In this document: in pieces, positions 1-64,000 of the stretch
Numbering within the stretch: the first letter of the stretch is position 1
Layout of the letters: each line of letters begins with the position of its first letter
DNA from: Oscillospiraceae bacterium
Lineage (GTDB): Bacteria > Bacillota > Clostridia > Oscillospirales > Oscillospiraceae
Reading direction: 5' to 3'
DNA length: 64,000 nucleotides
Assembly (NCBI GenBank): GCA_017538965.1
Contig: JAFYHU010000017.1
Coordinates: forward strand, 1-64,000
Made by a program: the position numbers and the translations under genes
Notes under the pieces: generated by a model
The model's input: the letters and a program-made list of their open reading frames with translations, nothing else
What the model was told of the DNA's origin: nothing
Database searches by the model: none

Positions 1-200
1 GAATGAAAAAACCGATGGAAAGCCCAACAAAGTGGGTTTCCATCGGCAGCGACGAGCAGCGAAATGAGCGAGCTTTCCCGACACTTCGGGGAAGCGAGAC
101 GATATGGAGCTTGTGAGGAGCCAGCGCGGCGGAGAAACCTGCGTGCGAGATACCAGTTTCTCTTCCGCGCAATTGCAGAAAGACCAGAACGGGGTTGTCC
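1..200 (+). repeat. modular hairpin repeat, copy A (runs off left edge)
   Basis: Intergenic element with two homologous copies at 6515-6719 and, inverted, at 8699-9031. This copy has three stem-loops in order: CCGATGGAAAGCCC paired with GGGTTTCCATCGG (12-46), GCTTTCCCGA with TTCGGGGAAGC (about 71-94), and GCGCGGCGGAGAAAC with GTTTCTCTTCCGCGC (about 125-173). It ends in CGGGGTTGTC. Alignment with the 8.7-9.0 kb copy implies that the 5' module lies outside the window. No ORF is shared between copies, so it is more likely a structured RNA or MITE-like repeat than a gene. Confidence 0.75.
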
Positions 201-226
201 TGGATCAAATGAGACAATCCCGTTCT
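186..226. terminator. intrinsic terminator-like stem-loop
   Basis: AGAACGGGGTTGTC (186-199) pairs with GACAATCCCGTTCT (213-226). The U-rich tail is better on the plus strand (TTATTTACTTTTT), but the hairpin also sits just past the 3' end of the minus-strand GltS-like gene. One arm is the conserved 3' end of repeat copy A. Confidence 0.5.
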
Positions 227-232
227 GCTTAT

Positions 233-1609
233 TTACTTTTTCCTCCGATGGGCTTTGAAGATGAGCAGGTACAGCAGGGCGAGGTATACGAGCACCAGGC
301 CGATGACCAGCCAGCAGTAGAGGTCGGATTTCGGCGCCAGACCGACCAGAATCAGGACCGGCGCGCCGAGAATGATGCCGAAGCTGCTGCCGATGACCAG
401 ATTGTTGGCCGAGGGAGTGGAGAGATCCGGATCGATTTCGCGCAGAAGCAGAACACCGGAGCTGATGGTGCCGGTGAGCATGCCGTACATCGAAATCAGG
501 CCCTCGTAATAATAATCGGGGTAGACCTTCCTGCAGACGACAGACAGGTGAATCCAGGTGACAGCGGCGCCGAGAATAACCAGCAGCACGAAAGGAAGCC
601 ACAGCCCGCGGATGTCCTCGAGGTTGATGGAGGCAATCCCGGCGACGATCATGACATCGAAAAAGAAGCCCGAGAGGCGGTTGAGCAGATAATTGTTCTG
701 ATACTGCCGCGTGATCAGCCCCGAACGCTTGCCGCGCTCGAGCAGCACGCGAAGCAGGATGGCGAGAGCGGAGCCGATAATGAAGTTGAAGCCCCAGATC
801 AGGGTATTGACGGTCTTCGCGAGACCCGGGGAGAGGGCCGCAATGCCGGAGGTCAGCCCCCAGGCGGCCAGGTAGGTCGCCAGATAGACCAGCAGAATCA
901 TCGCAAACTGAACCGACAGCTTGTCAATGGAATCGGAGACGGGGATCTCGTCCCGGCTCTGGAAGAAATCGGCGTCCGGTTCCTCTTCAGCCGCAGAGCG
1001 GGTCTTGCCGACCTTTCCCCTGCGCGAGAGGATGTTCAGAATGACGACCCCGACGATGCAGGCGACCAGATACCCTGCGGCCGCGACCGCCAGGCCGAAG
1101 CTGCGACCGCCCGCAAAGCCGAGTGCCTCATAGCTCGAGCCGACGTTGTTCGCCTGACCGGGACCCTGGCCGAAGCCCATGGGGAGCAGCATGCCGGCCG
1201 CCTTGAAGAGACCGGGCATCAGAGTATAGCCGAGCAGCAGCGTGATCAGCAGACCGGTCATGCCCTGCACCAGATAGGTGCTGACGATGACGGCGCCCGA
1301 TTTCAGGCCGGTCAGGTCGCCTTTTCTGGCGAGGTCTTTTTCCGACGGGACACGCAGACTCATGGCGATGAAGCCGAGGGCGATGCCGTGATAGACCAGC
1401 ATCTCGAGAAGTTCATCATCCAGCTTCACCAGGCCGATGATCTTGGCGATCAGCAGCAGAAAGCCGCCGAGCACGGCGATCGGCATCAGGCTTTTGCGGA
1501 TCAGACCGACTCTCTGCCGAAGCAGGTTTGCCAGCAGGATCGCGCCGGCAATCAGGCCCATCTGCACAATGACGTTCCACAGCGCGTGGTTGGCAGCAGA
1601 ATAATCCAT
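233..1609 (-). CDS. GltS-like sodium/glutamate symporter family protein
   Basis: A 458-residue polytopic membrane protein with about ten to twelve hydrophobic segments, probably a secondary carrier for a dicarboxylic amino acid or related anion. The half containing GFGQGPGQANNVGSS (around residues 145-160) resembles the GltS re-entrant loop, which is normally of the type GHGTAAG. Glycine-rich helices such as GMLTGTISSGVLLLRE (about residues 378-393) occupy the equivalent place in the second half. A charged cytoplasmic linker (about 200-225, EEEPDADFFQSRDE) divides the two halves. The ATG lies 3 bases after the plsC-like stop, so it is probably translationally coupled and last in the operon proS - HD - plsC - this gene. 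The substrate is not provable from sequence, because the loop differs from true GltS. Confidence 0.75.
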   Translation of the reverse strand: MDYSAANHALWNVIVQMGLIAGAILLANLLRQRVGLIRKSLMPIAVLGGFLLLIAKIIGLVKLDDELLEMLVYHGIALGFIAMSLRVPSEKDLARKGDLTGLKSGAVIVSTYLVQGMTGLLITLLLGYTLMPGLFKAAGMLLPMGFGQGPGQANNVGSSYEALGFAGGRSFGLAVAAAGYLVACIVGVVILNILSRRGKVGKTRSAAEEEPDADFFQSRDEIPVSDSIDKLSVQFAMILLVYLATYLAAWGLTSGIAALSPGLAKTVNTLIWGFNFIIGSALAILLRVLLERGKRSGLITRQYQNNYLLNRLSGFFFDVMIVAGIASINLEDIRGLWLPFVLLVILGAAVTWIHLSVVCRKVYPDYYYEGLISMYGMLTGTISSGVLLLREIDPDLSTPSANNLVIGSSFGIILGAPVLILVGLAPKSDLYCWLVIGLVLVYLALLYLLIFKAHRRKK

Positions 1610-1612
1610 TGC

Positions 1613-2752
1613 TCAAGTTTCCCTCCAGACTTCCAGGTATTTGCGGAAACAGATATCGGTCTTCGAACGGATTTCGTAATATTCCCCGTGAGCGCTCAGC
1701 AGGAGGCGGTCGGCCAGAACATCGGCCATGCCGCTGATGTCCTTCAGGGGAAAGCGGAAGCCGGCACAGTCCAGCCGGTCTTCATACTGCTGAAGCACGC
1801 CGCTGCCGAGGAGCTCTTCCTGATGGCCGCTGCCGAGGCGGTAAAGACTGACCCCGCCGTCCGAAAAGAGCAGTCCGTCCGGCCCCTCCTGGCTGAAGTC
1901 CCGGCTGCGCAGGACGTCCTTCTGCCAGGCATCCCATTCGGCAATCTCCGAAAAGGGCTTGTCCGGCCGGTAGAATCCTGTTTCCAGGTATTCCAGATCC
2001 AGTCCGCAGGAGCAGAAAATCCGGTTCCCCCTGGTACGCAGGGTTCCGATGCGCCGGCAGCGCGGACAGAGAAACAGCGCGCGCTCCATCCCCTCGGCGC
2101 GGTTTTTTCCGCGGTAGGCGACAGGGTCCTGACGCTGCCGCTCCCAGGCATCCTCACGGATGTCCCGGGTGATCAGGTCATTGACCTCCTGAGCGGTCAT
2201 GGTCTGCAGCTCTTCCGGAGGATAAATGCCGACCGGATGGCCGTAGACACGGCCACGGCGGATGCCTCTCCCCCAGCGGGGCAGGCTCAGATAAGCACCC
2301 TCCAGACGGTAGGTGACCAGCGTGGCGCCGGAGCTTTTGGCCAGCTTCCCCGTGGCGGGAAAGATCGGATTGTTCTGCCCGGCCCAGCACTGTTCGCCCT
2401 CGGCAAACAGGCAGACCGAGTGTCCGGCCTTCAGATGACGCAGGCAGGCTTTCACCGTGTCCATGCCGGTCGAGGCTTTCCGCCGGGGAATCAGCGCGAC
2501 CAGATAATCGATGACGTCGGAGACGAAGCCGAGGCGGAAGAGATGCTCGCTGGCGACATAGTAGACATGCTTGTCGTGCAGACTGGTGGCCACCAGCAGC
2601 GGGTCCCAGGCGCAGGCATGGTTCGGAACCAGCAGGATCGGTCCGTCGACATGAAGATCCTCGTGGGTCATGTTGAATTTTCGGCTGAGAGGACGGTTCA
2701 TCGCAATCTCAATCAGATGAAAGACGCGCTGATGCCGCTGCCAGGTATCCAT
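1613..2752 (-). CDS. PlsC-type lysophospholipid acyltransferase with C-terminal zinc ribbon
   Basis: Membrane-associated acyltransferase of the AGPAT/LPLAT family, which transfers an acyl group to lysophosphatidic acid or a related acceptor. The catalytic HxxxxD motif is NHACAWDP (near residue 45), and the later FAEGE block is the family's acyl-acceptor motif. After the roughly 200-residue PlsC domain comes an unusual tail with CPRC and CSCG pairs (about 225-250), read here as a zinc ribbon; plain PlsC proteins of about 200-250 residues lack it. I use the ATG at 2752 because GGAGGG precedes it by 6 bases; an upstream TTG at 2770 would overlap that site. It is the third gene of the minus-strand operon. 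The exact acceptor is unknown. Confidence 0.8.
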   Translation of the reverse strand: MDTWQRHQRVFHLIEIAMNRPLSRKFNMTHEDLHVDGPILLVPNHACAWDPLLVATSLHDKHVYYVASEHLFRLGFVSDVIDYLVALIPRRKASTGMDTVKACLRHLKAGHSVCLFAEGEQCWAGQNNPIFPATGKLAKSSGATLVTYRLEGAYLSLPRWGRGIRRGRVYGHPVGIYPPEELQTMTAQEVNDLITRDIREDAWERQRQDPVAYRGKNRAEGMERALFLCPRCRRIGTLRTRGNRIFCSCGLDLEYLETGFYRPDKPFSEIAEWDAWQKDVLRSRDFSQEGPDGLLFSDGGVSLYRLGSGHQEELLGSGVLQQYEDRLDCAGFRFPLKDISGMADVLADRLLLSAHGEYYEIRSKTDICFRKYLEVWRET

Positions 2753-2782
2753 AAACGGCCCTCCAAACAAACGGGCGGAAGC

Positions 2783-3349
2783 TTAAAACCCGATCTCTTC
2801 CTTATGCGCCGTCATACCGTCGATGCAGCACTGCATGACGACGGCGGGATCCATGCCCAGCATTTCAAAGCCCTGCTCGATTACGGCACGGTCGCACTTG
2901 GCGGCAAATTTCCGGTCTTTATATTTCTTCTTAAAGCTCTTCACGCTCATGCCGTCCATGCCCTCGGGCCGCATCAGGCCGTAGGCATGGATGATGCCGG
3001 TCAGCTCATCCACGGTAAACAGACTTTTGTCCAGATTGCTTTCCGGCTTCACCTCGTCGCAGGTCAGGCCCCAGCCGTGAGAGATGATGCTGCGGATGTC
3101 CTCTTCATCGACGCCTTCGGGCTCCAGGAGCTCGCGTACATGGTGGCAGTGCTCTTCGACGGAGGGATATTTTTCATAGTCCACGTCGTGCAGCCAGCCG
3201 ATGGCCTCCCAATGATCCCGGTCCTCGCCGAAATAATCGGCCATGGCACCCATCGCCGCGCTGACACAGGCGGCATGCACGAACAGGTGCTGTTCGGTGG
3301 TGTGCTTCGGAAGAATTTCCTTTGCGCGCTGCAGGGTAAGTTTACTCAT
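2783..3349 (-). CDS. HD-domain metal-dependent hydrolase
   Basis: A 188-residue HD-superfamily protein. Predicted metal ligands: the His of HTTEQHLFVHA (about 15-26), LHDVD (the HD pair, about residue 53), EEHCHHV and SHGWG. The family hydrolyses phosphate esters of nucleotides or similar small molecules; the substrate here is unknown. It contains one HD domain and nothing else. It lies 42 bases downstream of proS and 30 bases upstream of the plsC-like gene on the same strand, so it is part of that operon. Confidence 0.75.
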   Translation of the reverse strand: MSKLTLQRAKEILPKHTTEQHLFVHAACVSAAMGAMADYFGEDRDHWEAIGWLHDVDYEKYPSVEEHCHHVRELLEPEGVDEEDIRSIISHGWGLTCDEVKPESNLDKSLFTVDELTGIIHAYGLMRPEGMDGMSVKSFKKKYKDRKFAAKCDRAVIEQGFEMLGMDPAVVMQCCIDGMTAHKEEIGF

Positions 3350-3390
3350 AGTTTTCTCATCTCTTTCTGTTTGCGGATGGTAAAAATGCT

Positions 3391-4827
3391 TCAGTAGGCG
3401 ACGCCCCAGTAGATCATGTGCTTCGCGGGCCTGCCGCAGCAGGCGCAGGTCTCGCCGAGCTGTTCCTGCCGGAACGGGATGCAGCGGGAGGACATGCCGC
3501 CCTCTTCCTTCATCTTCTGCTCGCAGGCATCACTGCCGCACCACATGGTCTTGATGAAGCCGCCGCGCTCATTCTGCAGGCGCTTTGCCTCTTCAATGCT
3601 GCAGGCGGGGAAGATATGCTCTTCCAGATTCTTCAGGGCGGCGTCGTACAGCCCCTGCTGCACGGCGTCCAGAAGTTCGGGAAGCTTTGCCTCCAGGTCG
3701 TCCAGAGAGACGGTCGTCTTTTCGCCGTTGTCGCGGCGGACGGCCACGCAGACATTGTTCTCGATGTCGCGGGGACCGAGCTCCAGGCGCAGCGGCACGC
3801 CCTTCATCTCGTACTGGGCGCATTTCCAGCCGAGGCTGTTGTCCGAGAAATCAGCCTGTACGCGGATGCCCGCGGCCGCAATCCGGCCGAGGAGCTCCCG
3901 GGCCTTTTCGGCAACACCCGGCTTGTGGGCGGCGACCGGAACCAGAATGACCTGGATGGGCGCGATTTTCGGAGGCAGGACCAGGCCGTTGTTGTCGCCG
4001 TGGGCCATGATGACCGCACCGATCATGCGGGTGGTCGAACCCCAGGAGGTCTGGAAGGGATACTGCAGCTTGTTGTCCCGTCCGGTAAAGGTGACATCGT
4101 AGGCGCGGGAGAACTTGTCGCCGAAATAGTGCGAAGTCGCACCCTGCAGGGCCTTGTGATCCTTCATCAGGCACTCGACTGTGTAAGTGGCCTCAGCGCC
4201 GGCGAACTTTTCCTTGTCAGTCTTGCGGCCGCGCACCACCGGGATCGCGAGGACCTTTTCAAAGAAATCGGCATAGGTATTCAGCTGCTGCTCGGTTTCC
4301 TGCTGCGCCTCTTCGGCGGTCTCGTGGATGGTGTGGCCTTCCTGCCACCAGAACTCCCGCGAACGCAGGAAGGGACGGGTGGTCTTTTCCCAGCGGATGA
4401 CCGAGCACCACTGGTTATAGAGCATGGGAAGCTCGCGGTAAGAGTGCAGCACGCGGGACCAGTGATCACAGAACATGGTCTCGGAGGTCGGACGGAAAGC
4501 CAGGCGCTCTTCCAGCGGCTCGCTGCCGCCCATGGTAACCCAGGCGACCTCGGGCGCAAAGCCGTTGACCAGCTCGCCCTCCTTCTTCAGAAGGCTTTCG
4601 GGAATCAGCACGGGCATGGCCACGTTGACATGGCCGGTGGCTTTGAAGGCGGCGTCCATGATCTGCTGCATGTTTTCCCAGATGGCATAGCCGTAGGGGC
4701 GCAGAATGGTAAAGCCCTTGACCGAAGCGTACTCGACCAGTTCGGCTTTCCGGCAGATGTCGGTATACCACTGGGCGAAATCGGTCTCCATATCGGTAAT
4801 CTGTTCTACTTTTTTCTCTTTAGCCAT
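3391..4827 (-). CDS. proS: proline--tRNA ligase, type 3 (archaeal/eukaryotic-like)
   Basis: Charges tRNA-Pro with proline in the cytoplasm. The 478-residue length and absence of the inserted editing domain match the short type 3 ProS found in many Clostridia. Class II synthetase motif 2 is visible as RPTSETMF...FLRSREFWWQEGHT (about 112-168). The anticodon-binding domain follows (ILVPVAAH to LELGPRDI), then the C-terminal zinc-like domain with CG(S)DAC, ETCACCG and a final WGVAY. The ATG at 4827 follows a CGGAG site. A consensus promoter lies about 50 bases upstream; the leader is too short for a T-box. First gene of the minus-strand operon ending with the GltS-like carrier. Confidence 0.95.
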   Translation of the reverse strand: MAKEKKVEQITDMETDFAQWYTDICRKAELVEYASVKGFTILRPYGYAIWENMQQIMDAAFKATGHVNVAMPVLIPESLLKKEGELVNGFAPEVAWVTMGGSEPLEERLAFRPTSETMFCDHWSRVLHSYRELPMLYNQWCSVIRWEKTTRPFLRSREFWWQEGHTIHETAEEAQQETEQQLNTYADFFEKVLAIPVVRGRKTDKEKFAGAEATYTVECLMKDHKALQGATSHYFGDKFSRAYDVTFTGRDNKLQYPFQTSWGSTTRMIGAVIMAHGDNNGLVLPPKIAPIQVILVPVAAHKPGVAEKARELLGRIAAAGIRVQADFSDNSLGWKCAQYEMKGVPLRLELGPRDIENNVCVAVRRDNGEKTTVSLDDLEAKLPELLDAVQQGLYDAALKNLEEHIFPACSIEEAKRLQNERGGFIKTMWCGSDACEQKMKEEGGMSSRCIPFRQEQLGETCACCGRPAKHMIYWGVAY

Positions 4828-4874
4828 ACATATTCTCCGTTCTTTGCGGCTTTGAAAAGCTGCGAATCCATAAT

Positions 4875-4903
4875 ATTTTAAGCTTCCCGTCCCTGCTTGT
4901 CAA
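4875..4903 (-). promoter_or_regulatory. sigma-A promoter of proS operon
   Basis: On the minus strand, TTGACA (4903-4898) and TAAAAT (4880-4875) are separated by 17 bases. The expected start site is about 40 bases upstream of the proS ATG. Confidence 0.75.
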
Positions 4904-4944
4904 GGCCCGAAAACGCCGGAAAAACCCGGAAAACAAAGAAATCC

Positions 4945-5001
4945 TTGACCTTGCGGGGGACTGACGGTATAATAACCGTGTATGTCCGGCTGCAGCCGGA
5001 C
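4945..5001 (+). promoter_or_regulatory. promoter with 5'-terminal leader hairpin
   Basis: TTGACC (4945-4950), 17-base spacer, TATAAT (4968-4973). Transcription should start near 4980, directly in front of the perfect 18-bp palindrome GTCCGGCTGCAGCCGGAC (4984-5001), so the mRNA would begin with a stem-loop that could protect its 5' end. The proS promoter diverges from it about 40 bases away. Confidence 0.7.
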
Positions 5002-5029
5002 GGATCCGAAGAATTCGGAGGTGAGTTTC

Positions 5030-6292
5030 ATCACAAAACAGCAGTTCATGACAGAGCTTTCCAAGCTGCTGACCTTCATGTATGATGAAGACCGGCAGCG
5101 GGCGCTGAAGATGTATGAGAGAATGTTCGCCATCGCCGAGGACGACCAGGGTCTGATTCAGCACCTGATGTCGCCGACCCGGCAGGCGGTTGTCATTGCC
5201 CGCGCCTATGACGCGAAGGAGAGAAAGCTTTCGGTTTCCGCACAGAAAAAGGGAGACGAATACGAAGAGAGCACGGACATTCCTCCGTTTGTGCTGGCCA
5301 TCAACAAGATCTTCGACGAGCTGTTTCCGGAGGAAGACGCCGCGCAGTCGCTGACGGAGGATCAGGTCTCGTTTTTCGATCTCGGCGTGGACCCCGGAAA
5401 AGTAGAGGTCAAAAAACCGGTCGTTCCGAAGGCCGAGGTGCTTCTGAGCGACACGCAGAACTTCCCTGCCATTCTGCCTCCCGACAGCTCCGAAGAGACG
5501 GAAGAGGAAGAAACAGAGGAGGAAGAGCCGGAAGAAGAGGAAGTTCTGCTTCCGGAGCCGGAGGAGGAAGCAAAGCCTGCTCCGCAGGAAGAAGAGGAAG
5601 ACGCCGGGGAAGAGACGCCCGCGGCGGAAGAGAGCGCCGAAGCGCAGCCCAAAGAAAGCAGCGAAGCCCCGGATGCGGCGGAAGACGAAAACCATGTACC
5701 CGCAGCTTCGGAGAAGGAAGCTTCTCTGAGCGATTCCGCCGACGAAGCACCGGAGAAAACGCCCGAAGCCGCTTCGGACGAAGAGCCGGAGGAGACGGAA
5801 AGCGCAGAACCGGAACCGGCGGAAGCACCGGGAAAGAACCTTCTGCAGACGGTTCAGGACCTGTTTCCCGAGGAAAAGGCGGAATTCAGCATACAGATTG
5901 AGGAACCGGAAGAAGAGGCGCCGAAGAAGAGACGGCGCATCGTTCCGATGAAGCGGGTGACCAATGTTCCCCTGCTGGTTCTCTTTCTGATTCTTGCAAT
6001 CCCGATCACCCTGCTGCTGCTGATCCTGCTGTTGATTCCGACGCTGCTCAGCTTCAGCGTGTCCCTGGCGATGATTGCGCTGGGGGTGACCCTGATTCTC
6101 GCGGCCTTCAGCGGTTTTGCGGTTCTGGCCGATGTGCTGCTGCTGTTCGGCGCCGCCATCATTGCGCTGGCGCTGGGTCTGGTCTTCCTGTGGATAAGCA
6201 TCTGGCTGATCGGCGGCGTGATGGTCGGACTGGTACGTGCCGTGCGCGAACTGGCGCAGAACTGGTGCACGAAGGAGGTGCCGGTATTATGA
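5030..6292 (+). CDS. DUF1700-like N-terminus, acidic linker, C-terminal membrane domain
   Basis: Residues 1-60 (ITKQQFMTELSKLL...) resemble the helical head of DUF1700-family membrane proteins, which are usually encoded beside DUF4097 genes. About 170 residues of Glu/Pro/Ala-rich low-complexity sequence follow, then a basic patch (KKRRRI) and about three to four hydrophobic segments. Start choice: the strong GGAGGTGA (5017-5024) is 5 bases before ATC at 5030, which would give MTKQQFM as in relatives. The in-frame ATG at 4982 is at the predicted transcription start, and the ATG at 5048 is too far from the ribosome site. A rare ATC start is therefore inferred. Function unknown; an envelope role is likely. 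Confidence 0.7.
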   Translation: MTKQQFMTELSKLLTFMYDEDRQRALKMYERMFAIAEDDQGLIQHLMSPTRQAVVIARAYDAKERKLSVSAQKKGDEYEESTDIPPFVLAINKIFDELFPEEDAAQSLTEDQVSFFDLGVDPGKVEVKKPVVPKAEVLLSDTQNFPAILPPDSSEETEEEETEEEEPEEEEVLLPEPEEEAKPAPQEEEEDAGEETPAAEESAEAQPKESSEAPDAAEDENHVPAASEKEASLSDSADEAPEKTPEAASDEEPEETESAEPEPAEAPGKNLLQTVQDLFPEEKAEFSIQIEEPEEEAPKKRRRIVPMKRVTNVPLLVLFLILAIPITLLLLILLLIPTLLSFSVSLAMIALGVTLILAAFSGFAVLADVLLLFGAAIIALALGLVFLWISIWLIGGVMVGLVRAVRELAQNWCTKEVPVL

Positions 6293-6498
6293 AAAACGGC
6301 TGGAGAGTCATTCTCATCATCGCGGCACTGGCCATCCTGCTCGGCGCGGTATGCGTCGGCGTAGGGATCCTGACCGGGGCGGAAACCGACCGCATCCTTC
6401 AGAGCCTCAACAATGATTACCATCTGAACACCTATGTGCAGGTTTATACCGACTATCTCGGACAGCTGTGGCGATGGGCCGCCGGCCTGTTCGGGTAA
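6289..6498 (+). CDS. small single-span membrane protein, DUF4097-like leader without the adhesin domain
   Basis: A 69-residue protein starting MKNGWRVILIIAALAILLG, overlapping the preceding stop by ATGA, so translationally coupled. One transmembrane helix (residues 6-29) is followed by about 40 polar residues. The opening resembles the N-termini of DUF4097 proteins that commonly follow DUF1700 genes, but the beta-helical body is absent. It may be a remnant or a minimal partner of the upstream protein. Confidence 0.7.
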   Translation: MKNGWRVILIIAALAILLGAVCVGVGILTGAETDRILQSLNNDYHLNTYVQVYTDYLGQLWRWAAGLFG

Positions 6499-6514
6499 AA
6501 CTCTCAAATGATAA

Positions 6515-6719
6515 ACGGGGTTGTCTCAAATTACTTGCAATCAGCTCCCCTTCAGGCTGTACCATTTCGCGGCAAGAGCAGGTACTGCCCCTGACCGAGC
6601 TCCTGCTGCCGCGAACAGAGAGCGGAGGAAAGTATACAAAAAGCGCGGCGGAGAAACATCGGTGCGAGGGACCAGTTTCTCTTCCGCGCAATTGCATAAA
6701 GCTGAGATCGGGGTTGTCC
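6515..6719 (+). repeat. modular hairpin repeat, copy B (middle module missing)
   Basis: Has the 5' module (TTCGCGG ... CCGCGAA enclosing GGTACTGCCCCT) and the 3' module (GCGCGGCGGAGAAAC pairing with GTTTCTCTTCCGCGC), bounded by CGGGGTTGTC at both ends. The two-hairpin middle module of copies A and C is missing. It lies between convergent genes. Confidence 0.75.
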
Positions 6720-6755
6720 GGAGTTCTGCGGCAACCTCTTTTTTGATGGTAAAAA

Positions 6756-7394
6756 TTATTCCGTTTCCTCTTCGCCCGGCAGCGGTTTGATGTCCACCCG
6801 CCTGCCGCGGACGGAAAGCCTGCCGGCACAGAAGAGGGAAACCGACTCGTTCAGCAGCGGCCATTCGCATTCTTCCATCAGCCTGGCCGTCAGCGTCTGA
6901 ACGGTGTCCTCCGGACTGACCTCCAGAGAACGCTGCATGATAACGGCCCGGACACGGCCGTCGCTGTCCGAAAAATACGAGGTGGCACCCGTGACCTTGA
7001 GGCCGGTTTCCAGCGCCAGCTCCACCGGATCTCCCTCTTCTTCGCTGAAGGCGGGGTAAAGCGCGGGATAGGTGCCGATGACACGGTTGCGGAACTGGTA
7101 CGGCACGACGCCGAGGGAGCAGTCATAGCCCGCCAGAATGACCAGCTCGATATCCATGTCCTTGAGCTTGTTGGCGACCGCCATACTGTGGCTGGTGCTG
7201 TTCGGGAACAGCTCGGGATCGACCACAAAGGCCGGGATGCCCGCGCTGAGCGCGCGCGTCATGGCGTAGCAGCCCTGCTGTGGGCAGATCACGGCCACCA
7301 GTTCAAAATTCGGTATTTCATTGAAGTAAACTGCATCCAGAATTGCCTGGAGTCTGGATCCGTCGCCGGAAGCCAGAACAGCCGCTCGGACCAT
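6756..7394 (-). CDS. PurN-like formyltransferase homologue lacking catalytic residues
   Basis: A 212-residue protein with the fold signature of phosphoribosylglycinamide formyltransferase: VLASGDGSRLQAILDA (residues 6-21, phosphate loop) and ALETGLKVTGATSYF. The active-site block, normally INIHPSLLPAF, reads IGTYPALYPAF, so both the catalytic Asn and His are replaced. The later Asp in the DxG segment reads GRVRAV. The formyl transfer step of purine synthesis is therefore doubtful; a binding or altered role is inferred. It is divergent from the phosphatase/GNAT gene and not beside other pur genes. Length is normal, so this is not a truncation. Confidence 0.75.
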   Translation of the reverse strand: MVRAAVLASGDGSRLQAILDAVYFNEIPNFELVAVICPQQGCYAMTRALSAGIPAFVVDPELFPNSTSHSMAVANKLKDMDIELVILAGYDCSLGVVPYQFRNRVIGTYPALYPAFSEEEGDPVELALETGLKVTGATSYFSDSDGRVRAVIMQRSLEVSPEDTVQTLTARLMEECEWPLLNESVSLFCAGRLSVRGRRVDIKPLPGEEETE

Positions 7395-7426
7395 GGTTCA
7401 GATACCTCTCAGAAAGAAAAAGAGTC

Positions 7427-7455
7427 TTGTACACGGCGGGGGGAACGTCTATAAT
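7427..7455 (+). promoter_or_regulatory. promoter of phosphatase-GNAT gene
   Basis: TTGTAC (7427-7432), 17-base spacer, TATAAT (7450-7455). The coding start at 7528 leaves a leader of about 65 bases. Confidence 0.65.
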
Positions 7456-7527
7456 ATGCTCAGATTCCCCGGGCGCTGTCATATTATACTTGATTCTGCG
7501 CCCGCGGTCAAGCGCCGGAGGAATGGA

Positions 7528-8658
7528 ATGACAGAAATTTATCTGATTCGGCATACACAGACGGAAGGAAACCGCTTTCGCATGGTTCAGGGCTTCTGGG
7601 ACGGCGAAGTCAGCAGACAGGGCTTCCGGCAGATCGAAGCGCTGGCACGGCGCTTTGCCGAAATCCCGGTCGACGCCGTCTACTCCAGCGACCTGACCCG
7701 CGCCATGCTGACCGCAGAGGCCGCGGCGCGCAGGGATCGGCTGCCGATCCGGACGAACAAAGCGCTGCGCGAACTGAATGCCGGCCCCTGGGAGCAGCAG
7801 TTTTTCGGAAATGTCGCCTATGAAGATCCGGCTCTGACGGACCGATTTATCTACGACGCGGAGAACTGGTCTCTGGAAGGCGCCGAGACCTTCCAACAGG
7901 TGCGCACCCGGGCTCTGCGGGCGCTGGAAGAGATCGCCCGGGAAAACGACGGAAAGACCGTCGCCGTGGTCAGCCACGGCGCCACCATCCGCTGCATGCT
8001 GTCCGGCATTACGGGGATTCCGCTTTCCGATGTCGAACATCTGCCGATCTTCCGAAATACGGCGGTTTCCAAGCTGCTCTGGGACGGCGAAAAATTCTCG
8101 ATCGTCTTTCTCAACGACGACTCGCACGTGCCCGAAAACCTGAAAAGCAGCTGGACGGTGACCTCCGACCTGCGCGACACGCTGTTTCGCCCGCAGGAGG
8201 ACAGAGCGTATTACGAACGATGCTACGAGGATGCCTGGCTGTTTGCGCACGGGGATCTGCAGGGATTCTCTGCGGAGTCCTACTATACCGCCGCCTGCCG
8301 GCATCACGGGAAGGCGCCCGGATCCGTGCTGCGTCTGTGGCAGCGGGAAGAACCGGCCGGTCTGGTGGACCTGGATCCCGGGCGCGGCGCGAAGGACGGC
8401 GCCGGCTGGATCAGTCTTCTCTATCTCGAGCCGCTCTTTCGCGGCCGGGGCTACGGCATCCAGCTTCTGGCGAGAGCCGTGCACTTCTACCGCCGCCAGG
8501 GAAGAAGCTGTCTGCGGCTGCAGGTGGCCGAGAGCAATCGGGCTGCGCGGGACTTCTACGCCCGCGAAGGTTTTCGGCAGACGGGCGAGCAGGAGGCCCT
8601 GACAGGAAAGCTGCTGCTCCTGGAATGCCCGCTCCACGCCGTCAGACACCTTCGCTGA
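7528..8658 (+). CDS. histidine phosphatase fused to GNAT acetyltransferase
   Basis: A 376-residue two-domain protein. Residues 1-200 form a phosphoglycerate-mutase-like phosphatase: the phosphohistidine motif is LIRHTQTEGN (residues 5-14), with the second His in VVSHGATIRC (about 151). Residues 220-376 are a GNAT domain, with the acetyl-CoA loop RGRGYGIQLL and the ending ESNRAARDFYAREGF. The start at 7528 is set by GGAGG 6 bases upstream; the reading frame extends further 5' but without a ribosome site. Substrates of both halves are unknown. The fusion implies that one small molecule may be dephosphorylated and acetylated, or that the halves share a regulator. A stem-loop follows the stop codon (about 8655-8682). 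Confidence 0.85.
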   Translation: MTEIYLIRHTQTEGNRFRMVQGFWDGEVSRQGFRQIEALARRFAEIPVDAVYSSDLTRAMLTAEAAARRDRLPIRTNKALRELNAGPWEQQFFGNVAYEDPALTDRFIYDAENWSLEGAETFQQVRTRALRALEEIARENDGKTVAVVSHGATIRCMLSGITGIPLSDVEHLPIFRNTAVSKLLWDGEKFSIVFLNDDSHVPENLKSSWTVTSDLRDTLFRPQEDRAYYERCYEDAWLFAHGDLQGFSAESYYTAACRHHGKAPGSVLRLWQREEPAGLVDLDPGRGAKDGAGWISLLYLEPLFRGRGYGIQLLARAVHFYRRQGRSCLRLQVAESNRAARDFYAREGFRQTGEQEALTGKLLLLECPLHAVRHLR

Positions 8659-8698
8659 GTCAGGGAACCTGTCCCCGTGACTCATATTTCCAATTCGG

Positions 8699-9031
8699 GA
8701 CAACCCCGTTATAGGCTTCCTGCCATTGCGCGGAAGAGAAACCGATCCCTCGCACCGAAGTTTCTCCGCCGCGCTGGCTCCTCACAAGCTCCATATCGTC
8801 TCGCTTCCCCGAAGCATCGGGAAAGCAGCAAGCTTGGATCGTCGCACGCTTCCCGCGCGTCGTTATGCTCATTCCACTGTTCGTCGCTCCCCGATGGAAA
8901 CCCGCTCCGCTGGGCTTTCCGTCGGGGATTATCTATACTCATTCGCGGCAGCAGGAGCTTGGTAAGGGGCAGTACCTTCTCTGGCCGCGAAACGGCACAA
9001 GCTGAGAGGGAGCAACACCCTGTCCGCGTTC
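8699..9031 (-). repeat. modular hairpin repeat, copy C (full length, inverted)
   Basis: Longest copy, minus strand. It carries the 5' module (TTTCGCGGCC...CCGCGAA), the middle module (CCCCGACGGAAAGCCC with GGGTTTCCATCGGGG, then GCTTTCCCGA with TTCGGGGAAGC) and the 3' module (GCGCGGCGGAGAAAC with GTTTCTCTTCCGCGC), ending at CGGGGTTGTC. It fills most of the 440-base gap between the phosphatase-GNAT gene and the transglutaminase-like gene. The rest of that gap holds only a stem-loop at the left and a promoter at the right. Confidence 0.75.
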
Positions 9032-9067
9032 TAAAACAAACTCATTATTCTTTTTATAATAAAAACA

Positions 9068-9096
9068 TTGAAGCAGCGGGTAAAGTATGGTAAAAT
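9068..9096 (+). promoter_or_regulatory. promoter of transglutaminase/pilus operon
   Basis: TTGAAG (9068-9073), 17-base spacer, TAAAAT (9091-9096). The predicted start site near 9103 rules out the ATG at 9100 as a start codon. Confidence 0.6.
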
Positions 9097-9159
9097 TATA
9101 TGATAAGCGTGGAAGAGTCGCTTTTCAGACGGACGAACGCAGGGAAGGAGGCGGGAACT

Positions 9160-10053
9160 CTGAAACGGGCAGCAAAAAGAGTATGGACGGCAAGCCTGCT
9201 GCTGGCTCTGCTCGGCGGATGCCTTTTCCCGCCGACGGGCGCGGCGGCCTATCCCTCCCCCGCCTTTCGGGATTCCGCCTACCATCCGGACCTCGCCCAG
9301 CACGGCGACCGGGCAGCCATCGACACCTCCGGGCTCTCCGAGGGCTATGTCGCCGCTTCGGCGACGTCGGACACCCGCCTGAAGTTTCAGGTGATCAAGG
9401 GCGAGGACGCCTACACCTACGATCTACCCGTTGACGGCACGCCCGCGGTCTTCCCGCTGCAGAGCGGCAGCGGCACCTACCGCTTCCGCATCATGGAGAA
9501 TGTGGTGGACCAGAAATATTCCGAACTCTATTCCGTCACGGCGGATGCCCTGCTGCAGGATGAGTTCCAGCCCTTCCTGCGCCCGAACGCCTATGTCAAC
9601 TACGGCGAAGGCTCGGCCTGCGTCAGACTGGCGGCCGAATTCGCGGCGGGAGCCGCCACCGAAATGGATTTCGTCAACGCGGTCTACGATTACATCTGCA
9701 GCCACGTTACCTACGACAAGGAAAAGGCCACCTCGGTAAAAAGCGGCTATCTCCCGAGCCCGGACGAGACGCTTCAGACCGGCAAGGGCATCTGCTTTGA
9801 CTATGCGTCGCTGGCCGCCGCCATGCTGCGCAGCCAGGGGATTCCCACCAAGATGATCTTCGGGTACGTGGCGCCGAAAGATCTTTACCATGCCTGGAAC
9901 ATGTTCTATACCGATGAAACCGGCTGGGTGACGGTAGGCTTTGAAGCCAACGCGGACACCTGGACCCGCATCGACCTGACCTTTGCGGCCAGCGGCGCGG
10001 ACGCGCAGTTCATCGGGGACGGCACCAACTATTCAGACCTGTACTATTATTAG
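9160..10053 (+). CDS. exported transglutaminase-like protein
   Basis: Cysteine-protease-fold (transglutaminase core) protein with a secretion signal. From a CTG start at 9160, AAGGAGG is 6-7 bases upstream and the signal is KRAAKRVWTASLLLALLGGC, whose LLGGC could be a lipobox. The core holds the triad: Cys in GKGICFDYASLAAAML (about residue 212), His in YHAWN (about 243), and an acidic residue in VGFEAN. Such domains cleave or crosslink proteins or process peptidoglycan peptides. An ATG exists at 9100 but coincides with the predicted transcription start. It heads the pilus-like operon, 12 bases before pilC, so it may act on an envelope or pilus component. Confidence 0.8.
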   Translation: MKRAAKRVWTASLLLALLGGCLFPPTGAAAYPSPAFRDSAYHPDLAQHGDRAAIDTSGLSEGYVAASATSDTRLKFQVIKGEDAYTYDLPVDGTPAVFPLQSGSGTYRFRIMENVVDQKYSELYSVTADALLQDEFQPFLRPNAYVNYGEGSACVRLAAEFAAGAATEMDFVNAVYDYICSHVTYDKEKATSVKSGYLPSPDETLQTGKGICFDYASLAAAMLRSQGIPTKMIFGYVAPKDLYHAWNMFYTDETGWVTVGFEANADTWTRIDLTFAASGADAQFIGDGTNYSDLYYY

Positions 10054-10065
10054 GGCGGTGAAACA

Positions 10066-11112
10066 ATGAGCAGGAAGAAACTGGACGAACTGGGCGTCAG
10101 CGCCTTCTGCGAGAGCATGGCGATGATGATCCAGGCCGGCGTTGCGACCGACGAGGCGATTTCTCTGCTGCAGAGCGAGCGGGAACTCGGCTCCGGCGTT
10201 CTGGAACAGGGTCTTCAGGTGATGAAGACGCAGGTTGACCAGGGCTACGGTCTGGCAGCGGCGATGAAGGAAAGCGGCATTTTTCCCGACTATGCCCTCC
10301 AGATGACCGAGGCCGGCGAGAGCTCCGGCCGGCTGGAAGATACCCTGTTCCGTCTGGCGGCCTACTATAAGGATCAGAAAACCATCGCGGAAAAGCTGCA
10401 CAACGCGATCACCTATCCGGCGGCGATGCTGACGCTGATCATCGCGGTGCTTGCCGTGCTGCTGGTGCTGGTGCTGCCGGCGTTTCGGGACGTGTACAAC
10501 AACCTGACGGGAAGCCTCGCCGCCTCCAGCTACAGCTATGTCCGCTGGGCATACGGCTTCTGCTGGTTTGCGCTGATCCTGATGCTTCTGCTGGCGGTCG
10601 GCCTGATCGTCGGCCTGCTGATGTGGAAGAACGGCAAAAGGGACGCGGTCGAGCGCTTTCTGAGCAGGAACCGCACCTGTTCCGAGATCCTCCAGAACAT
10701 GGGCATGTTCCGCTTTACCTCCGCCCTGTCGACCTTCCTGGCCAGCGGCGATATGCAGGACGACGCGGTTCTGAAAAGCCTGCCGATGACGGCCTGCAAA
10801 CCGGTGGAAGAAAAGCTGAAGCGCTGCATCCGCCGCATGGAGGAAGGCCACAGCATCGCGCAGGCCGCCTACGATGAAGAGCTGTTCGAACCGATCTACG
10901 GCCGGATGCTGCTGGCGGGAGAGCGCAGCGGCAACATGGAGAACGTTCTGAACCGGCTGACCGGCCTGCTGGAGGAAAACTGCGGCAACCTGGTCGAGCG
11001 CCTGATCGGCACGATCGACCCCCTGCTTTCCGGCGTGCTGATGGTGACCGTCGGCCTGTCGCTGCTCAGCGTCATGCTGCCGCTGATCGGCATGATGAAC
11101 GCAATCGGGTAA
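10066..11112 (+). CDS. PilC/GspF-family inner membrane platform protein
   Basis: A 348-residue type II secretion F-family protein, the membrane platform on which type IV pilus-like filaments are assembled. Two repeated cytoplasmic F domains are visible, each with an E(A/R)(S/G)G(E/R/S)SG-type motif (MTEAGESSGRLE near 85-96 and LLAGERSGNMENVL near 283-296). Three transmembrane segments lie near 122-142, 165-186 and at the C-terminus. It is somewhat shorter than the usual roughly 400 residues. A GGCGGTGA ribosome site precedes it. It is followed by four small single-span proteins and PilT in the same operon. Confidence 0.85.
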   Translation: MSRKKLDELGVSAFCESMAMMIQAGVATDEAISLLQSERELGSGVLEQGLQVMKTQVDQGYGLAAAMKESGIFPDYALQMTEAGESSGRLEDTLFRLAAYYKDQKTIAEKLHNAITYPAAMLTLIIAVLAVLLVLVLPAFRDVYNNLTGSLAASSYSYVRWAYGFCWFALILMLLLAVGLIVGLLMWKNGKRDAVERFLSRNRTCSEILQNMGMFRFTSALSTFLASGDMQDDAVLKSLPMTACKPVEEKLKRCIRRMEEGHSIAQAAYDEELFEPIYGRMLLAGERSGNMENVLNRLTGLLEENCGNLVERLIGTIDPLLSGVLMVTVGLSLLSVMLPLIGMMNAIG

Positions 11113-11118
11113 GAGAAT

Positions 11119-11439
11119 ATGTATTCCGACAAGACAGAAAACAAAGGCAGACGGCTGATCTGGCCGCTGCTGGCGGCGCTGATTCTGGCGGTCATTCTGC
11201 TGTCGGTTTTCCGGCATCCGAAGACCGAGCTGGAAGACAGCGGCGCGGCGGCAATCCGCGAGGCGGTGCAGCGCAGCGCGCTGCAGTGCTATGTCGTGGA
11301 AGGCGTCTATCCGCCGAATCTGCAGTATCTGGAGGACAATTACGGTCTGCAGGTGAACACCGAAGACTACTATGTGAGCTATGAGGCCTTTGCCTCGAAC
11401 CTTCCGCCGACCGTGAAGGTCGTCAACCGGACGGAATAA
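11119..11439 (+). CDS. small N-anchored pilus-locus protein
   Basis: A 106-residue protein with a short basic head (KTENKGRR), one hydrophobic helix (13-30) and an extracytoplasmic region of about 75 residues containing a pilin-like helix (AAIREAVQRSALQCYVVEG) and YPPNLQYLE. Residues of this kind follow the hydrophobic stem in pseudopilins, but there is no prepilin peptidase motif. It begins 6 bases after pilC. Function inferred only from position. Confidence 0.65.
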   Translation: MYSDKTENKGRRLIWPLLAALILAVILLSVFRHPKTELEDSGAAAIREAVQRSALQCYVVEGVYPPNLQYLEDNYGLQVNTEDYYVSYEAFASNLPPTVKVVNRTE

Positions 11440-11475
11440 GAGAAAACAGAAAATTTTACGGAGAGGAGGAGAGCG

Positions 11476-11943
11476 ATGAAACGGGACGGACATGCCGGAC
11501 TGGGTCTTTATACGATCGGAATCGCGGCGCTGTTTCTGGCAGGATTTTTGCTGCTCGTGGTATTCGGGGCGCAGAGCTATCGGAACACCGTCGACGGGCA
11601 GAATCGAAACATGCACAGCCGCGCGCTGCTCTCCTACCTGTCGACAACCGTCAAGGCCTACGATGCCGGCGGCGCGCTGCGCATCGACGAAGACAAGGAG
11701 GTCGGGAAGGTGCTGGTCCTCTCCGAGGGCGGCAGCGGCTATGCGCTGCGTATCTATCAGACGGACGGATGCCTGGTGGAGGACTATGCCAGGGCCGACG
11801 CGGCGCTCCGGCCGGAGGACGCCCAGGTCATCGGCACAACCCGGCGCTTTGAGCCGGTCCTGAACGCAGACGGTCTGCTGACCGTGGACTGCGACGCCGG
11901 GAAGGTCCTGCTGCATCTTCGATCGGAGGAGGCAGGGGCATGA
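11476..11943 (+). CDS. DUF4860-like single-span protein of pilus locus
   Basis: A 155-residue protein: MKRDGHAGLGLYTIGIAALF starts a single N-terminal membrane helix (about 10-33), followed by a beta-rich outside domain. It resembles DUF4860 proteins that sit in pilus-like loci of Clostridia. AGGAGGAG lies 5-6 bases before the ATG. The stop overlaps the next start by ATGA. Probably a minor pilin-like subunit. Confidence 0.65.
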   Translation: MKRDGHAGLGLYTIGIAALFLAGFLLLVVFGAQSYRNTVDGQNRNMHSRALLSYLSTTVKAYDAGGALRIDEDKEVGKVLVLSEGGSGYALRIYQTDGCLVEDYARADAALRPEDAQVIGTTRRFEPVLNADGLLTVDCDAGKVLLHLRSEEAGA

Positions 11944-12389
11944 AACGAAACGGACAGATTACAGCGTTCTATATCGAGACACTGCTGCTGATCGTGGTGT
12001 TTCTGGCGATCATTCTGGTGCTGACCCAGGTGTTCGGCCTGGCCAGACAGCAGACGGCCGCCGCCAGACAGCTGACGGATGCGGTGATGCTGGCGGGCAA
12101 CGCCGCCGAGGCCGTCTCAATCAGCGAAAACTGTGAGGAGCTGCTCTCCCTTCTGAACGAAAACGGCAATGCTTCCGCCCGACCGGATGCTTCCGGCGTG
12201 ACGGCCTGTTATGACGACGAGAAAAACCCCGATCCGCAGGGCGCATACCGCGTGGATGTGAGCTGGCGGCCTCAAAAAACTGCGAACGGGACCATGATCT
12301 CCAGCGTGATTCTGGTACACCACGGCGATGCCGAGAAACCGGTTTACCGCCTGAAGACGGCCGCATTCCGAGAGGAGGGGACGCCATGA
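11940..12389 (+). CDS. pilin-like single-span protein
   Basis: A 149-residue protein with a polar head MKRNGQITAFYIE and an N-terminal helix (about 10-33) carrying a Glu five residues after a possible cleavage region, as in pilin stems. A soluble domain with one Cys pair (NCEELL, TACYDD) follows. It overlaps both neighbours by ATGA. No clear G/A-FTxxE prepilin site; the assignment rests on topology and operon position. Confidence 0.6.
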   Translation: MKRNGQITAFYIETLLLIVVFLAIILVLTQVFGLARQQTAAARQLTDAVMLAGNAAEAVSISENCEELLSLLNENGNASARPDASGVTACYDDEKNPDPQGAYRVDVSWRPQKTANGTMISSVILVHHGDAEKPVYRLKTAAFREEGTP

Positions 12390-12787
12390 GAGAGGTACCG
12401 ATCAAGCTCGGACCGCTGACCCTGCTGCTGACGGTGATCAGCATCTGCCTGACGACGCTCGCCATCCTGGCCTTTACGACGGCAAGAGCGGACCTGCGCC
12501 TGGCGGAGAAATACGCCGAAACGGTGCGCAGCCGCTATGCGCTCGAGGAGAAGGGACAGGCCTTCCGGCAGGAGCTGAGCGAAACGGATCCGGCGGACTA
12601 CGGCCTTTCCGGCTGGGAACGTGACAGCAACGGGGTTTACCATACGGTTCTGACAGAGGGAGACCTGAGCCTCAGCATCGGGTTCCGGCCGAACGGAGAG
12701 TCGGGAACCGAACTTCTGCAGTGGCAGCATACGAAAAACTGGACCGAGGACGAAAGCATCGGTCAACTCTGGGACGGAGGATTCTGA
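12386..12787 (+). CDS. small single-span pilus-locus protein
   Basis: A 133-residue protein. A hydrophobic helix (about 9-31) is followed by a charged helical stretch (LRLAEKYAETVRSRYALEEK) and a small domain ending LWDGGF. It overlaps the previous gene by ATGA and the pilT start by one base (TGATG). Family not recognised. Confidence 0.65.
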   Translation: MREVPIKLGPLTLLLTVISICLTTLAILAFTTARADLRLAEKYAETVRSRYALEEKGQAFRQELSETDPADYGLSGWERDSNGVYHTVLTEGDLSLSIGFRPNGESGTELLQWQHTKNWTEDESIGQLWDGGF

Positions 12788-13851
12788 TGGAAATGACTAT
12801 CCTTGACATCATGCAGAAAGCAGTTTCCATGGATGCGTCCGACGTGTTTCTGGTCGCCGGTCTCCCGGTCACCTTCAAATGCGACGGACATCAGGAACGT
12901 CTGCCGGACAACATCATGAAGCCGCCGGATATTCAGGCGATTGTTGAGAACATCTATGAGCTGGCCCACAGAAATCGCGGCAATCTGGACCGCGGCATCG
13001 ACGACGACTTTTCCTTTGCGGTGTGGAATCTGGGGCGTTTCCGGGTGAACGTCTTCCGGCAGCGCGGCTCGCTGGCGGCGGTCATCCGCGTCATCCGTTT
13101 CGGCCTGCCCGATCCCGTCGAGCTCGGCATTCCGGAAAGCGTGCTCTCGCTGGCGGACACCAAGAAGGGTCTGGTGCTCATCACCGGCAGCGCGGGAACG
13201 GGAAAATCGACCACGCTTGCCTGCATGATCGACCGCATCAATCACCGACGCGACTGCCACATCATCACGATGGAAGACCCCATCGAGTACATTCATCACC
13301 ATGACAAGGCGATCGTGACGCAGCGCGAGATCTCGATCGACACGCCGGGCTATCTTGAATCCCTGCGTTCTGCCCTTCGCGAAAGTCCGGACGTGATTCT
13401 GCTGGGCGAGATGCGCGACTACGACACCATTTCCGCTGCGATGACCGCCGCGGAGACCGGCGTGCTGCTGCTCAGCACGCTGCATACCAGCAGCGCCGCC
13501 AACACCATCAACCGCATTCTGGACGTCTTCCCGGCCAACCAGCAGAAGCAGGTCAAGATCCAGCTGGCGCAGATTCTGAAAGGCGTGGTATGTCAGCAGC
13601 TGGTCAGCGCGATCGACGGCGGCCAGATGGCGGTCTTCGAGGTCATGAAAACGACGACGGCCATTCAGAACATGATCCGCGAGGACAAGCTCCACCAGCT
13701 CGAATCGGCGATGCAGGCCGGTGCCTCGGAAGGGATGTGCACCATGGACGGCAGCCTTCTGAAGCTCTATCGGGAAGGGAAAATCACGAAGGATACCGCT
13801 CTTCTTTCCTGCGTCAACTATGAAAACATGGCAAAAAGACTGAGCATGTAA
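12787..13851 (+). CDS. pilT: PilT-type pilus retraction ATPase
   Basis: A 354-residue secretion ATPase that powers filament retraction. Visible motifs: Walker A GSAGTGKST (about 138), Asp box IITMEDPIEY, Walker B VILLGEMRD and His box TLHTSSAANTINRILDVFP. The GEMRD and AAETG signatures and overall length match PilT rather than the assembly ATPase PilB. No PilB or prepilin peptidase is encoded in the window. The start at 12787 overlaps the preceding stop by one base. Confidence 0.88.
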   Translation: MEMTILDIMQKAVSMDASDVFLVAGLPVTFKCDGHQERLPDNIMKPPDIQAIVENIYELAHRNRGNLDRGIDDDFSFAVWNLGRFRVNVFRQRGSLAAVIRVIRFGLPDPVELGIPESVLSLADTKKGLVLITGSAGTGKSTTLACMIDRINHRRDCHIITMEDPIEYIHHHDKAIVTQREISIDTPGYLESLRSALRESPDVILLGEMRDYDTISAAMTAAETGVLLLSTLHTSSAANTINRILDVFPANQQKQVKIQLAQILKGVVCQQLVSAIDGGQMAVFEVMKTTTAIQNMIREDKLHQLESAMQAGASEGMCTMDGSLLKLYREGKITKDTALLSCVNYENMAKRLSM

Positions 13852-13894
13852 GTGTCCCACAGGCGACGATCCGGGTTTGCCAGAGGTGAAAACC

Positions 13895-15145
13895 ATGAGA
13901 ATGACAGAAAAGGAACCGAATATTCTATATGTGCGCATGCTGGGCGGCTTTTCCGTTCGCTGGAACGGAAAACTGATCGCAGGAGGGTCGAAAGCCAGCG
14001 ATTCGCAGCTGACCTGCCTTCTGCAGATCCTGATTCACAACCGGGAGGCCGGGGTTACCCGCGACCGGCTGGAAGAGCTGCTGTTCGGCGACCGCGACAT
14101 GAGCAACGTGCATCATGCCCTCCAGAGCGTGATTTACAACACGAAGAAAAAACTGGAAAAAGCGGGACTGCCGCCGGAAAACTACATTGTCCAGCGCAGC
14201 GGCGTCTTCTTCTGGACCGACCGGATTCCGCTGATGGAAGACGCCTCGGAGTTTGAAAGACTCTTCCACCAGGCGGAGACGACCGCCGATCCGGACGAGC
14301 AGCTGGCGCTGTATCAGGAAGCGGTCCACTGGTACGCGGGCGAATTTCTGCCCAACCAGACGGCTGCCGTCTGGGCTGCGCAGGAAGCGCGGCGGCTGAA
14401 GAGAGTGTTCTGCCTCTGCGTGGAAAGAGCGGCCGAGCAGCTGCGCGAGCATCAGGATTTCTTCCAGCTTGAGGATCTGGGCATCCATGCGGCGAGCATT
14501 GACCCGCTGGCCGACTGGGAGACCCTGACCATGGAAGCGCTGGTTTCGCTGGGCCGGTATGACGAAGCGCGGAAGCTCTACGACGATACGGCCGAGTTCT
14601 ATTTCAATGAGCAGGGCCTGCGGCCGTCCAAAAAGATGATGGAGCAGCTGGATCGGCTCGGAGACGGGATTCAGCACCAGCACGCGGTGCTGGACGAGAT
14701 TCAGGCCGATCTCACCGAGAAGGGCGAAAGCCAGCCGGGCGGCTATCTCTGCAGCTATCCGATTTTTGCCGGCATCTACCGGATGGTAGAAAGGATGATG
14801 GAACGCGGAGGCCAGTCGGTCTACCTGATGCTCTGCACGGTCATCGACAGCAAGGGCAATCCCATGCGGGAAGGACCGATGCTGGATGAGATGTCGAGGC
14901 GCATGGGCGACGCGGTGCGAAGCTCCATCCGGCGCGGCGACGCCATGTGCCAGTACGGCAAGGGGCAGTTCCTCGCCCTGCTCGTCAACACGACGAGAGA
15001 AAACTGCAGCGTTGTCCAGAAACGCATCAGCGAGCGTTTTGTTGTCGGACGACAACGGACCCGGATCGAATACTATGTCAAGTCGGTATTCTGGGTTCCG
15101 CCCTTTGATCAGGAAAATCCGGAACTGGAGCCGGAAGAATCATGA
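13895..15145 (+). CDS. BTAD-domain transcriptional regulator with degenerate GGDEF-like C-terminus
   Basis: A 416-residue regulator. Residues 6-95 form an OmpR-like winged helix (YVRMLGGFSVRWNGKLI ... RDRLEELLFG ... HHALQSVIYNTKKKLE). Residues 110-260 are the helical bacterial transcriptional activation domain (ending NEQGLRPSKKMMEQL). Residues 290-400 resemble a GGDEF domain, but the signature position reads YGKGQFLALL, so cyclic-di-GMP synthesis is not expected. The ATG at 13895 is chosen because GAGGTGA precedes it; a TTG 18 bases upstream has no ribosome site. It lies 44 bases after pilT and overlaps the next gene, so it may regulate the pilus locus. Confidence 0.8.
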   Translation: MRMTEKEPNILYVRMLGGFSVRWNGKLIAGGSKASDSQLTCLLQILIHNREAGVTRDRLEELLFGDRDMSNVHHALQSVIYNTKKKLEKAGLPPENYIVQRSGVFFWTDRIPLMEDASEFERLFHQAETTADPDEQLALYQEAVHWYAGEFLPNQTAAVWAAQEARRLKRVFCLCVERAAEQLREHQDFFQLEDLGIHAASIDPLADWETLTMEALVSLGRYDEARKLYDDTAEFYFNEQGLRPSKKMMEQLDRLGDGIQHQHAVLDEIQADLTEKGESQPGGYLCSYPIFAGIYRMVERMMERGGQSVYLMLCTVIDSKGNPMREGPMLDEMSRRMGDAVRSSIRRGDAMCQYGKGQFLALLVNTTRENCSVVQKRISERFVVGRQRTRIEYYVKSVFWVPPFDQENPELEPEES

Positions 15146-15648
15146 AGAAAACGCAGTGGTATATCGGCGCACCGAACGGCGTTGTGGTCTGCATCCGCGA
15201 GAACAACGACGGTGAACTGGCCGGAGAATTTTATCACAGCTACAGCATCGAACCGGTCCCGTTTCAGGGGGTCGGACAGATGACACTGCGGATGGAAAAG
15301 CTATATGACTGGCTGAACTTCCCCTATCCGGGGACCAACAGCCGCAGCTTCCTGCCGGAAAAGCCGCCGGCGGAGAAAACCGGGGAAAGGATTAAAGTTA
15401 TGAGTGACGAAATGCTGCTGACCAAGCACGGAGAAATCGGGACCTTTATCGTGCGGGTTCAGCACAGACAGAACAGCAGCTGGCAGGGACGCATTACCTG
15501 GATGGAAGAGGACAAGACCGTCCAGTTCCGTTCGGTCTGGGAGATGATCAAGCTGATTGAAAGCGCGGTCAACGCGGTCAGCCAGCCGGAAGAGGAAGAG
15601 CAGGAAGAAGACTGGTTCTCCCCGGAAGCGGAGCAGAGCGTCGACTGA
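15142..15648 (+). CDS. conserved hypothetical protein
   Basis: A 168-residue soluble protein, family not recognised. It has an N-terminal beta-rich half with two Trp-Tyr-rich stretches (WYIGAPNGVVVC), a second half, TFIVRVQHRQNSSWQGRITW (about 104-123), that looks like a small beta barrel reminiscent of PilZ-like folds, and an acidic tail (EEEEQEEDW). The start overlaps the regulator stop by ATGA, so the two are co-translated. Placed between the BTAD regulator and an Hpt protein, it may belong to the same signalling unit. Confidence 0.65.
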   Translation: MKKTQWYIGAPNGVVVCIRENNDGELAGEFYHSYSIEPVPFQGVGQMTLRMEKLYDWLNFPYPGTNSRSFLPEKPPAEKTGERIKVMSDEMLLTKHGEIGTFIVRVQHRQNSSWQGRITWMEEDKTVQFRSVWEMIKLIESAVNAVSQPEEEEQEEDWFSPEAEQSVD

Positions 15649-15686
15649 CCCGGCCCGCCGCATCAAGCGGAAAGGAGGAAGCAGGC

Positions 15687-16034
15687 ATGCTGACAGCAGA
15701 AAAGCTGAGAGCATACGGCGCGGATGTCGAAGAAGGTCTTGCGCGCTGTATGAACGACGAGGCTTTCTATCTGCGCATGGTCAACATGGCGGTTGAGGAC
15801 AGAAACTTCGGCCGTCTTGAGGAAGCGGTTGAGCAGGACGAGATCCCCCGCATTTTCGAAGCGGCCCACGCCCTGAAGGGCATGCTGGGGAATCTGGCGC
15901 TTAAGCCTCTTTTCCGGCCGGCCTCTGAAATGACGGAACTTGCCCGCGCCGGAGATCACGCGGATTATGCCGCGCTGTGGGATGAGCTCGCGGAAGCGCG
16001 GAAAAAACTGCAGGCCCTGCGCGACGAAGACTGA
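15687..16034 (+). CDS. Hpt phosphotransfer domain protein
   Basis: A 115-residue four-helix histidine phosphotransfer protein. The phosphorylatable His is in AHALKGMLGNL (about residue 56). AAAGGAGG precedes the ATG by about 8 bases. The partner kinase and receiver are not in the window. Its proximity to the BTAD/GGDEF-like regulator suggests a shared signalling route. Confidence 0.8.
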   Translation: MLTAEKLRAYGADVEEGLARCMNDEAFYLRMVNMAVEDRNFGRLEEAVEQDEIPRIFEAAHALKGMLGNLALKPLFRPASEMTELARAGDHADYAALWDELAEARKKLQALRDED

Positions 16035-16063
16035 AGACCGAAAAACGAAACTATCAGCGCGAG

Positions 16064-16669
16064 ATGGACGAAATCCTCTCGCAGCTTCAGGGTACCCGCC
16101 CGCGTCTTCTGCTGCACAGCTGCTGCGGGCCCTGTTCTTCTTCCGTGCTCGAAGATCTGAGCCGTTTCTTTCGGGTGACGCTGTTCTGGTATAACCCGAA
16201 CATTTTTCCGCAGGAGGAGTTTGACCGCCGACTGGCGGCCCAGAAAAAGCTCCTGCGGGCGATGGACCCTGCGGGCGAGATTGCCATTCTCGAAGTGCCG
16301 CGGGATCCGGCAGTCTGGTACCGGGCGGTTTCCGGCCTCGAAGGCGAGCCGGAAGGAGGCCTGCGCTGTACCGAATGCTTCCGTCTGCGGCTGTATGAAG
16401 CCGCAAAGGCCGCCGCGGAGGGCGGCTTTGACTGCTGGTGCAGCACGCTGACGCTCTCACGGCACAAAGATCCGGTCCGCATCAACGCCCTCGGCGAGCA
16501 GTACGCCCGGGAATTCGGCGTCCCCTGGCTCCCCTCCGAGTTCAAGAAGCGCGGACGCGAGCTGCGGTCAAAGGAACTCTGCGAACAGTACGGCATCTAT
16601 CGCCAGAACTACTGCGGCTGTGAATATTCCCTGCAGCCGAAAAAAACAACAAACGAGGTGCATCCATGA
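16064..16669 (+). CDS. queH: epoxyqueuosine reductase QueH
   Basis: Last step of queuosine tRNA modification: reduces epoxyqueuosine to queuosine using a 4Fe-4S cluster and metal. Motifs: HSCCGPCSSSV near the N-terminus, RCTECFRLRL in the middle and YCGCEYS at the end, giving the expected cysteine set. The annotated ATG lacks a good ribosome site. The upstream in-frame sequence (LKTEKRNYQRE) matches the usual QueH N-terminus, so translation may really begin at CTG 16031, overlapping the Hpt stop. It overlaps galU by ATGA. Confidence 0.92.
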   Translation: MDEILSQLQGTRPRLLLHSCCGPCSSSVLEDLSRFFRVTLFWYNPNIFPQEEFDRRLAAQKKLLRAMDPAGEIAILEVPRDPAVWYRAVSGLEGEPEGGLRCTECFRLRLYEAAKAAAEGGFDCWCSTLTLSRHKDPVRINALGEQYAREFGVPWLPSEFKKRGRELRSKELCEQYGIYRQNYCGCEYSLQPKKTTNEVHP

Positions 16670-17541
16670 AAGTCAGAAAAGCCATTATCCCCGCCGCGGG
16701 ACTCGGCACGCGGCTGCTGCCGAACACGAAGAGCATCCCCAAGGAGATGCTGCCCCTGGTCGACAAGCCGGTGCTTCAGTACATCGTCGAAGAGGCGGTC
16801 GCCGCCGGCGTCGAACAGATCCTGATCATCACCAACCGCGGCAAGTCGCCCATAGAGGACTATTTTGACTATTCCCCCGACCTGGAAGAGCGGCTCCTGA
16901 AAGACGGCAAGGAAAAGGAAGCGCGGGTCATCCGGGAAGTGGCCGACATGGCGGATGTGCTGTTCCTGCGCCAGAAAGAGACCAAAGGTCTCGGCCACGC
17001 CGTGTGGCGCGCCCGCAGCTTTGTGGGCAACGAGCCCTTTGCCGTGCTGCTGGGCGACGATATCATGCTGGGAGAGAAGCCGGTGCTCAAGCAGCTGGTC
17101 GAGGCCTCCGAGGCGAACAGCTGCAGCGCGGTTGCGATCCACGAGGTCCCGGACGAACTGATCGTCAAGTACTCGTCCGTTCTGATGACCGAGCAGCTTT
17201 CCGATCGGGTCTGGCGCATCGCCGACATGAACGAGAAGCCGACCCTGGAAGAGAAGTTCTCGAACTACGCCATTCTCGGGCGCTATGTGCTGACCCCGGC
17301 GATCTTCGACATTCTGGCGAACACGCCTCCCGGACGCAACAACGAGATCCAGCTGACGGACGGCATGAAGGAACTCGTCCGGCACGAGCCCTTCTGCGGG
17401 GTTGACTTTGAGGGCCGCCGCTACGACACCGGAAACCTGAAGGGCTATCTGGAGGCGATCATCGACTTTGCCCTGCGCAACGAAGAGGCGGGCGAGTGGC
17501 TGAGAGACTTCATCATCCATAAGGCGGATCAGCTCCGCTGA
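16666..17541 (+). CDS. galU: UTP--glucose-1-phosphate uridylyltransferase
   Basis: Makes UDP-glucose for polysaccharide and glycolipid synthesis. A 291-residue nucleotidyltransferase with AAGLGTRLLPNTKSIPKEML (residues 9-28), the GDD site in LLGDDIMLG, and the EKP and NEIQLTDGM blocks typical of GalU. Start overlaps queH by ATGA. A strong terminator follows. Confidence 0.95.
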   Translation: MKVRKAIIPAAGLGTRLLPNTKSIPKEMLPLVDKPVLQYIVEEAVAAGVEQILIITNRGKSPIEDYFDYSPDLEERLLKDGKEKEARVIREVADMADVLFLRQKETKGLGHAVWRARSFVGNEPFAVLLGDDIMLGEKPVLKQLVEASEANSCSAVAIHEVPDELIVKYSSVLMTEQLSDRVWRIADMNEKPTLEEKFSNYAILGRYVLTPAIFDILANTPPGRNNEIQLTDGMKELVRHEPFCGVDFEGRRYDTGNLKGYLEAIIDFALRNEEAGEWLRDFIIHKADQLR

Positions 17542-17568
17542 CCCTGCCCCGGATTCCCTAAGACAGCA

Positions 17569-17617
17569 GACCCCCGGATACCGTGTTTGCACCGTATCCG
17601 GAGGGTCTTTTTCGTTT
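17569..17617 (+). terminator. terminator after galU
   Basis: GACCCCCGGATACCGTG (17569-17585) pairs with CACCGTATCCGGAGGGTC (17590-17607), followed by TTTTTCGTTTTTC. Confidence 0.85.
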
Positions 17618-17631
17618 TTCAGCAGAGCATA

Positions 17632-17700
17632 ACGAAATCATTGCGAAACAGGAACGAAATACTTGAATTATTTCGCGAAATCTGTTATGATGATTTCGCA
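17632..17700 (+). promoter_or_regulatory. promoter with CGAAA-type repeats (HTH-AAA gene 1)
   Basis: TTGAAT (17663-17668), 17-base spacer, TATGAT (17686-17691). CGAAA words repeat at 17633, 17644 and 17655 upstream of -35. The palindrome TTTCGCGAAA (17671-17680) sits in the spacer and TTTCGCA follows -10. Likely operators, perhaps for the HTH domain of the gene itself. Confidence 0.65.
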
Positions 17701-17715
17701 AAGGCGGTGATCGAT

Positions 17716-19545
17716 GTGACATACCTGACCATCCATGAAGCGGCAGCCAAATATGAGCTCTCCTCCCGCCGCGTCCAGCAGATGTGCAAGGCAGGCGAAA
17801 TTCCGGGTGCGGTGAAAAACGGCCGTGCCTGGAAGGTCCCGGAAGATGCCGTGCCGGAAGGCTCCCGTAAGGCCGAAAAGCCGCGTCTTCCGCTCCCGGT
17901 CGGAATCTCCAGCTATATCGAGGCCGTGTCAAACTACTATTATGTGGATAAAACCCTGCTGATCCGGGACTTTATTGACACCCTGCCGAAGGTTTCCCTG
18001 ATTACGCGTCCGCGGCGGTTCGGGAAAACCCTGAATATGGATATGCTGCGCGTCTATTTCGAAAAGAGCGAGCGCGACACCTCCGTCTATTTTCAGAACA
18101 AGGCAATCTGGGCCTGCGGAAAACACTATCGTTCGTTCCAGGGGCGATATCCCGTCATCTATCTCTCGTTCAAGGATGTAAAATACAATGCCTGGGCAGA
18201 TGCGTATAAGGACATTTCGGAATGCATTGCAGCGGAATATGCCCGTCATGCGGAGCTTGCGGACAGTTCCGCATGCAGCGCAATGGAAAAGGCCTGCTAT
18301 CAACGTATCGTCTCGGGGACGCACGATGAGGTGGATCTGAGCCGGTCTCTCTCCATGCTCTCCGCCATGCTCCGCAAGCACCACGGGGAAGCAGCTGTCA
18401 TCATCATCGACGAGTATGACACGCCGATCCAGCAGGGGCATCTCAACGGTTATTACCGCGAAGTGGTCGCCTTCATACGCAATCTGTTTTCCGGGGCATT
18501 CAAGGATAATCCGAATCTGGCATACGGTTTTCTGACGGGGATTCTCCGGGTGGCCAAGGAAAGCATCTTCAGCGGCATGAACAATCTGAAAGTACATACG
18601 ATCATGGATTCCCGCTTCAGTTCCTATTTCGGCTTCACAGAAAATGAAATCTCTGAAATGCTTCGTTATTTTGGACAGCCGAAGAAGATGACGGAGATCC
18701 GCGAATGGTACAACGGATACCTGTTCGGAAACAGCGAAATCTATAACCCCTGGTCGGTGATCAACTATGTCGACGAGGGATGCATCCCCAAGGCCTTCTG
18801 GCAATCGACGGGAAGCAACGACATTATCGGCGAAATTGCCTCTGCCGCGACGCCTGACATCACCAAGAATCTGCGAAAGCTGATGCAGGGCGAATCCCTG
18901 ACGACGTATATCGACACGGACGTGATCTATCCCCGTGTGAAAGAAAACCCGTTCAGCATCTACAGCTTTCTTCTGCTTACCGGGTATCTGAAGAATGCGG
19001 AGATCGTACCGCAGGCTGACGGCAATTACATGTGCAGGGTGGAAATCCCCAACAGGGAGATCTCACTGGTCTATTCCCGGGAAGTGCTTGCAAAGGTATC
19101 GCCAAAGCCGGCACAGTCCACCGCCGCGGCAATCCAGCAGGCCGTTTTTGAGAGAGACTTTCCCATGCTTCAGCGTAGCCTGGAGACCTTCCTGATGCAG
19201 ACCGTCAGCTATTTCGACTCCAGTGATGAGGCCTTCTATCAGGGCCTGATGATCGGCCTCTGTGCCGCGCTGAACAATTGTTACCGCGTCCGTTCAAACC
19301 GCGAGTCCGGTTACGGGCGCTTCGATATCCAGCTTTTCCCGATGATCGAGAATCTGCCCGGTTTTCTGATCGAGCTGAAAGCTACAAAAGACAAGGCTGC
19401 TGACCTGGAAGTCCTTTCTTCCGAAGCGCTGGATCAAATCGAAGAAAAGCGCTATGTGCAGGAGATGCAGGAGTCGGGAGTCCGGGAAATCATCTGCATC
19501 GGCATGGCCTTCCGCGGCAAGGAAGTCGCCGTCAGAAGCAAATAG
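17716..19545 (+). CDS. HTH domain - AAA-ATPase-like - PD-(D/E)XK nuclease-like protein, copy 1
   Basis: A 609-residue protein. An N-terminal MerR/excisionase-like helix-turn-helix (TIHEAAAKYELSSRRVQQMC, residues 4-23, ending GRAWKVPEDAV) is fused to the AAA-ATPase_like domain (YYVDKTLLIRDFI; Walker-like RPRRFGKTLNMDML; Walker B VIIIDEYDTPI) and a C-terminal PDDEXK_9-type nuclease domain (RSNRESGYGRFDIQLFP ... GFLIELKAT). Function of this family is unknown. The GTG at 17716 follows AAGGCGGTGA; upstream in-frame codons lie over the promoter. A paralogue with the same architecture is at 49151-51010. Confidence 0.8.
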   Translation: MTYLTIHEAAAKYELSSRRVQQMCKAGEIPGAVKNGRAWKVPEDAVPEGSRKAEKPRLPLPVGISSYIEAVSNYYYVDKTLLIRDFIDTLPKVSLITRPRRFGKTLNMDMLRVYFEKSERDTSVYFQNKAIWACGKHYRSFQGRYPVIYLSFKDVKYNAWADAYKDISECIAAEYARHAELADSSACSAMEKACYQRIVSGTHDEVDLSRSLSMLSAMLRKHHGEAAVIIIDEYDTPIQQGHLNGYYREVVAFIRNLFSGAFKDNPNLAYGFLTGILRVAKESIFSGMNNLKVHTIMDSRFSSYFGFTENEISEMLRYFGQPKKMTEIREWYNGYLFGNSEIYNPWSVINYVDEGCIPKAFWQSTGSNDIIGEIASAATPDITKNLRKLMQGESLTTYIDTDVIYPRVKENPFSIYSFLLLTGYLKNAEIVPQADGNYMCRVEIPNREISLVYSREVLAKVSPKPAQSTAAAIQQAVFERDFPMLQRSLETFLMQTVSYFDSSDEAFYQGLMIGLCAALNNCYRVRSNRESGYGRFDIQLFPMIENLPGFLIELKATKDKAADLEVLSSEALDQIEEKRYVQEMQESGVREIICIGMAFRGKEVAVRSK

Positions 19546-19736
19546 CTATCCAAATTATCTTCCATTCTTTCCGATGATAGATGTGCTGCCGTTTGCCCAC
19601 CCCCGCCAGATCGGCGCGCTTGGAGCGCATAGCGAACGTTGGCACAACGCTCATCAAGAATGGGAAGCAAATCTTCCCCCACACGTTGCGGAATAATTGA
19701 TTAAACCAGCAAATCGGGATTCGGAGGAAAAAAACA

Positions 19737-20369
19737 GTGGCTTTTGATTTTAAGAAGGAATTCAAAGAGTTTTACATGCCCAAGAACAAACCGGGCATCA
19801 TTACTGTGCCGAGCATGAATTATCTCGCCGTTCGTGGGCATGGAAATCCAAATGAAGAGGATGGGGATTACAAGCAGGCTATCGGACTTCTCTATGGTAT
19901 TGCGTTCACCATCAAGATGAGCAAGAAAGGCACACATCAGATTGACGGGTTTTTCGACTATGTTGTGCCGCCGCTTGAGGGCTTTTGGTGGCAGGATGGT
20001 ATCGACGGCATTGACTATGCACATAAGGAGAATTTCAAATGGATATCCGTTATTAGACTTCCTGATTTTGTAACTAAGGATGATTTTAAATGGGCGGTCG
20101 AAGAAGCAACCGCAAAAAAGAAAACTGACTTTTCCAAAGTCGAATTCTTGACCTATGACGAAGGCTTGTGCGTCCAATGTATGCATATAGGCTCCTATGA
20201 TGATGAGCCTGCCACTGTGGCTCTTATGCATGAGTATATAGAAGGACAGGGATATACTCTTGACATTACGGATGAACGACTGCATCACGAGATTTATCTG
20301 AGCGATGCCAGGAAAACAGCTCCCGATAAACTGAAGACGGTAATTAGACATCCGATACGAAAGAGATAG
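19737..20369 (+). CDS. GyrI-like small-molecule-binding protein
   Basis: A 210-residue stand-alone GyrI/effector-binding-like protein. It opens with FDFKKEFKEFYMPKNKPGII and has two repeated beta-alpha halves, the second starting KVEFLTYDEGLCVQCMHIGSYDDEP. Such proteins bind hydrophobic cationic drugs or other ligands. GTG start with GGAGG 10 bases upstream. It converges on the MerR regulator, whose own C-terminus is of the same superfamily. The 190 bases before it hold no gene. Confidence 0.78.
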   Translation: MAFDFKKEFKEFYMPKNKPGIITVPSMNYLAVRGHGNPNEEDGDYKQAIGLLYGIAFTIKMSKKGTHQIDGFFDYVVPPLEGFWWQDGIDGIDYAHKENFKWISVIRLPDFVTKDDFKWAVEEATAKKKTDFSKVEFLTYDEGLCVQCMHIGSYDDEPATVALMHEYIEGQGYTLDITDERLHHEIYLSDARKTAPDKLKTVIRHPIRKR

Positions 20370-20394
20370 AACATGGCTTCGAGTAAAAGACAAA

Positions 20395-20434
20395 GCCCCA
20401 AGCTACTGATGAACAGCGGCTTGGGGCCTTTCTT
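20395..20434. terminator. bidirectional terminator
   Basis: GCCCCAAGC (20395-20403) and GCTTGGGGC (20419-20427) with U-rich sequence on both sides. Serves the convergent GyrI-like and MerR genes. Confidence 0.8.
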
Positions 20435-20467
20435 GTTCTAACCTTGCGGCCAGTACCCGGTAGTTGC

Positions 20468-21283
20468 TTATTTCTTCTTCACCGGATAGCAGATCTCCGT
20501 CACGAACTCGTCCGGGTTCTGTGTTTCATGCGGGCTGACATGATAGATGTTGAACATCGGCTCAGCAGGTTCATACCCGTTCGCCTCCATCCATGCAATG
20601 ACAGCGGCGTAAACATCCGTGATCTGGGTATAGCTTCCCTGATAGGTACAGCTGGCGACCATCACCTCCGGAAGTGTACGGAACTTCACATGCTCAGTGT
20701 CGGGATAACTGCCCTTCACAGTCTTCCATGCCATCATTTCCACGTTTTCTTCTTTGTACTCGCCGTCAAGATAGGTTACCGCGCAAAGGCAAGGATCATC
20801 CTCCGTCAGATTCATTCGGCATGTTTCTTCTGCCATCTTTCCCCAGATGATTCCTTCATCTTCATAACGGGGAATGGTCATGTGGACAGTTGCGGCGTAG
20901 CGTTCCGGGATGGTCTTGAGAGTAACGTTGTAACTCATGTTTTCTTCCTTTCTCAGCCTTTTTCGGGCTGCGTCCAGAAGCGTCAGCTTGTGCGCCGTAT
21001 CCTGTGACAAGGCTTCCAGTTCTTCCTGCCTGGCAGAAAAGAACTGCTCCAGTGTATCTCGATCATCATAGATTTCAAGGATCTTTACGATATCTGCAAG
21101 AGAAAAGCCCATATCCTTCAGTGCGGCGATTCGCCCTGCTGTAGGCAACTGATCCTCTCTATAATATCGATAATCCGTGAAGCGGTCGATTTCTGCCGGT
21201 TTCAAAAGACCGATCTCATCATAGTGGCGAAGCATTCTGACGCTGATCCTGGACAACTTTGAAAATTCTCCGATTTTCAGCAT
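20468..21283 (-). CDS. MerR-family regulator with GyrI-like effector domain
   Basis: A 271-residue regulator of BmrR/BltR architecture: an N-terminal MerR winged helix (MLKIGEFSKLSRISVRMLRHYDEIGLLKP), a coiled-coil dimerisation helix (about 75-115), and a C-terminal effector-binding domain of about 155 residues. Expected to sense hydrophobic ligands and to twist promoters with over-long spacers. Its own upstream region has a 19-base-spaced promoter, consistent with self-activation. Target genes may include the CDP-alcohol transferase cluster or itself. Confidence 0.88.
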   Translation of the reverse strand: MLKIGEFSKLSRISVRMLRHYDEIGLLKPAEIDRFTDYRYYREDQLPTAGRIAALKDMGFSLADIVKILEIYDDRDTLEQFFSARQEELEALSQDTAHKLTLLDAARKRLRKEENMSYNVTLKTIPERYAATVHMTIPRYEDEGIIWGKMAEETCRMNLTEDDPCLCAVTYLDGEYKEENVEMMAWKTVKGSYPDTEHVKFRTLPEVMVASCTYQGSYTQITDVYAAVIAWMEANGYEPAEPMFNIYHVSPHETQNPDEFVTEICYPVKKK

Positions 21284-21321
21284 GGCGGTACCTCCTGTTG
21301 CTGTTTTTTGAGCTCAGGCAC

Positions 21322-21352
21322 ATCGTAATGCCTGCCACAGTGTGAGAGTCAA
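21322..21352 (-). promoter_or_regulatory. MerR-type promoter with 19-base spacer
   Basis: Minus strand: TTGACT (21352-21347) and TACGAT (21327-21322) are 19 bases apart, the hallmark of MerR-activated promoters. CACACTGTG in the spacer is a short dyad. It drives the MerR gene itself. Confidence 0.6.
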
Positions 21353-21379
21353 GGGGTTAAAATCATTATTATTTATTTC

Positions 21380-21874
21380 CTATAAGTCCTCTTTTCCTGT
21401 CCGGATATAATGTCCCTCCTGAATTGCAGCGAATGTGGCCAGCGCGCAGACGAGCGGCGCACTGTATTTCAACTCTACGACCGGCAGCGTCAGCGGCAGA
21501 ATGAACAGCAGAATGCCCGTGACTTTGTTCATTATCGTATGCATGGCGACAAACCTTTTTTGAATCACATAGCCGGATATCATGTTTATCATTTTGATCA
21601 GCGCAATGAGAACGATCCAAATCCATAACCACAACGGAACGGCAAGGTTGGGCAGCAGCTTCATCAGACATGCCGCGACAAACACAAAATCGGCGGCGGT
21701 ATCCAGCTTCGCGCCGAACTCGCTTGTGGTATTGGTTCTTCGAGCCACCGCACCGTCGATCACGTCGGTGATACCAGTAATCAAGTATAAGATGATAAAC
21801 GACGGGGAAAAGGGCTGACAGAACAGCAATGCTAAAGCGCACAAGATGCGAATACCGGTGAGCAAATTAGCCAT
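21380..21874 (-). CDS. CDP-alcohol phosphatidyltransferase family protein
   Basis: A 164-residue integral membrane enzyme with the signature D-G-x2-A-R-x8-G-x3-D-x3-D: DGAVARRTNTTSEFGAKLDT plus AAD (about residues 40-62). It condenses a CDP-activated lipid or sugar alcohol with another alcohol. Several transmembrane helices follow. The alcohol is unknown. Preceded by GGGAGGC and coupled to a 35-codon ORF. A second family member, pssA, lies at 31977-32624. Confidence 0.85.
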   Translation of the reverse strand: MANLLTGIRILCALALLFCQPFSPSFIILYLITGITDVIDGAVARRTNTTSEFGAKLDTAADFVFVAACLMKLLPNLAVPLWLWIWIVLIALIKMINMISGYVIQKRFVAMHTIMNKVTGILLFILPLTLPVVELKYSAPLVCALATFAAIQEGHYIRTGKEDL

Positions 21875-21887
21875 GCCTCCCGTGGTT

Positions 21888-21995
21888 TTACGCCTCTTTC
21901 ACCGGTACCCAGATACAGCTCTCATAGTCCGGTGACTGAGGATCGCCCGCGGAGTACACTTCCGCCTGTTTGATTTCAACCATGTTTTCAGTCAT
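21888..21995 (-). CDS. 35-residue ORF, resembles GyrI-domain C-terminal end
   Basis: Reads MTENMVEIKQAEVYSAGDPQ then SPDYESCIWVPVKEA. The pattern VYxxGDxxSPDYxxxIWVPV is the usual end of GyrI/AraC effector domains. ATGA overlap with the nucleotidyltransferase stop and an AAGGATAAC site suggest it is translated. Either a small peptide or a remnant of a GyrI-like gene. Confidence 0.5.
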   Translation of the reverse strand: MTENMVEIKQAEVYSAGDPQSPDYESCIWVPVKEA

Positions 21996-22768
21996 CGTGT
22001 TATCCTTTCCAGACGGGCGAAAACCGATTGGCACCAGGCAAACAGGACGGAAAACGCCTGATCAAAATCAAATCCGTCCGGCAGCTCGGTCAGGTCCAGC
22101 ACCCGCCGGTCTTCCTCCGAAACAGCCTCCTTGAGTTCCTTTCTGGCGAGGACAAAGCGACCACTTTCCAGATAGTGCAGATTCTGCATCAGGAAAAACA
22201 CGCCTTTGCAGGTGACGCGAAACGCCGCGATATTTCTCTCCCTGTCCGCATGGATATAGCGATGGCAGAGTTCGTGATACAGGTTCCCCAAACTGAGCTT
22301 TACATAGCTGACTTCGTCCTCCCATGTCGCAGAAGGGAGGTAATCTGCCAATGTGCCGTACAAATCTTTTGTCGTATGACACAGCTGGCAGACCTCCAGG
22401 GGATTCCAACGAAGCAACTCGTCTCTGCCGCAGATAAAGCCGCAGGATCTCTCATAGAAACCGATCCTTTTCAAGATCTCCCGATATCGATCCATGTCCT
22501 GAACAGAAAACTGATCCAGAATCAACATGACATCAATATCGCTGTCCTCGCGGGCTTCTCCACGCAGATAACTGCCCTGCAGCCCCACATACAGCAGCCG
22601 ATCGCCGAAGGCTGTCCGGCAGTTCGAAATCAGATCATTCAAATAACTGTCCAGATCAAACATCATGCTTTTGCGCAATCCGGTCATAATCTTCTCCCAG
22701 CAGTAATCCCGCAACTGTGTCTGCGAATATATGCGCAGTGTTGTTTCGATCGTGGTAAGCCCGCGCAA
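21992..22768 (-). CDS. nucleotidyltransferase-fold protein
   Basis: Pol-beta-like nucleotidyltransferase: GLQGSYLRGEAREDSDIDVM holds the GSxxRG loop and the Asp pair. The C-terminal half is helical (HELCHRYIHADRERN) and resembles substrate-binding halves of aminoglycoside or small-molecule nucleotidyltransferases. The start shown is TTG at 22768; the ATG at 22687 (MTGLRKSMMFDL), with GGGAG 7 bases upstream, is a good alternative. Substrate unknown. Middle gene of a minus-strand run from the isochorismatase to the CDP-alcohol transferase. Confidence 0.75.
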   Translation of the reverse strand: MRGLTTIETTLRIYSQTQLRDYCWEKIMTGLRKSMMFDLDSYLNDLISNCRTAFGDRLLYVGLQGSYLRGEAREDSDIDVMLILDQFSVQDMDRYREILKRIGFYERSCGFICGRDELLRWNPLEVCQLCHTTKDLYGTLADYLPSATWEDEVSYVKLSLGNLYHELCHRYIHADRERNIAAFRVTCKGVFFLMQNLHYLESGRFVLARKELKEAVSEEDRRVLDLTELPDGFDFDQAFSVLFAWCQSVFARLERITR

Positions 22769-22774
22769 AGTATC

Positions 22775-23164
22775 CTATTTTTTCGTAATTCTGAAGCGGC
22801 AATGCTCCGCTCCATTCAAGATGGTTTCCAGGATATCCACTTCAAATTCACTGTTCGGCTCCTGACGGCTGAGGATATATAGAATGCTCTGCCTGCTGCA
22901 ATTACAGTGATCCGGATCTGTGATTTGTCCGGACAGAACTTTCGGGCAGGTGCATTTTTCATAGCCAAGCTCGTATACATGGCCAGACACGATCACTTTC
23001 CCAAAGTATCCGTTTCCATTCATAGCCTCGCCGTAAATTCTGTCCAGATCGCCGTTGCAGAACCGATAGAGTTCCATTTGTGCAGGGAGAACACGGCCTT
23101 TCACACAGGCCACGGCCTGTTCATAGTATTTATCATTCATTTGTCTCTGCGTTTTGATACTCAT
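22775..23164 (-). CDS. cysteine-rich protein, possibly L-2-amino-thiazoline-4-carboxylate hydrolase-like
   Basis: A 129-residue protein with a metal-binding look: CTCPKV (about 71), HCNCSRQSILYIL and a C-terminal EHCRFRI. The C-rich tail is shared with proteins annotated as ATC hydrolase-like or DUF6144, but I cannot prove activity. The start may be ATG 23164 or, in phase with relatives, ATG 23140; both overlap the isochorismatase end. Confidence 0.6.
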   Translation of the reverse strand: MSIKTQRQMNDKYYEQAVACVKGRVLPAQMELYRFCNGDLDRIYGEAMNGNGYFGKVIVSGHVYELGYEKCTCPKVLSGQITDPDHCNCSRQSILYILSRQEPNSEFEVDILETILNGAEHCRFRITKK

Positions 23165-23639
23165 TTAATGTTCTGACCTCACAGCCCTTGGCCACATAAT
23201 AGGCGAGCATTTCCGGCAGCTTCTTCAAATCGTAACTGGTAACGCAATCGGAGATGACATGAACGGCATATCCGGCCTTTGTCATATTGAAACAGGTGGA
23301 TTTCACACAGGCAGTGGCATCAGCACCGGTAATGTAAAACTCCCTGATATCATTTGCCCGGATGAATTCCGAAAACTCTTCGCTGGTCAAAGCGTTAGCC
23401 TTTGTCTTAACGAAAATATGATCCGAGACAATCTTGAGCTCCGGCGCAAGTTCTGCTCCTTTTGTGCCTGGCTTGAAGGTGCGCGTACCGGCGGACAGGT
23501 TATTGTGTTTTATATAGATGACTGCCATTGCCTGCTTCATTGCCCAATCAACAGCGGAATTGATATTGTCGATAATATCCCTGTAGTGCTTTGTAATATC
23601 GTTTTGAATATCAATCACGACAAGTGCTTTTCTGCTCAT
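23133..23639 (-). CDS. isochorismatase-family cysteine hydrolase
   Basis: A 168-residue protein with the Asp-Lys-Cys triad of the isochorismatase/nicotinamidase superfamily: VVIDIQND (Asp near residue 9), FVKTKANAL (Lys) and GADATACVKSTC (Cys). These enzymes hydrolyse amides or vinyl ethers. The substrate is unknown. Starts with an AGGAGG-like site and probably leads the downstream minus-strand genes. Confidence 0.85.
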   Translation of the reverse strand: MSRKALVVIDIQNDITKHYRDIIDNINSAVDWAMKQAMAVIYIKHNNLSAGTRTFKPGTKGAELAPELKIVSDHIFVKTKANALTSEEFSEFIRANDIREFYITGADATACVKSTCFNMTKAGYAVHVISDCVTSYDLKKLPEMLAYYVAKGCEVRTLNEYQNAETNE

Positions 23640-23745
23640 TTTTATAGCCTCCTTCAGCAGACTGTATTCTCTGTAATTTCATCCTGCCATTTTTTCCTTG
23701 AAATCGACGACACATGCCTGCCTGGCCGGTCATGTTTTATTTTAA

Positions 23746-24342
23746 TCAGCCCTCCTGCCCGTAAACCCGGATAAAATGCCGACTGAAGGCCTCTGCCTGC
23801 CTGATCGCTTCTTCTGTCTTCTCCGGCTCACGGTCACACAAATGAATCAGAGCAGAAATCGGCGTTATATATGAAAAAGCAAGCATCTTAGGATCATCCT
23901 TCCGGAGCAGGCCTTTGTCCATCATACCTGTGAATATCCGTGTGAATATGTCTGTAAGCCCAGTGAGAAAGTGCTTTGTTGCCAATTCCCGCGCACGTAC
24001 GTCCCGGAACTGCTCAAGCGTCAGCACCTTACGCGTCATGATAACTTTTTCATCATGCACAGTGAAGTTCACCATCTGCATCGTCATCGTGACAAGCCCT
24101 TCCAACGAATCCGGTACAGGCGGCAGATGTTCGGCCGACCCAAAGTGGTCCGCATAATAGGTAATCATATGATCCAGCAGTGCATTCCAGATTGCCTCTT
24201 TGCTCTCATAGTGTTTATAGACCCCGGACTTCACAAGCCCGAGAGATGCGCTCAGTTCCCGAATGTTTGTCCCCGCATAGCCATTTTGTGAAAACATCTC
24301 CAGTGCAGCAACAAGTATTCTTTCCTTGGTGTCGTTCGCCAT
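23746..24342 (-). CDS. TetR-family transcriptional repressor
   Basis: A 198-residue regulator. The N-terminal HTH is TKERILVAALEMFSQNGYAG ... LGLVKSGVYKHYESKEAI, with a helical ligand domain behind it. The ATG at 24342 is preceded by GGAGG at 5 bases; an ATG at 24354 overlaps that site. A perfect inverted repeat spans its promoter, which argues for autorepression. The next gene downstream (isochorismatase) is 107 bases away on the same strand and is a candidate co-target. Confidence 0.88.
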   Translation of the reverse strand: MANDTKERILVAALEMFSQNGYAGTNIRELSASLGLVKSGVYKHYESKEAIWNALLDHMITYYADHFGSAEHLPPVPDSLEGLVTMTMQMVNFTVHDEKVIMTRKVLTLEQFRDVRARELATKHFLTGLTDIFTRIFTGMMDKGLLRKDDPKMLAFSYITPISALIHLCDREPEKTEEAIRQAEAFSRHFIRVYGQEG

Positions 24343-24360
24343 AAAAACCTCCATACGCAG

Positions 24361-24412
24361 CAGGTGACCTTTCGTTCACCGATATTATAGTGAACGAAAG
24401 GTCACCTGTCAA
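24361..24412 (-). promoter_or_regulatory. TetR operator embedded in consensus promoter
   Basis: CAGGTGACCTTTCGTTCAC (24361-24379) is exactly inverted at 24390-24408 around a 10-base centre. On the minus strand TTGACA (24412-24407), 17 bases and TATAAT (24389-24384) form a perfect promoter whose spacer is one operator arm. Bound repressor would block polymerase. Confidence 0.85.
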
Positions 24413-24450
24413 GGTCTTACTTAAATTTTACATTCCGTTCTTATAAATAA

Positions 24451-24477
24451 GCCTCTGAACCTTATCGGCTCAGAGGC
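24451..24477 (-). terminator. stem-loop after 62-codon ORF
   Basis: GCCTCTGA (24451-24458) and TCAGAGGC (24470-24477), minus-strand tail TTATTTATAAG. Moderate terminator. Confidence 0.55.
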
Positions 24478-24485
24478 GCTATTGC

Positions 24486-24674
24486 TTATTCCACGATTCC
24501 TTCATTCCTGAACTTGGCCAGCATCTCCAGCATGTGGATGCCGATCTTCTCAGGATCATTGTCCAGACCGGCACAGATGACGCGAAGGCCGTCCGGGGTC
24601 AGTATCCGGCCATGCAGCTTGTCGGTCTGGTACTGCTGGTACTTCTCATATTCCTTATTCGAAATCTGCTTCAT
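24486..24674 (-). CDS. small hypothetical protein
   Basis: A 62-residue, mostly helical, charged protein (MKQISNKEYEKYQQYQTDKL) with no signal or membrane segment. Family not recognised. A terminator-like hairpin follows it, which supports its being a gene. The ribosome site is weak. Confidence 0.5.
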   Translation of the reverse strand: MKQISNKEYEKYQQYQTDKLHGRILTPDGLRVICAGLDNDPEKIGIHMLEMLAKFRNEGIVE

Positions 24675-24813
24675 GCAAAACTTACCCCCATCGTGTCCAA
24701 CTTACCCTGCTGCCTGCACATCCTAAGAATCTTACCATAACACTGTGAATAGCAAGCTTCCGTATACTTTTGCCGATGTAATTGAGCATCCATAGGCGGG
24801 CTTGATTTTATGG

Positions 24814-24877
24814 TTGACATTCTGCGGGGCGATGGGCTATAATAACCACTCGGCGGCTTTGCCGTCGGGTGGTTTTT
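24814..24877 (+). promoter_or_regulatory. rpmH promoter with strong proximal hairpin
   Basis: TTGACA (24814-24819), 18-base spacer, TATAAT (24838-24843). CCACTCGGCGGC (24846-24857) pairs fully, with two G-U pairs, with GCCGTCGGGTGG (24861-24872), then TTTTT. Expected transcription starts inside the left arm, so the mRNA would begin with a hairpin; it could stabilise the 5' end or terminate upstream transcripts. A second TATAAT lies near 24944. Confidence 0.65.
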
Positions 24878-24967
24878 CCATGTCCACTACGTCTTTCGCA
24901 GCGCGAAGGCACTCCGGTGCCGGAGAGCGCGGAGGATGTTGAGTATAATGTGAAAGGAGTGCAGACG

Positions 24968-25102
24968 ATGCTTCGTACGTATCAGCCGAAAAAACGCCAG
25001 CGCAGCAAGGAACACGGGTTCCGCAAAAGAATGCGCACCGCCAACGGACGGAAGGTTCTTGCCCGCCGCCGGGCGAAGGGCAGAGCAAAGCTCAGCGCCT
25101 GA
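24968..25102 (+). CDS. rpmH: 50S ribosomal protein L34
   Basis: A 44-residue basic ribosomal protein: [20 protein letters not shown], then [27 protein letters not shown] precedes the ATG. It opens the conserved rpmH-rnpA-yidD-yidC-khpB block. In many Bacillota dnaA is found just upstream, but here it is not. Confidence 0.97.
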
Positions 25103-25200
25103 GAACAGGCCTGAACAGAGCGGAAATGAGGCGGCGATCAGCGCTTTGACAGGGCGGCAGACATCCGCCCTTTTGGCATTTTCCGCAGCTGTGAGAGTGA

Positions 25201-25560
25201 GTGAACGGAGTGAATCCTGAGACCAGCCTGAAACAGAACAGCGATTTCCGCGCGGTGTATGCCCGCGGGAAAAGCGCGGTCAGCCCCCGGGCGGTGCTCT
25301 ACTGCCGGAAAAACCGGCGGAAACAAAACCGGGTGGGCTTTACGGTGTCCCGAAAACTGGGAAACGCGGTCACGCGCAACCGGGTTCGGCGCCGCCTGCG
25401 CGAGATCATGCGGCTGCATGCCGATGAGCTTCTGAAGGGCTGGGATCTGATTCTCGTGGCGCGCACGCGCGCCGTGAATTCCGACTATGAAAAGCTGGAA
25501 GCGGACGTGCTCCGCTGCCTGCGTCAGCTCCATCTGCTGAAAGAGGACGGGGAAGAATGA
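25201..25560 (+). CDS. rnpA: ribonuclease P protein component
   Basis: A 119-residue protein subunit that helps RNase P RNA trim the 5' ends of tRNA precursors. Conserved block: [20 protein letters not shown] (the RNR motif), with [16 protein letters not shown] at the start. GTG start at 25201 taken, since NSDFRAVY is near the usual N-terminus. It overlaps yidD by ATGA. Confidence 0.95.
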
Positions 25561-25775
25561 AAAGCATTTTGCTGGCAATGATCCGTTTTTACCGGAAGTA
25601 CATTTCCCCGACCCGCCCTCCCTGCTGCCGCTTTATCCCGACCTGTTCCCAGTACGCGATGGAGGCCATTGAAAAATACGGCGCCCTGAAGGGCGGCTGG
25701 CTTGCCCTCTGCCGCGTATGCCGGTGCCACCCTTTCTACCACGGGAAGCACGGGATCTATGATCCGGTGCCCTGA
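25557..25775 (+). CDS. yidD: membrane protein insertion efficiency factor
   Basis: A 72-residue amphipathic protein with the YidD signature: [28 protein letters not shown] and [15 protein letters not shown]. It assists YidC-dependent membrane insertion. Located as usual between rnpA and yidC. Confidence 0.95.
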
Positions 25776-25848
25776 AGCAGGGGCGGTGAGCATCCCCCAT
25801 TACCATCCGGATTCCTGAGGGAGCCGGAAACGATTTGAGGAAACAACC

Positions 25849-27204
25849 ATGTGGAGTACAATTACGAAACCCTTTGCCTGGCTGATGATCAAGCTGTATG
25901 AGCTGACCGGAAGCTACGGCTGGGCGATCATTCTCTTTGCGCTTGCGGTGAACCTGATCCTGACCCCGTTCATGGCCAAGAGCAAGAAGAGCATGATGCG
26001 GTCCACGCGCCTGCAGCCCAAGATTCAGGAGCTGCAGCGCCGTCATGAAGGGAACCAGCAGAAGCTCAACGCGGAGATGCAGAAGCTCTACCGCGAAGAG
26101 GGCGTCAACCCCATGTCGGGCTGCCTCTGGTCCCTGATCCCCTTCCCGATCCTGATCGCGCTCTACAGCGTTATCCGCCAGCCGCTGACAAAAATGATGT
26201 TTGTGTCAAGCGACTTTGTCACGACCCTGCAGAACTTCTTTGTCGAACAGGGTCTCTACACCGTGCCCACAGCACGCGCCAGCGCCTATTCCGAAATTGC
26301 CCTGACCAGGCTTGCCCATGACAACTGGGATCTCGTCCAGAGCGGGCTTGCCGGCCAGATCGACCCCAACTTCATCGACATCGATTTCAGCTTCCTGGGG
26401 CTGAACCTGGGTGACGTGCCGAAGTGGAACTTCTTTATGGACACCGACTGGAGCAGCCCGTCGGTCTGGCTGCCGGCCCTGGGTCTGTTCCTGATTCCCT
26501 TCCTGTCGGCTTTCCTGTCCTGGGTCTCGATGAAGATCAGCTCGGCGATCAACCCGCCGACAGCCCAGAACGACCAGAGCGCCGCCACCATGAAGAGCAT
26601 GAACCTGATGATGCCCCTGATGAGCATCTGGATCTGCTTTGTCATGCCGGCCGCCATGGGTGTTTACTGGATTGCCAACTCCGTTTTCGGCATCATCCGC
26701 GACTATATCCTGACCAAGATCTTCAAGAAGCAGCTGGACATCGAAGATGCTGAGAAGAAGGCAGCACGGGATGCCCGCGAGTGGGAGCTGGAGAAGCAGA
26801 AGGAAGAGACCGAGCGCCTGCGCGCCGAAGGCAAGACCGAGAAGAACAGCAACACCAGCAAGAAGAAAATCCAGGCGCAGGACAAACAGAAGAGTGACGA
26901 ACGCAAGGCCGCCCTGGAGCGCGCCGAGCGTGCCGAACGCCGGGAGCGCCTCGGGGTAAAAGAGGCCGAGAAGCCCGCTTCCCAGGTCGGCAACCGCCGC
27001 TATGCCCGCGGCCGCGCCTATGTCCCCGACCGGTATTCCAATCCGGAAGCGGCCGAAGAGGCCACCATGAAAGCAGCCCTGGAATCCGAGGATGCCGAAG
27101 CCATCGACGAGACGGTCGAGGACGACGTCCTGATCCCGGAAGCAGCTGCCGATGAGACAGAAACCGAAACGCCCGAAGCGGCGTCAGACGCAGAAACGGA
27201 GTAA
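25849..27204 (+). CDS. yidC: YidC/Oxa1-family membrane protein insertase
   Basis: A 451-residue membrane insertase of the Gram-positive type, without the large periplasmic domain of Gram-negative YidC. TM1 is around residues 20-40 (YGWAIILFALAVNLILTPF), then the cytoplasmic hairpin (QPKIQELQRRHEGNQQKLN) and further spans up to about 290. An unusually long charged C-terminal tail of about 150 residues follows, basic then acidic, possibly for ribosome contact. It lacks an obvious lipobox. Followed by khpB after 4 bases. Confidence 0.93.
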   Translation: MWSTITKPFAWLMIKLYELTGSYGWAIILFALAVNLILTPFMAKSKKSMMRSTRLQPKIQELQRRHEGNQQKLNAEMQKLYREEGVNPMSGCLWSLIPFPILIALYSVIRQPLTKMMFVSSDFVTTLQNFFVEQGLYTVPTARASAYSEIALTRLAHDNWDLVQSGLAGQIDPNFIDIDFSFLGLNLGDVPKWNFFMDTDWSSPSVWLPALGLFLIPFLSAFLSWVSMKISSAINPPTAQNDQSAATMKSMNLMMPLMSIWICFVMPAAMGVYWIANSVFGIIRDYILTKIFKKQLDIEDAEKKAARDAREWELEKQKEETERLRAEGKTEKNSNTSKKKIQAQDKQKSDERKAALERAERAERRERLGVKEAEKPASQVGNRRYARGRAYVPDRYSNPEAAEEATMKAALESEDAEAIDETVEDDVLIPEAAADETETETPEAASDAETE

Positions 27205-27208
27205 TTGC

Positions 27209-27979
27209 ATGATCAACTATCTTGAAAAAACCGGGAAAACCGACGACGAAGCCATCGCCGCCGCCCTGGAAGAGATCGGTCTGGAGCGGGACGACGTCTC
27301 GGTCGAGATCATCGAGCGGGCCAAGCCCGGCTTCCTCGGTATCGGTTCCACCCCCGCCCGCGTAAGGATAAGCTGGGAGAGCGAGGGCGAAGAGCCCGCC
27401 GCCCCGGCCCCCGTGCAGGAGGTTTCCGAACCGGCCCCCGAGGCCCCGGCCGCGCCGGCCGCTGCCGCTGTCGCTGAGGAGAACGAGGAAGCGGCACGGG
27501 TGCGCAGCTTCCTGACCGGGCTTCTGGAGCATATGGGCCTGGAAGCGGAAATCAGCATTTCCGAGCGTGAAGGCGGCGGCCTGCTGGTCGACCTTCAGGG
27601 TCCGGGCATGGGCGCGGTGATCGGACGCCGCGGCGAGACGCTGGACGCCATTCAGCACCTGACCAACTACGCGGTCAACCACGGCAGCGAAAAGCATCTG
27701 CGCATCAGCGTGGACGCGGAGAACTACCGGGCCAAGCGCGAGGAATCGCTGACCAAGCTGGCTGAAAAGATGGCGGAGAAGGCCATCAAGTATAAGCGCA
27801 GCATGGCGCTGGAGCCGATGAACTCCTACGAGCGGCATGTCATTCATACCGCCCTGCAGAACTACGAGGGCGTGACGACGGCCTCCACCGGCACCGAGCC
27901 GAACCGCCGCGTGGTTGTCAGCTATGTCCGTTCCGAGCAGCCCGCTTCGCACAAGCCGCAGAGCCGCGAGTGGGCCTGA
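27209..27979 (+). CDS. khpB: RNA-binding protein KhpB (Jag/EloR)
   Basis: A 256-residue RNA-binding protein linked to cell elongation control in Bacillota. Jag-N domain at 1-50 (ALEEIGLERDDVSVEIIERA then KPGFLGIG), an Ala/Pro-rich linker, a KH domain (GAVIGRRGETLDAIQHLTNY, about 133-152) and an R3H domain (MNSYERHVIHTALQN, about 207-221). The ATG at 27209 follows ACGGAG. Confidence 0.93.
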   Translation: MINYLEKTGKTDDEAIAAALEEIGLERDDVSVEIIERAKPGFLGIGSTPARVRISWESEGEEPAAPAPVQEVSEPAPEAPAAPAAAAVAEENEEAARVRSFLTGLLEHMGLEAEISISEREGGGLLVDLQGPGMGAVIGRRGETLDAIQHLTNYAVNHGSEKHLRISVDAENYRAKREESLTKLAEKMAEKAIKYKRSMALEPMNSYERHVIHTALQNYEGVTTASTGTEPNRRVVVSYVRSEQPASHKPQSREWA

Positions 27980-28024
27980 GTCCTGTTTCACCCCTTTGTT
28001 ATCAACCAGATCGGAGGAAGAAGC

Positions 28025-28252
28025 ATGTATTTCGACAAAGTAAGAGAAGCCCTTGCCAAGCAGTTTGAGCTGGATCCCGACAGCATCACTCTCGAGACCA
28101 ACCTGATCGACGATCTCGGAGCCGATTCTCTGGATGTAGTCGAGCTGATCATGTCCCTCGAGGACGAGTTCGGCGTGAGCATCTCGGATGAAGACGCCGC
28201 TCAGCTATATACCGTCGGCCGCATCGTCGAGTACCTCGAAAACCTGAGATAA
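28025..28252 (+). CDS. acpP: acyl carrier protein
   Basis: A 75-residue acidic carrier protein. The phosphopantetheine Ser is in DLGADSLDVVELIM (about residue 38). GGAGG before the ATG. A strong terminator follows, so it probably ends the operon or is a single gene. No fab genes lie beside it. Confidence 0.95.
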   Translation: MYFDKVREALAKQFELDPDSITLETNLIDDLGADSLDVVELIMSLEDEFGVSISDEDAAQLYTVGRIVEYLENLR

Positions 28253-28269
28253 GCAAACCCGAACCGATC

Positions 28270-28297
28270 AAAAAACCGCCGTAAGGCGGTTTTTTGC
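28270..28297 (+). terminator. terminator after acpP
   Basis: AAAAAACCGCC (28270-28280), loop GTAA, GGCGGTTTTTT (28285-28295). Perfect stem with U tract; could work in both directions. Confidence 0.92.
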
Positions 28298-28376
28298 TGT
28301 TGTGTTTCCCCCTTGATTTATGATAGAATCCTTATCAGAAGCAAACAAAAACCATGAGAAGGAGAAAGCCGGCAAC

Positions 28377-29021
28377 ATGAAATTCAAAGCCATCATCTTT
28401 GACCTGGACGGCGTGATCTGCTTTACCGATGAATACCATTACCGCGCCTGGAAGGTTCTGGCGGACAAGCTGAACGCGCCCTTTGACCGGACGATCAACA
28501 ACCGCCTCCGCGGCGTCAGCCGCATGGCAAGCCTTGATATCGTGCTGGAGACCTATACGGGCCCCGCACTCAGCGAGGAGGAAAAGGTCGCACTGGCAAC
28601 GGAAAAGAACGAGATCTACCGCGAGTCCCTGAAGGAGATGAGCCCCGCGGACCTGAGCGACGAGGTGCGCGAGACCCTGAACGCCCTGCGCGCAAAGGGC
28701 CTGAAGCTCGCCATCGGCTCTTCCTCAAAGAACACGCCCTTCATTCTCAGGCAGATCGGCCTGGAAGGCTTCTTTGACGCTGTCTCGGACGGCAACAACA
28801 TCACGCACTCCAAGCCCGACCCCGAGGTCTTCCTCAAGGCGGCGGAGTTCCTCGGCATGGAAAGCGCGGACTGCCTGGTGGTGGAGGATGCCGTCTCGGG
28901 CGCCGAGGCCGGACACGCCGGCGGCATGAAGGTCGCCTGTGTGGGCGATGCCGCCCGGCACGGCGCGGGGGACTGGAATCTGGACAGCTTCCGGGAGCTG
29001 CTGACCATCGTGGAGGATTAA
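28377..29021 (+). CDS. pgmB: beta-phosphoglucomutase
   Basis: HAD-superfamily enzyme converting beta-glucose 1-phosphate to glucose 6-phosphate. Nucleophile motif IIFDLDGVICFTDEYHYRAW (DxD at residues 8-10), then the GSSSKN motif 2 and HSKPDPEVF / VVEDAVSGAEAG motifs. A 214-residue protein from the ATG at 28377 after AAGGAG. Only 39 bases upstream of the branching enzyme, so both probably serve alpha-glucan metabolism. Confidence 0.9.
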   Translation: MKFKAIIFDLDGVICFTDEYHYRAWKVLADKLNAPFDRTINNRLRGVSRMASLDIVLETYTGPALSEEEKVALATEKNEIYRESLKEMSPADLSDEVRETLNALRAKGLKLAIGSSSKNTPFILRQIGLEGFFDAVSDGNNITHSKPDPEVFLKAAEFLGMESADCLVVEDAVSGAEAGHAGGMKVACVGDAARHGAGDWNLDSFRELLTIVED

Positions 29022-29060
29022 GCACCGCACTGCGGTGATGAACGGAAAGGGGGCGCAGGA

Positions 29061-31034
29061 ATGCTTCCGATCGTCGAAAGAGATCGGGCCCTTCTGCCCT
29101 ATAACCATTATATCGAACAGCAGCAGGCCCGCTTCGCCCGTGTGCGCGCATCCCTGACGGGGGACGGCAGGCTCTGCGATTTTGCCAACGCGCACGAATA
29201 TTTCGGCTTTCATCATACCCGGGAGGGCTGGGTCTATCGCGAGTGGGCGCCGGCCGCGGACGCGGTTTCCCTGATGGGGGACTTCAACGGCTGGGACGCA
29301 GACGCCTGCCCGCTGCAGCGCCTGGAAAACGGCGTCTGGGAGCTGCAGCTTCCGGAAGACGCGCTGCACGACGGCAGCCGTGTGCGCACGGCCGTGCGGA
29401 ACGGAGAGAGCGTTTCCCCGCACATTCCGCTTTACGCCCGGCGGGTCGTGCAGGACCCGGTGAGCTATGACTGGCTCTGCGAGGTCTGGGATCCGACGGA
29501 GCCCTATCCCTGGACGGATGACGGCTTCCGTCCCGAGCGGCCGCTGTTCATCTATGAAGCCCATGTGGGCATGGCCACGGAGGAGTACCGCCCCGGCACC
29601 TACCGCGAATTTGCCGACAATATCCTGCCGCGGGTGAAGGACCTGGGCTACAATACGGTTCAGCTCATGGCCATCATGGAGCACCCCTATTACGGGTCCT
29701 TCGGCTATCAGGTCTCGAACTTCTACGCGGCCTCCAGCCGCTTTGGCTATCCGGAAGAGCTCAAATATCTGGTGAACCGGGCGCACGAACTGGGCATTGC
29801 GGTGCTGCTGGATCTGGTGCATTCGCACGCGGTCAAAAACACCGTCGAAGGCATCAACGGCTTCGACGGCACGGAGTATCAGTTTTTCCACGACGGTCCT
29901 CAGGGCAATCACCCGGCCTGGGACACCAAGTGCTTTGACTACGGCAAGCCCGAGGTGCTGCACTTCCTGCTCTCCAACCTCAAGTTCTGGCTGACGGAAT
30001 ACCATCTGGACGGCTTCCGCTTCGACGGCGTGACCAGCATGCTCTATCACAACCACGCGCTGGGCAGCGCCTTTACCAACATGGGCATGTACTTCTCCGG
30101 CAACACCGACACCGAGGCCGTCACCTATCTGCAGCTGGCCAACACGCTCATCCGCGAGGTCCGGCCTGAGGCCGTCACGATCGCCGAGGACATGTCCGGC
30201 ATGCCGGGCATGTGCGTGCCGGTCCCGGAGGGCGGCATCGGCTTCGATTACCGCCTGGGCATGGGCCTGCCGGACATGTGGATCCGTCTCGTCAAGGACC
30301 AGCGCGACGAGAGCTGGAACATGGATGCCATCTGGCACGAGCTGACCGCGCGCGTCGCGCCGACCGTCGCCTATGTCGAGAGCCATGACCAGGCGCTGGT
30401 GGGCGATCAGACCATGATGTTCCGCCTAGCCGGAGCCAACATGTACACCGACATGGACCGCGCCTGCCACAACCTGAAAATCGACCGGGCCATCGCGCTG
30501 CACAAGATGCTGCGCCTGCTGACGATGAGCGCGGGCGGCAACAGCTATCTGAACTTCATGGGCAACGAATTCGGCCATCCCGAGTGGATCGACTTCCCGC
30601 GGGAGGGGAACGGCTGGAGCTATCACTACTGCCGCCGCCAGTGGAGCCTGGTGGAAAACGGCTATCTGAAGTACGGTCTGCTCAACGACTTCGACCGGGC
30701 GATGGTTCATCTGGCCCGGGAGAGCGGAATCCTGAACGAGCCTTATGCGCAGCTGCTGCTTGTCAGCCAGCGCGACCGCATCCTCGCCTTTGAGCGGGGC
30801 AGGCTGGTCTTTGTTTTCAACTTTGACCCCCAGCGGGCCCAGACCGACTATGTCATCCCCGTCAGCGCGGGCTGTGATCACGAGCTGGTCCTGAGCACGG
30901 ACGATCCCTGCTTCGGCGGCTTCGGGAACATCGTGAACGGCCGCTGTTCGGCCTGGGTGCCGGGACATAACGGCCCCGCCGTCCGCCTGAACCTGCCGCC
31001 GCGCACCGCCGCGGTCCTCCGCCCCTGCGGCTGA
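29061..31034 (+). CDS. glgB: 1,4-alpha-glucan branching enzyme (GH13, eukaryotic-like subtype)
   Basis: A 657-residue GH13 enzyme that makes alpha-1,6 branches in glycogen. N-terminal CBM48-like region (EYFGFHHTREGWVYREWAP), then the catalytic barrel with nucleophile D322 in DGFRFDGVTSM, acid E376 in IAEDMSG and third acid D443 in ESHDQA. The sequence DGFRFDGVTSMLYHNH is closer to the eukaryotic-like GH13_8 branch than to the classic bacterial enzyme. Other glg genes are not in the window. Confidence 0.92.
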   Translation: MLPIVERDRALLPYNHYIEQQQARFARVRASLTGDGRLCDFANAHEYFGFHHTREGWVYREWAPAADAVSLMGDFNGWDADACPLQRLENGVWELQLPEDALHDGSRVRTAVRNGESVSPHIPLYARRVVQDPVSYDWLCEVWDPTEPYPWTDDGFRPERPLFIYEAHVGMATEEYRPGTYREFADNILPRVKDLGYNTVQLMAIMEHPYYGSFGYQVSNFYAASSRFGYPEELKYLVNRAHELGIAVLLDLVHSHAVKNTVEGINGFDGTEYQFFHDGPQGNHPAWDTKCFDYGKPEVLHFLLSNLKFWLTEYHLDGFRFDGVTSMLYHNHALGSAFTNMGMYFSGNTDTEAVTYLQLANTLIREVRPEAVTIAEDMSGMPGMCVPVPEGGIGFDYRLGMGLPDMWIRLVKDQRDESWNMDAIWHELTARVAPTVAYVESHDQALVGDQTMMFRLAGANMYTDMDRACHNLKIDRAIALHKMLRLLTMSAGGNSYLNFMGNEFGHPEWIDFPREGNGWSYHYCRRQWSLVENGYLKYGLLNDFDRAMVHLARESGILNEPYAQLLLVSQRDRILAFERGRLVFVFNFDPQRAQTDYVIPVSAGCDHELVLSTDDPCFGGFGNIVNGRCSAWVPGHNGPAVRLNLPPRTAAVLRPCG

Positions 31035-31083
31035 GCCTTTCCGCAGGCATGATTCCATAAAGATCGAATCAAAAATAATAAAA

Positions 31084-31133
31084 GAAGCATTTCGGTTTTC
31101 AGCAGGAGAAACCTGAAATGCTTCCTTTTTTGT
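31084..31133. terminator. terminator between glgB and psd
   Basis: GAAGCATTTCGGTTTTC (31084-31100) pairs with GAAACCTGAAATGCTTC (31108-31124), followed by CTTTTTTG. Serves convergent glgB and psd. Confidence 0.88.
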
Positions 31134-31140
31134 AATCCGA

Positions 31141-31980
31141 TTATTCGAGACAACGCTGTTCACAGCGGTTGGCAATCCACATGCCCTGTTCCACGCGCAC
31201 TTCCTTCCCCTCTCCCAGCTTCGCTGCAAGCTCCGGAAGAAGACAGATTCTTCCTTGCTCAAACAGAAGCACAATCGTGGAGCCGGCCAGCTCAAAATGC
31301 CCTTTTTCCTGTCCGCGGCAGAAACGGGACCCGCCCTCCCGGTTGGCGATCCCGCCCACGATCAGCGCACCGATTTCCGTCTGCACAACAGGGCCGAAAT
31401 TCTCCGTGGCCAGCAGGCACCAGGACCGGCGGTTCAGAACAAAGACGGGATAGGTTTTGCAGGCGATGGGCTGTACGCTGTGAAGCCGGCCTTCGATATA
31501 GTGGTTCTCCCCCTGGTATCCGTCGTCAATATAGGAATAGTGATGATAGTCAGACGCACAGAGGCGGAATACCAGACAGGTGCCGCCCCGATACCGCTCG
31601 GCAAGCTCTTCGTCCTGCAGGAAATCCTTCAGCTGATAGCGGGAGTGTTTTATGGCAAAACAGCTGCTTTCGGCAATCGGATAGGCCGTCAGCCAGCCGT
31701 CACAGGGGCTGATCAAATGATCCGGGGTGAAATCGACTTCCCGGTCTTCCCGCTCCCGGACAAAGAAATCCCGGAAAGAACGGTACTGCTGCAGTTCCTC
31801 CTGTGAGATGGGAATTGCATTCTGCCGGACGTACCGGCGAATGCAGGGCCGGGACCAGTCCGAGCGCAGATAGCGAACCATCAGACGGTCGGCGTGAGAC
31901 TTCTGAATCAGCTTCAGAAAACTGCGTCCGAACACGGTTCCATACAGGAAGCGGACAGAGGAATCGTTTTCTTTCTTCAT
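31141..31980 (-). CDS. psd: phosphatidylserine decarboxylase
   Basis: Makes phosphatidylethanolamine from phosphatidylserine; self-cleaves to create its pyruvoyl group. Triad and cleavage site: Asp in LISPCDGWL, His in ASDYHHYSYI, and the AGST motif (FELAGSTIVLLFEQG, about residue 240), a variant of the usual LGST. 279 residues, full length. Overlaps pssA by ATGA. Confidence 0.92.
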   Translation of the reverse strand: MKKENDSSVRFLYGTVFGRSFLKLIQKSHADRLMVRYLRSDWSRPCIRRYVRQNAIPISQEELQQYRSFRDFFVREREDREVDFTPDHLISPCDGWLTAYPIAESSCFAIKHSRYQLKDFLQDEELAERYRGGTCLVFRLCASDYHHYSYIDDGYQGENHYIEGRLHSVQPIACKTYPVFVLNRRSWCLLATENFGPVVQTEIGALIVGGIANREGGSRFCRGQEKGHFELAGSTIVLLFEQGRICLLPELAAKLGEGKEVRVEQGMWIANRCEQRCLE

Positions 31981-32624
31981 TTGGTTTCGGTCAAGGGATC
32001 ATCTTCGGATTCCTGGAAGCCGCAGGACGGCAGCTCGTGCCTTCCCGTCAGAGAGGGTTTTTTTATGCGGAACGGAGTGAGAAATGCCGCAGCGGTAAGG
32101 AGCAGGACAAAGGGACCGAAAAACGACATCGGCCAGTGATACTTCCCGCCGAGACCGTACAGCAGGGGAAAAATCAGCGCCGAGCAGGTGACGGGAAGCC
32201 CAAGATAGAACCGTCTGCGGCCTTCTTCCCGATTCTGCCGCTCTTCCTCGTCCACATTGAACCAGGCCAGACGGATCAGCGCACAGAGCAGATAGACTGC
32301 GGAGGGCAGCCAGCGCAGCTTTCCGCCGCTGCCGGTGTAGACGATCAGCGCCGGAAGGGCGCCAAAACAGATCAGATCGCTCAGCGAATCAATCTGAACG
32401 CCGAAGCGCTTTTCCTGACGGGTTCGCTCCATGGTAGAGGCAATCTTCCCGTCAAACATGTCGCAGACACCGGCAATCATCAGACAGATCAATGCCGCAG
32501 TGATTTTCCCCCCGAAGGCAAAGGTGATGCCTGCGAAACCCGTCAGCATCCCCAGATAGGTGAGAATCACCGTGTAATTATAGAATCCGAGCAATCTTAT
32601 CGATTCTTTTGAAGATTTATCCAT
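31977..32624 (-). CDS. pssA: CDP-diacylglycerol--serine O-phosphatidyltransferase
   Basis: A 215-residue membrane enzyme making phosphatidylserine. The CDP-alcohol transferase signature is CDMFDGKIASTMERTRQEKR then FGVQIDSLSD (about 54-83). Several hydrophobic spans, and a hydrophilic tail. GGAGG before the ATG. Coupled to psd, giving a two-step route to phosphatidylethanolamine. Confidence 0.92.
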   Translation of the reverse strand: MDKSSKESIRLLGFYNYTVILTYLGMLTGFAGITFAFGGKITAALICLMIAGVCDMFDGKIASTMERTRQEKRFGVQIDSLSDLICFGALPALIVYTGSGGKLRWLPSAVYLLCALIRLAWFNVDEEERQNREEGRRRFYLGLPVTCSALIFPLLYGLGGKYHWPMSFFGPFVLLLTAAAFLTPFRIKKPSLTGRHELPSCGFQESEDDPLTETK

Positions 32625-32678
32625 TTTCTATTCCTCCGGCAGGGATTGATCCATTCTTTCTGCGGTTTTTCTCCGGAT

Positions 32679-33320
32679 TTATCCGAATTCTCCGGGCTTT
32701 TTCAGAACGCGGTAGACGCCTTTCTTTTCGTGCGCCAGCACGCCGCGATCACAGAAATCCTGAAATACCCGGATCATATGGCGGCTGCTTACGTTCAGGG
32801 AGCGGGCGATGTGGGCGATGCCGGTGATGCTCTGGCCGGGTTCCGCCCGCATCAGAGAACGCTCTACACGGGATTTGAGCGGGATGTTGTCATGCCCCTG
32901 TGCGGCGCCGTGCAGTTTGTTGGCAAGAGACAGACAAATCCGATGCAGGAACACTGGATCGCGGAGCAGCTGCTGCCGGTAGGACTCCATATGCAGGGCA
33001 ATCGTATAGACATCGGTTCTGGCTTCCACAAAAAAGGGCATAAAGTCCGCATTGATCAGTTCCATCTCTCCGAGCATCTGTACTTCATAATGATTCGTAT
33101 CGAAGCTGATGGTGGAACTCTCGTCAGGCATATCATACAGCAGGAGCTCTCCTTCCGCCACGAACTGGAAATAGCGGCTCGGAGAAAACGAACTGGTCAG
33201 CAGTTCCCCGGGAGAATAATGAAGCAGAAACAGCACCGGCTGACAGGAACTGAAATACTCATTGATCCCGAGCTTCTCAATATAGGCATCCCGCAGTTTT
33301 CTGTTGTTGACGGTTTCCAT
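32679..33320 (-). CDS. Crp/Fnr-family transcriptional regulator
   Basis: A 213-residue regulator with an N-terminal cyclic-nucleotide-binding-like beta barrel (about 20-120) and a C-terminal winged helix (SITGIAHIARSLNVSSRHMI, the HTH, then FQDFCDRGVL). No Fnr-type cysteine cluster is visible, so the signal is not obviously iron-sulphur. It is divergent from the glycoside operon, and a Crp-type palindrome sits between them. It may also be read with pssA-psd, which start 55 bases downstream. Confidence 0.88.
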   Translation of the reverse strand: METVNNRKLRDAYIEKLGINEYFSSCQPVLFLLHYSPGELLTSSFSPSRYFQFVAEGELLLYDMPDESSTISFDTNHYEVQMLGEMELINADFMPFFVEARTDVYTIALHMESYRQQLLRDPVFLHRICLSLANKLHGAAQGHDNIPLKSRVERSLMRAEPGQSITGIAHIARSLNVSSRHMIRVFQDFCDRGVLAHEKKGVYRVLKKPGEFG

Positions 33321-33424
33321 ACGGCATCTCTCAGTTCTTCCGGGGACCAGGCCTTCTTATCCGGACATTTGTATGTTTTTGTACAGAATGCATAAGAAAG
33401 CTGTCCGGTTTTTTCATCACAAAT

Positions 33425-33466
33425 GTGACACGTGTCACCACAGATCGCCTGATTCTTTTATATACT
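33425..33466 (+). promoter_or_regulatory. Crp-type operator and promoter of glycoside operon
   Basis: TGTGACACGTGTCACC (33424-33439) contains the perfect 14-bp palindrome GTGACACGTGTCAC (33425-33438) and fits the Crp consensus TGTGA-N6-TCACA. TATACT (33461-33466) is the -10 with no good -35. The operator centre lies about 41.5 bases before the predicted start, the class II activator position. Confidence 0.7.
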
Positions 33467-33521
33467 GAAAACAGCAAAATTACAAGCCCCAAAATTATAT
33501 TTTTATGAGAGGAGACATCCT

Positions 33522-34667
33522 ATGGAAGAAAAAATTCTCGGCTACGGCGTCATCGGCACCGGCGTCTACTGCGACCACTATTTCGGCACCCTCGGCCCGG
33601 TATTCAAAAATGTGCGCCCGGTCGGCTGTTCGGATCTGAATACCGAAGCTGCAAAAGCCGCGGCAGCACGCTGGAATGTCCCCAAGGTCTACACGACAGA
33701 AGAGATGCTGGCGGACCCCGAAGTGGACATCGTCATCATTCTCACCAATCCCTCCTCCCACTACAGCCTGACCATGGCCGCCCTGAAGGCGGGCAAACAT
33801 GTCTACTGCGAAAAGCCTCTGGCGGACAGCCTGGAGCAGGCCAATGAAATCGTCGAGTTTGCCGCCGAAAAGGGCCTCTTTGTCGGCGCCGCGCCCGACA
33901 CCTTCCTGACGCCGGAATTCCAGACGGTCCGCAAGCTTCTGGACGAGGGCGCCATCGGCAAGGTCATCAGCGTCACGGCCAACTATGTCGGACCCGGCGC
34001 GGACCTCTGGCACCCTAATGCCGGCTACCTCTACAAGAAGGGCGTCGGCCCGGCCCTGGATATGGGCCCCTACTTCCTGACCTCGCTGGTCACCCTGCTC
34101 GGCCCCATCGAAAGCGTCTTCTGCTACGCCAACCGCGGCTGGGATGTGCGTAAGATCTGGGACAAGGATGTGGAAGTGGAAGTCAACACCAACTACTGCG
34201 CCGTCCTGAAATTCCGCAGCGGCGTCATCGGCAACCTGAACCTGACCTATGACGAGTGGAAGTCCAGCCTGCCCGGCATGGAGCTCTACGGCACTGACGG
34301 CGTCCTCTTTGCCCCCGACCCCAACGCCATGATGGGACCCATCAAGCTGCTGAAGGCCGAGGACTTCAAGGCCCTGGTCAACGGCAAGGGCGACAACATG
34401 GGTGCCCGCCTCGGCGCCATCTACGGCCCGGAGAGCTGGGGGCTCTTTACCGAGATCGATACGCTGGCGCCCCGCGTAGGGAATCAGCGCGGTTCCGGCG
34501 TGTCCGACATGGCAGCGGCCATCACGGAAGGCCGCAGGCCCCGCGTGAGTGCCGACCTCTGCCGCCACGTCACCGAGGGTATCAACGCCTTTGACGTGAG
34601 CGTAAAGACCGGCGAACCCTACAAGATGACCACCACGTTTGAAATGCCCGCCGCCATGGTATTTTAA
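33522..34667 (+). CDS. Gfo/Idh/MocA-family oxidoreductase, candidate glycoside 3-dehydrogenase
   Basis: A 381-residue NAD(P)-dependent sugar oxidoreductase. Rossmann loop GVIGTGVYC (residues 6-14), EKP motif YCEKPLA with Lys at residue 98. In characterised C-glycoside pathways (DgpA, CarA, DfgE) such an enzyme oxidises the sugar C3 hydroxyl so that the C-C bond can be cleaved; that role is inferred from the next two genes. First gene of the nine-gene operon; AGAGGAG before the ATG. Confidence 0.83.
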   Translation: MEEKILGYGVIGTGVYCDHYFGTLGPVFKNVRPVGCSDLNTEAAKAAAARWNVPKVYTTEEMLADPEVDIVIILTNPSSHYSLTMAALKAGKHVYCEKPLADSLEQANEIVEFAAEKGLFVGAAPDTFLTPEFQTVRKLLDEGAIGKVISVTANYVGPGADLWHPNAGYLYKKGVGPALDMGPYFLTSLVTLLGPIESVFCYANRGWDVRKIWDKDVEVEVNTNYCAVLKFRSGVIGNLNLTYDEWKSSLPGMELYGTDGVLFAPDPNAMMGPIKLLKAEDFKALVNGKGDNMGARLGAIYGPESWGLFTEIDTLAPRVGNQRGSGVSDMAAAITEGRRPRVSADLCRHVTEGINAFDVSVKTGEPYKMTTTFEMPAAMVF

Positions 34668-34682
34668 GAGAGGAGAGACGGC

Positions 34683-35555
34683 ATGTACAGATCTGATATT
34701 ATCGGACCCAAGAGAGGCGTTGCTCTCTACAGCTATTCCGCCGAGTTCGGCTTTGAGAAGACCCTGGAAGACTGCTTCGAGGATCTGAAGGACATGGGCG
34801 CCACCGGCGTCGAGATCCTCGCCAACACCCACATCGAGAATTACCCCTATCCCACGGACGAATGGGTCGACTACTGGTTCTCCCTCTGCGACAAGTACCA
34901 GATCGAGCCGGTCGAATACGGCCACTGGATCGACTGCCGTGTGCTGCAGGACCGCATGCTGACCACCGAAGAGACCGTCGAGCGCCTCGAGCAGGATCTG
35001 CGTCTGGCCCACCGCCTGGGCTTTAAAGTGCTGCGCACCAAGATGAGCGTCATCAACGACGCGCTCGACCCCGTCGAGAACTGGCGCGACATCATCCGCG
35101 GCGCGCTGCCCCTGGCCGAACGTCTCGGACTCACCATGTGCCCCGAGATCCACATCCCCACCAACCTCAAGAGCCAGATGATCGAAGATTACGTGGCCTT
35201 CATCAATGAAACCGGCACGAAGAGCTTCGGACTGAACATCGACTTCTCGGTCTTCCGCCATAAGTTCAACGAGGGCGAGTTCGTGGATCCGCACTTCGTT
35301 CCCAACGAGCCCGAAGACATCATCCCCCTGCTGCCCTACATCTACTGCTGCCATGCCAAGTTCATCAACATGAACGACGAGTTTGAGGAGACCACCATCC
35401 CCTACAAGGAGGTCCTCACCATTCTCCGCGATCACGGCTGGAACGGCTATCTGCTCAGCGAGTACGAAGGCGCCGACAAGTACGACCAGGGCTACGAGGT
35501 CGGCCAGACACTCCGGAAGCACCACATCATGATGAAGAACATTCTGGGTTATTAA
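34683..35555 (+). CDS. sugar isomerase/epimerase TIM barrel, candidate C-glycoside deglycosidase alpha subunit
   Basis: A 290-residue xylose-isomerase-like TIM barrel. Predicted metal ligands: E155 (CPEIH), D187 (NIDFS), H224 (CCHAKF) and E260 (SEYEG), the set used for manganese in this fold. C-deglycosidases such as DgpC, CarC and DfgA are of this type and work only with a small DUF6379 partner, which is the next gene here. It would cleave 3-oxo-C-glycosides to the aglycone. An ordinary sugar epimerase is the alternative. Confidence 0.75.
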
Positions 35556-35567
35556 GGAGGCGACAAC

Positions 35568-36008
35568 ATGGATAAACAGGTCATTCAATCGGTCGGATTC
35601 CGCAATATCGAAGAAAACGGCGAAGTCACCGGCTTCCAGCTCAAAATCCGCCTGCCCTACTACCGGGGCGTATATCTCAGCCAGATCAAGCCCGGCCACC
35701 TGATCGTGGACGGCGAGACCTTCGGCGCGGACGAGATCATGTGGCGCGTCAACGGCGAGGATTATACCTATGCCGACATGCGCAAGGACTGCAAAGACCA
35801 CTGGCATCCGCTGGAGCCCGCTACCCTGCTCGTCAAAAAGCCCGGCGGCCTGAAGCAGGGCTTCCACGAGATCACCTACGGCTTCTGCTGCACGCATTCC
35901 TACATGCCGCCCTTCATGGAGGCGCTGGAAGATCCGGACAAGCCTGCGGTCATCTATTTCCGTGAATTCGGCGAGAACCAGCACCATCGCCGCCTGCTGA
36001 TTGTATAA
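35568..36008 (+). CDS. DUF6379 protein, candidate C-glycoside deglycosidase beta subunit
   Basis: A 146-residue protein matching the small subunit of C-glycoside deglycosidases (DgpB, CarB, DfgB). Features: TGFQLKIRLPYYRGVYLSQI (about 20-39), VDGETF, the KKPGGLKQG block and a late SYMPPF. The function is known only as partner of the TIM-barrel subunit, so this gene is the best evidence for the pathway. AGGAGG before the ATG, 12 bases after the previous gene. Confidence 0.78.
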   Translation: MDKQVIQSVGFRNIEENGEVTGFQLKIRLPYYRGVYLSQIKPGHLIVDGETFGADEIMWRVNGEDYTYADMRKDCKDHWHPLEPATLLVKKPGGLKQGFHEITYGFCCTHSYMPPFMEALEDPDKPAVIYFREFGENQHHRRLLIV

Positions 36009-36022
36009 GGAGGAGAAGGAAT

Positions 36023-37066
36023 ATGCTGAAAATCGGTATTCTGGGCTGCGGCAAGATCGCCCAGGTCCGGCACATCCCCGAGTATGCCGACAATCCCAAC
36101 TGCGAGCTCGTCGGCTTCTTCAACCCCACCAAGTCCCGCGCCGAGGACATGGCTGCCAAGTACGGCGGCAAGGCCTATGACACGGCGGAAGAGCTGCTCG
36201 CCGATCCCGAAATCGACGCGGTTTCGGTCTGCGCGGCAAACAACGCCCATGCGGAGCTCACCATCAAAGCCCTGAAGGCCGGCAAGCACGTCCTCTGCGA
36301 GAAGCCCATGGCCATCTCTCTCGCGGACTGCGAAGAGATGGTGAAGGTCGCGAAGGAAGAGGGCAAGCTCCTCATGATCGGCCAGAACCAGCGGTTGACC
36401 CGCGCCCATGAGCTGGCCAGAAAGATGGTCGCCGACGGCGAAATCGGCCGGGTCATTACCTTCCGCACCACCTTCGGCCACGGCGGCCCCGAGACCTGGA
36501 GCATCACGCCGGGCAAGAACACCTGGTTCTTTGACAAGACCAAGGCCGCCATGGGCGCCATGGCCGACCTCGGTATCCACAAGACCGACCTGATCCAGTT
36601 CCTGCTGGGAAGCAACGTAGTGCGCACGACGGCCAAACTCGCCACGCTGGACAAGCGCGGCGCGGACGGCAACCTGATCGGCGTTGACGACAACGCCATC
36701 TGCATCTACGAGATGGCCAACGGCACCGTCGGCACCATGACGGCCAGCTGGACCTACTACGCCGCCGAGGACAACTCGACCGTGCTCTACGGCACCGAAG
36801 GCGAGATGCGCATCTATGACGACCCCGCGCATTCCATCGTCCTGAAGAAGAAGGGCGAAGAGCCGAAGTATTTCGACGTCGAGCAGATCCAGACCAACGA
36901 CAACCAGACCAAGTCCGGCATCATCGACCTGTGGGTCGACTGCCTGCTGGAGGGCAAAGAGTCTCCGATCAGCGGCGAGAGCGTCCTCTCCGCCATGCGG
37001 GCGGTCTTCGCCTCGATGGAGAGCTCAGAGACCGGCAAGGCGGTAGAGATTCCGGCTAACAAGTAA
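36023..37066 (+). CDS. Gfo/Idh/MocA-family oxidoreductase, second copy
   Basis: A 347-residue NAD(P)-dependent oxidoreductase: GILGCGKIAQVRH (N-terminal dinucleotide loop), EKP motif LCEKPMA with Lys at residue 94, and HKTDLIQFLLG in the C-terminal half. Paralogous to the first gene but clearly diverged. It could act on a different sugar or recycle the 3-keto sugar released by the deglycosidase. Starts 14 bases after the DUF6379 gene. Confidence 0.83.
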   Translation: MLKIGILGCGKIAQVRHIPEYADNPNCELVGFFNPTKSRAEDMAAKYGGKAYDTAEELLADPEIDAVSVCAANNAHAELTIKALKAGKHVLCEKPMAISLADCEEMVKVAKEEGKLLMIGQNQRLTRAHELARKMVADGEIGRVITFRTTFGHGGPETWSITPGKNTWFFDKTKAAMGAMADLGIHKTDLIQFLLGSNVVRTTAKLATLDKRGADGNLIGVDDNAICIYEMANGTVGTMTASWTYYAAEDNSTVLYGTEGEMRIYDDPAHSIVLKKKGEEPKYFDVEQIQTNDNQTKSGIIDLWVDCLLEGKESPISGESVLSAMRAVFASMESSETGKAVEIPANK

Positions 37067-37076
37067 GGAGGAAGCT

Positions 37077-38000
37077 ATGATTCATTTCGGACTGCTGACC
37101 GCCATTCTGGACGGCTGGAATTTTGAAGAGACCGTCGACACCGCGGCGGAAATGGGCTTCGAGTGCCTCGAAGTCGCCTGCTGGCCCGCCGGCAAGGCCG
37201 AGCGCCGTTATGCCGGCGTCAGCCACATCGATGCCGAGCGCGTCCTGGAAGACGATGCGTACGCCAAGTACGTGGTCGACTATGTGACCGGCAAGGGCAT
37301 GCACATCTCGTCCCTGGCTTACTATCCCAACGTGCTGGACCCGAACCCCGAGAAGAGCGAGCCCGCCATCGCCCACCTGAAGGCTCTGATCAAGGCCTCC
37401 GCCAAACTGGGCGTTAACATGGTCACCACCTTCATCGGCCGCGACCAGCACAAGACCGTGGAGGAGAACATCGAGCTCTTCAAGAAGGTCTGGCTACCCC
37501 TCATCAAGCTGGCCGAAGAGCAGGGCGTAAAGGTCGCCATCGAGAACTGCCCCATGCTGTTCGGGCCTGACCAGTGGCCCGGCGGGCAGAACCTGATGTG
37601 CACCCCGGCCATCTTCCGCAAGCTGTTTGAGATTTGCCCGAGCCCGAACTTCGGCCTGAACTTCGACCCCAGCCACTATGTCTGGCAGGGCCTCGACTAT
37701 GTGCAGACCGTGCATGAGTTCAAGGACAAGCTCTTCCACATCCACTTCAAGGACATCAAGCTCTATCCCGAGAAGCTCCGCGAGGTCGGCGTGCTGGCCT
37801 ATCCGCTCGAGTACATGAGCCCGAAGATCCCGGGCCTCGGCGATGTCGACTGGGGTGCCTATGTCTCGGCTCTCAACGACATCCGCTACAACGGCGATGC
37901 CGTCATCGAGGTCGAGGACAAGGCCTTCGAAGGCAGCCGCGAGGATATCCTGAACTCCATCCGCCTGGCCAAGCGCTACCTGAACAATTTCATCATCTGA
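37077..38000 (+). CDS. sugar isomerase/epimerase TIM barrel, second copy
   Basis: A 307-residue xylose-isomerase-like barrel. Metal-ligand candidates: E156 (IENCP), D197 (NFDPSH), H223 (HIHFKD) and E278 (VIEVED). Probably handles the released keto-sugar (epimerase or 3-keto-sugar processing), comparable to DfgC-like genes in related loci. AGGAGG precedes the ATG. A stem-loop follows it. Confidence 0.78.
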   Translation: MIHFGLLTAILDGWNFEETVDTAAEMGFECLEVACWPAGKAERRYAGVSHIDAERVLEDDAYAKYVVDYVTGKGMHISSLAYYPNVLDPNPEKSEPAIAHLKALIKASAKLGVNMVTTFIGRDQHKTVEENIELFKKVWLPLIKLAEEQGVKVAIENCPMLFGPDQWPGGQNLMCTPAIFRKLFEICPSPNFGLNFDPSHYVWQGLDYVQTVHEFKDKLFHIHFKDIKLYPEKLREVGVLAYPLEYMSPKIPGLGDVDWGAYVSALNDIRYNGDAVIEVEDKAFEGSREDILNSIRLAKRYLNNFII

Positions 38001-38012
38001 GTCGTTCCCGCG

Positions 38013-38040
38013 CCTCTCCGCCGTATGAGCGGCGGAGAGG
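38013..38040 (+). promoter_or_regulatory. intercistronic stem-loop
   Basis: CCTCTCCGCC (38013-38022) and GGCGGAGAGG (38031-38040) pair perfectly, followed by A-rich sequence rather than U. It may set relative mRNA levels or protect the 5' segment. Confidence 0.6.
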
Positions 38041-38072
38041 AAATAAAAAGATTAACAGGAGGATACTCTTCC

Positions 38073-39488
38073 ATGGACGAAACCGTTGCCACCCCAAAAG
38101 CCCCCAAGAAAAGGAAGGGCATGAGCTGGAAACTTCTGACCGGTTACGGCCTCGGCGAGGTCGGCTGCCAGCTGAGCTGGTACATGATCAACAGCTATCT
38201 GAACATCTTCTACACCGATATCGTCGGTTTGTCGGGCGCTGCCATCTCGGCCATCGTGCTCATCGCCCGTGTCTGGGATACCATCAACGACCCGATGATG
38301 GGCCAGATTGCCGACCGCACCCATACCCGCTGGGGTAAATTCCGTCCCTATCTGATCTTCACGCCTCCCTTCCTCGCGCTGTTCAACGTGCTGACCTTTA
38401 CGGTCTTCCCGGTACAGGGCGCCGCAAAAGTCATCATCTGCGGCATCTGCTATATCCTCGCCGGCATGGCCTATACCGCCTGCTCGATTGCCTATCAGGC
38501 CCTGCTGAACGTAATCTCTGTCGACTCGCGTGAGCGCCAGCTGCTCGCCACTGCCCGCAGCACCGGTGCCTCCATCATCGGCATCATCCTCTCGTTGGTT
38601 GCCATGCCGACCATTCTGTACTTCAGCAACACCTTCCAGACGGACGGCACCAAGATGGCCGACGCCCACGGCTACTTCATGGGCACGCTGCTTATCTCGC
38701 TGCTGATGATGCCGGTGTTCTGGCTCTGCGCCGCGATCTGCAAAGAGACCTACACGGAAGAGCTGCATAAGGATCACGTGGAGAATATGGGCTTTGTGGA
38801 AAACATGAAGGGCCTGTTCCAGAATGACCAGCTGCTCATGGTCGTCATCGCCACCATCCTCGGTGCCATCTGCGTCACCGGCCGTTACGGAATCCTGGTC
38901 TACCATGTCATCTATGTCGTGGGCGGCCCCCAGTACATCTCCATCATGTTTACCGCCATGACCGTCGGCCAGCTGGTCGGCACTCTGACCGTGCCCTGGG
39001 GCACCAAGACTTTCGGGAAGAAACGCTACATGATCATCATGAACGTTGTCATGGCGCTCGGTTTTATTGCGCTTTACCTTTATCCGACCAACAATCCCTA
39101 CTTCCTGATCGGTGCCTCCTTCATCGGCTCCCTCGGCTTCGGCGCCCCCGCCATCTGCTACGGCATGGTGGGCGACTCGCTGGAGTATGCCGACTGGAAG
39201 CTCGGCAAGCGTCAGGAAGGCCTGGCCGCGTCCATGCTGTCCTTCGGCGTCAAGCTCGCCACCGCGCTTTGTGCGCCTGTGGTCCTGCTGCTTGAGGCGG
39301 TCGGCTATGTTCCCAATGTTGAACAGACCGAAGCTGCCAAGCACGGCATCAACTTCATGGTCAACATGCTGCCGGCCATTCTGGCTTTCGTATCCTGCAT
39401 CCCCCTGATCTGGTACAAGCTGGATGACAAGCGCGTCAGAGAGATCCGTGCCGACCTCGAAGCCGGCAAACACGCCTGGGATCAGTAA
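38073..39488 (+). CDS. GPH-family glycoside/cation symporter
   Basis: A 471-residue, roughly 12-span MFS carrier of the glycoside-pentoside-hexuronide type (MelB-like). Signature: NDPMMGQIADRTHTRWGKFR (TM2-3 loop). It is expected to import a sugar or glycoside with a cation, here the operon substrate. ATG at 38073 chosen because AGGAGG is upstream at the right distance; the frame continues further 5'. Equivalent to the transporter gene in known C-glycoside loci. Confidence 0.88.
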   Translation: MDETVATPKAPKKRKGMSWKLLTGYGLGEVGCQLSWYMINSYLNIFYTDIVGLSGAAISAIVLIARVWDTINDPMMGQIADRTHTRWGKFRPYLIFTPPFLALFNVLTFTVFPVQGAAKVIICGICYILAGMAYTACSIAYQALLNVISVDSRERQLLATARSTGASIIGIILSLVAMPTILYFSNTFQTDGTKMADAHGYFMGTLLISLLMMPVFWLCAAICKETYTEELHKDHVENMGFVENMKGLFQNDQLLMVVIATILGAICVTGRYGILVYHVIYVVGGPQYISIMFTAMTVGQLVGTLTVPWGTKTFGKKRYMIIMNVVMALGFIALYLYPTNNPYFLIGASFIGSLGFGAPAICYGMVGDSLEYADWKLGKRQEGLAASMLSFGVKLATALCAPVVLLLEAVGYVPNVEQTEAAKHGINFMVNMLPAILAFVSCIPLIWYKLDDKRVREIRADLEAGKHAWDQ

Positions 39489-39506
39489 TCCCGGATAACA
39501 GACACC

Positions 39507-39540
39507 ATATGACCGGATCCCTCTCGGAATCCGGTCATAT
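39507..39540 (+). promoter_or_regulatory. intercistronic stem-loop, weak terminator
   Basis: ATATGACCGGAT (39507-39518) and ATCCGGTCATAT (39529-39540) form a perfect 12-bp stem followed by TCTT. It probably allows partial read-through into the hydrolase genes. Confidence 0.65.
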
Positions 39541-39557
39541 TCTTAAGGAGTAAGAAT

Positions 39558-40592
39558 ATGCAGTTCGAAACCATCCAACTGAACGAAAAACGGAACGTGA
39601 CGCTCACCGTCATGGCGCAGGACATCGGCGGTGAATTCCGCGGTGTGACCGCCAGACCGGCCGTGCTGATCCTGCCGGGCGGCGGCTATATGTTCTGCTC
39701 GGACCGCGAGGCCGAGCCGGTGGCGATGCCCTATCTGAAAGCGGGCTTTCAGGCTTTCATTCTGCGATATTCGACCGGGGAGCACGGCCACTGGCCAAAC
39801 CCGCTGGAGGATTACGAGCAGGCCATGGCGCTGATCCATGCGCGGGCGGAAGAATGGCATGTGATCCCGGACCAGATCGCCGTGATCGGCTTTTCCGCCG
39901 GCGGGCATCTGGCCGGCGCGGCGGCGACCATGTCCGTCAACAGACCCAACGCGGCGATTCTGGGCTATGCGGTCCTGCGCGCGGACACTGCAGCGGAGAT
40001 CGGCGTGACCATCCCCGGCATTGCCGAGCTGGTCGATGAAAAGACCTGCCCCTGCTTCCTCTTCGCCACGCGCACCGACAGCGTGGTTCCCATTCAGAAC
40101 ACGCTGGACATGCTGAATGCCCTGAACCGGGCGCAGACCAGCTTTGAATGCCACATCTACGGCTACGGTCCTCACGGATATTCTACGGGCGATCCTTCTC
40201 TGCTGGGCAGCGGCGTGATGATCCCGGACCGCGCACAGGACTGGGTTGATGACAGCATCGTCTGGCTGCGCGATCTGTTCGGTGTCTTCGGCGCCGACGG
40301 ACAGGCGGAGCCGGTCTGCCGCGCGCATGTAACCGACGACGCGGAAGCATGGCTCTCGCTTGACTGCAGCGTCAGCCGGATTTTCGGCAATGCGGAGGCA
40401 CAGCGGATGCTGACGGATCTGATTGCCGTCATGCGCGAAAAGATCGTACCCTTTGCGCCGGGCATGAGCTTTGAAGAGATGATGCAGGCCATGAGCCGCA
40501 TGACGCTGCGCCAGGTGCTTTCGGAGAGGCGGATCGAAACCGACCGCTTCCATGAACTGGACGAAGCGCTGCGGCGGATTCCGAACATCTGA
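39558..40592 (+). CDS. alpha/beta-hydrolase, acetyl-esterase-like
   Basis: A 344-residue hydrolase. The oxyanion loop is LILPGGGYM and the nucleophile elbow GFSAGGHL (Ser about residue 116). Asp in FATRTDSVVP and His in YGPHGYS complete a triad. The first 240 residues resemble acetyl-xylan esterase/BD-FAE-type enzymes, and a C-terminal extension of about 90 residues is helical. It could strip acyl groups from the glycan or glycoside. No signal peptide. Confidence 0.8.
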   Translation: MQFETIQLNEKRNVTLTVMAQDIGGEFRGVTARPAVLILPGGGYMFCSDREAEPVAMPYLKAGFQAFILRYSTGEHGHWPNPLEDYEQAMALIHARAEEWHVIPDQIAVIGFSAGGHLAGAAATMSVNRPNAAILGYAVLRADTAAEIGVTIPGIAELVDEKTCPCFLFATRTDSVVPIQNTLDMLNALNRAQTSFECHIYGYGPHGYSTGDPSLLGSGVMIPDRAQDWVDDSIVWLRDLFGVFGADGQAEPVCRAHVTDDAEAWLSLDCSVSRIFGNAEAQRMLTDLIAVMREKIVPFAPGMSFEEMMQAMSRMTLRQVLSERRIETDRFHELDEALRRIPNI

Positions 40593-40606
40593 CAGGGAGA
40601 TAAACG

Positions 40607-42229
40607 ATGAAGCCTTGTTTTCATAACCCGATCATTCCCGGTTTCTATCCCGACCCGTCGATCTGTCGGGTGGGGGAGGAGTATTATCTGGTCTGCTCCA
40701 GCTTTGAACTCTGCCCCGGCATCCCGCTGTTTCACAGCCGGGATCTGCAGCATTGGGAGCAGCTATGTTATGTGATGACGCCGGAAAACGGCTTTCACGT
40801 AGAGAAAAACTGCGGAAACGGCGGCGTCATGGCCCCGACAATCCGCTATCACGACGGAGTCTTCTACGTTATCAACTGCAATTTCAGCGACCGGGGGAAC
40901 TTTGTTGTCACGGCCGAAAACCCTGCCGGCCCCTGGTCCGAGCCCCACTGGCTCACGGATGTGCCGGGCATTGACGCATCCATCTTTTTTGACGAAGACG
41001 GTCAATGCTATATCATGGGCACGGCCGACAACTGGCCGGACGGCAAGGGCGGTCTGCGCCAGGGCATCTGGGCCGCGAGCTATGACATTCAGAACTTCCG
41101 CATGGACGGCGAGCCGGTTCCGCTCTGGGGCGGCGCGATGGCAGGCGCGGCCTCACCAGAGGCGCCGCATATCTACCATATCGGCGGCTGGTATTATCTG
41201 CTGATCGCCGAAGGAGGTACGGAGTTTTTCCATTCGGTCACCGTCGCCCGCAGCCGCGGCGTTTTCGGTCCCTACGAGGGCTATGCGGGCAACCCGGTTC
41301 TGACCATGCGGCATCTCGGCCGGAAAGCAGCCATCCAGAACGCCGGACACGCCGACCTTGCGGAACTGCCGGACGGCAGCTGGTACGCGGTGTTCCTGGC
41401 CTCGCGCCTGATCGGCGGGGTGAGCAAGAACCTGGGCCGTGAGACCTTTCTTGTGCCGGTGTGCTGGGAAGCAGACTGGCCGCTGTTCACCCCGGAAACC
41501 GGCAAGGTGGAGTGGAAATACGACGCCCCGGAGAATCTGCCCTGGGCAGAAATCCCCGCCGAGCCGGTGCGCGACTGCTTTGACGGCGAAGCACTCTCTC
41601 TGGACTGGTCCTTCTGGGGCAGGCCCTACGAGAAGTTCTGGGAAATCGACAACAGCCTTACGCTCCGCTGCCTGCCGCAGACGCTGGCCGACCCGCTGCA
41701 GCCCATGAGCATGGAGCATACGCACTCGGAAGAGAACTTCGTATCCTTTGTAGCCCGGCGCCGCCTGCAGCCCCACTGCCGTTTCGCGTGCCGGATGCGC
41801 TTTGACCCTGCCGAGGGAGAGTCAGCGGGCATCGCTGTGGCGCAGGCCATGAACCACCAGGTCCATCTGCAGCTTACGCAGGAGAGCGGAGAGAAAAAGC
41901 TTCAGCTTCTGCTCTTCACTGCGGACTACGACCTGCCGCCCTATCTTCCGGGCTTTCGCTCCGTAACCAATCGCGCGGTTCTGGCAGAGAGCCCCTGTGA
42001 AGCACAGGATCTGGTTCTCGAGATGGAGCTGAATGAAAACGATTACATCTTCCGCTTTGGGCCGGACGAGGGACACCTGACCGAGTTCGGCCGCGCAGAC
42101 GGCGCACGGATTAACCCCGAAAAGGTCGGCTGCATGGTGGGAGAGATGCTCGGCATGTTTGCCAGCGGCAACGGAAATACAAGCAGCCACTGCGCTGTGT
42201 TCGACTGGGCCGAATATCAGGATCTTTGA
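40607..42229 (+). CDS. glycoside hydrolase family 43
   Basis: A 540-residue GH43 protein: NPIIPGFYPDPSICRVGEEY holds the general base Asp (residue 16). A five-bladed propeller is followed by a C-terminal beta-sandwich (from about 320). Members act as beta-xylosidases or alpha-arabinofuranosidases. No signal peptide, so the substrate is internal, consistent with the GPH importer. Followed directly by the GH3 gene. Confidence 0.88.
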   Translation: MKPCFHNPIIPGFYPDPSICRVGEEYYLVCSSFELCPGIPLFHSRDLQHWEQLCYVMTPENGFHVEKNCGNGGVMAPTIRYHDGVFYVINCNFSDRGNFVVTAENPAGPWSEPHWLTDVPGIDASIFFDEDGQCYIMGTADNWPDGKGGLRQGIWAASYDIQNFRMDGEPVPLWGGAMAGAASPEAPHIYHIGGWYYLLIAEGGTEFFHSVTVARSRGVFGPYEGYAGNPVLTMRHLGRKAAIQNAGHADLAELPDGSWYAVFLASRLIGGVSKNLGRETFLVPVCWEADWPLFTPETGKVEWKYDAPENLPWAEIPAEPVRDCFDGEALSLDWSFWGRPYEKFWEIDNSLTLRCLPQTLADPLQPMSMEHTHSEENFVSFVARRRLQPHCRFACRMRFDPAEGESAGIAVAQAMNHQVHLQLTQESGEKKLQLLLFTADYDLPPYLPGFRSVTNRAVLAESPCEAQDLVLEMELNENDYIFRFGPDEGHLTEFGRADGARINPEKVGCMVGEMLGMFASGNGNTSSHCAVFDWAEYQDL

Positions 42230-42246
42230 ACGACAGGAGAGAAAAC

Positions 42247-44448
42247 ATGAAACTGACACAGGAACAGAAAAGCTTTGTGGAGGATCTTCTCTCACGCATG
42301 ACGCTGGACGAGAAGATCGGCCAGATGAATCAGGAGTCACCCTCCATCGTAGGCGGCTTTGACGTACCCTTTTCCGAACTCATTGAGATGATGACCGACG
42401 GCCGCATCTCGCAGGAGGAATTCGGGCGGATCATGGCCAACGCCACGCAGGACTTTCACGAGGACGAGATCCGCGCGGGGCTCGTCGGCAGCATGATGGT
42501 CAACGACCCGCGCAAAAACAACGAGCTGCAGAAAATCGCCGTCGAGGAGAGCCGGCTGGGCATCCCCCTGATTATCGGCTTTGACGTGATCCACGGATTC
42601 CGCAGCGTCTTTCCCATCGCCATCGCCGAAGCCTGCAGCTTCGACGATGCCCTCTTTGAAGAGACCGCGCGCATGGCGGCGGCGGAATCCCGGGCCCACG
42701 GTATCAACTGGAACTTTGCCCCCATGATCGACGCGGCGCGGGATTCCCGCTGGGGCCGCGTATCCGAGGGCCCGGGGGAAGATCCCTTCCTCGGCAGCCG
42801 TTTTGCCCGCGCCAAGATCCGCGGCCTGCAGAACGACCGGAGCAGCCCGCTGAACTATGTGGCCGCCTGCACCAAGCACTATGTGGCCTACGGCGCCTGC
42901 GAAAGCGGCCGCGATTACAACACCGTCTCGATGTCCGTATCCAATCTGTATAACGTCTATCTGCCTGCCTTCCGCGCAGCCATGGATGAGGGCGCGGCGA
43001 CGGTGATGGCGGCCTTCAACGACCTCAACGGCGTGCCCTGCACGGTGAACCGGTGGCTGCTGCGCGAGGTTCTGAAAAAAGACTTCGGACTCGAGGGCTT
43101 CGTAGTCAGCGATGCCAACGCCATCAGAGAATGCGTCACCCACGGCATCGCCGCGGACGACCGCGATGCGGGCGTTCAGGCTGCCCTGGCCGGCATGGAC
43201 ATGGATATGGGCACCCATATCTATAAGGATTTCCTGAAGGCCGAAGTGGAGAAAGGGACCGTGCCGATGACCGTCATCGACGAGGCCGTGCGCCGCATCC
43301 TTTCCGTCAAGGTCTGGCTCGGCCTGTTCGAAAACCCCTACGTGCCGGAAGCGCTGATCGAGGCCTATGAAAAGAGCCTGCCCGAGAAGCATGTTGCCCT
43401 CTGCCGCCGGGCGGCGGAAGAATCGATGGTCCTGCTGAAGAACGAGGGCGGGATCCTGCCGCTCCGGCGCGGACAGAAGATCAGCCTGGTCGGCAGGCTG
43501 GCCGACGACGCCAATGAGGTCTGCGGCGCCTGGGCCATGGCCTGGAAGCCGGAGGACTGCGTCTCGATTCTGACCGGTCTGAAGGAAGCCGGCGCCGATG
43601 TGTGCTACTACCCCTGCGGAGGACCGGAGGGCGATATCAATCTTGAGGAGGCCGACCGGGCCTGCCTCGAGGGCGACGTGATCGTTGCCGTGGTCGGCGA
43701 GACCGATGCCATGTCCGGCGAGGCAAGCTCGAAAGCGGAGATCTCGCTGCCAGGCGGCCAGCGTGCACTGCTTGAGCGGCTGCTTCAATCCGGCAAGCCG
43801 GTGGTCACCGTCCTGATGAACGGGCGCCCGCTGGCACTGGGCTGGGAGGCCGAACACATGCCGGCGATTCTCGAGGCCTGGCACCTCGGCATCCGGATGG
43901 GCGATGCCGTGGCGGCGGCGCTGCTCGGCGACGTCAACCCCGCGGGCAAGCTCTCGTCGTCCTTCCCGTCCGTGACCGGGCAGTGCCCGGTGTATTACAA
44001 TCACCCCAGCACCGGCCGCCCCGGCAGCAAGAGCAAGTTTACCTCGCGCTATCTGGACGCGCCCTGGGATTCCCTCTTCCCCTTCGGCCACGGCCTGAGC
44101 TATACGAGCTTTACGTATGAAGACCTGCGGGTTGGGGAACGCGGCGAAGAACTGGAGATCGCCATTCGGCTGAAGAACACCGGCGAGCGGGAGGGCACGG
44201 AAATTGCCCAGCTCTACATGCAGGACGTGACAGCCAGCCTCGTCCGCCCGGTGAAGGAACTCAAGGACTACTGCAGAGTAACGCTCAGCCCCGGTGAGGA
44301 GCGGGAGATTCGCTTTACGCTGAAAAAGAAAGACATGGGCTTCTACGACAACGCCGGCCGGTATTTGCTGGAAGACGGTCTCTTCCGCCTCTTCGTCGGC
44401 ACCAGCAGCCGCGACTGCCTGATGCAGGAGATCGAACTGAAATTCTGA
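42247..44448 (+). CDS. glycoside hydrolase family 3 beta-glycosidase
   Basis: A 733-residue GH3 enzyme. The N-terminal barrel carries the nucleophile D289 in FVVSDANAI (most members have SDW). The (alpha/beta)6 domain follows (from about 400), then a fibronectin-III-like C-terminal domain (GTEIAQLYMQD). Cytoplasmic. Likely beta-glucosidase or beta-xylosidase. The ATG at 42247 follows AGGAGA; TTG at 42226 overlaps the GH43 stop. Last gene of the operon. Confidence 0.9.
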   Translation: MKLTQEQKSFVEDLLSRMTLDEKIGQMNQESPSIVGGFDVPFSELIEMMTDGRISQEEFGRIMANATQDFHEDEIRAGLVGSMMVNDPRKNNELQKIAVEESRLGIPLIIGFDVIHGFRSVFPIAIAEACSFDDALFEETARMAAAESRAHGINWNFAPMIDAARDSRWGRVSEGPGEDPFLGSRFARAKIRGLQNDRSSPLNYVAACTKHYVAYGACESGRDYNTVSMSVSNLYNVYLPAFRAAMDEGAATVMAAFNDLNGVPCTVNRWLLREVLKKDFGLEGFVVSDANAIRECVTHGIAADDRDAGVQAALAGMDMDMGTHIYKDFLKAEVEKGTVPMTVIDEAVRRILSVKVWLGLFENPYVPEALIEAYEKSLPEKHVALCRRAAEESMVLLKNEGGILPLRRGQKISLVGRLADDANEVCGAWAMAWKPEDCVSILTGLKEAGADVCYYPCGGPEGDINLEEADRACLEGDVIVAVVGETDAMSGEASSKAEISLPGGQRALLERLLQSGKPVVTVLMNGRPLALGWEAEHMPAILEAWHLGIRMGDAVAAALLGDVNPAGKLSSSFPSVTGQCPVYYNHPSTGRPGSKSKFTSRYLDAPWDSLFPFGHGLSYTSFTYEDLRVGERGEELEIAIRLKNTGEREGTEIAQLYMQDVTASLVRPVKELKDYCRVTLSPGEEREIRFTLKKKDMGFYDNAGRYLLEDGLFRLFVGTSSRDCLMQEIELKF

Positions 44449-44547
44449 TCTCATGCGAACAGAAAAACAGGAAGATTGTGGAACCGGCTTTGTCGGGATA
44501 GGGTGCTTTTGCAAGGGTTGCCACTTTAACACGAAAAAACGAAAACC

Positions 44548-44609
44548 GAGGCTGCCTTTCGGCAGCCTCACTTCATTCAAACCGCGATACACGGTTGGTT
44601 AAAAACAAA
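44548..44609. repeat. flanking repeat, left copy (terminator-containing)
   Basis: GAGGCTGCC (44548-44556) and GGCAGCCTC (44561-44569) form a hairpin; the sequence continues with AAACCGCGATACACGGTTGG. A 45-base core is identical to 49113-49157. On the minus strand the hairpin is followed by a U-rich tail, so it can terminate the minus genes. No gene lies between 44449 and 44714. Confidence 0.8.
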
Positions 44610-44632
44610 TCTATCTTGCGAAGCTATTTGAT

Positions 44633-44694
44633 ACAATTTACGATGAACCCAAAAAGTGCACCCGACCAAAAAAACCGGGTGCACAATTTACGAT
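44633..44694. repeat. hairpin flanked by 12-base direct repeats
   Basis: ACAATTTACGAT occurs at 44633-44644 and 44683-44694, enclosing GTGCACCCG (44656-44664) and CGGGTGCAC (44676-44684). Looks like the scar of a small rearrangement or a recombination site. Confidence 0.5.
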
Positions 44695-44714
44695 AGCCCG
44701 GAAACGGGCATTAA

Positions 44715-44927
44715 TCAATATACTCTGATTCCACTAACCATAATATTTGTTTCGTCAATCACAATGCAGATTTTAGTTCCGTCAAATGATTCCTTTGCCA
44801 ACTGATTATAATTTATATATGTGTATATGTTCATATATGAAGCATCGGCTTTGGACTTATCAACATCGTAATAGTTCTGCCACGGCTTATCGACAGATGG
44901 GTATCCTGTCTGTATGGAAGAGAGCAT
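44715..44927 (-). pseudogene. collapsed AMP-ligase remnant (N- and C-terminal ends only)
   Basis: A 70-codon ORF. Its start (TGYPSVDKPWQNYY) matches the first residues of the full AMP-ligase at 45808-47784 (TGYPHIDMPWLKYY), and its end (VIDETNIMVSGIRVY) matches that protein's end (VDIDETNLSLGGISIY). About 590 central residues are missing while the frame is kept, so it is an internal deletion of a second ligase copy; it may still be translated. Confidence 0.6.
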
Positions 44928-44952
44928 AGCTGGTCTTCCTCCATGTCAAGTA

Positions 44953-45714
44953 TTATTGCTGAGCGTTGTCATCGGCTTCAGAAGCTATGCGCACATACGG
45001 AATAACCATTCGCATACCGGTTTGTTTATATACGTTATAGTAAAGCACGGAATGTGGGAGACCATCTTCATCATGCCCTATGGCAGAGCCGGCAAAAGTA
45101 AATTTGTATCTCGAATCCGTAGAATCCATTTCCTCTTCAAACGAAGAAATATCTTCAGTCCGTGTGATGTACTCCCAGCCCCCGCTAAGCAGTTCGAGAT
45201 CTTCATCAAATGAGCCATCTGCTTCCATCTTTTCTCTGATTTCAAGTAACTGAAATAGATAGTCCTTCGATGGAATAGTTGCACCAATATGCGTTTGCAG
45301 GAGAATATATTCATTTCTTAAGGCATCCTTCGACCCAAGTTCTGCTGATTTTTCGAAGTATTTCAATATGTTTTTGTAATACTCTGGATCGTTATTTTCA
45401 GGGTCCGAGTTTGTTGCTAATATGTACCCTATATTGTTATAAGCCTTAGCCAAATGGTCACCTCTGCTGCTTGTGGATATCCAGTACCAGTATAGGCTTT
45501 CCGGATAATCACCTATATCAAGACAAAAGTCAGCAAGCTTAACCTGTGATTTCACATTGCCTGCTTCCGCCCTGGCTCGAAGATTCTTATTCCATGGAAT
45601 AAATGACCAACTGGTCACGAGAAGTGCCAGAAAAGCAACAACAAGTGCTGCAAAAGCTATTCTGTTGCTTGTTGCGTTGCCGTTGAGTGATTGCGTAGAT
45701 TGTTTCTGGCTCAT
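44953..45714 (-). CDS. membrane-anchored Sel1/TPR-like protein
   Basis: A 253-residue protein with one N-terminal membrane helix (about 18-40) and a helical repeat region (residues 46-130; GNVKSQVKLADFCLDIGDYP, LAKAYNNIGYILA, FEKSAELGSKDAL), a Sel1/TPR pattern. The rest is not recognised. Base composition is AT-rich like the rest of the island. Probably a scaffold or binding protein encoded with the AMP-ligase. Confidence 0.7.
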   Translation of the reverse strand: MSQKQSTQSLNGNATSNRIAFAALVVAFLALLVTSWSFIPWNKNLRARAEAGNVKSQVKLADFCLDIGDYPESLYWYWISTSSRGDHLAKAYNNIGYILATNSDPENNDPEYYKNILKYFEKSAELGSKDALRNEYILLQTHIGATIPSKDYLFQLLEIREKMEADGSFDEDLELLSGGWEYITRTEDISSFEEEMDSTDSRYKFTFAGSAIGHDEDGLPHSVLYYNVYKQTGMRMVIPYVRIASEADDNAQQ

Positions 45715-45807
45715 TGATATCTTATCTCCTTGCTATGTCGGGATCAGCCATTTGAGTCCCCCTTATTAATTTCTTCCAATGTATGGTAGCCGACTTTAAG
45801 CATTATT

Positions 45808-47784
45808 TCACTTTTTCGTTTTACTGTTCCTATATATTGATATCCCACCAAGGCTTAGGTTGGTCTCATCAATGTCAACATTGATTTCATTGCCATCCAG
45901 CTCAATTTGTGATAGCAGCTTAAAATCGACCTTATTGTTTTTCGTTTGCGGTAATTCTTTATAGAACTTGAACTTTGATGGCATCTGCCTTGACACAGAT
46001 GTTTCGTTCTCGCTCAGCCGATGAATAATATCTTCAACTATTCTGACCTCATCACGATCTTCAATCAAGTCGGTGTTCAGTTGGATATGTGCAATAGGCA
46101 TGATTCCATTTTTTATGGCATCAAAATAGCCTGTAATAACACAATTCTGGATGTACGAGATAGACTCAAAAACACGCTCTACTTCGCGAGGTTTATATTT
46201 AAATCCATCAAAACGTGCAAACGTCCTGTCTCTCCGTTCATCAAACCTAAAAATGCCAGATCTATTCATGGTGACAATATCTTTGGTCCTTATATAGTCT
46301 TTGCCATCCATTGTAAAGTGTTCCACAATGGTTTCGCCATTCATTTTTCCATGTGTAATTGCTGGGGACGACACGACATTTTCGCCTGTTAGATACTCTT
46401 CCCCTTCCTCGAACTTTAATGGCACCAATCTGTCTGTTATATCAGGATCAACGATACCGTATACTACACCGGGCAATGGTATACCGATGGTTTCTGGCTC
46501 TCCATATTCGCCGGTTGCGAAGCACATACACCCGGCTGTTTCGCTCATTCCATGGCCCTTCTCGATAATTGCTTTACTACCATTCTCAATAAGGTACTGT
46601 TTGAGACGGACTTCTGTTGCTCTATTCATTGTATCTCCGCCAAACATCACCTTACGGATTCCATATATATCAGCCTTTTTCAGATAATAGCAATCAGGCA
46701 GTCCTCCTGCCCATGCAGGGGCAGTCATAAGAATATTGGGCTTGTATTTCTTTACCAAATAACCGAATTCCCCGATTTGAAACTCAGGGACCACAAAGGA
46801 GTGAGCCAAAGAAACCTTATTCAGCAGCATGTTGTCACACAAGCCGAAAGGAGCAAAATAGGGCAATTCTTGAACGACCCTCTCACCAGGCTTAAATAAG
46901 ACCTTCCCATAGAACAGGTGCTGCATGGCAGCAATTAAATTGGCGTTTGATAGCTCAATGGGTTTCGGCAAGGACCCGCTCGTTCCGGAAGTATGACCTG
47001 TATATACAATTTGATCCGAATCACTATCTTTGGTGAACGACATGCCCTTAGAATCCCGGAGCAAATCGAGGTAATTAACTATCCGGAGTGGAGACGCCGC
47101 AATAGTTTTCTTTAGAGCTTCACCGACGGATTTGCTTTCTTTGACCATTCTAAGAACAATGTCAACCGCCGAAAGCCGATTAATACTTTCTCCCTTGGAT
47201 CGGTGGTTTTTTATTCTATTATAGTTCACTAGATCGTTTATATAATCCAGCTTTCCTCTTAGCGTCATATCGTCCATTGCGCTCAGAACAACAATCTCTT
47301 CTATTCCGAGATCTTTCAATTCGTTTTCGATATAGCAAAGAGTAGCAATGTATACCCGATCTAGTGCAAGGATACTCTTGGGCCGTTCCCTTTTGAATAT
47401 CTCCAGCTGCTTTCTTGCGCTTGCTTTCATATCCATAGAATCTGGCCTTGGATCAATAAAATCCAAATGAGCACCCATTTGAGCAGCGCCAAAAAACAAC
47501 TGGTTGATGCTCGGCATATTTGGAACCATGCACAGAATCTTGTCGTTCTTATGGATTCCTAAACCTTGTAAAGCGCGGGATGCATCATTGATTCTTTCAA
47601 TGGATTCGGCGTATGTGTAATCGCGGGTGTAGTAAGTGTCATCGATCATATCTTCGTGTCCGATGCTTTTACCATACACGTAATCCGTAATGTTTCCAGT
47701 CGGATACTCAACAGTGATTTCTTTCCCGTAATACTTCAACCACGGCATATCAATATGCGGGTAGCCAGTCAGTTTTGCCTCCAT
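45808..47784 (-). CDS. AMP-binding enzyme (acyl-CoA synthetase/ligase family)
   Basis: A 658-residue adenylate-forming enzyme. The phosphate loop is YTGHTSGTSGSLPKPIELSN (core TSGTSGSLPK), followed by GMSETAG (A5) and DERRDRTFARFDGFKYKPRE (A8 region). The C-terminal Lys lies in TKNNKVDF. Such enzymes activate a carboxylic acid as an acyl-adenylate; the acid is unknown. AAGGAGAGC precedes the ATG. AT-rich codons distinguish it from neighbours. A collapsed paralogue lies 0.9 kb downstream. Confidence 0.83.
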   Translation of the reverse strand: MEAKLTGYPHIDMPWLKYYGKEITVEYPTGNITDYVYGKSIGHEDMIDDTYYTRDYTYAESIERINDASRALQGLGIHKNDKILCMVPNMPSINQLFFGAAQMGAHLDFIDPRPDSMDMKASARKQLEIFKRERPKSILALDRVYIATLCYIENELKDLGIEEIVVLSAMDDMTLRGKLDYINDLVNYNRIKNHRSKGESINRLSAVDIVLRMVKESKSVGEALKKTIAASPLRIVNYLDLLRDSKGMSFTKDSDSDQIVYTGHTSGTSGSLPKPIELSNANLIAAMQHLFYGKVLFKPGERVVQELPYFAPFGLCDNMLLNKVSLAHSFVVPEFQIGEFGYLVKKYKPNILMTAPAWAGGLPDCYYLKKADIYGIRKVMFGGDTMNRATEVRLKQYLIENGSKAIIEKGHGMSETAGCMCFATGEYGEPETIGIPLPGVVYGIVDPDITDRLVPLKFEEGEEYLTGENVVSSPAITHGKMNGETIVEHFTMDGKDYIRTKDIVTMNRSGIFRFDERRDRTFARFDGFKYKPREVERVFESISYIQNCVITGYFDAIKNGIMPIAHIQLNTDLIEDRDEVRIVEDIIHRLSENETSVSRQMPSKFKFYKELPQTKNNKVDFKLLSQIELDGNEINVDIDETNLSLGGISIYRNSKTKK

Positions 47785-47838
47785 TATATGCTCTCCTTAT
47801 GTAAGAAATAAGAAAACTCCATTCATTATTTAATGGCT

Positions 47839-47984
47839 CTGTTCCGGAAGGTAGACAATACGGTACAGCAAAAAAAGCATGAAACGAAAGCGCAGCACGC
47901 CTTCGAATCATGCTTTTTTGTGCGTTCTGCTCGGATAATCCGATTATATCAAAACTGTTTCATATTGTCTACCTTCTGAAACAG
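47839..47984. terminator. stem-loop within 22-base imperfect inverted repeats
   Basis: GGAAGGTAGACAATA at 47846-47860 is mirrored, as TATTGTCTACCTTC, in the end of the recombinase gene (47963-47976). Between them GCAAAAAAAGCATGA (47868-47882) and TCATGCTTTTTTGTGC (47908-47923) form a terminator for the recombinase gene. Confidence 0.65.
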
Positions 47985-48585
47985 GGTTTTTCTGCGTCCA
48001 GGCAAGATAATGCCTGTAGAACGTGGTGTGGCTCATGTTGAGAGTCCTGGCGGCATCGCGTGTTGAAAGCTTGCCGAAACGACACTGAACACAGATGCTC
48101 TCAAACTCTTCTGGCAATGGGGCGACATTTCTGCCAAAGTGCTTTCCTTTCGCCTTTGCAGCTGCGATGCCTTCCGCCTGCCGCTGGTGGATGGATTCTC
48201 GCTCGGTTTGGGCGAAATAGGCCATGATCTGTAGAACCATGTCCGCGATAAAGGTCCCTGTCAGGTTTCCATTCTTCGCCCGGGTATCGAGGAGGTCCAT
48301 ATCGAGCACGAGGATGTCTGCGCCGATGTCTTTTGTAATGTTCTGCCATTGGATAAGAATATCTTTGTAGTTCCGGCCCAGGCGGTCCACGCTCTTCAGG
48401 ATTAGAAGGTCGCCAGCCTTGAGCTGTTTCAGCATTTTCTGATAGGCGGGGCGGTCGAAGTCTTTGCCGGACTGGTAATCGCAAAAGATATTCTTCTTCG
48501 GAATGTTGTACGGTTCCAGCGCCGCGAGCTGCCGGTCGATGTTCTGCTCCCTGGTTGAAACCCGAACATATGCGTAATTTGCCAT
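47944..48585 (-). CDS. serine recombinase (resolvase/invertase family)
   Basis: A 213-residue small serine recombinase. Catalytic Ser10 in YVRVSTREQN, the RLGRNYKDIL helix, TERESIHQRQAEGI and a C-terminal HTH (LSTRDAARTLNMSHTTFYRH). The ATG at 48585 follows AGGAGGT; a longer frame starts at 48618. Small resolvases act on plasmid or transposon sites, so this marks the island as mobile-element derived. Divergent from the XRE gene with shared operators. Confidence 0.9.
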   Translation of the reverse strand: MANYAYVRVSTREQNIDRQLAALEPYNIPKKNIFCDYQSGKDFDRPAYQKMLKQLKAGDLLILKSVDRLGRNYKDILIQWQNITKDIGADILVLDMDLLDTRAKNGNLTGTFIADMVLQIMAYFAQTERESIHQRQAEGIAAAKAKGKHFGRNVAPLPEEFESICVQCRFGKLSTRDAARTLNMSHTTFYRHYLAWTQKNPVSEGRQYETVLI

Positions 48586-48650
48586 TGTTTTACCTCCTGC
48601 GTTTGTGGTTTCAACCATTATCTACAGCAGGCAAAACGGTACACCAGTAT

Positions 48651-48764
48651 TACCTTTGCAAAGGTATTCCCATTATAGCTAAATTTTCAAGCGGAGTCAA
48701 CTATGCAAAGGTAAGTTTCGCGGGGTTCGTCTGCTATCATATTCCTAACTTTACAAAGGTAAGA
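48651..48764. promoter_or_regulatory. operator array between recombinase and XRE gene
   Basis: TACCTTTGCAAAGGTA (48651-48666) is a perfect palindrome. Half-site copies GCAAAGGTAAG (about 48705-48715) and ACAAAGGTAAG (about 48753-48763) lie closer to the XRE start. Likely bound by the XRE protein. Confidence 0.65.
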
Positions 48765-48785
48765 ATGTGACGCAGGAGAACCCCT

Positions 48786-49031
48786 ATGCAATATCATGAA
48801 CTGTTTGCACTACGTATCCGGCAGTTATGCAAAGAACATGGCATAACAGTCAATCGGCTGGCGACGCTGAGCGGTCTGAAACAATCAACCATTGACAATA
48901 TCATCCGGGGAACAAGTAAGAATCCGAAGGTACACACACTTCATCAGATTGCAGTGACCTTTAACATGACGCTGAGCGAGTTTCTGGATTTCCCGGAGCT
49001 GAATGAATACCCGATTGATGATGAAGAATAA
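48786..49031 (+). CDS. XRE/Cro-family regulator
   Basis: An 81-residue single HTH protein (ITVNRLATLSGLKQSTIDNI, residues 20-39) with an acidic tail. AGGAGA before the ATG. Probably represses itself and the recombinase through the TACCTTTGCAAAGGTA operators. A terminator follows. Confidence 0.85.
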   Translation: MQYHELFALRIRQLCKEHGITVNRLATLSGLKQSTIDNIIRGTSKNPKVHTLHQIAVTFNMTLSEFLDFPELNEYPIDDEE

Positions 49032-49034
49032 AGA

Positions 49035-49080
49035 CAGGGATTCGACTAGAGAAAGCTGAATCCCTGCCGTGCTTTTCTTC
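49035..49080 (+). terminator. terminator after XRE gene
   Basis: CAGGGATTC (49035-49043) pairs with GAATCCCTG (49058-49066); tail GCTTTTCTTCG. Confidence 0.7.
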
Positions 49081-49099
49081 GTTGATAAAAAAGGTGAAT

Positions 49100-49163
49100 G
49101 AGGCTGCCGAGAGGCAGCCTCACTTCATTCAAACCGCGATACACGGTTGGTTAAAAAACAAAA
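49100..49163. repeat. flanking repeat, right copy
   Basis: GAGGCTGCC (49100-49108) and GGCAGCCTC (49113-49121) hairpin plus the same 45-base core as at 44561-44605. It includes the stop codon and acts as terminator of the HTH-AAA-PDDEXK gene (minus-strand tail ATTCACCTTTTTTATC). Confidence 0.8.
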
Positions 49164-51010
49164 CTGTTCGTTTTTACTTCTACGGATTTTCCGGAAAACG
49201 CTATTCCGTATTTGATTATTTTCTTAACTCCGCGATCTTCAAGCTCCCGTGTGTAATTCTGCCTGTCAATCTGGGCGATGGCTTCCTCGGCTATCACTGG
49301 CAGGTCTTTCTTTTCAGAAGCAGGAACGGATTTGAACTCCATCACAATTCCCGGAAGCATCCTTTCCTTCGGTTCCATCTGAAGGTCAAATCGTCCGTCT
49401 CCGGACTCGCGGTTTGAGCGGATATAGTATTTCGAAGAGAGACTTGCAACCAATCCCAGCATCATTCCGTGGTAAAATCCCTCAGATGCTCCGTCAAAAG
49501 CGGAAATGCAGCTGATCATATAATCCCGCAGTGCTTTTTCCAGCCGTTTTCCATCCCCGAGATAGATTGCTTTCTCAAGTTCCGGGATCACTCCGCCTGT
49601 CGACCGTGTTTTCATCCATCCCAGGACTTCTGTGTTATAAACTCTGCGGATTTCCATGTTTGGGATTCTGAGTGCGGCAAATGTCCCGAACTCCGTCTCT
49701 TCTGTATCAGAGGACAATGTAAGGTAGCCCGCAAGAAGAAGAAAACTGAAAACCGTATCCGCACCGTCTGACATTTGGGGATAAACAACTTCCATGTTCA
49801 ATGCGGCATGGATTTCTTCATCCTGCATGATACGGGTCAGTTGATCGGATACCTCCGGCGTCAGATCCTGCAGTATTTCCCGGATAATCTCATTGTCACT
49901 TGTGTTTGCCCAGAAAGCCTTTGCCTGCCCGTCATTTGCAAAGTAACCCGTTACTGACCATGGATTGTAGATTTCCGATTTTCCGAAACGGTATCCATCA
50001 TACCATCTGCGAATTTCCTGCATTCCGTCAGATTTTCCGTAATAGTCTGCCATTTCCTGGACTTCATCACCGGTAAATCCAAAGCAGCTGCTGTATTTAT
50101 CGTCAAGAACAGTATTAACGGTCAGATTGTTTAATCCGCTGAACAGGTTTTCCTTGGAGACGCGCATGATTCCTGTCAACACACCAAATGCCAGATCCGG
50201 ATTGTCCTTTAATCCGCCGGACAGGAAGTTGCGCATAAATGCAATCACGTCCTGATAAAAACCCCTGGTATAGCCGTGCTGAATGGGCGTATCATACTCA
50301 TCAATGAGAATAACAACATTCCTTCTGTGATGCACGGCAAGCATACGGGTCAGATTCAGAAGGGCACGGCTGTATTCCACATCAGTGAGGGTGCCTTTTT
50401 CCATTCGAAGGAGGTAATCCTTATCGTCAGCTCCCAGCATATCGCTTTTCGGTAATTCAGGGTGACGTTTATATTCGTCCTTCAGGATAAGGCGTATCGC
50501 TTCCAGCGAATCCTGCCAATTATCAAATTTGATATCCTTAAATGTGAGCATGATTACAGGGTATGTTCCCTGCAGCGATCGATACTTCTGCCCGCATTGC
50601 CAGATCTTCTTGTCAGCAAAGTATTTTGAAGTATCTTCATCCGTCTTCTCAAAGAAGGTCTTGAGCATGTTGATTGCCAGGGTCTTGCCAAATCTGCGCG
50701 GGCGTGTAAACAGGGTAACCATGTTGTGATCATCGACCAGATCACGAATCAGCAATGTCTTATCAACATAGTAACACTCGCTGGAGATTTCAACATAGGA
50801 GGTGTTCCCAACGGCGCATGGCAGCAGAGAACCACTCATCCCTGCAGCCCCCATATAAGCACGTACAGATTCTTCCGGAATTTTCCAATTCCGGCCGTCC
50901 TGAACTGCACCGTTAAACTTCCCTTCATGGCAGAGTCCCACAACCCGTCGCGTTGTCATGTGAAGCATCTCCGCAGCCTTGGAAGTGCCAATGTAATCGA
51001 TTCTGTCCAT
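49151..51010 (-). CDS. HTH domain - AAA-ATPase-like - PD-(D/E)XK nuclease-like protein, copy 2
   Basis: A 619-residue paralogue of the 17.7 kb gene with the same order: HTH (GTSKAAEMLHMTTRRVVGLC, 8-27; ending GRNWKIPEESV), AAA-ATPase_like (CYYVDKTLLIRDLV; RPRRFGKTLAINML; VILIDEYDTPIQHGY) and PDDEXK_9 (RSNRESGDGRFDLQMEP; GIVMEFKSV). The ATG at 51010 follows AGGAGGG. The stop lies inside the flanking repeat. Codon use is more AT-rich than in copy 1. Function unknown. Confidence 0.8.
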   Translation of the reverse strand: MDRIDYIGTSKAAEMLHMTTRRVVGLCHEGKFNGAVQDGRNWKIPEESVRAYMGAAGMSGSLLPCAVGNTSYVEISSECYYVDKTLLIRDLVDDHNMVTLFTRPRRFGKTLAINMLKTFFEKTDEDTSKYFADKKIWQCGQKYRSLQGTYPVIMLTFKDIKFDNWQDSLEAIRLILKDEYKRHPELPKSDMLGADDKDYLLRMEKGTLTDVEYSRALLNLTRMLAVHHRRNVVILIDEYDTPIQHGYTRGFYQDVIAFMRNFLSGGLKDNPDLAFGVLTGIMRVSKENLFSGLNNLTVNTVLDDKYSSCFGFTGDEVQEMADYYGKSDGMQEIRRWYDGYRFGKSEIYNPWSVTGYFANDGQAKAFWANTSDNEIIREILQDLTPEVSDQLTRIMQDEEIHAALNMEVVYPQMSDGADTVFSFLLLAGYLTLSSDTEETEFGTFAALRIPNMEIRRVYNTEVLGWMKTRSTGGVIPELEKAIYLGDGKRLEKALRDYMISCISAFDGASEGFYHGMMLGLVASLSSKYYIRSNRESGDGRFDLQMEPKERMLPGIVMEFKSVPASEKKDLPVIAEEAIAQIDRQNYTRELEDRGVKKIIKYGIAFSGKSVEVKTNSFVF

Positions 51011-51030
51011 CGCAAACGCCCTCCTGTTGA

Positions 51031-51102
51031 ATCGGAATTATTTTAGCATATATCGGAAACGAAATCAAGATATTTCCGATTGATTTCCGTCATATTTCCG
51101 AT
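51031..51102 (-). promoter_or_regulatory. promoter with CGGAAA-type repeats (HTH-AAA gene 2)
   Basis: Minus strand: TTGATT (51068-51063), 17 bases, TAAAAT (51045-51040). TTTCCG words (plus-strand reading) at 51073, 51084 and 51095 lie upstream of -35; the inverted word ATCGGAAAC (51052-51060) is in the spacer and ATCGGAA (51031-51037) follows -10. Same layout as at 17632-17700 but with a different word. Confidence 0.65.
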
Positions 51103-51122
51103 TTAACATCAGAAAAAACAGA

Positions 51123-51160
51123 GATAACACTTGGCGCCGGAAGGTGTCGGGCGTTATCCT
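51123..51160 (+). promoter_or_regulatory. promoter/operator of truncated CoA-transferase
   Basis: GATAACAC (51123-51130) and GCGTTATC (51151-51158) are arms of a dyad overlapping TTGGCG (51131-51136) and TATCCT (51155-51160). It matches the region before the intact copy at 61280-61317; the -35 here is weaker. Confidence 0.6.
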
Positions 51161-51197
51161 TATACAGGAAGACGAAAAAGGAAGGAAGGCGTGTTTT

Positions 51198-52013
51198 ATG
51201 GATTATCAGGCCATGTATGCCGAAAAGCTCTGCGCCGCGGAAGAGGCGGTAAAAATCGTGAAGGATGGCGACTGGGTCGACTACAGCCAGACCTGCTCGT
51301 GTCCGCAGCTGCTGGACAGGGCGCTTTCGGCCCGTTCGGGGGAGCTGAAGGACGTAAAGATCCGCTGCGCCATTTCCATGACTCCGGTGGCCACGGTGGA
51401 GAACGACCCGGAGCACTCCTTCACCTATAATCTGTGGCATTGCTCGGGCATCGACCGCAAGTACATCGACCAGGGACGCGCCTTTCACAGCCCGATGCTG
51501 TTCCGGCACTGCGGAAGCTATTACCGCAAGGGCTATGCGCCGGTGAACGTGGCGATGCTTACGGTTTCGCCCATGGACCGGAACGGCAATTTCTCATACG
51601 GTCTGACCAACTGTGCCACGCAGGAGATCGTGGACACCGCCGAACACGTCGTCCTTGAGGTGAACCCCACGATGCCGACCGTCACGGGCATTGAGAATGA
51701 CCATATCAACATCCGGGATGTCAGCTGCCTGGTGGAGAGCGACCTGCCCATACCGACCGTCAAAAGCCCGGCGGCCACGGACATCGACCGGAAAATCGCG
51801 TCGTACATCTTTCCGTATGTCACGAGCGGCTGCACCCTGCAACTCGGCATCGGCGGCATCCCGAATTCCATCGGCAGCATGATCGCGGAGTCGGATGTCC
51901 GGGATCTCGGCATGCATACCGAGTTGATGAGCGACGGCTATCTGGACCTCTACCGGGCGGGCAGAATCACCAACGCGAAAAAGAAGGTGCACCGCGGCAA
52001 CACCCGCCTTTAG
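51198..52013 (+). pseudogene. truncated acetyl-CoA hydrolase/CoA-transferase family gene
   Basis: 271 codons, clearly paralogous to the 444-residue enzyme at 59910-61244 over its whole length up to about residue 267 (NAKKKVHRG). It then runs five foreign codons into a stop. The catalytic Glu region ([10 protein letters not shown]) remains, but the C-terminal 40 percent is gone. The break at about 52001 coincides with an IS200/IS605-like end. A ribosome site and promoter are kept, so a fragment may be made. Confidence 0.85.
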
Positions 52014-52072
52014 ACGGATAAGTAATCAGCCCTTATAGGGCTATTTGCAAACCACCACTTGAAGTGGTGGTT
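52001..52072. mobile_element. solo IS200/IS605-like end
   Basis: CACCCGCCTTTAGACGG, then AGCCCTTATAGGGCT (52028-52042), then AAACCACCACTT (52049-52060) with its mirror GAAGTGGTGGTT (52061-52072). Subterminal hairpins of this look are typical of tnpB-carrying IS ends in Clostridia. No transposase is present, so this is a remnant. Identification is from pattern memory. Confidence 0.6.
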
Positions 52073-52086
52073 GCTGACTTGACAGT

Positions 52087-52142
52087 AATCAGAAAAACCG
52101 CATCCGGGATCTGACACGGTCCCGGATGCGGTTTTTCTGATT
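52087..52142. terminator. perfect 23-bp bidirectional terminator
   Basis: Arms 52087-52109 and 52120-52142 are exact reverse complements (cores AAAAACCGCATCCGGGA and TCCCGGATGCGGTTTTT) around a 10-base loop. Ends the minus-strand MFS gene. Confidence 0.92.
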
Positions 52143-52161
52143 AACAGAAGGGAATCTATTC

Positions 52162-53355
52162 TTATTTCCGGATGCTCAGGTTCAGCAGCAGAGCGAGGAC
52201 GCTCAGCGTCAGCAGCAGGATGAAGGACGCGGCATAACCGCCGGAAGCGGCGTTGATCAGACTGGCGCCTGTTGCGATAAAGGATGCCGGAATCAGATTG
52301 CAGTTCATCACCGCAAAGTTCATCGGGAAGTATCTGGTGCCGAAGACCTCAGAGGTGAAGGCCGAGCTGATGGTCGGGCAGGTTCCGTAGGAAAGACCGG
52401 TCAGGCAGAGCCCCGCAACTCCGAGAGCGGCGGAGCCGGTCAGAATGGACAGCAGCGTGATGCCGGCCGCGCAGATCGTCATGATATTCGCGGAAATCAT
52501 CGTCGTGCGCCGCCCGAAGCGGTCAAACACCGCACCCGTGATGACACGGCCAAGCCCGTTGCAGACCGATAGAATCCCGACCAGCGTCGTCGCGGCCCCT
52601 GCCGCGAGGCCGACCGAAAGCGCCAGATCCTTTGCCATGGAGATGACGGTGTTGCCGACTGCCGCAAGGAAGATCAGGATCAGCATCCCCTTCCAGAAGG
52701 TGACCGTCTTCAGCATCTGGGCCGTAGTCAGATCCGTGCTTTCCGCCTCAGGATCATTCTTCCGTACGGGTTCGGCTTCCGGCGCTTTTTTCAGAATCAG
52801 CGCGGCCAGCACCAGGACAAGACCCAGCGCGATGCCGATGACGCGGTAGGCGCTCCGCCAGCCGAGCGAGGGACTCGCGATCAGCGCATCCGCGGCGCTC
52901 CCGATCACGAGAGCGGAAGCTCCGAAGCCCATCATCATCACGCCGGAAGCCAGGCCCTTTTTATCCGGAAACCAGGCGTTCACAGTTGAGATAATGCAGT
53001 TATAGGCAATGCCGATGCCGAGCCCGGCCATAAAACCGTAACTGAAATAAAGAACACCGATGCTATCGTCCATGCCGGAGGCAATCAGGAATCCCGCGGC
53101 CGAAAGGACAGCGCTGATGATGCAGGCGGTGCGGAGCCCCAGCCGCCTGTTCAGAACGCCCCCCAGCATGCCGCCCAGGCAGAAGCAACACATGGTCAGC
53201 GTAAAATTCAGGCTCAACGCCGACGCGCTCCAGCCGAACTCGGCAGCGAGAGGCGCCTTCAGGATCGACCAGGCATAGATCACGCCCGCAAAAAGCAGCG
53301 CGGCAGTCCCCACTGCAAGATACAGCCAGCGAACGGAGGAATTGGTTTTCTTCAT
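52162..53355 (-). CDS. MFS transporter, OFA (oxalate/formate antiporter-like) family
   Basis: A 397-residue 12-span carrier. Starts MKKTNSSVRWLYLAVGTAAL; loop GLASGVMMMGFGASALV and GIAYNCIISTVNAWFPDKKG (about 120-139) match OxlT-like carriers of organic anions. ATG at 53355 preferred: the upstream in-frame residues are hydrophilic and lack a ribosome site. It may exchange the acid handled by the neighbouring CoA-transferase and oxidoreductases. Confidence 0.83.
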   Translation of the reverse strand: MKKTNSSVRWLYLAVGTAALLFAGVIYAWSILKAPLAAEFGWSASALSLNFTLTMCCFCLGGMLGGVLNRRLGLRTACIISAVLSAAGFLIASGMDDSIGVLYFSYGFMAGLGIGIAYNCIISTVNAWFPDKKGLASGVMMMGFGASALVIGSAADALIASPSLGWRSAYRVIGIALGLVLVLAALILKKAPEAEPVRKNDPEAESTDLTTAQMLKTVTFWKGMLILIFLAAVGNTVISMAKDLALSVGLAAGAATTLVGILSVCNGLGRVITGAVFDRFGRRTTMISANIMTICAAGITLLSILTGSAALGVAGLCLTGLSYGTCPTISSAFTSEVFGTRYFPMNFAVMNCNLIPASFIATGASLINAASGGYAASFILLLTLSVLALLLNLSIRK

Positions 53356-53455
53356 AACGGCTTTCCCTTTCTTCTGCCGGACAAAGCGCTCCATGGTCAG
53401 CGGAACATGGAACGCTTTGTTCAAGGAGTGAAATTGATAAAGAGGCCTGTCGGGT

Positions 53456-54412
53456 TTACGCCTGCTTAAACTGAATGTCGTAGGTGGCCTGCATGCATTT
53501 GACCACATGGGTCAGCACATCGCAGGTCGGAGTCGGTACATTGACGCGCTTTCCGTAACGGGAAATGGCACCCGTCATAAAGTCTACCTCGGTCTGACGA
53601 TGATGCATCAGCATATCCTGCGCCATGGAGGGATAGTAGTTCGCCAGACCCTCCTGCAGGTGAAGGTGGTCTTCCTGAATAAACTCCCAGAGTCCCGGGA
53701 TGCCCATTGCCTCGGCGACGGCAGAAGCCTCGCGGTAAACGCCGAATACCAGTTCTCTTCCGTCGGGATTGGCGTCCACCTCGCCGATCTTCAGCCGCAG
53801 AACCGAGCAGACGGTATTGTTCGCTGCGTTCGAGGTAACCTTTTTCCAGATGTACGGACGGACATCATCAAAGTATTTCGGTTCCAGACCGCCTTTGGCA
53901 AAGCACTCTTCCAGATATTTCCCCGCCCGGTCGTTGAGCTCGCTCTTAACGGACGGCCCGATGAACATGTTGGTTCCGGGATGGGGCTTAGCGACGCAGA
54001 CGCCAGGCTCAGGAAGCTCAGTACCCATGTTGCCGCAGCCGAAGAGCACGCGCTCAGCGGGGATGAACTTCAGGCACTCGTCTTCGTTGCCGAGTCCGTT
54101 TTGCAGCGAGCAGACTACGGTTTCCGGCCCGATGCAGTTCTTCGAGGCTTCCAGAACCGTTGCGGTCTGGGTGCATTTTACCATAACGATGGCAATGTCG
54201 ACAATCCCGATATCCGCTGCGGAAGCCGCCGTTTTGAATCCGGTCTGGGTAATTTCGCCGGCGGGATAGAGGAAGGTCAGGCCTTTTTCGTTGATGGCAT
54301 CGAGGTGTGCCTTGTAAAGGTCCACGAGGGTGATGTCGTCCGCACCGCCCAGCTTCAGGTAAGAGGCAAAGACGCTGCCGGCAGCGCCGCTTCCGAGAAT
54401 TGCAATACGCAT
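53456..54412 (-). CDS. ketopantoate reductase-like dehydrogenase (ApbA/PanE family)
   Basis: A 318-residue NAD(P)-dependent enzyme: MRIAILGSGAAGSVFASYLK dinucleotide loop, SLQNGLGNED (the QNG motif), and W-K-K-V-T-S-N-A-A-N-N in the C-terminal domain with the family's Lys and Asn. The context (no pan genes, transporters and CoA-transferase alongside) suggests a catabolic 2-oxoacid or hydroxyacid rather than pantothenate. GGAGA lies 9 bases before ATG 54412; ATG 54418 is only 3 bases away. Confidence 0.82.
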   Translation of the reverse strand: MRIAILGSGAAGSVFASYLKLGGADDITLVDLYKAHLDAINEKGLTFLYPAGEITQTGFKTAASAADIGIVDIAIVMVKCTQTATVLEASKNCIGPETVVCSLQNGLGNEDECLKFIPAERVLFGCGNMGTELPEPGVCVAKPHPGTNMFIGPSVKSELNDRAGKYLEECFAKGGLEPKYFDDVRPYIWKKVTSNAANNTVCSVLRLKIGEVDANPDGRELVFGVYREASAVAEAMGIPGLWEFIQEDHLHLQEGLANYYPSMAQDMLMHHRQTEVDFMTGAISRYGKRVNVPTPTCDVLTHVVKCMQATYDIQFKQA

Positions 54413-54445
54413 GATCATAATCTCCTTTCGTCAGTCAGACATCTT

Positions 54446-55633
54446 TTATTCGTCAACACCGGACATGTCCATGTTGTGCGCGGTCAGATAAGGCTTGCGG
54501 ATTTTGCGGTTGGCAAGAACAATGGCCGGGAAGATCAGCAGCGGGAGGTTCAGATAGCCGAGAATGGTATAGCCGGTGGAGACCAGCTTGACAATGCCGA
54601 GCTTGGACGCGAGCGCGCAGAGCAGAAGAAGAACAGCGACCAGAATGGCATCCTTAAGGGGAGTTTTCTCATCGGGTTTGCGATAGAGCTTGGAATATCG
54701 GGCGATGGCGCCGAAACAGAAACCGACTGCCGTGGACAGAACCGCAACAAAGACCGTAATCACATAGATCAGCTTGACGCCGCTGAACCCAAGCGCGTGC
54801 AGCACACCGTAGAAAGGCAGCGGATTGCTCGCCGTATCCATGACATCATAGCCCTGGATCGTGGTTGAAGCAAGGAAGAACAGGGTCAGAGCCACCAGCA
54901 TCAGAGAGTTGCCGCAGACACCGATCACGGCGGCTTTCCTGGCGGTGCTGCGGTTGGGAAGCTGCTCGGATACGGAAGAAATGTTGCCAATGACGTTTGC
55001 CTGGAAGGAAGCATAGATGATTCCGCTCCAGAGGGCGCCGAGGAAGCTCGGTTTGATTCCGTTTGTCCGCCCGGCATTAATGTTTGCCAGCGCTTCACCG
55101 AGATGCAGCTGGCCGGAGCTGAGCGCCATGATGATGATTACGGCCAGGACTGCCAGAACCAGATACATCATGTAGGAAGAAGCACGGGAAACCAGTTTTG
55201 CGCCATAGGCGCACAGGAGCGCCGCACAGATGATGACGAGAATCACACCGATCCAGTAGTTCAGGCCAAACTGGTTATACATCAGGGTGCCGATCGCGTT
55301 CAGAGAGCCGCCGAGCGCGGTCATCATCACGATGATAAACGAAAAATCCAGAAGATAGACGATCCACTTGACGCCCCAGACTTCTTTTGTCCAGTCGGCG
55401 TAATTGTACGTTTTGTAGATGCGGGAGAATTCCGCTGAACAGTAAATGCAGTAGCCGAGCAGGGCCATGGCGAGAACACTTGCGACGGCACCCCAGATGC
55501 CGTATTTGACCCAGTAAACCAGGATCTGTGTGCCAGAGGCCACGCCGGGGCCAAAGTGAGTGCCCATCCAGACACATGCGACACCGATCGCAATCGACAG
55601 GGTGGATTGCTTTTTGTTCACGGATAAAGCCAC
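54446..55633 (-). CDS. YkvI-like membrane transporter (APC-like fold)
   Basis: A 395-residue protein with about ten to eleven hydrophobic spans. It opens IAIGVACVWMGTHFGPGVAS (about 14-33) with the unwound-helix glycine motif typical of LeuT-fold carriers; resembles YkvI. GTG at 55633 sits against AAGGAAGG; the GTG at 55621 (MNKKQST) is better spaced and may be the true start. Substrate unknown. Shares a promoter design with the reductase and hydrolase genes. Confidence 0.75.
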   Translation of the reverse strand: MALSVNKKQSTLSIAIGVACVWMGTHFGPGVASGTQILVYWVKYGIWGAVASVLAMALLGYCIYCSAEFSRIYKTYNYADWTKEVWGVKWIVYLLDFSFIIVMMTALGGSLNAIGTLMYNQFGLNYWIGVILVIICAALLCAYGAKLVSRASSYMMYLVLAVLAVIIIMALSSGQLHLGEALANINAGRTNGIKPSFLGALWSGIIYASFQANVIGNISSVSEQLPNRSTARKAAVIGVCGNSLMLVALTLFFLASTTIQGYDVMDTASNPLPFYGVLHALGFSGVKLIYVITVFVAVLSTAVGFCFGAIARYSKLYRKPDEKTPLKDAILVAVLLLLCALASKLGIVKLVSTGYTILGYLNLPLLIFPAIVLANRKIRKPYLTAHNMDMSGVDE

Positions 55634-55668
55634 CTTCCTTTGAAAATAATTAGGTTTCCTCTGAGAAT

Positions 55669-55727
55669 AGGATAACGGAAAACGGCCCGTTTGTGAAATG
55701 CAAAAAGCGTATCACAGTAATTCACAG
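55669..55727 (-). promoter_or_regulatory. shared-type promoter 1 (YkvI-like gene)
   Basis: Minus strand: TTCACA (55697-55692), 17 bases, TATCCT (55674-55669). Plus-strand TTTGTGAAATGCAAA then AGCGTATCACAGTAATTCAC is nearly identical to 59807-59842. Confidence 0.7.
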
Positions 55728-55755
55728 CCTGTGCTTTTTCGCCGGAAGGCAGAAA

Positions 55756-55784
55756 AACAGCCGGCTCGGATGAGCCGGCTGTCT
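55756..55784 (-). terminator. terminator of flavin reductase gene
   Basis: CAGCCGGCTC and GAGCCGGCTG, 4-base loop, minus-strand tail TTTTTCTGCC. Confidence 0.9.
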
Positions 55785-55801
55785 GATATGCCGGAAATCT
55801 T

Positions 55802-57796
55802 TTATGCTTTGCCGTTGACGACGATCTTTGCCGCGCGTCGGCCGAAGGTCATGGTGCGTCCGCAGGCAAGACCCGTGAACAGGTTCGGATAGTTGTTGGC
55901 AAAGAAGCCGCCCGTGCAGTCGCCGGTGGCATACAGGCCTTCAATCGGTTTGCCGGTGTCCTTGCGGAGAACCTGCATTCTGGTGTTGATGCGGCAGCCA
56001 TCCAGCGTGGTCAGATGCCAGGCACAGGTGCGGATGCCGTAGAACGGCGCCGTGTCAACCGGGGTCATGCGGTGCGCGCCCTTGCCATAATCCTCGTCCA
56101 CACCCTTGGCGCAGAGTTCGTTGTAGCGTTCTACCGTCTTCACAAACGCATCAACCGGAATGTTCAGCTTTTCTGCAAGTTCTTCCAGCGTATCCGCCTT
56201 CTGAAGATAACCGAGTTCAAGATGCGAGTTCTCGCCTTCTGTCATGTCTTTCCAGCAGACATCGTAGCTTCTGTTCGAAATCGCTCCGTTCGGGAACGGG
56301 AACAGGCGGCAGCAGCCGACTTCGTCAAACTGCTCGCAGTATTCCTTGTTGTTGGCATCAAAAATGTCGCAGTAGGTGTGATAGGGCTGCATGTACATGC
56401 TGTGCAGCATGAACTCGTAGGGGCCCGACTCGTTGCAGAAGCGCTCGCCGTTCAGGTTGACCTTCAGGAAGGGCTGCTCGCCGAACCAGAACCACTTGCC
56501 GTTGGTCTTGTATCCGGCGGTTTCGGTCGGCAACACGCTGCAGCGGTTGAACATCATGGATGCGTGGCAGGGATCCATCTCGGCGCCCGCCCAGAGCATC
56601 GCCTTGATGCCGGAGCCGTCGTCCGTCGATCCGATCGGCACGTTGGCCTTCATCTTCATGGTCATCGGCTGCAGAGCCAGCATCATGTCGGTGTTGGTGG
56701 CGTAGCCGCCCGTCGCCATGATGACGCCCTTGGAGGCCTTAATGCGGATGTAGTGCTCGTCCGTCATATCCTGTGCGATAACGCCGGTAACTCTTCCTTC
56801 CGCGGCATCTACATCCAGCTTGATAAGAGCGGTATTGCAGCGGATTTCTCCGCCCCGCTCCTCGAGGAAGGCCCGCATGTCGGTGTTGAGGTCGACATCG
56901 TCCGGTTTGTCTTCCGTGGCATGGGGGCTGTGTCCGGTGGCATAGGCCTTGTCTCGCTCGGGGTCATTCAGATCGCCGACGCCGCCCTCAAGGCTCATAT
57001 ACCAGTGGCCGGTCGACTCGAGCATGTCGGTCAGCCAGTCCACCGTCTCGCCGGAATTGTCGATCCAGACCTTGACAAGGTCGCTGTCCACATAGCCGCT
57101 GGCATAGCGGACGATATCCTGCAGGGCTTCGATTTTGTCAATCTTGAATTCCGGATACTCATCAAAGCTTGCAAGCTGAAGCTTCGAGTTGATTGAGCCG
57201 ATGTCCTCCTTGATCTTGGTGGGATTCTCGCGCTTCTCGATGACGAGGACCTTTGCGCCCTCTTCCGCGGCAGTCATGGATGCAAGCCAGCCGCCGGTGC
57301 CGCAGCCGACCACCAGGACTTCGGTCTCGAGCTCTTCGGTGATGTCTGCTTCATCAATTTCGGGTGCCTCGCCGAGCCAGTCGGCAACGGCTTCGCTCTT
57401 CTCGGACAGCGTGACGGCCTCTCCGCTCGCCTGCTCAATGCAGGCGGCCGCTGCCTGGCGGACGGCATCGCTGGTGACGGTTGCGCCGGTGACGGCATCC
57501 ACATCCGCGCCCTGCGCGTCAAGAATTGCCTGCTGCATCTTCTCGCCGATGTCGGCGCCGATGCCTTTGGTCTCGCCCGATACATCAATCTCGACGTCCG
57601 TGATGCTGTTCGCGTCAAAGGTCATGGTGACGGTGACATCGCTGGCGATGCCTTTGGCGGATGCGCTGTAGGTGCCGGGGGTATAAATGCCCTTCTCTTC
57701 GGCAAATGCGGATACTCCGGTGACGGAGCTGAGGGCGGCGGCCGCGGTTCCGGCCAGGGCCCCCTTCAGGAAATCGCGACGGGTCAGTTCTTTCAT
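55802..57796 (-). CDS. Tat-exported flavin reductase, fumarate-reductase-like, with FMN-binding domain
   Basis: A 664-residue reductase. A Tat signal (KELTRRDFLKGALAGTAAAA) directs export. An FMN_bind domain follows, with the flavinylation motif DAVTGATVTS (Thr106 the expected acceptor). The FAD domain starts VLVVGCGTGGWLASMTAAEE and ends with GLYATGDCTGG. It lacks a haem domain. The usual fumarate motif HHTMGG reads HLTTLDG, so the substrate is probably not fumarate. ATG 57796 is 6 bases after AGGAG; ATG 57799 is only 3 away. Likely a terminal reductase in anaerobic respiration. Confidence 0.85.
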   Translation of the reverse strand: MKELTRRDFLKGALAGTAAAALSSVTGVSAFAEEKGIYTPGTYSASAKGIASDVTVTMTFDANSITDVEIDVSGETKGIGADIGEKMQQAILDAQGADVDAVTGATVTSDAVRQAAAACIEQASGEAVTLSEKSEAVADWLGEAPEIDEADITEELETEVLVVGCGTGGWLASMTAAEEGAKVLVIEKRENPTKIKEDIGSINSKLQLASFDEYPEFKIDKIEALQDIVRYASGYVDSDLVKVWIDNSGETVDWLTDMLESTGHWYMSLEGGVGDLNDPERDKAYATGHSPHATEDKPDDVDLNTDMRAFLEERGGEIRCNTALIKLDVDAAEGRVTGVIAQDMTDEHYIRIKASKGVIMATGGYATNTDMMLALQPMTMKMKANVPIGSTDDGSGIKAMLWAGAEMDPCHASMMFNRCSVLPTETAGYKTNGKWFWFGEQPFLKVNLNGERFCNESGPYEFMLHSMYMQPYHTYCDIFDANNKEYCEQFDEVGCCRLFPFPNGAISNRSYDVCWKDMTEGENSHLELGYLQKADTLEELAEKLNIPVDAFVKTVERYNELCAKGVDEDYGKGAHRMTPVDTAPFYGIRTCAWHLTTLDGCRINTRMQVLRKDTGKPIEGLYATGDCTGGFFANNYPNLFTGLACGRTMTFGRRAAKIVVNGKA

Positions 57797-57854
57797 CATT
57801 TGCTCCTTTCTTTTTTGAAAATTTTCGTTTTTATGTTGAATTTGCGTTGAATCT

Positions 57855-57883
57855 ATAGTACCGAAAAACAACCGTGTTGTCAA
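57855..57883 (-). promoter_or_regulatory. shared-type promoter 2 (flavin reductase)
   Basis: Minus strand TTGACA (57883-57878), 17 bases, TACTAT (57860-57855), within the related sequence ATGCATTTGACAACACGG ... TTTTTCGG. Confidence 0.65.
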
Positions 57884-57928
57884 ATGCATAATGTGTCTCC
57901 GACGCGGAGAATCTATGCTTTATCCGCC

Positions 57929-59725
57929 TCAGAAAACCAGAGTGAATCCGGAGAGCGTTACCATGCCGGCAAAGAGCGCAGCCGGAATAACACCAACCCA
58001 AATATTGCCGTACTTGCGGTAAAGATAGGTCACCACGCCGGTGGTGCCGCCCATCATGTAGCAATAGCCAAAGGCAAAGTCGAGAGAACCGCAGGACTTG
58101 TTTGTGCCGGTGCCGTAGATATCAATCTGAGGGATCGGAGCATAGCCGGTACCGATGATCATGGAGCCGCCATACTGGATCAGCAGCAGAACAAACAGAG
58201 CGGAGGCGGTCATGCAGGTGTTGATGATAACGGCGCGGCGCATATCCTTCTTCTCGTCTCCTGTGGAAGGAAGCACACGCTGGGACATGTTACCGATGAA
58301 CATGACGATGAAGATGACGAGCATATAGGGAATGGCACGGGTGATGCGCATGGGAGCAAACTGCAGATAGGTGGAGAGATTCCAGACCTGGTAGTTGATG
58401 CCGGCGAAGCCTTCGAGCAGGCGCAGCCACACGCCGACGAATATCAGAACGACGAGCCCCATGATAAACGATTTGCCGGGCTTGGACCAATCGATCTTCC
58501 TGTCTCCGTCAGCACCGAGAGCGTAGGTACCGAGGCTGTCCTGGATACCTGCCTTCTTGCGCTTGCCGGCAGCAAGGATCATGCGGACAACGCCGATCGC
58601 TGCCACAACCAGCAGCCAGGCCATGATGCCGTTGAGGTTGGAGGAGGTCCAGATCTTGTTGATCCAGGTGCCGCTGGTCCATTTGATGGCATAGGCGGAG
58701 ACATGTACGAAGATGAGAGCAGGAATAATCAGGGTGAACAGGAAATCGAGCGCCCAGGCCTTGCCGCCCTTGCGAGGCTCCTTGACCGGAACGGGGTTGG
58801 CGATGGCTTTGAAGTAATCCAGCTGCATCAGAAGGTTGACGCCGGCAGCCAGCAGGAACATCATGGTCACGCAGGCGATGCCGGAGAAAAGCTGCTGCCA
58901 GCCCCAGACCGTACCGGTTTTTGCAACGGGCTCGTCATTGACGGCGGACTCATAAGCAAGAATGGTGTCGATCGTAGTACCGGAGATATTGCCGGTCTGA
59001 TGCAGAGTGCCGTCGATCTGCGCATAGCGAAGCAGATGGCCGCCGCGCCAGTCGGTCACGTCCACACCGGGCTGGAGATCAGGAACATCGGTCTGCTCGC
59101 GCATGAACGCAAGACATTCTTCGGGATTGCCGAGGAAGTCGCCGTCATACTGGTCGGCTGTAGACTTGATGAGGCAGTAGTTGGTCTCGAAATCCTTAAC
59201 GCCGCCGCTGATCAGCGCCATAAAGGGACCAAACACATTGCAGATGCTGTGTACCTTGTCCGGCATGGCCCGGTAGGTGATGGCCGAGGTGGCCGTACCG
59301 GCGGAGTAACCGATCAAGTTCAGTTGATCCTTCTGGACAAAGCTCAGATTGTTGGCGTAGTCCGCCACATACACGGACTGCACATTGCGGTCAACATCGA
59401 CCGCAGATTCGCCGCCGCCCTGCAGGTCAGGAGAGAGCACAACATAGCCGCGGCGGGCAAGCTCCATGCTCCAGGTGTCGTTGGAATGAGCATGATTGGA
59501 ACGGCCGTGGAAAATGACCGCGACAGGCGCAGGGGTCTCATCCGTAGCGGTTTTGGGCACATACAGCAGAGAACTGATCTGCGAGCCGTCAGGGCCGTTG
59601 ATGTAAATGCGCGTAATCCTGACCTGGCCCCAGTCGGACTGGAAGCCCCAGATGAAGATGCTGCAGACCAGAAGGATTGCCAGACAGAGGCAGAAGAATC
59701 GAACTGCTTTTTTCTTTTCGCTCAT
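57929..59725 (-). CDS. alpha/beta-hydrolase fused to multi-span membrane domain
   Basis: A 598-residue protein. One N-terminal membrane helix, then an alpha/beta-hydrolase domain outside the cell (VAVIFHGRSNHAHS; nucleophile elbow GYSAGTAT near 140; FGPFMALISGG), then about eight hydrophobic spans from about residue 275. The hydrolase half resembles dienelactone-hydrolase/esterase proteins; the membrane half is not recognised. ATG 59725 follows AAGGATGG. The fusion suggests a surface hydrolase that feeds a coupled carrier or anchor. Confidence 0.72.
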   Translation of the reverse strand: MSEKKKAVRFFCLCLAILLVCSIFIWGFQSDWGQVRITRIYINGPDGSQISSLLYVPKTATDETPAPVAVIFHGRSNHAHSNDTWSMELARRGYVVLSPDLQGGGESAVDVDRNVQSVYVADYANNLSFVQKDQLNLIGYSAGTATSAITYRAMPDKVHSICNVFGPFMALISGGVKDFETNYCLIKSTADQYDGDFLGNPEECLAFMREQTDVPDLQPGVDVTDWRGGHLLRYAQIDGTLHQTGNISGTTIDTILAYESAVNDEPVAKTGTVWGWQQLFSGIACVTMMFLLAAGVNLLMQLDYFKAIANPVPVKEPRKGGKAWALDFLFTLIIPALIFVHVSAYAIKWTSGTWINKIWTSSNLNGIMAWLLVVAAIGVVRMILAAGKRKKAGIQDSLGTYALGADGDRKIDWSKPGKSFIMGLVVLIFVGVWLRLLEGFAGINYQVWNLSTYLQFAPMRITRAIPYMLVIFIVMFIGNMSQRVLPSTGDEKKDMRRAVIINTCMTASALFVLLLIQYGGSMIIGTGYAPIPQIDIYGTGTNKSCGSLDFAFGYCYMMGGTTGVVTYLYRKYGNIWVGVIPAALFAGMVTLSGFTLVF

Positions 59726-59785
59726 TGGAACCATCCTTTCATTTTTGACATTCTTTGTGAGCCTTATTGAGTTTGAGCTGCTTCA

Positions 59786-59844
59786 AAGATACCGGAAAAC
59801 AGGCGGTTTGTGAAATGCAAATAGCGTATTACTGTAATTCACTG
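59786..59844 (-). promoter_or_regulatory. shared-type promoter 3 (hydrolase gene)
   Basis: Minus strand: TTCACA (59814-59809), 17 bases, TATCTT (59791-59786). The plus-strand block TTTGTGAAATGCAAATAGCG plus TATTACTGTAATTCAC contains the dyad ATTACTGTAAT. Confidence 0.7.
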
Positions 59845-59858
59845 TCTGATGAAAGCAG

Positions 59859-59893
59859 AATGGCCACCCTCCCGGTTTCTGAGAGGATGGCCA
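59859..59893 (-). terminator. terminator of CoA-transferase gene
   Basis: ATGGCCACCCTC pairs with GAGGATGGCCAT with one mismatch; the minus-strand tail is moderately U-rich. Confidence 0.6.
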
Positions 59894-59909
59894 TAGCGCT
59901 GTTTCTGAT

Positions 59910-61244
59910 TTATCTTTTGTTGCTCCGGCGCCAGATTTTCTGCTCTTCCGCCGCCCGGATCAGCTCGTCCCGGAAGTCGGGGTGGGCAATGCCGATCAGC
60001 GCCTCGGCGCGCTGCCAGGTGGGCTTGCCGGGAAGCGAGGCGATGCCGTACTCGGTCACGATATTCGGCGCCTGGGTGCGCGGCGTGGTGATGATGTCGC
60101 CGCCGGTAAAGTGAGGGATGATGTTCGAGTGCGGATTCCCCGCCTTGTCGGTGAAGGTGGAGTGCATGGCGAGGAAGGCACGGCCGTGCTCCGCTTCCAT
60201 GGCGCCGGTGATGAAGTCCACCTGACCGCCGGTTCCGGAAATCTGCCGCAGGCCGGCCGATTCACTGCTTACCTGGCCGAAGAGGTCGACCGCGATGCAG
60301 CCGTTGATCGAGATAAAATTATCCAGTTCCTTAATGACGGCCGGGCTGTTGACATAGCGCATCGGCGCGGAAAGAATCGCGTCGTTGTGATCGAGAAAGT
60401 CATACAGTGCCCGGGAGCCGTTGCAGATCGAGAAAATGCCCTTGCCGCGGTTCAGCTTCTTTTTGGCGTTGGTGATTTTTCCCGCGCGGTACAGGTCCAG
60501 ATACCCGTCGCTCATCAGTTCGGTGTGCATGCCGAGATCCTTCACGTCCGACTCAGCGATCATGCTGCCGATGGAGTTCGGAATGCCGCCGATGCCGAGC
60601 TGAAGCGTACTGCCGCTCGTGACATAGGGGAAGATATGAGAAGCGATTTTTCTGTCGACATCGGTGGCCGCCGGGCTCTTGACGGTCGGGATGGGAAGAT
60701 CGCTCTCGACCACGGCGTCCACATCCAGAATGCTGATATGATCATTTTCAATCCCGGCAACCGTCGGCATCGTCGGGTTTACTTCCACAATAATATGCTC
60801 CGCCACATCCAGAATCTCCTGCATGGCGCAGTTGGTCAGGCCGTAGGAGAAGTTTCCGTTCGCATCCATGGGTGCGACCGTGATCATGGCGACATTCACG
60901 GGGGCAAATCCCTTGCGGTAATAGGTCCCGTTATGACGGAACAGCATCGGCATGTGGAAGGCGCGCCCCTGGTCGATATATTTCCGGTCCAGCCCGGAGC
61001 AATGCCAGAGATTATAAGTGAACGACTGTCCGGGATCATGCTCCACCGTCGCGATCGGAATCATGGAGATTGCGTTGCGGATCTTGACATCCTTCAGTTC
61101 GCCGCTGCGTTTTGCCAGCGCCGCGTCCAGCAGCTGGGGATAGGAGCAGGTCTGGCTGTAATCAACCCAGTCGCCGTCTTTGATTATTTTTACCGCTTCC
61201 TCCGGGGTACGAAGCTTTTCCGCATATATTGCCTGATAATCCAT
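59910..61244 (-). CDS. acetyl-CoA hydrolase/CoA-transferase family enzyme (intact copy)
   Basis: A 444-residue CoA-transferase of the 4-hydroxybutyrate/butyryl-CoA:acetate type. Landmarks: [35 protein letters not shown] (catalytic Glu), and the C-terminal [12 protein letters not shown] and [11 protein letters not shown]. It swaps CoA between an acyl-CoA and acetate. Lies just downstream of the oxidoreductase operon but has its own promoter. Probable role: converts the acyl-CoA produced by that enzyme. A truncated paralogue is at 51198-52013. Confidence 0.88.
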
Positions 61245-61279
61245 GGTTTCTTGTTCCTTCCTGTTCTGTAATATATAGG

Positions 61280-61317
61280 ATGATAACGCCCGACACCAAT
61301 CGATGTCAAGCGTTATC
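61280..61317 (-). promoter_or_regulatory. promoter with 36-bp dyad, intact CoA-transferase
   Basis: GATAACGC-CC-GACA (61282-61295) mirrors TGTC-AA-GCGTTATC (61304-61317). Minus strand TTGACA (61309-61304), 18 bases, TATCAT (61285-61280). Confidence 0.7.
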
Positions 61318-61325
61318 AGGAAATG

Positions 61326-61877
61326 TCAGGCTGCTTTGGCCTTTTTTCCGGCTTCCAGGCCCATGGAAAAAGCCTTTTTATTGAGCTCGATGAATTCGGG
61401 CTTCTTGCCCAGCAGGCGCAGGATGCAGTCAAGGACCAGATTCTCGTCTATGAGCTGGGTATAGCCGATGTAAGCGCCCAGCATTACGATGTTGAGGACC
61501 TTCAGGCTGCCGAGCTCCATGGCCATCTCGGTGACCGGGATGGGAACGACGGTGACGTCGTCGCGCTCAGCGCCGCTTTTGACCAGCGAACTGTTGGTAA
61601 AGATAATGCCGCCGCTCTTCACGTTCGTGCGGAATTTCACCATGCTGACATCGTTCATCACGATTAACTGGTCGACAATATTGGGCTTGGGCGAACCAAC
61701 CTCGTGATCCGAGATGACCACGTAGCAGTTAGCCGTGCCGCCGCGCTGCTGTGCGCCGTAAGAGGGGAAGAAAGTTACGTTGTAATCGGTAGAGTCGCAG
61801 GTCGCCTGGCTCAGAAGCTTGCCGACCATCATGACGCCCTGACCGCCGAAGCCGGCCACCATCAGATTCAGTTCCAT
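61326..61877 (-). CDS. 2-oxoacid:ferredoxin oxidoreductase, gamma subunit
   Basis: A 183-residue gamma subunit (LMVAGFGGQGVMMVGKLLSQ at 5-24; PSYGAQQRGGTANC), the partner that helps the TPP and alpha subunits convert a 2-oxoacid plus CoA to acyl-CoA, CO2 and reduced ferredoxin. Last gene in the order delta-alpha-beta-gamma. GGAGGAG precedes the ATG. Confidence 0.9.
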   Translation of the reverse strand: MELNLMVAGFGGQGVMMVGKLLSQATCDSTDYNVTFFPSYGAQQRGGTANCYVVISDHEVGSPKPNIVDQLIVMNDVSMVKFRTNVKSGGIIFTNSSLVKSGAERDDVTVVPIPVTEMAMELGSLKVLNIVMLGAYIGYTQLIDENLVLDCILRLLGKKPEFIELNKKAFSMGLEAGKKAKAA

Positions 61878-61889
61878 GTTCTCTCCTCC

Positions 61890-62627
61890 TTATCTGTTGT
61901 CCCGAATCACGCCGAGCGGAAATTCCTTCATCATGTTCTCTTCCAGGAACTTCAGGCTCTTCTCCGGGCTCAGCCCCCAGTTAGTCGGGCAGCTGGTCAT
62001 CACTTCGACGAAGGAATAGCCCTTGCCGTCGATCTGATTCTGAAACGCCTTGCGGATGGCATTCTTGGCCTTGCGCACGTTGGCCGGATTGTTGCATGAG
62101 ACGCGCTCAATATAGACGGGCGCAACAAGCTGGTTGATGATCTCTGCCATGTGCAGGGGATAACCGTGCTGTTTGGGATCGCGGCCTCCGGGAGCGGTGG
62201 TGGCCTTCATCCCGACCAGGGTGGTCGGGGCCAGCTGGCCGCCGGTCATGCCGTAGATGCCGTTATTGATAAAGATCACGGTGATATTCTCGCCGCGGTT
62301 GGCCGCATGGATGGTTTCGGCCAGGCCGATCGAGGCCAGGTCGCCGTCGCCCTGATAGGTAAAGACAATCGTATCCGGGTTCGTACGCTTCAGGCCTGTG
62401 GCAGCTGCTGCCGCACGTCCGTGGGGGGCGGTAGCCAGATCATAGCTCACGGCTTCCTGGGCCAGGCCGCAGCAGCCGATTGCCAGCACGCAGGAGGCTT
62501 TGCTGTCAACGCCGAGCTCCTCCAGCACTTCGCCGATCAGCTTGAAGGTGGTTCCGTGCATGCAGCCGGGGCAGAAGCCCAGCAGATTGCCGTTCAGGGT
62601 ATTGGTTCTTGTGTAGACAGCTTCCAT
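61890..62627 (-). CDS. 2-oxoacid:ferredoxin oxidoreductase, beta (TPP) subunit
   Basis: A 245-residue TPP-binding subunit: CPGCMHGTTFKLIGEVLEEL, AIGCCGLAQEAV, and the TPP motif YQGDGDLASIGLAETIHAAN with the Asn of NNGIYGMTGGQ. Overlaps alpha by TAATG. The Cys of CPGCMHG is shared with the KOR/VOR branch. Oxoacid specificity cannot be read. Confidence 0.9.
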   Translation of the reverse strand: MEAVYTRTNTLNGNLLGFCPGCMHGTTFKLIGEVLEELGVDSKASCVLAIGCCGLAQEAVSYDLATAPHGRAAAAATGLKRTNPDTIVFTYQGDGDLASIGLAETIHAANRGENITVIFINNGIYGMTGGQLAPTTLVGMKATTAPGGRDPKQHGYPLHMAEIINQLVAPVYIERVSCNNPANVRKAKNAIRKAFQNQIDGKGYSFVEVMTSCPTNWGLSPEKSLKFLEENMMKEFPLGVIRDNR

Positions 62628-63718
62628 TATTCGGCACCTCCGTTCAGAATTTCACGCGCTTTGCGGATGATATCGTCGCGCTCGATCAGGTTTCCGCCGC
62701 TGCGCAGGCAGGTATCCACCGCACAGCGCTCCTTCACGGCAAGCCGGACGTCGAACAGCATCTGAGCCGGGATGCTCATTTCGATATCCAGAATGCACTT
62801 GCAGAGCTGATAGTTGATCTTGTCGAAGGACTTCACAGGGAAGGGAGAAAGCGTCTTGGGGCGGATCATGCCGACTTTCAGGCCGTCTGCCCGAAGCAGC
62901 TCGATCGCGCTCCTGGCAATGCGGGCAGAGGTGCCATAGGCAACGAATACCAGTTCGGCATCGTCAAGGGAAAGCTCTTCCACCTGCACGTCGTTCTCTT
63001 CCCAGCTGCGGTACATGGCATCCAGCTCTATGCAATGCGCTTCCTGCATGTCGGTGGACCAGTATCCCGGATCCAGAAAACCGCGCTTTTCATCACGGCT
63101 GTGGCCGACGATGGCCCATTCGCGATTGGCAGCCTTCATTGCGGCAACCTCTTCGTCGCTCTTCATTTCGGGCAGGACAACCGGCTCCATGATGGTGCCG
63201 ATGACGCCGTCGCCGAGAATCAGAACCGGACTGCGGTCGCGCTCGGCCAGATCGAAGGCCTGGTAGGTCATATCCACCGCCTCCTGTACCGTGGAGGGAG
63301 CCAGAACGATCATTTTAAAGCCGCCGTTTCCGCTGGCTTTGGTGGCCTGAAAATAATCCTGCTGGGCGGCCTGAATGGTTCCGACACCGGGACCGCCGCG
63401 CTGCATGTTTACATAGACCATCGGAACCTTTGCGCCCGCGCAGTAGCTGATGCCTTCGCTCTTGAGGCTGATGCCGACGCTGGAGGAGGAGGTCATGGAC
63501 CGGGTGCCGCCTGCGCCTGCGCCATAGACCATGTTGATCGAGGCAATCTCGCTCTCGCCCTGGACGAACACACCGCCGACCTGGGGCTGTCTGCGCGCCA
63601 TGTATTCGGGAATCTCGTTCTGCGGCGTGATGGGATAGCCGGCATAAAAGCGGCAGCCTGCACGCACGGCAGCTTCCGCAATGGCTTCACAGCCTTTCAT
63701 AAATACCTTATTGCTCAT
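62627..63718 (-). CDS. 2-oxoacid:ferredoxin oxidoreductase, alpha subunit
   Basis: A 363-residue alpha subunit: RFYAGYPITPQNEIPEYMAR (about 21-40), SIN-type block ASINMVYGAGAGGTRSMTSS, and a C-terminal domain with VFVAYGTSARIARSA. The order and size agree with 2-oxoglutarate or branched 2-oxoacid (KOR/VOR) enzymes. The ATG at 63718 follows GGAGG; the frame extends upstream over the ferredoxin gene without a ribosome site. Confidence 0.9.
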   Translation of the reverse strand: MSNKVFMKGCEAIAEAAVRAGCRFYAGYPITPQNEIPEYMARRQPQVGGVFVQGESEIASINMVYGAGAGGTRSMTSSSSVGISLKSEGISYCAGAKVPMVYVNMQRGGPGVGTIQAAQQDYFQATKASGNGGFKMIVLAPSTVQEAVDMTYQAFDLAERDRSPVLILGDGVIGTIMEPVVLPEMKSDEEVAAMKAANREWAIVGHSRDEKRGFLDPGYWSTDMQEAHCIELDAMYRSWEENDVQVEELSLDDAELVFVAYGTSARIARSAIELLRADGLKVGMIRPKTLSPFPVKSFDKINYQLCKCILDIEMSIPAQMLFDVRLAVKERCAVDTCLRSGGNLIERDDIIRKAREILNGGAE

Positions 63719-63728
63719 GGGGACCTCC

Positions 63729-63932
63729 TTACTTGTAGAGCTCGATGGCCCCTTCGGGGCACATGGAGCAGCAGATTGCACAGCCGATGCACTGTTCGGG
63801 ATCGGTCTGGACAACATAGGGGTAACCGTTTGCGTTGATCTCTTCCCCGACCTTCAGGATCTTTTTGGGGCAGAACATTACGCAGTAGCCGCAGGATTTG
63901 CAGAAATCCGCATTGATGACAAGTTTGGGCAT
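63729..63932 (-). CDS. 2-oxoacid:ferredoxin oxidoreductase, delta (2x[4Fe-4S]) subunit
   Basis: A 67-residue ferredoxin with two CxxCxxCxxxC clusters: CKSCGYCVMFCPKK and CIGCAICCSMCPEG. It carries electrons from the TPP subunit. First gene of the operon; AGAGGAG before the ATG. Promoter probably beyond the window edge. Confidence 0.92.
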   Translation of the reverse strand: MPKLVINADFCKSCGYCVMFCPKKILKVGEEINANGYPYVVQTDPEQCIGCAICCSMCPEGAIELYK

Positions 63933-64000
63933 TTTCTTTCTCCTCTCTTGTTTATACTTGCCATGGATGAGCCAGATAGCGATGTAGGGGATAAGTTTCA

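Follow-up and report, generated by a model that had tools for sequence, protein, structure and literature searches.

Do the nine genes that follow one another on the plus strand of the window (the whole 64-kb stretch of DNA analysed here) form a single pathway for C-glycoside use, and which product would perform which step? ORF calls place nine co-directional ORFs at 33522–44448, separated by 10–69 bp or overlapping by 4 bp, and the ORF list, Pfam and NCBIfam bear out the gene count and the domains given in a preliminary description (Table 1). The GH3 ORF has a TTG start, with an alternative ATG at 42247. Both barrels carry the E-D-H-E set noted earlier, E155/D187/H224/E260 in the first and E156/D197/H223/E278 in the second (TIM2), the latter taken from an alignment and presumably equivalent. 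Our main reading, to which we give a probability of roughly 60%, is that the operon would take up a decorated plant flavone 6-C-glucoside, trim it in the cytoplasm, break the very stable C–C bond linking flavonoid and sugar, and recover the sugar in the form of glucose; all of these activities are predicted from sequence.

Table 1. Predicted features of the locus (positions in the window).
Feature	Position	Strand	Basis
Crp/Fnr-like regulator (YeiL-like), divergent; predicted operon activator	32679..33320	-	PF00027, NCBIfam YeiL
Operator palindrome GTGACACGTGTCAC	33425..33438	.	Conserved upstream of Gfo1
-10 element TATACT	33461..33466	+	Near-constant spacing to operator
Gfo1, Gfo/Idh/MocA oxidoreductase, K-D-Y type; predicted C-glycoside 3-dehydrogenase	33522..34667	+	Pfam GFO_IDH_MocA
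CGD alpha subunit (DfgA ortholog), Mn-site TIM barrel	34683..35555	+	AP_endonuc_2; 7bvs_A 4e-156
CGD beta subunit (DfgB ortholog, DUF6379)	35568..36008	+	PF19906 129.5 bits (cut-off 27.6); 7bvs_B 1e-57
Gfo2, Gfo/Idh/MocA, K94-D182-H186 type; predicted TIM2 partner	36023..37066	+	DgpA 7e-36; tree
TIM2, predicted 2-hydroxy-3-keto-glucal hydratase	37077..38000	+	AP_endonuc_2 barrel
GPH cation symporter, predicted glycoside importer	38025..39488	+	TIGR00792; MFS_2
BD-FAE/arylesterase-like alpha/beta hydrolase (EST), predicted deacylase	39558..40592	+	PF20434
GH43 with GH43_C2; predicted arabinofuranosidase/xylosidase, outer pentoses	40607..42229	+	PF04616 272 bits
GH3 beta-glucosidase (BglX-type)	42226..44448	+	NF011678

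Homology and conserved active-site residues identify the 34683/35568 pair as a C-glycoside deglycosidase (CGD), with predicted activity. The preliminary description had named failure of the TIM barrel and the DUF6379 protein to group with CGD subunits as refuting its interpretation; instead, the best match of both is the solved DfgA/DfgB pair, which supports it. Alpha matches 7bvs_A over residues 1–289 (4e-156) and beta matches 7bvs_B (1e-57), so the homology is far above chance; identities to DfgA and DfgB of the Eubacterium cellulosolvens type are ~75% and ~60%, the two genes lie 12 bp apart, and the beta family PF19906 (DUF6379) has been renamed C-glycoside deglycosidase beta subunit. We take the entries 8qrz, 8qvc and 9m3a to be CGD entries as well. 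Mapping onto AgCGD2 residues by motif spacing (PMC8563793) shows that alpha keeps the metal ligands (2Glu/1Asp/1His/1Lys: E155, D187, H224, K226, E260) and the catalytic residues H157 and E262. L128 of alpha and P114 of beta (P115 in EuCGD) are also kept, and this leucine and proline were proposed by Mori et al. to exclude 8-C-glycosides; EuCGD acts on 6-C-glycosides, and the same article cites entries for DfgA, DgpC and AgCarC2 among its references (PMC8563793).

Such residues also bear on whether the pair might mainly beta-eliminate 3-keto O-glucosides of plant phenolics, with C-glycosides incidental. PuCGE is reported to cleave 3-keto O- and C-glucosides alike (PMC10628242) and D3dgpA to oxidize both kinds (PMC11239390), and the locus is without DfgC, whose nearest solved relative is the O-eliminase AtOGE, so that a single lyase would have to handle all substrates. 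We nevertheless regard an O-glycoside pathway as quite improbable, given the closeness to EuCGD, with its 6-C-glycoside substrates, and the retention of the proposed specificity residues; simple O-glucosides would, moreover, probably be covered by the cytoplasmic GH3 beta-glucosidase of the operon.

The locus is not of the dfgABCDE operon type. It shares with the E. cellulosolvens system (DfgAB is EuCGD) the adjacent alpha and beta genes and the active-site set. In L050, a locus of the E. cellulosolvens type with a DfgA that matches the 289 residues of the 7bvs chain exactly, a GPH transporter gene follows the enzyme genes as it does here. However, orthologs of DfgC, DfgD and DfgE (presumptively assigned to L050 ORFs by gene order) were not found in the locus by BLASTP at 1e-3 or in the Gfo tree; in their place are Gfo1, Gfo2 and the hydratase-like TIM2. 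The esterase, GH43 and GH3 are additional, and the regulator is Crp-like rather than AraC-type.

The Gfo/Idh/MocA genes noted earlier are present, but the tree does not place either product in the DgpA or DfgE clade: DgpA (7xr9, partial sequence) clusters with a different oxidoreductase, Gfo7 (support 0.976), and Gfo1 and Gfo2 fall outside this group and outside those of DfgD and DfgE. Gfo1 is most likely the C-glycoside 3-dehydrogenase, as predicted from its distribution and position. Among the genus members examined, Gfo1 (at least 52%) tracks CGD where Gfo2 does not, occurring in all six CGD-bearing genomes and in none of the five that lack CGD, and in eight loci its gene precedes that of alpha by no more than 60 bp, as the gene of the DgpA-clade Gfo7 does in 11. 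Gfo2 is the predicted partner of TIM2, in 3-keto-glucose reduction and/or glycoside oxidation; the two also occur together without CGD, and four CGD-lacking genomes carry Gfo2.

The roles could also be exchanged, with Gfo2 as a ping-pong C-glycoside 3-dehydrogenase re-oxidized by 3-keto-glucose and Gfo1 performing another reduction. The catalytic columns read K-D-Y in Gfo1 and K-D-H in Gfo2, as in DgpA and DfgE; DgpA is also the best solved relative of Gfo2, oxidation of homoorientin is reported for DfgE (PMC11170127), and a ping-pong mechanism with 3-oxo-glucose for D3dgpA (PMC11239390). Of 80 DfgA loci, 17 have Gfo2 (at least 45%), including nine of the window type, and 13 have DfgE; the only overlap is L066, which carries two CGD pairs. 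In the structural comparison, 1,5-anhydrofructose reductases head the list of matches to the Gfo1 model, with others within ~1 Z. Against these points stand the distribution of Gfo1, its position before alpha and the occurrence of Gfo2 with TIM2 apart from CGD, and we consider the exchange a serious possibility but a somewhat doubtful one.

TIM2, the second of the two xylose-isomerase-like barrels noted earlier, is hydratase-like by profile and model, both of which lead to 2zds and AtHYD rather than to a second CGD alpha subunit; there are no chains named CGD among the listed matches. In fold and sequence its nearest characterized enzyme is AtHYD (8ro4), and TIM2 is predicted to act, like it, as a 2-hydroxy-3-keto-glucal hydratase, a role that would complete the redox cycle back to glucose. 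There is preliminary evidence that in A. tumefaciens AtHYD followed by a Gfo reductase yields glucose (PMC10628242). AtOGE (8bvk) is absent from the best 50 structural matches of TIM2, though the two may still be related. Nor does TIM2 correspond to DfgC: mutual BLASTP at 1e-3 gives no match, and the two, present in 15 and 17 of the 80 loci, respectively, never share one (probability of zero overlap 0.018 for the 80 loci and 2e-4 for the 47 with a partner gene, uncorrected for relatedness).

Of the products of the four downstream genes, GPH scores 356.5 bits against TIGR00792 (cut-off 231.35), the esterase 60.9 against PF20434 (26.8) and GH3 687.4 against NF011678 (BglX; 666). Against the lp_1002 arylesterase model NF052620 the esterase scores 129.7, below the cut-off of 300, and visual inspection revealed no signal peptide in it. 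Families of this kind are typical of xylan utilization; among solved structures the GH43 comes closest to the beta-xylosidase 5z5d and the arabinofuranosidases BoGH43A/B, and the Pfam name BD-FAE derives from a feruloyl/acetyl xylan esterase (PMC8165983). The transcript might join two modules, with GPH, esterase, GH43 and GH3 serving acylated arabinoxylo-oligosaccharides and unrelated to the upstream CGD genes. Homologs of the esterase at 40–57% do occur without CGD, and one relative, L025, keeps the CGD core without GPH, EST, GH43 or GH3 genes.

The distribution of these genes makes two unrelated modules unlikely. GH43 orthologs (at least 50%) are present in seven of 397 Lachnospiraceae genomes, all seven among the 34 that are CGDB-positive, having a CGD beta subunit (hypergeometric 2e-8), whereas of 104 genomes with any GH43 only 13 are CGDB-positive; in four of the seven the GH43 lies within 10 kb of the CGDB gene. 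The 50% line was set after the list had been viewed, and adding G280 (47%, CGDB-negative) gives seven of eight; a CGD-linked GH43 in G067 (49%) lies outside the E-value cut of the search. Ten of the 80 DfgA loci have GH43, GH3 and EST together within the examined flank, arranged in three different orders. The same module is carried by L079 and L067, loci of Butyrivibrio sp. AC2005 and INlla16. In a tree, GH43s of CGD loci and of genomes with CGD form one group (support 0.895), leaving 20 GH43s outside; in it L101 is the window, L103 the G033 locus corresponding to L021, and L185 the L079 gene, with L031 (too short) and L123, L124, L141 and L145 (duplicates) omitted. Among 60 relatives, G032 and G033, both CGD-bearing, are the only ones with an esterase of at least 71%. 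The suggestion that the locus extends beyond the core loci described so far is upheld by the recurrence of GH43, GH3, esterase and GPH genes beside DfgAB in other lineages and by the genomic co-occurrence of GH43; recurrence in differing orders, together with that co-occurrence, argues that GH43, GH3 and the esterase belong to the system, the esterase being less specific to CGD than GH43.

In the pathway that we favor, import and debranching followed by C–C cleavage, the GPH symporter would take up the glycoside, and its acyl groups and O-linked pentose or glucose would then be trimmed off by the esterase, GH43 and GH3. A Gfo, most likely Gfo1, would oxidize C3 of the C-linked glucose, and the alpha/beta CGD would beta-eliminate the aglycone (Mn2+, H157), leaving 2-hydroxy-3-keto-glucal. 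TIM2 may then hydrate this to 3-keto-glucose and Gfo2 reduce it to glucose, which would recycle NAD inside the pathway. The natural substrates are most likely decorated flavone 6-C-glucosides from herbivore feed. The CGD literature covered here describes assays on the bare C-glucoside; the locus offers one testable candidate set, and the GH43 group is a possible marker of decorated C-glycoside use. We tentatively speculate that the GH43 belongs to a clade specialized on outer sugars carried by C-glycosyl flavones and that, together with the GH3, the esterase, the symporter, the CGD, the hydratase and both oxidoreductases, it makes up a complete, redox-closed route from decorated flavone C-glycosides to glucose in herbivore-gut Clostridia.

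Other known systems share parts of this arrangement. DgpABC of Dorea sp. PUE (8-C, puerarin) has the same logic of oxidoreductase plus CGD pair, but its CGD subunits are distant (7bvr chains, 2e-40 and 2e-14) and both Gfos of the window lie outside the DgpA clade. Unlike the OGE/HYD/Gfo pathway of A. tumefaciens, the operon has a two-subunit CGD as eliminase, not AtOGE, and includes debranching enzymes. CarBC/PurBC of soil actinobacteria likewise have a CGD pair (7dnm was matched; PMC12724307), with FAD-dependent oxidases (PMC12724307; for CarA, PMC11239390) where the window has Gfo/Idh/MocA proteins. Two further loci, L085 and L086, combine the core with other Gfos in the order Gfo7(DgpA clade)-DfgA-DfgB-TIM2-DfgE-GPH.

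Transcription would be activated by the divergent Crp-like protein from the palindrome at 33425–33438. The pattern GTGAC[AG][CT][AG][CT]GTCA[CG] occurs upstream of Gfo1 in all 12 distinct window-type promoters, with exact GTGAC/GTCAC half-sites in 10 and GTCAG in L023 and L026. The -10 element follows the operator centre by 29.5 nt in 11 of the 12 and by 28.5 nt in the other, a spacing like that of class II activation (~-41.5), taking a putative start point. The regulator itself matches PF00027 at 2.2e-5 (24.8 bits, cut-off 27.5), and its best NCBIfam model is YeiL (75 bits, cut-off 180). Homologs at 50–58% are found near Gfo1 in all 11 relatives (L021–L029, L037 and L159), on the opposite strand in nine, with L023 and L026 as the two same-strand cases. 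The region delimited in the preliminary description begins at 33425, the first base of the palindrome.

ORF calling in the window resolved the operon into nine genes with short intergenic gaps, and Pfam and NCBIfam searches of all nine confirmed the domain content claimed for them in the preliminary description. By homology, TIM1 and CGDB are the two subunits of a C-glycoside deglycosidase (CGD): against 7bvs, TIM1 hits DfgA at 4e-156 over 289 residues (75% identity, alignment A1) and CGDB hits DfgB at 1e-57. CGDB is also 60% identical to DfgB of L050, the Eubacterium cellulosolvens-type locus of Eubacterium sp. RUI459, whose DfgA is identical to the solved chain. The metal ligands reported for the CGD AgCGD2 (Glu147, Asp179, His269, Lys271, and Glu305) and its catalytic residues His149 and Glu307 (Mori et al., PMC8563793) all have counterparts in TIM1, mapped by motif as E155, D187, H224, K226, and E260, and H157 and E262. 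EuCGD, the DfgAB enzyme, is reported to act on 6-C-glycosides and not on 8-C-glycosides, and the proposed explanation is a clash of alpha-subunit Leu128 and beta-subunit Pro115 with 8-C substrates (PMC8563793); the window pair keeps both residues (L128 in TIM1, and P114 in CGDB with a one-residue shift), from which we predict a preference for 6-C-glycosides. A search of the window's genome, which is 93.9% complete, detected a single PF19906 gene.

Features of the operon, its surroundings, and compared loci
Feature	Position	Strand	Description
Upstream genes	29061-32624		Alpha-amylase-family enzyme with CBM48 (glycogen-branching-like); phosphatidylserine decarboxylase; CDP-alcohol phosphatidyltransferase
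Crp/Fnr-like gene	32679-33320		Divergent from the operon
Palindrome	33425-33438		GTGACACGTGTCAC, between the Crp-like gene and Gfo1
Operon	33522-44448	+	Gfo1, TIM1, CGDB (DUF6379, PF19906), Gfo2, TIM2, GPH symporter, EST (BD-FAE-like esterase), GH43 (with C2 domain), GH3 (BglX-type)
AMP-binding enzyme	45808-47784	-	Downstream of the operon
Resolvase-type recombinase	47944-48618	-	Downstream of the operon
L165 (same contig, past the window)	G000:C5:62000-76000		About 23 kb after the operon; second GPH symporter (43% identical), then a Gfo1-like protein (about 30%)
ABC transporter of L025 (window-type locus)	L025:3164-6741		ATPase, permease, and binding protein by Pfam, between Gfo1 and DfgA
Regulator of L050	L050:7340-9772		Ahead of dfgA; AraC-type helix-turn-helix fused to a GH39 domain (130.5 bits)

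Judged from sequence, the window locus is not a dfgABCDE operon. L050 has the order AraC-type regulator-dfgA-dfgB-TIM-Gfo-Gfo-GPH, and we refer to the three enzymes following dfgB as DfgC, DfgD, and DfgE, names inferred from that of the published cluster. The nearest solved relative of DfgC is the Agrobacterium tumefaciens O-glycoside eliminase AtOGE (1e-27); a BLASTP comparison of TIM2 with DfgC gave no hit at 1e-3. A tree built from 59 Gfo proteins places DgpA (partial), the 3-dehydrogenase of Dorea sp. PUE, in the Gfo7 group, DfgD and DfgE in groups of their own, and Gfo1 and Gfo2 in another two; the catalytic column holds His in Gfo2, DgpA, and DfgE, and Tyr in Gfo1 and DfgD. Homologs of the L050 AraC-GH39 regulator (25-63%) are found in many other DfgA loci.

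A DfgA-alignment scan of named genomes yielded 166 relatives, the best 80 of which were kept as loci. By tblastn in the fetched flanks of these 80, GPH (at least 40% identity) is present in 28, GH43 (at least 43%) in 18, GH3 (at least 60%) in 14, and EST (at least 60%) in 12; where at least 8 kb is available on each side, GH43 is present in 14 of 36 loci. The trimming genes GH43, GH3, and EST occur together in 10/80, six of them window-type (L021, L022, L023, L027, L028, and L029) and four from other lineages, where the genes are arranged in two different ways: DfgC-DfgD-DfgA-DfgB-AraC-GPH-EST-GH43-GH3 in Butyrivibrio (L067 and L079), and GH3-GH43-GPH-DfgA-DfgB-DfgE-EST in L066 and L078. Among the ten window-type loci, eight have 10 kb after DfgA (the sequences of L026 and L037 end before that); seven of the eight carry GPH, EST, and GH43, and six have GH3 too (not L024). 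The eighth, L025, has none of the four genes within that 10 kb; its ABC transporter may be an alternative importer, and L159 has about 3.7 kb of sequence in the same place. No signal peptide was apparent by eye at the N-termini of EST, GH43, or GH3, so their steps would be cytoplasmic.

Co-occurrence was assessed in an even sample of 397 genomes from the Lachnospiraceae, the family to which the DfgA-bearing genome G067 belongs. PF19906 is encoded in 34 of them (E <= 1e-10), a DfgA-type TIM1 in seven (E <= 1e-110), and a match to the GH43 in eight (E <= 1e-150), at least 50% identical in seven. All seven are among the 34 PF19906-positive genomes (hypergeometric 1.8e-8, ignoring relatedness), and counting the 47% match too, 7/8 are CGDB-positive (1.4e-7, likewise ignoring relatedness). 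General plant-polymer use does not readily explain this overlap, since any GH43 is present in 104/190 genomes of the same family, with 13 of the 104 in the CGDB-positive list. In four of the seven (G360, G065, G462, and G198), GH43 and a CGDB gene are no more than 10 kb apart, and in G410, G380, and G155 they are on different contigs; the adjoining CGDB in G360, G198, and G462 is only 30-34% identical to the window's, and the GH43-CGD link is therefore not limited to DfgB-type CGDs. In a tree of 52 GH43 sequences, the window's and those of CGD loci or CGD genomes, except L085, form one group (support 0.895; 31 leaves, three duplicating others, sampled mostly via CGD loci), and 20 from CGDB-negative genomes fall outside it. 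EST is less specific than GH43: at 50% identity or more it is found in 11 genomes, four CGDB-positive (p 0.01, ignoring relatedness). At 71% or more it is found only in G032 and G033 among 60 relatives of the window genome, both CGD-bearing.

The palindrome ahead of Gfo1 recurs in 12/12 distinct window-type promoters (the window, L021 to L029, L037, and L159; L022 and L037 are near-identical in sequence), ending in GTCAG in L023 and L026. Its centre lies 29.5 nt from TATACT in 11 of the 12 and 28.5 nt in L028. Assuming a transcription start 7 nt beyond the -10 box, the palindrome would be centred at -41.5, the class II activator position. Gfo7-DfgA loci L036, L038, L063, and L091 likewise have a neighbouring Crp-like gene on the opposite strand, with 28-30% identity to that of the window, and Crp-type control of CGD loci may thus be more general.

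Among the titles listed for CGDs, with or without glycosidases, none places GH43 or GH3 within a CGD locus, and two papers sharing most of the topic do not mention GH43. A 2025 mangiferin paper mentions that carbohydrate-processing genes surround DfgAB (PMC12101588), and a 2021 survey noted accessory genes in the PUE cluster (PMC8398226). What would be new in the window locus is the pairing of a known CGD with different partners and with a trimming module that recurs.

Among the named window-type relatives are assemblies from goat reticulum and abomasum, and RUG assemblies, which derive from rumen. Brachypodium is reported to make isoorientin and isovitexin bearing 2''-O- and 6''-O-hexoses (PMC9506550), and decorated grass flavones are therefore a reasonable candidate substrate.

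Several genomes carry multiple CGD beta genes, with nine in G009 (a 1.2 Mb incomplete assembly), eight in G014, and 11 in G155. Several CGDB matches lie within open frames of 470-540 aa, some followed by a TIM1 match on the same strand, as in the fused solved chain 8qrz. In three genomes of the same genus as the window's in which CGD was not detected (G003, G015, and G028; loci L120, L121, and L122), Gfo2-TIM2 lies near another Gfo, possibly as an O-glycoside 3-keto pathway; L122 additionally has another sugar-isomerase-like barrel, an ABC transporter, and a ROK-family gene.
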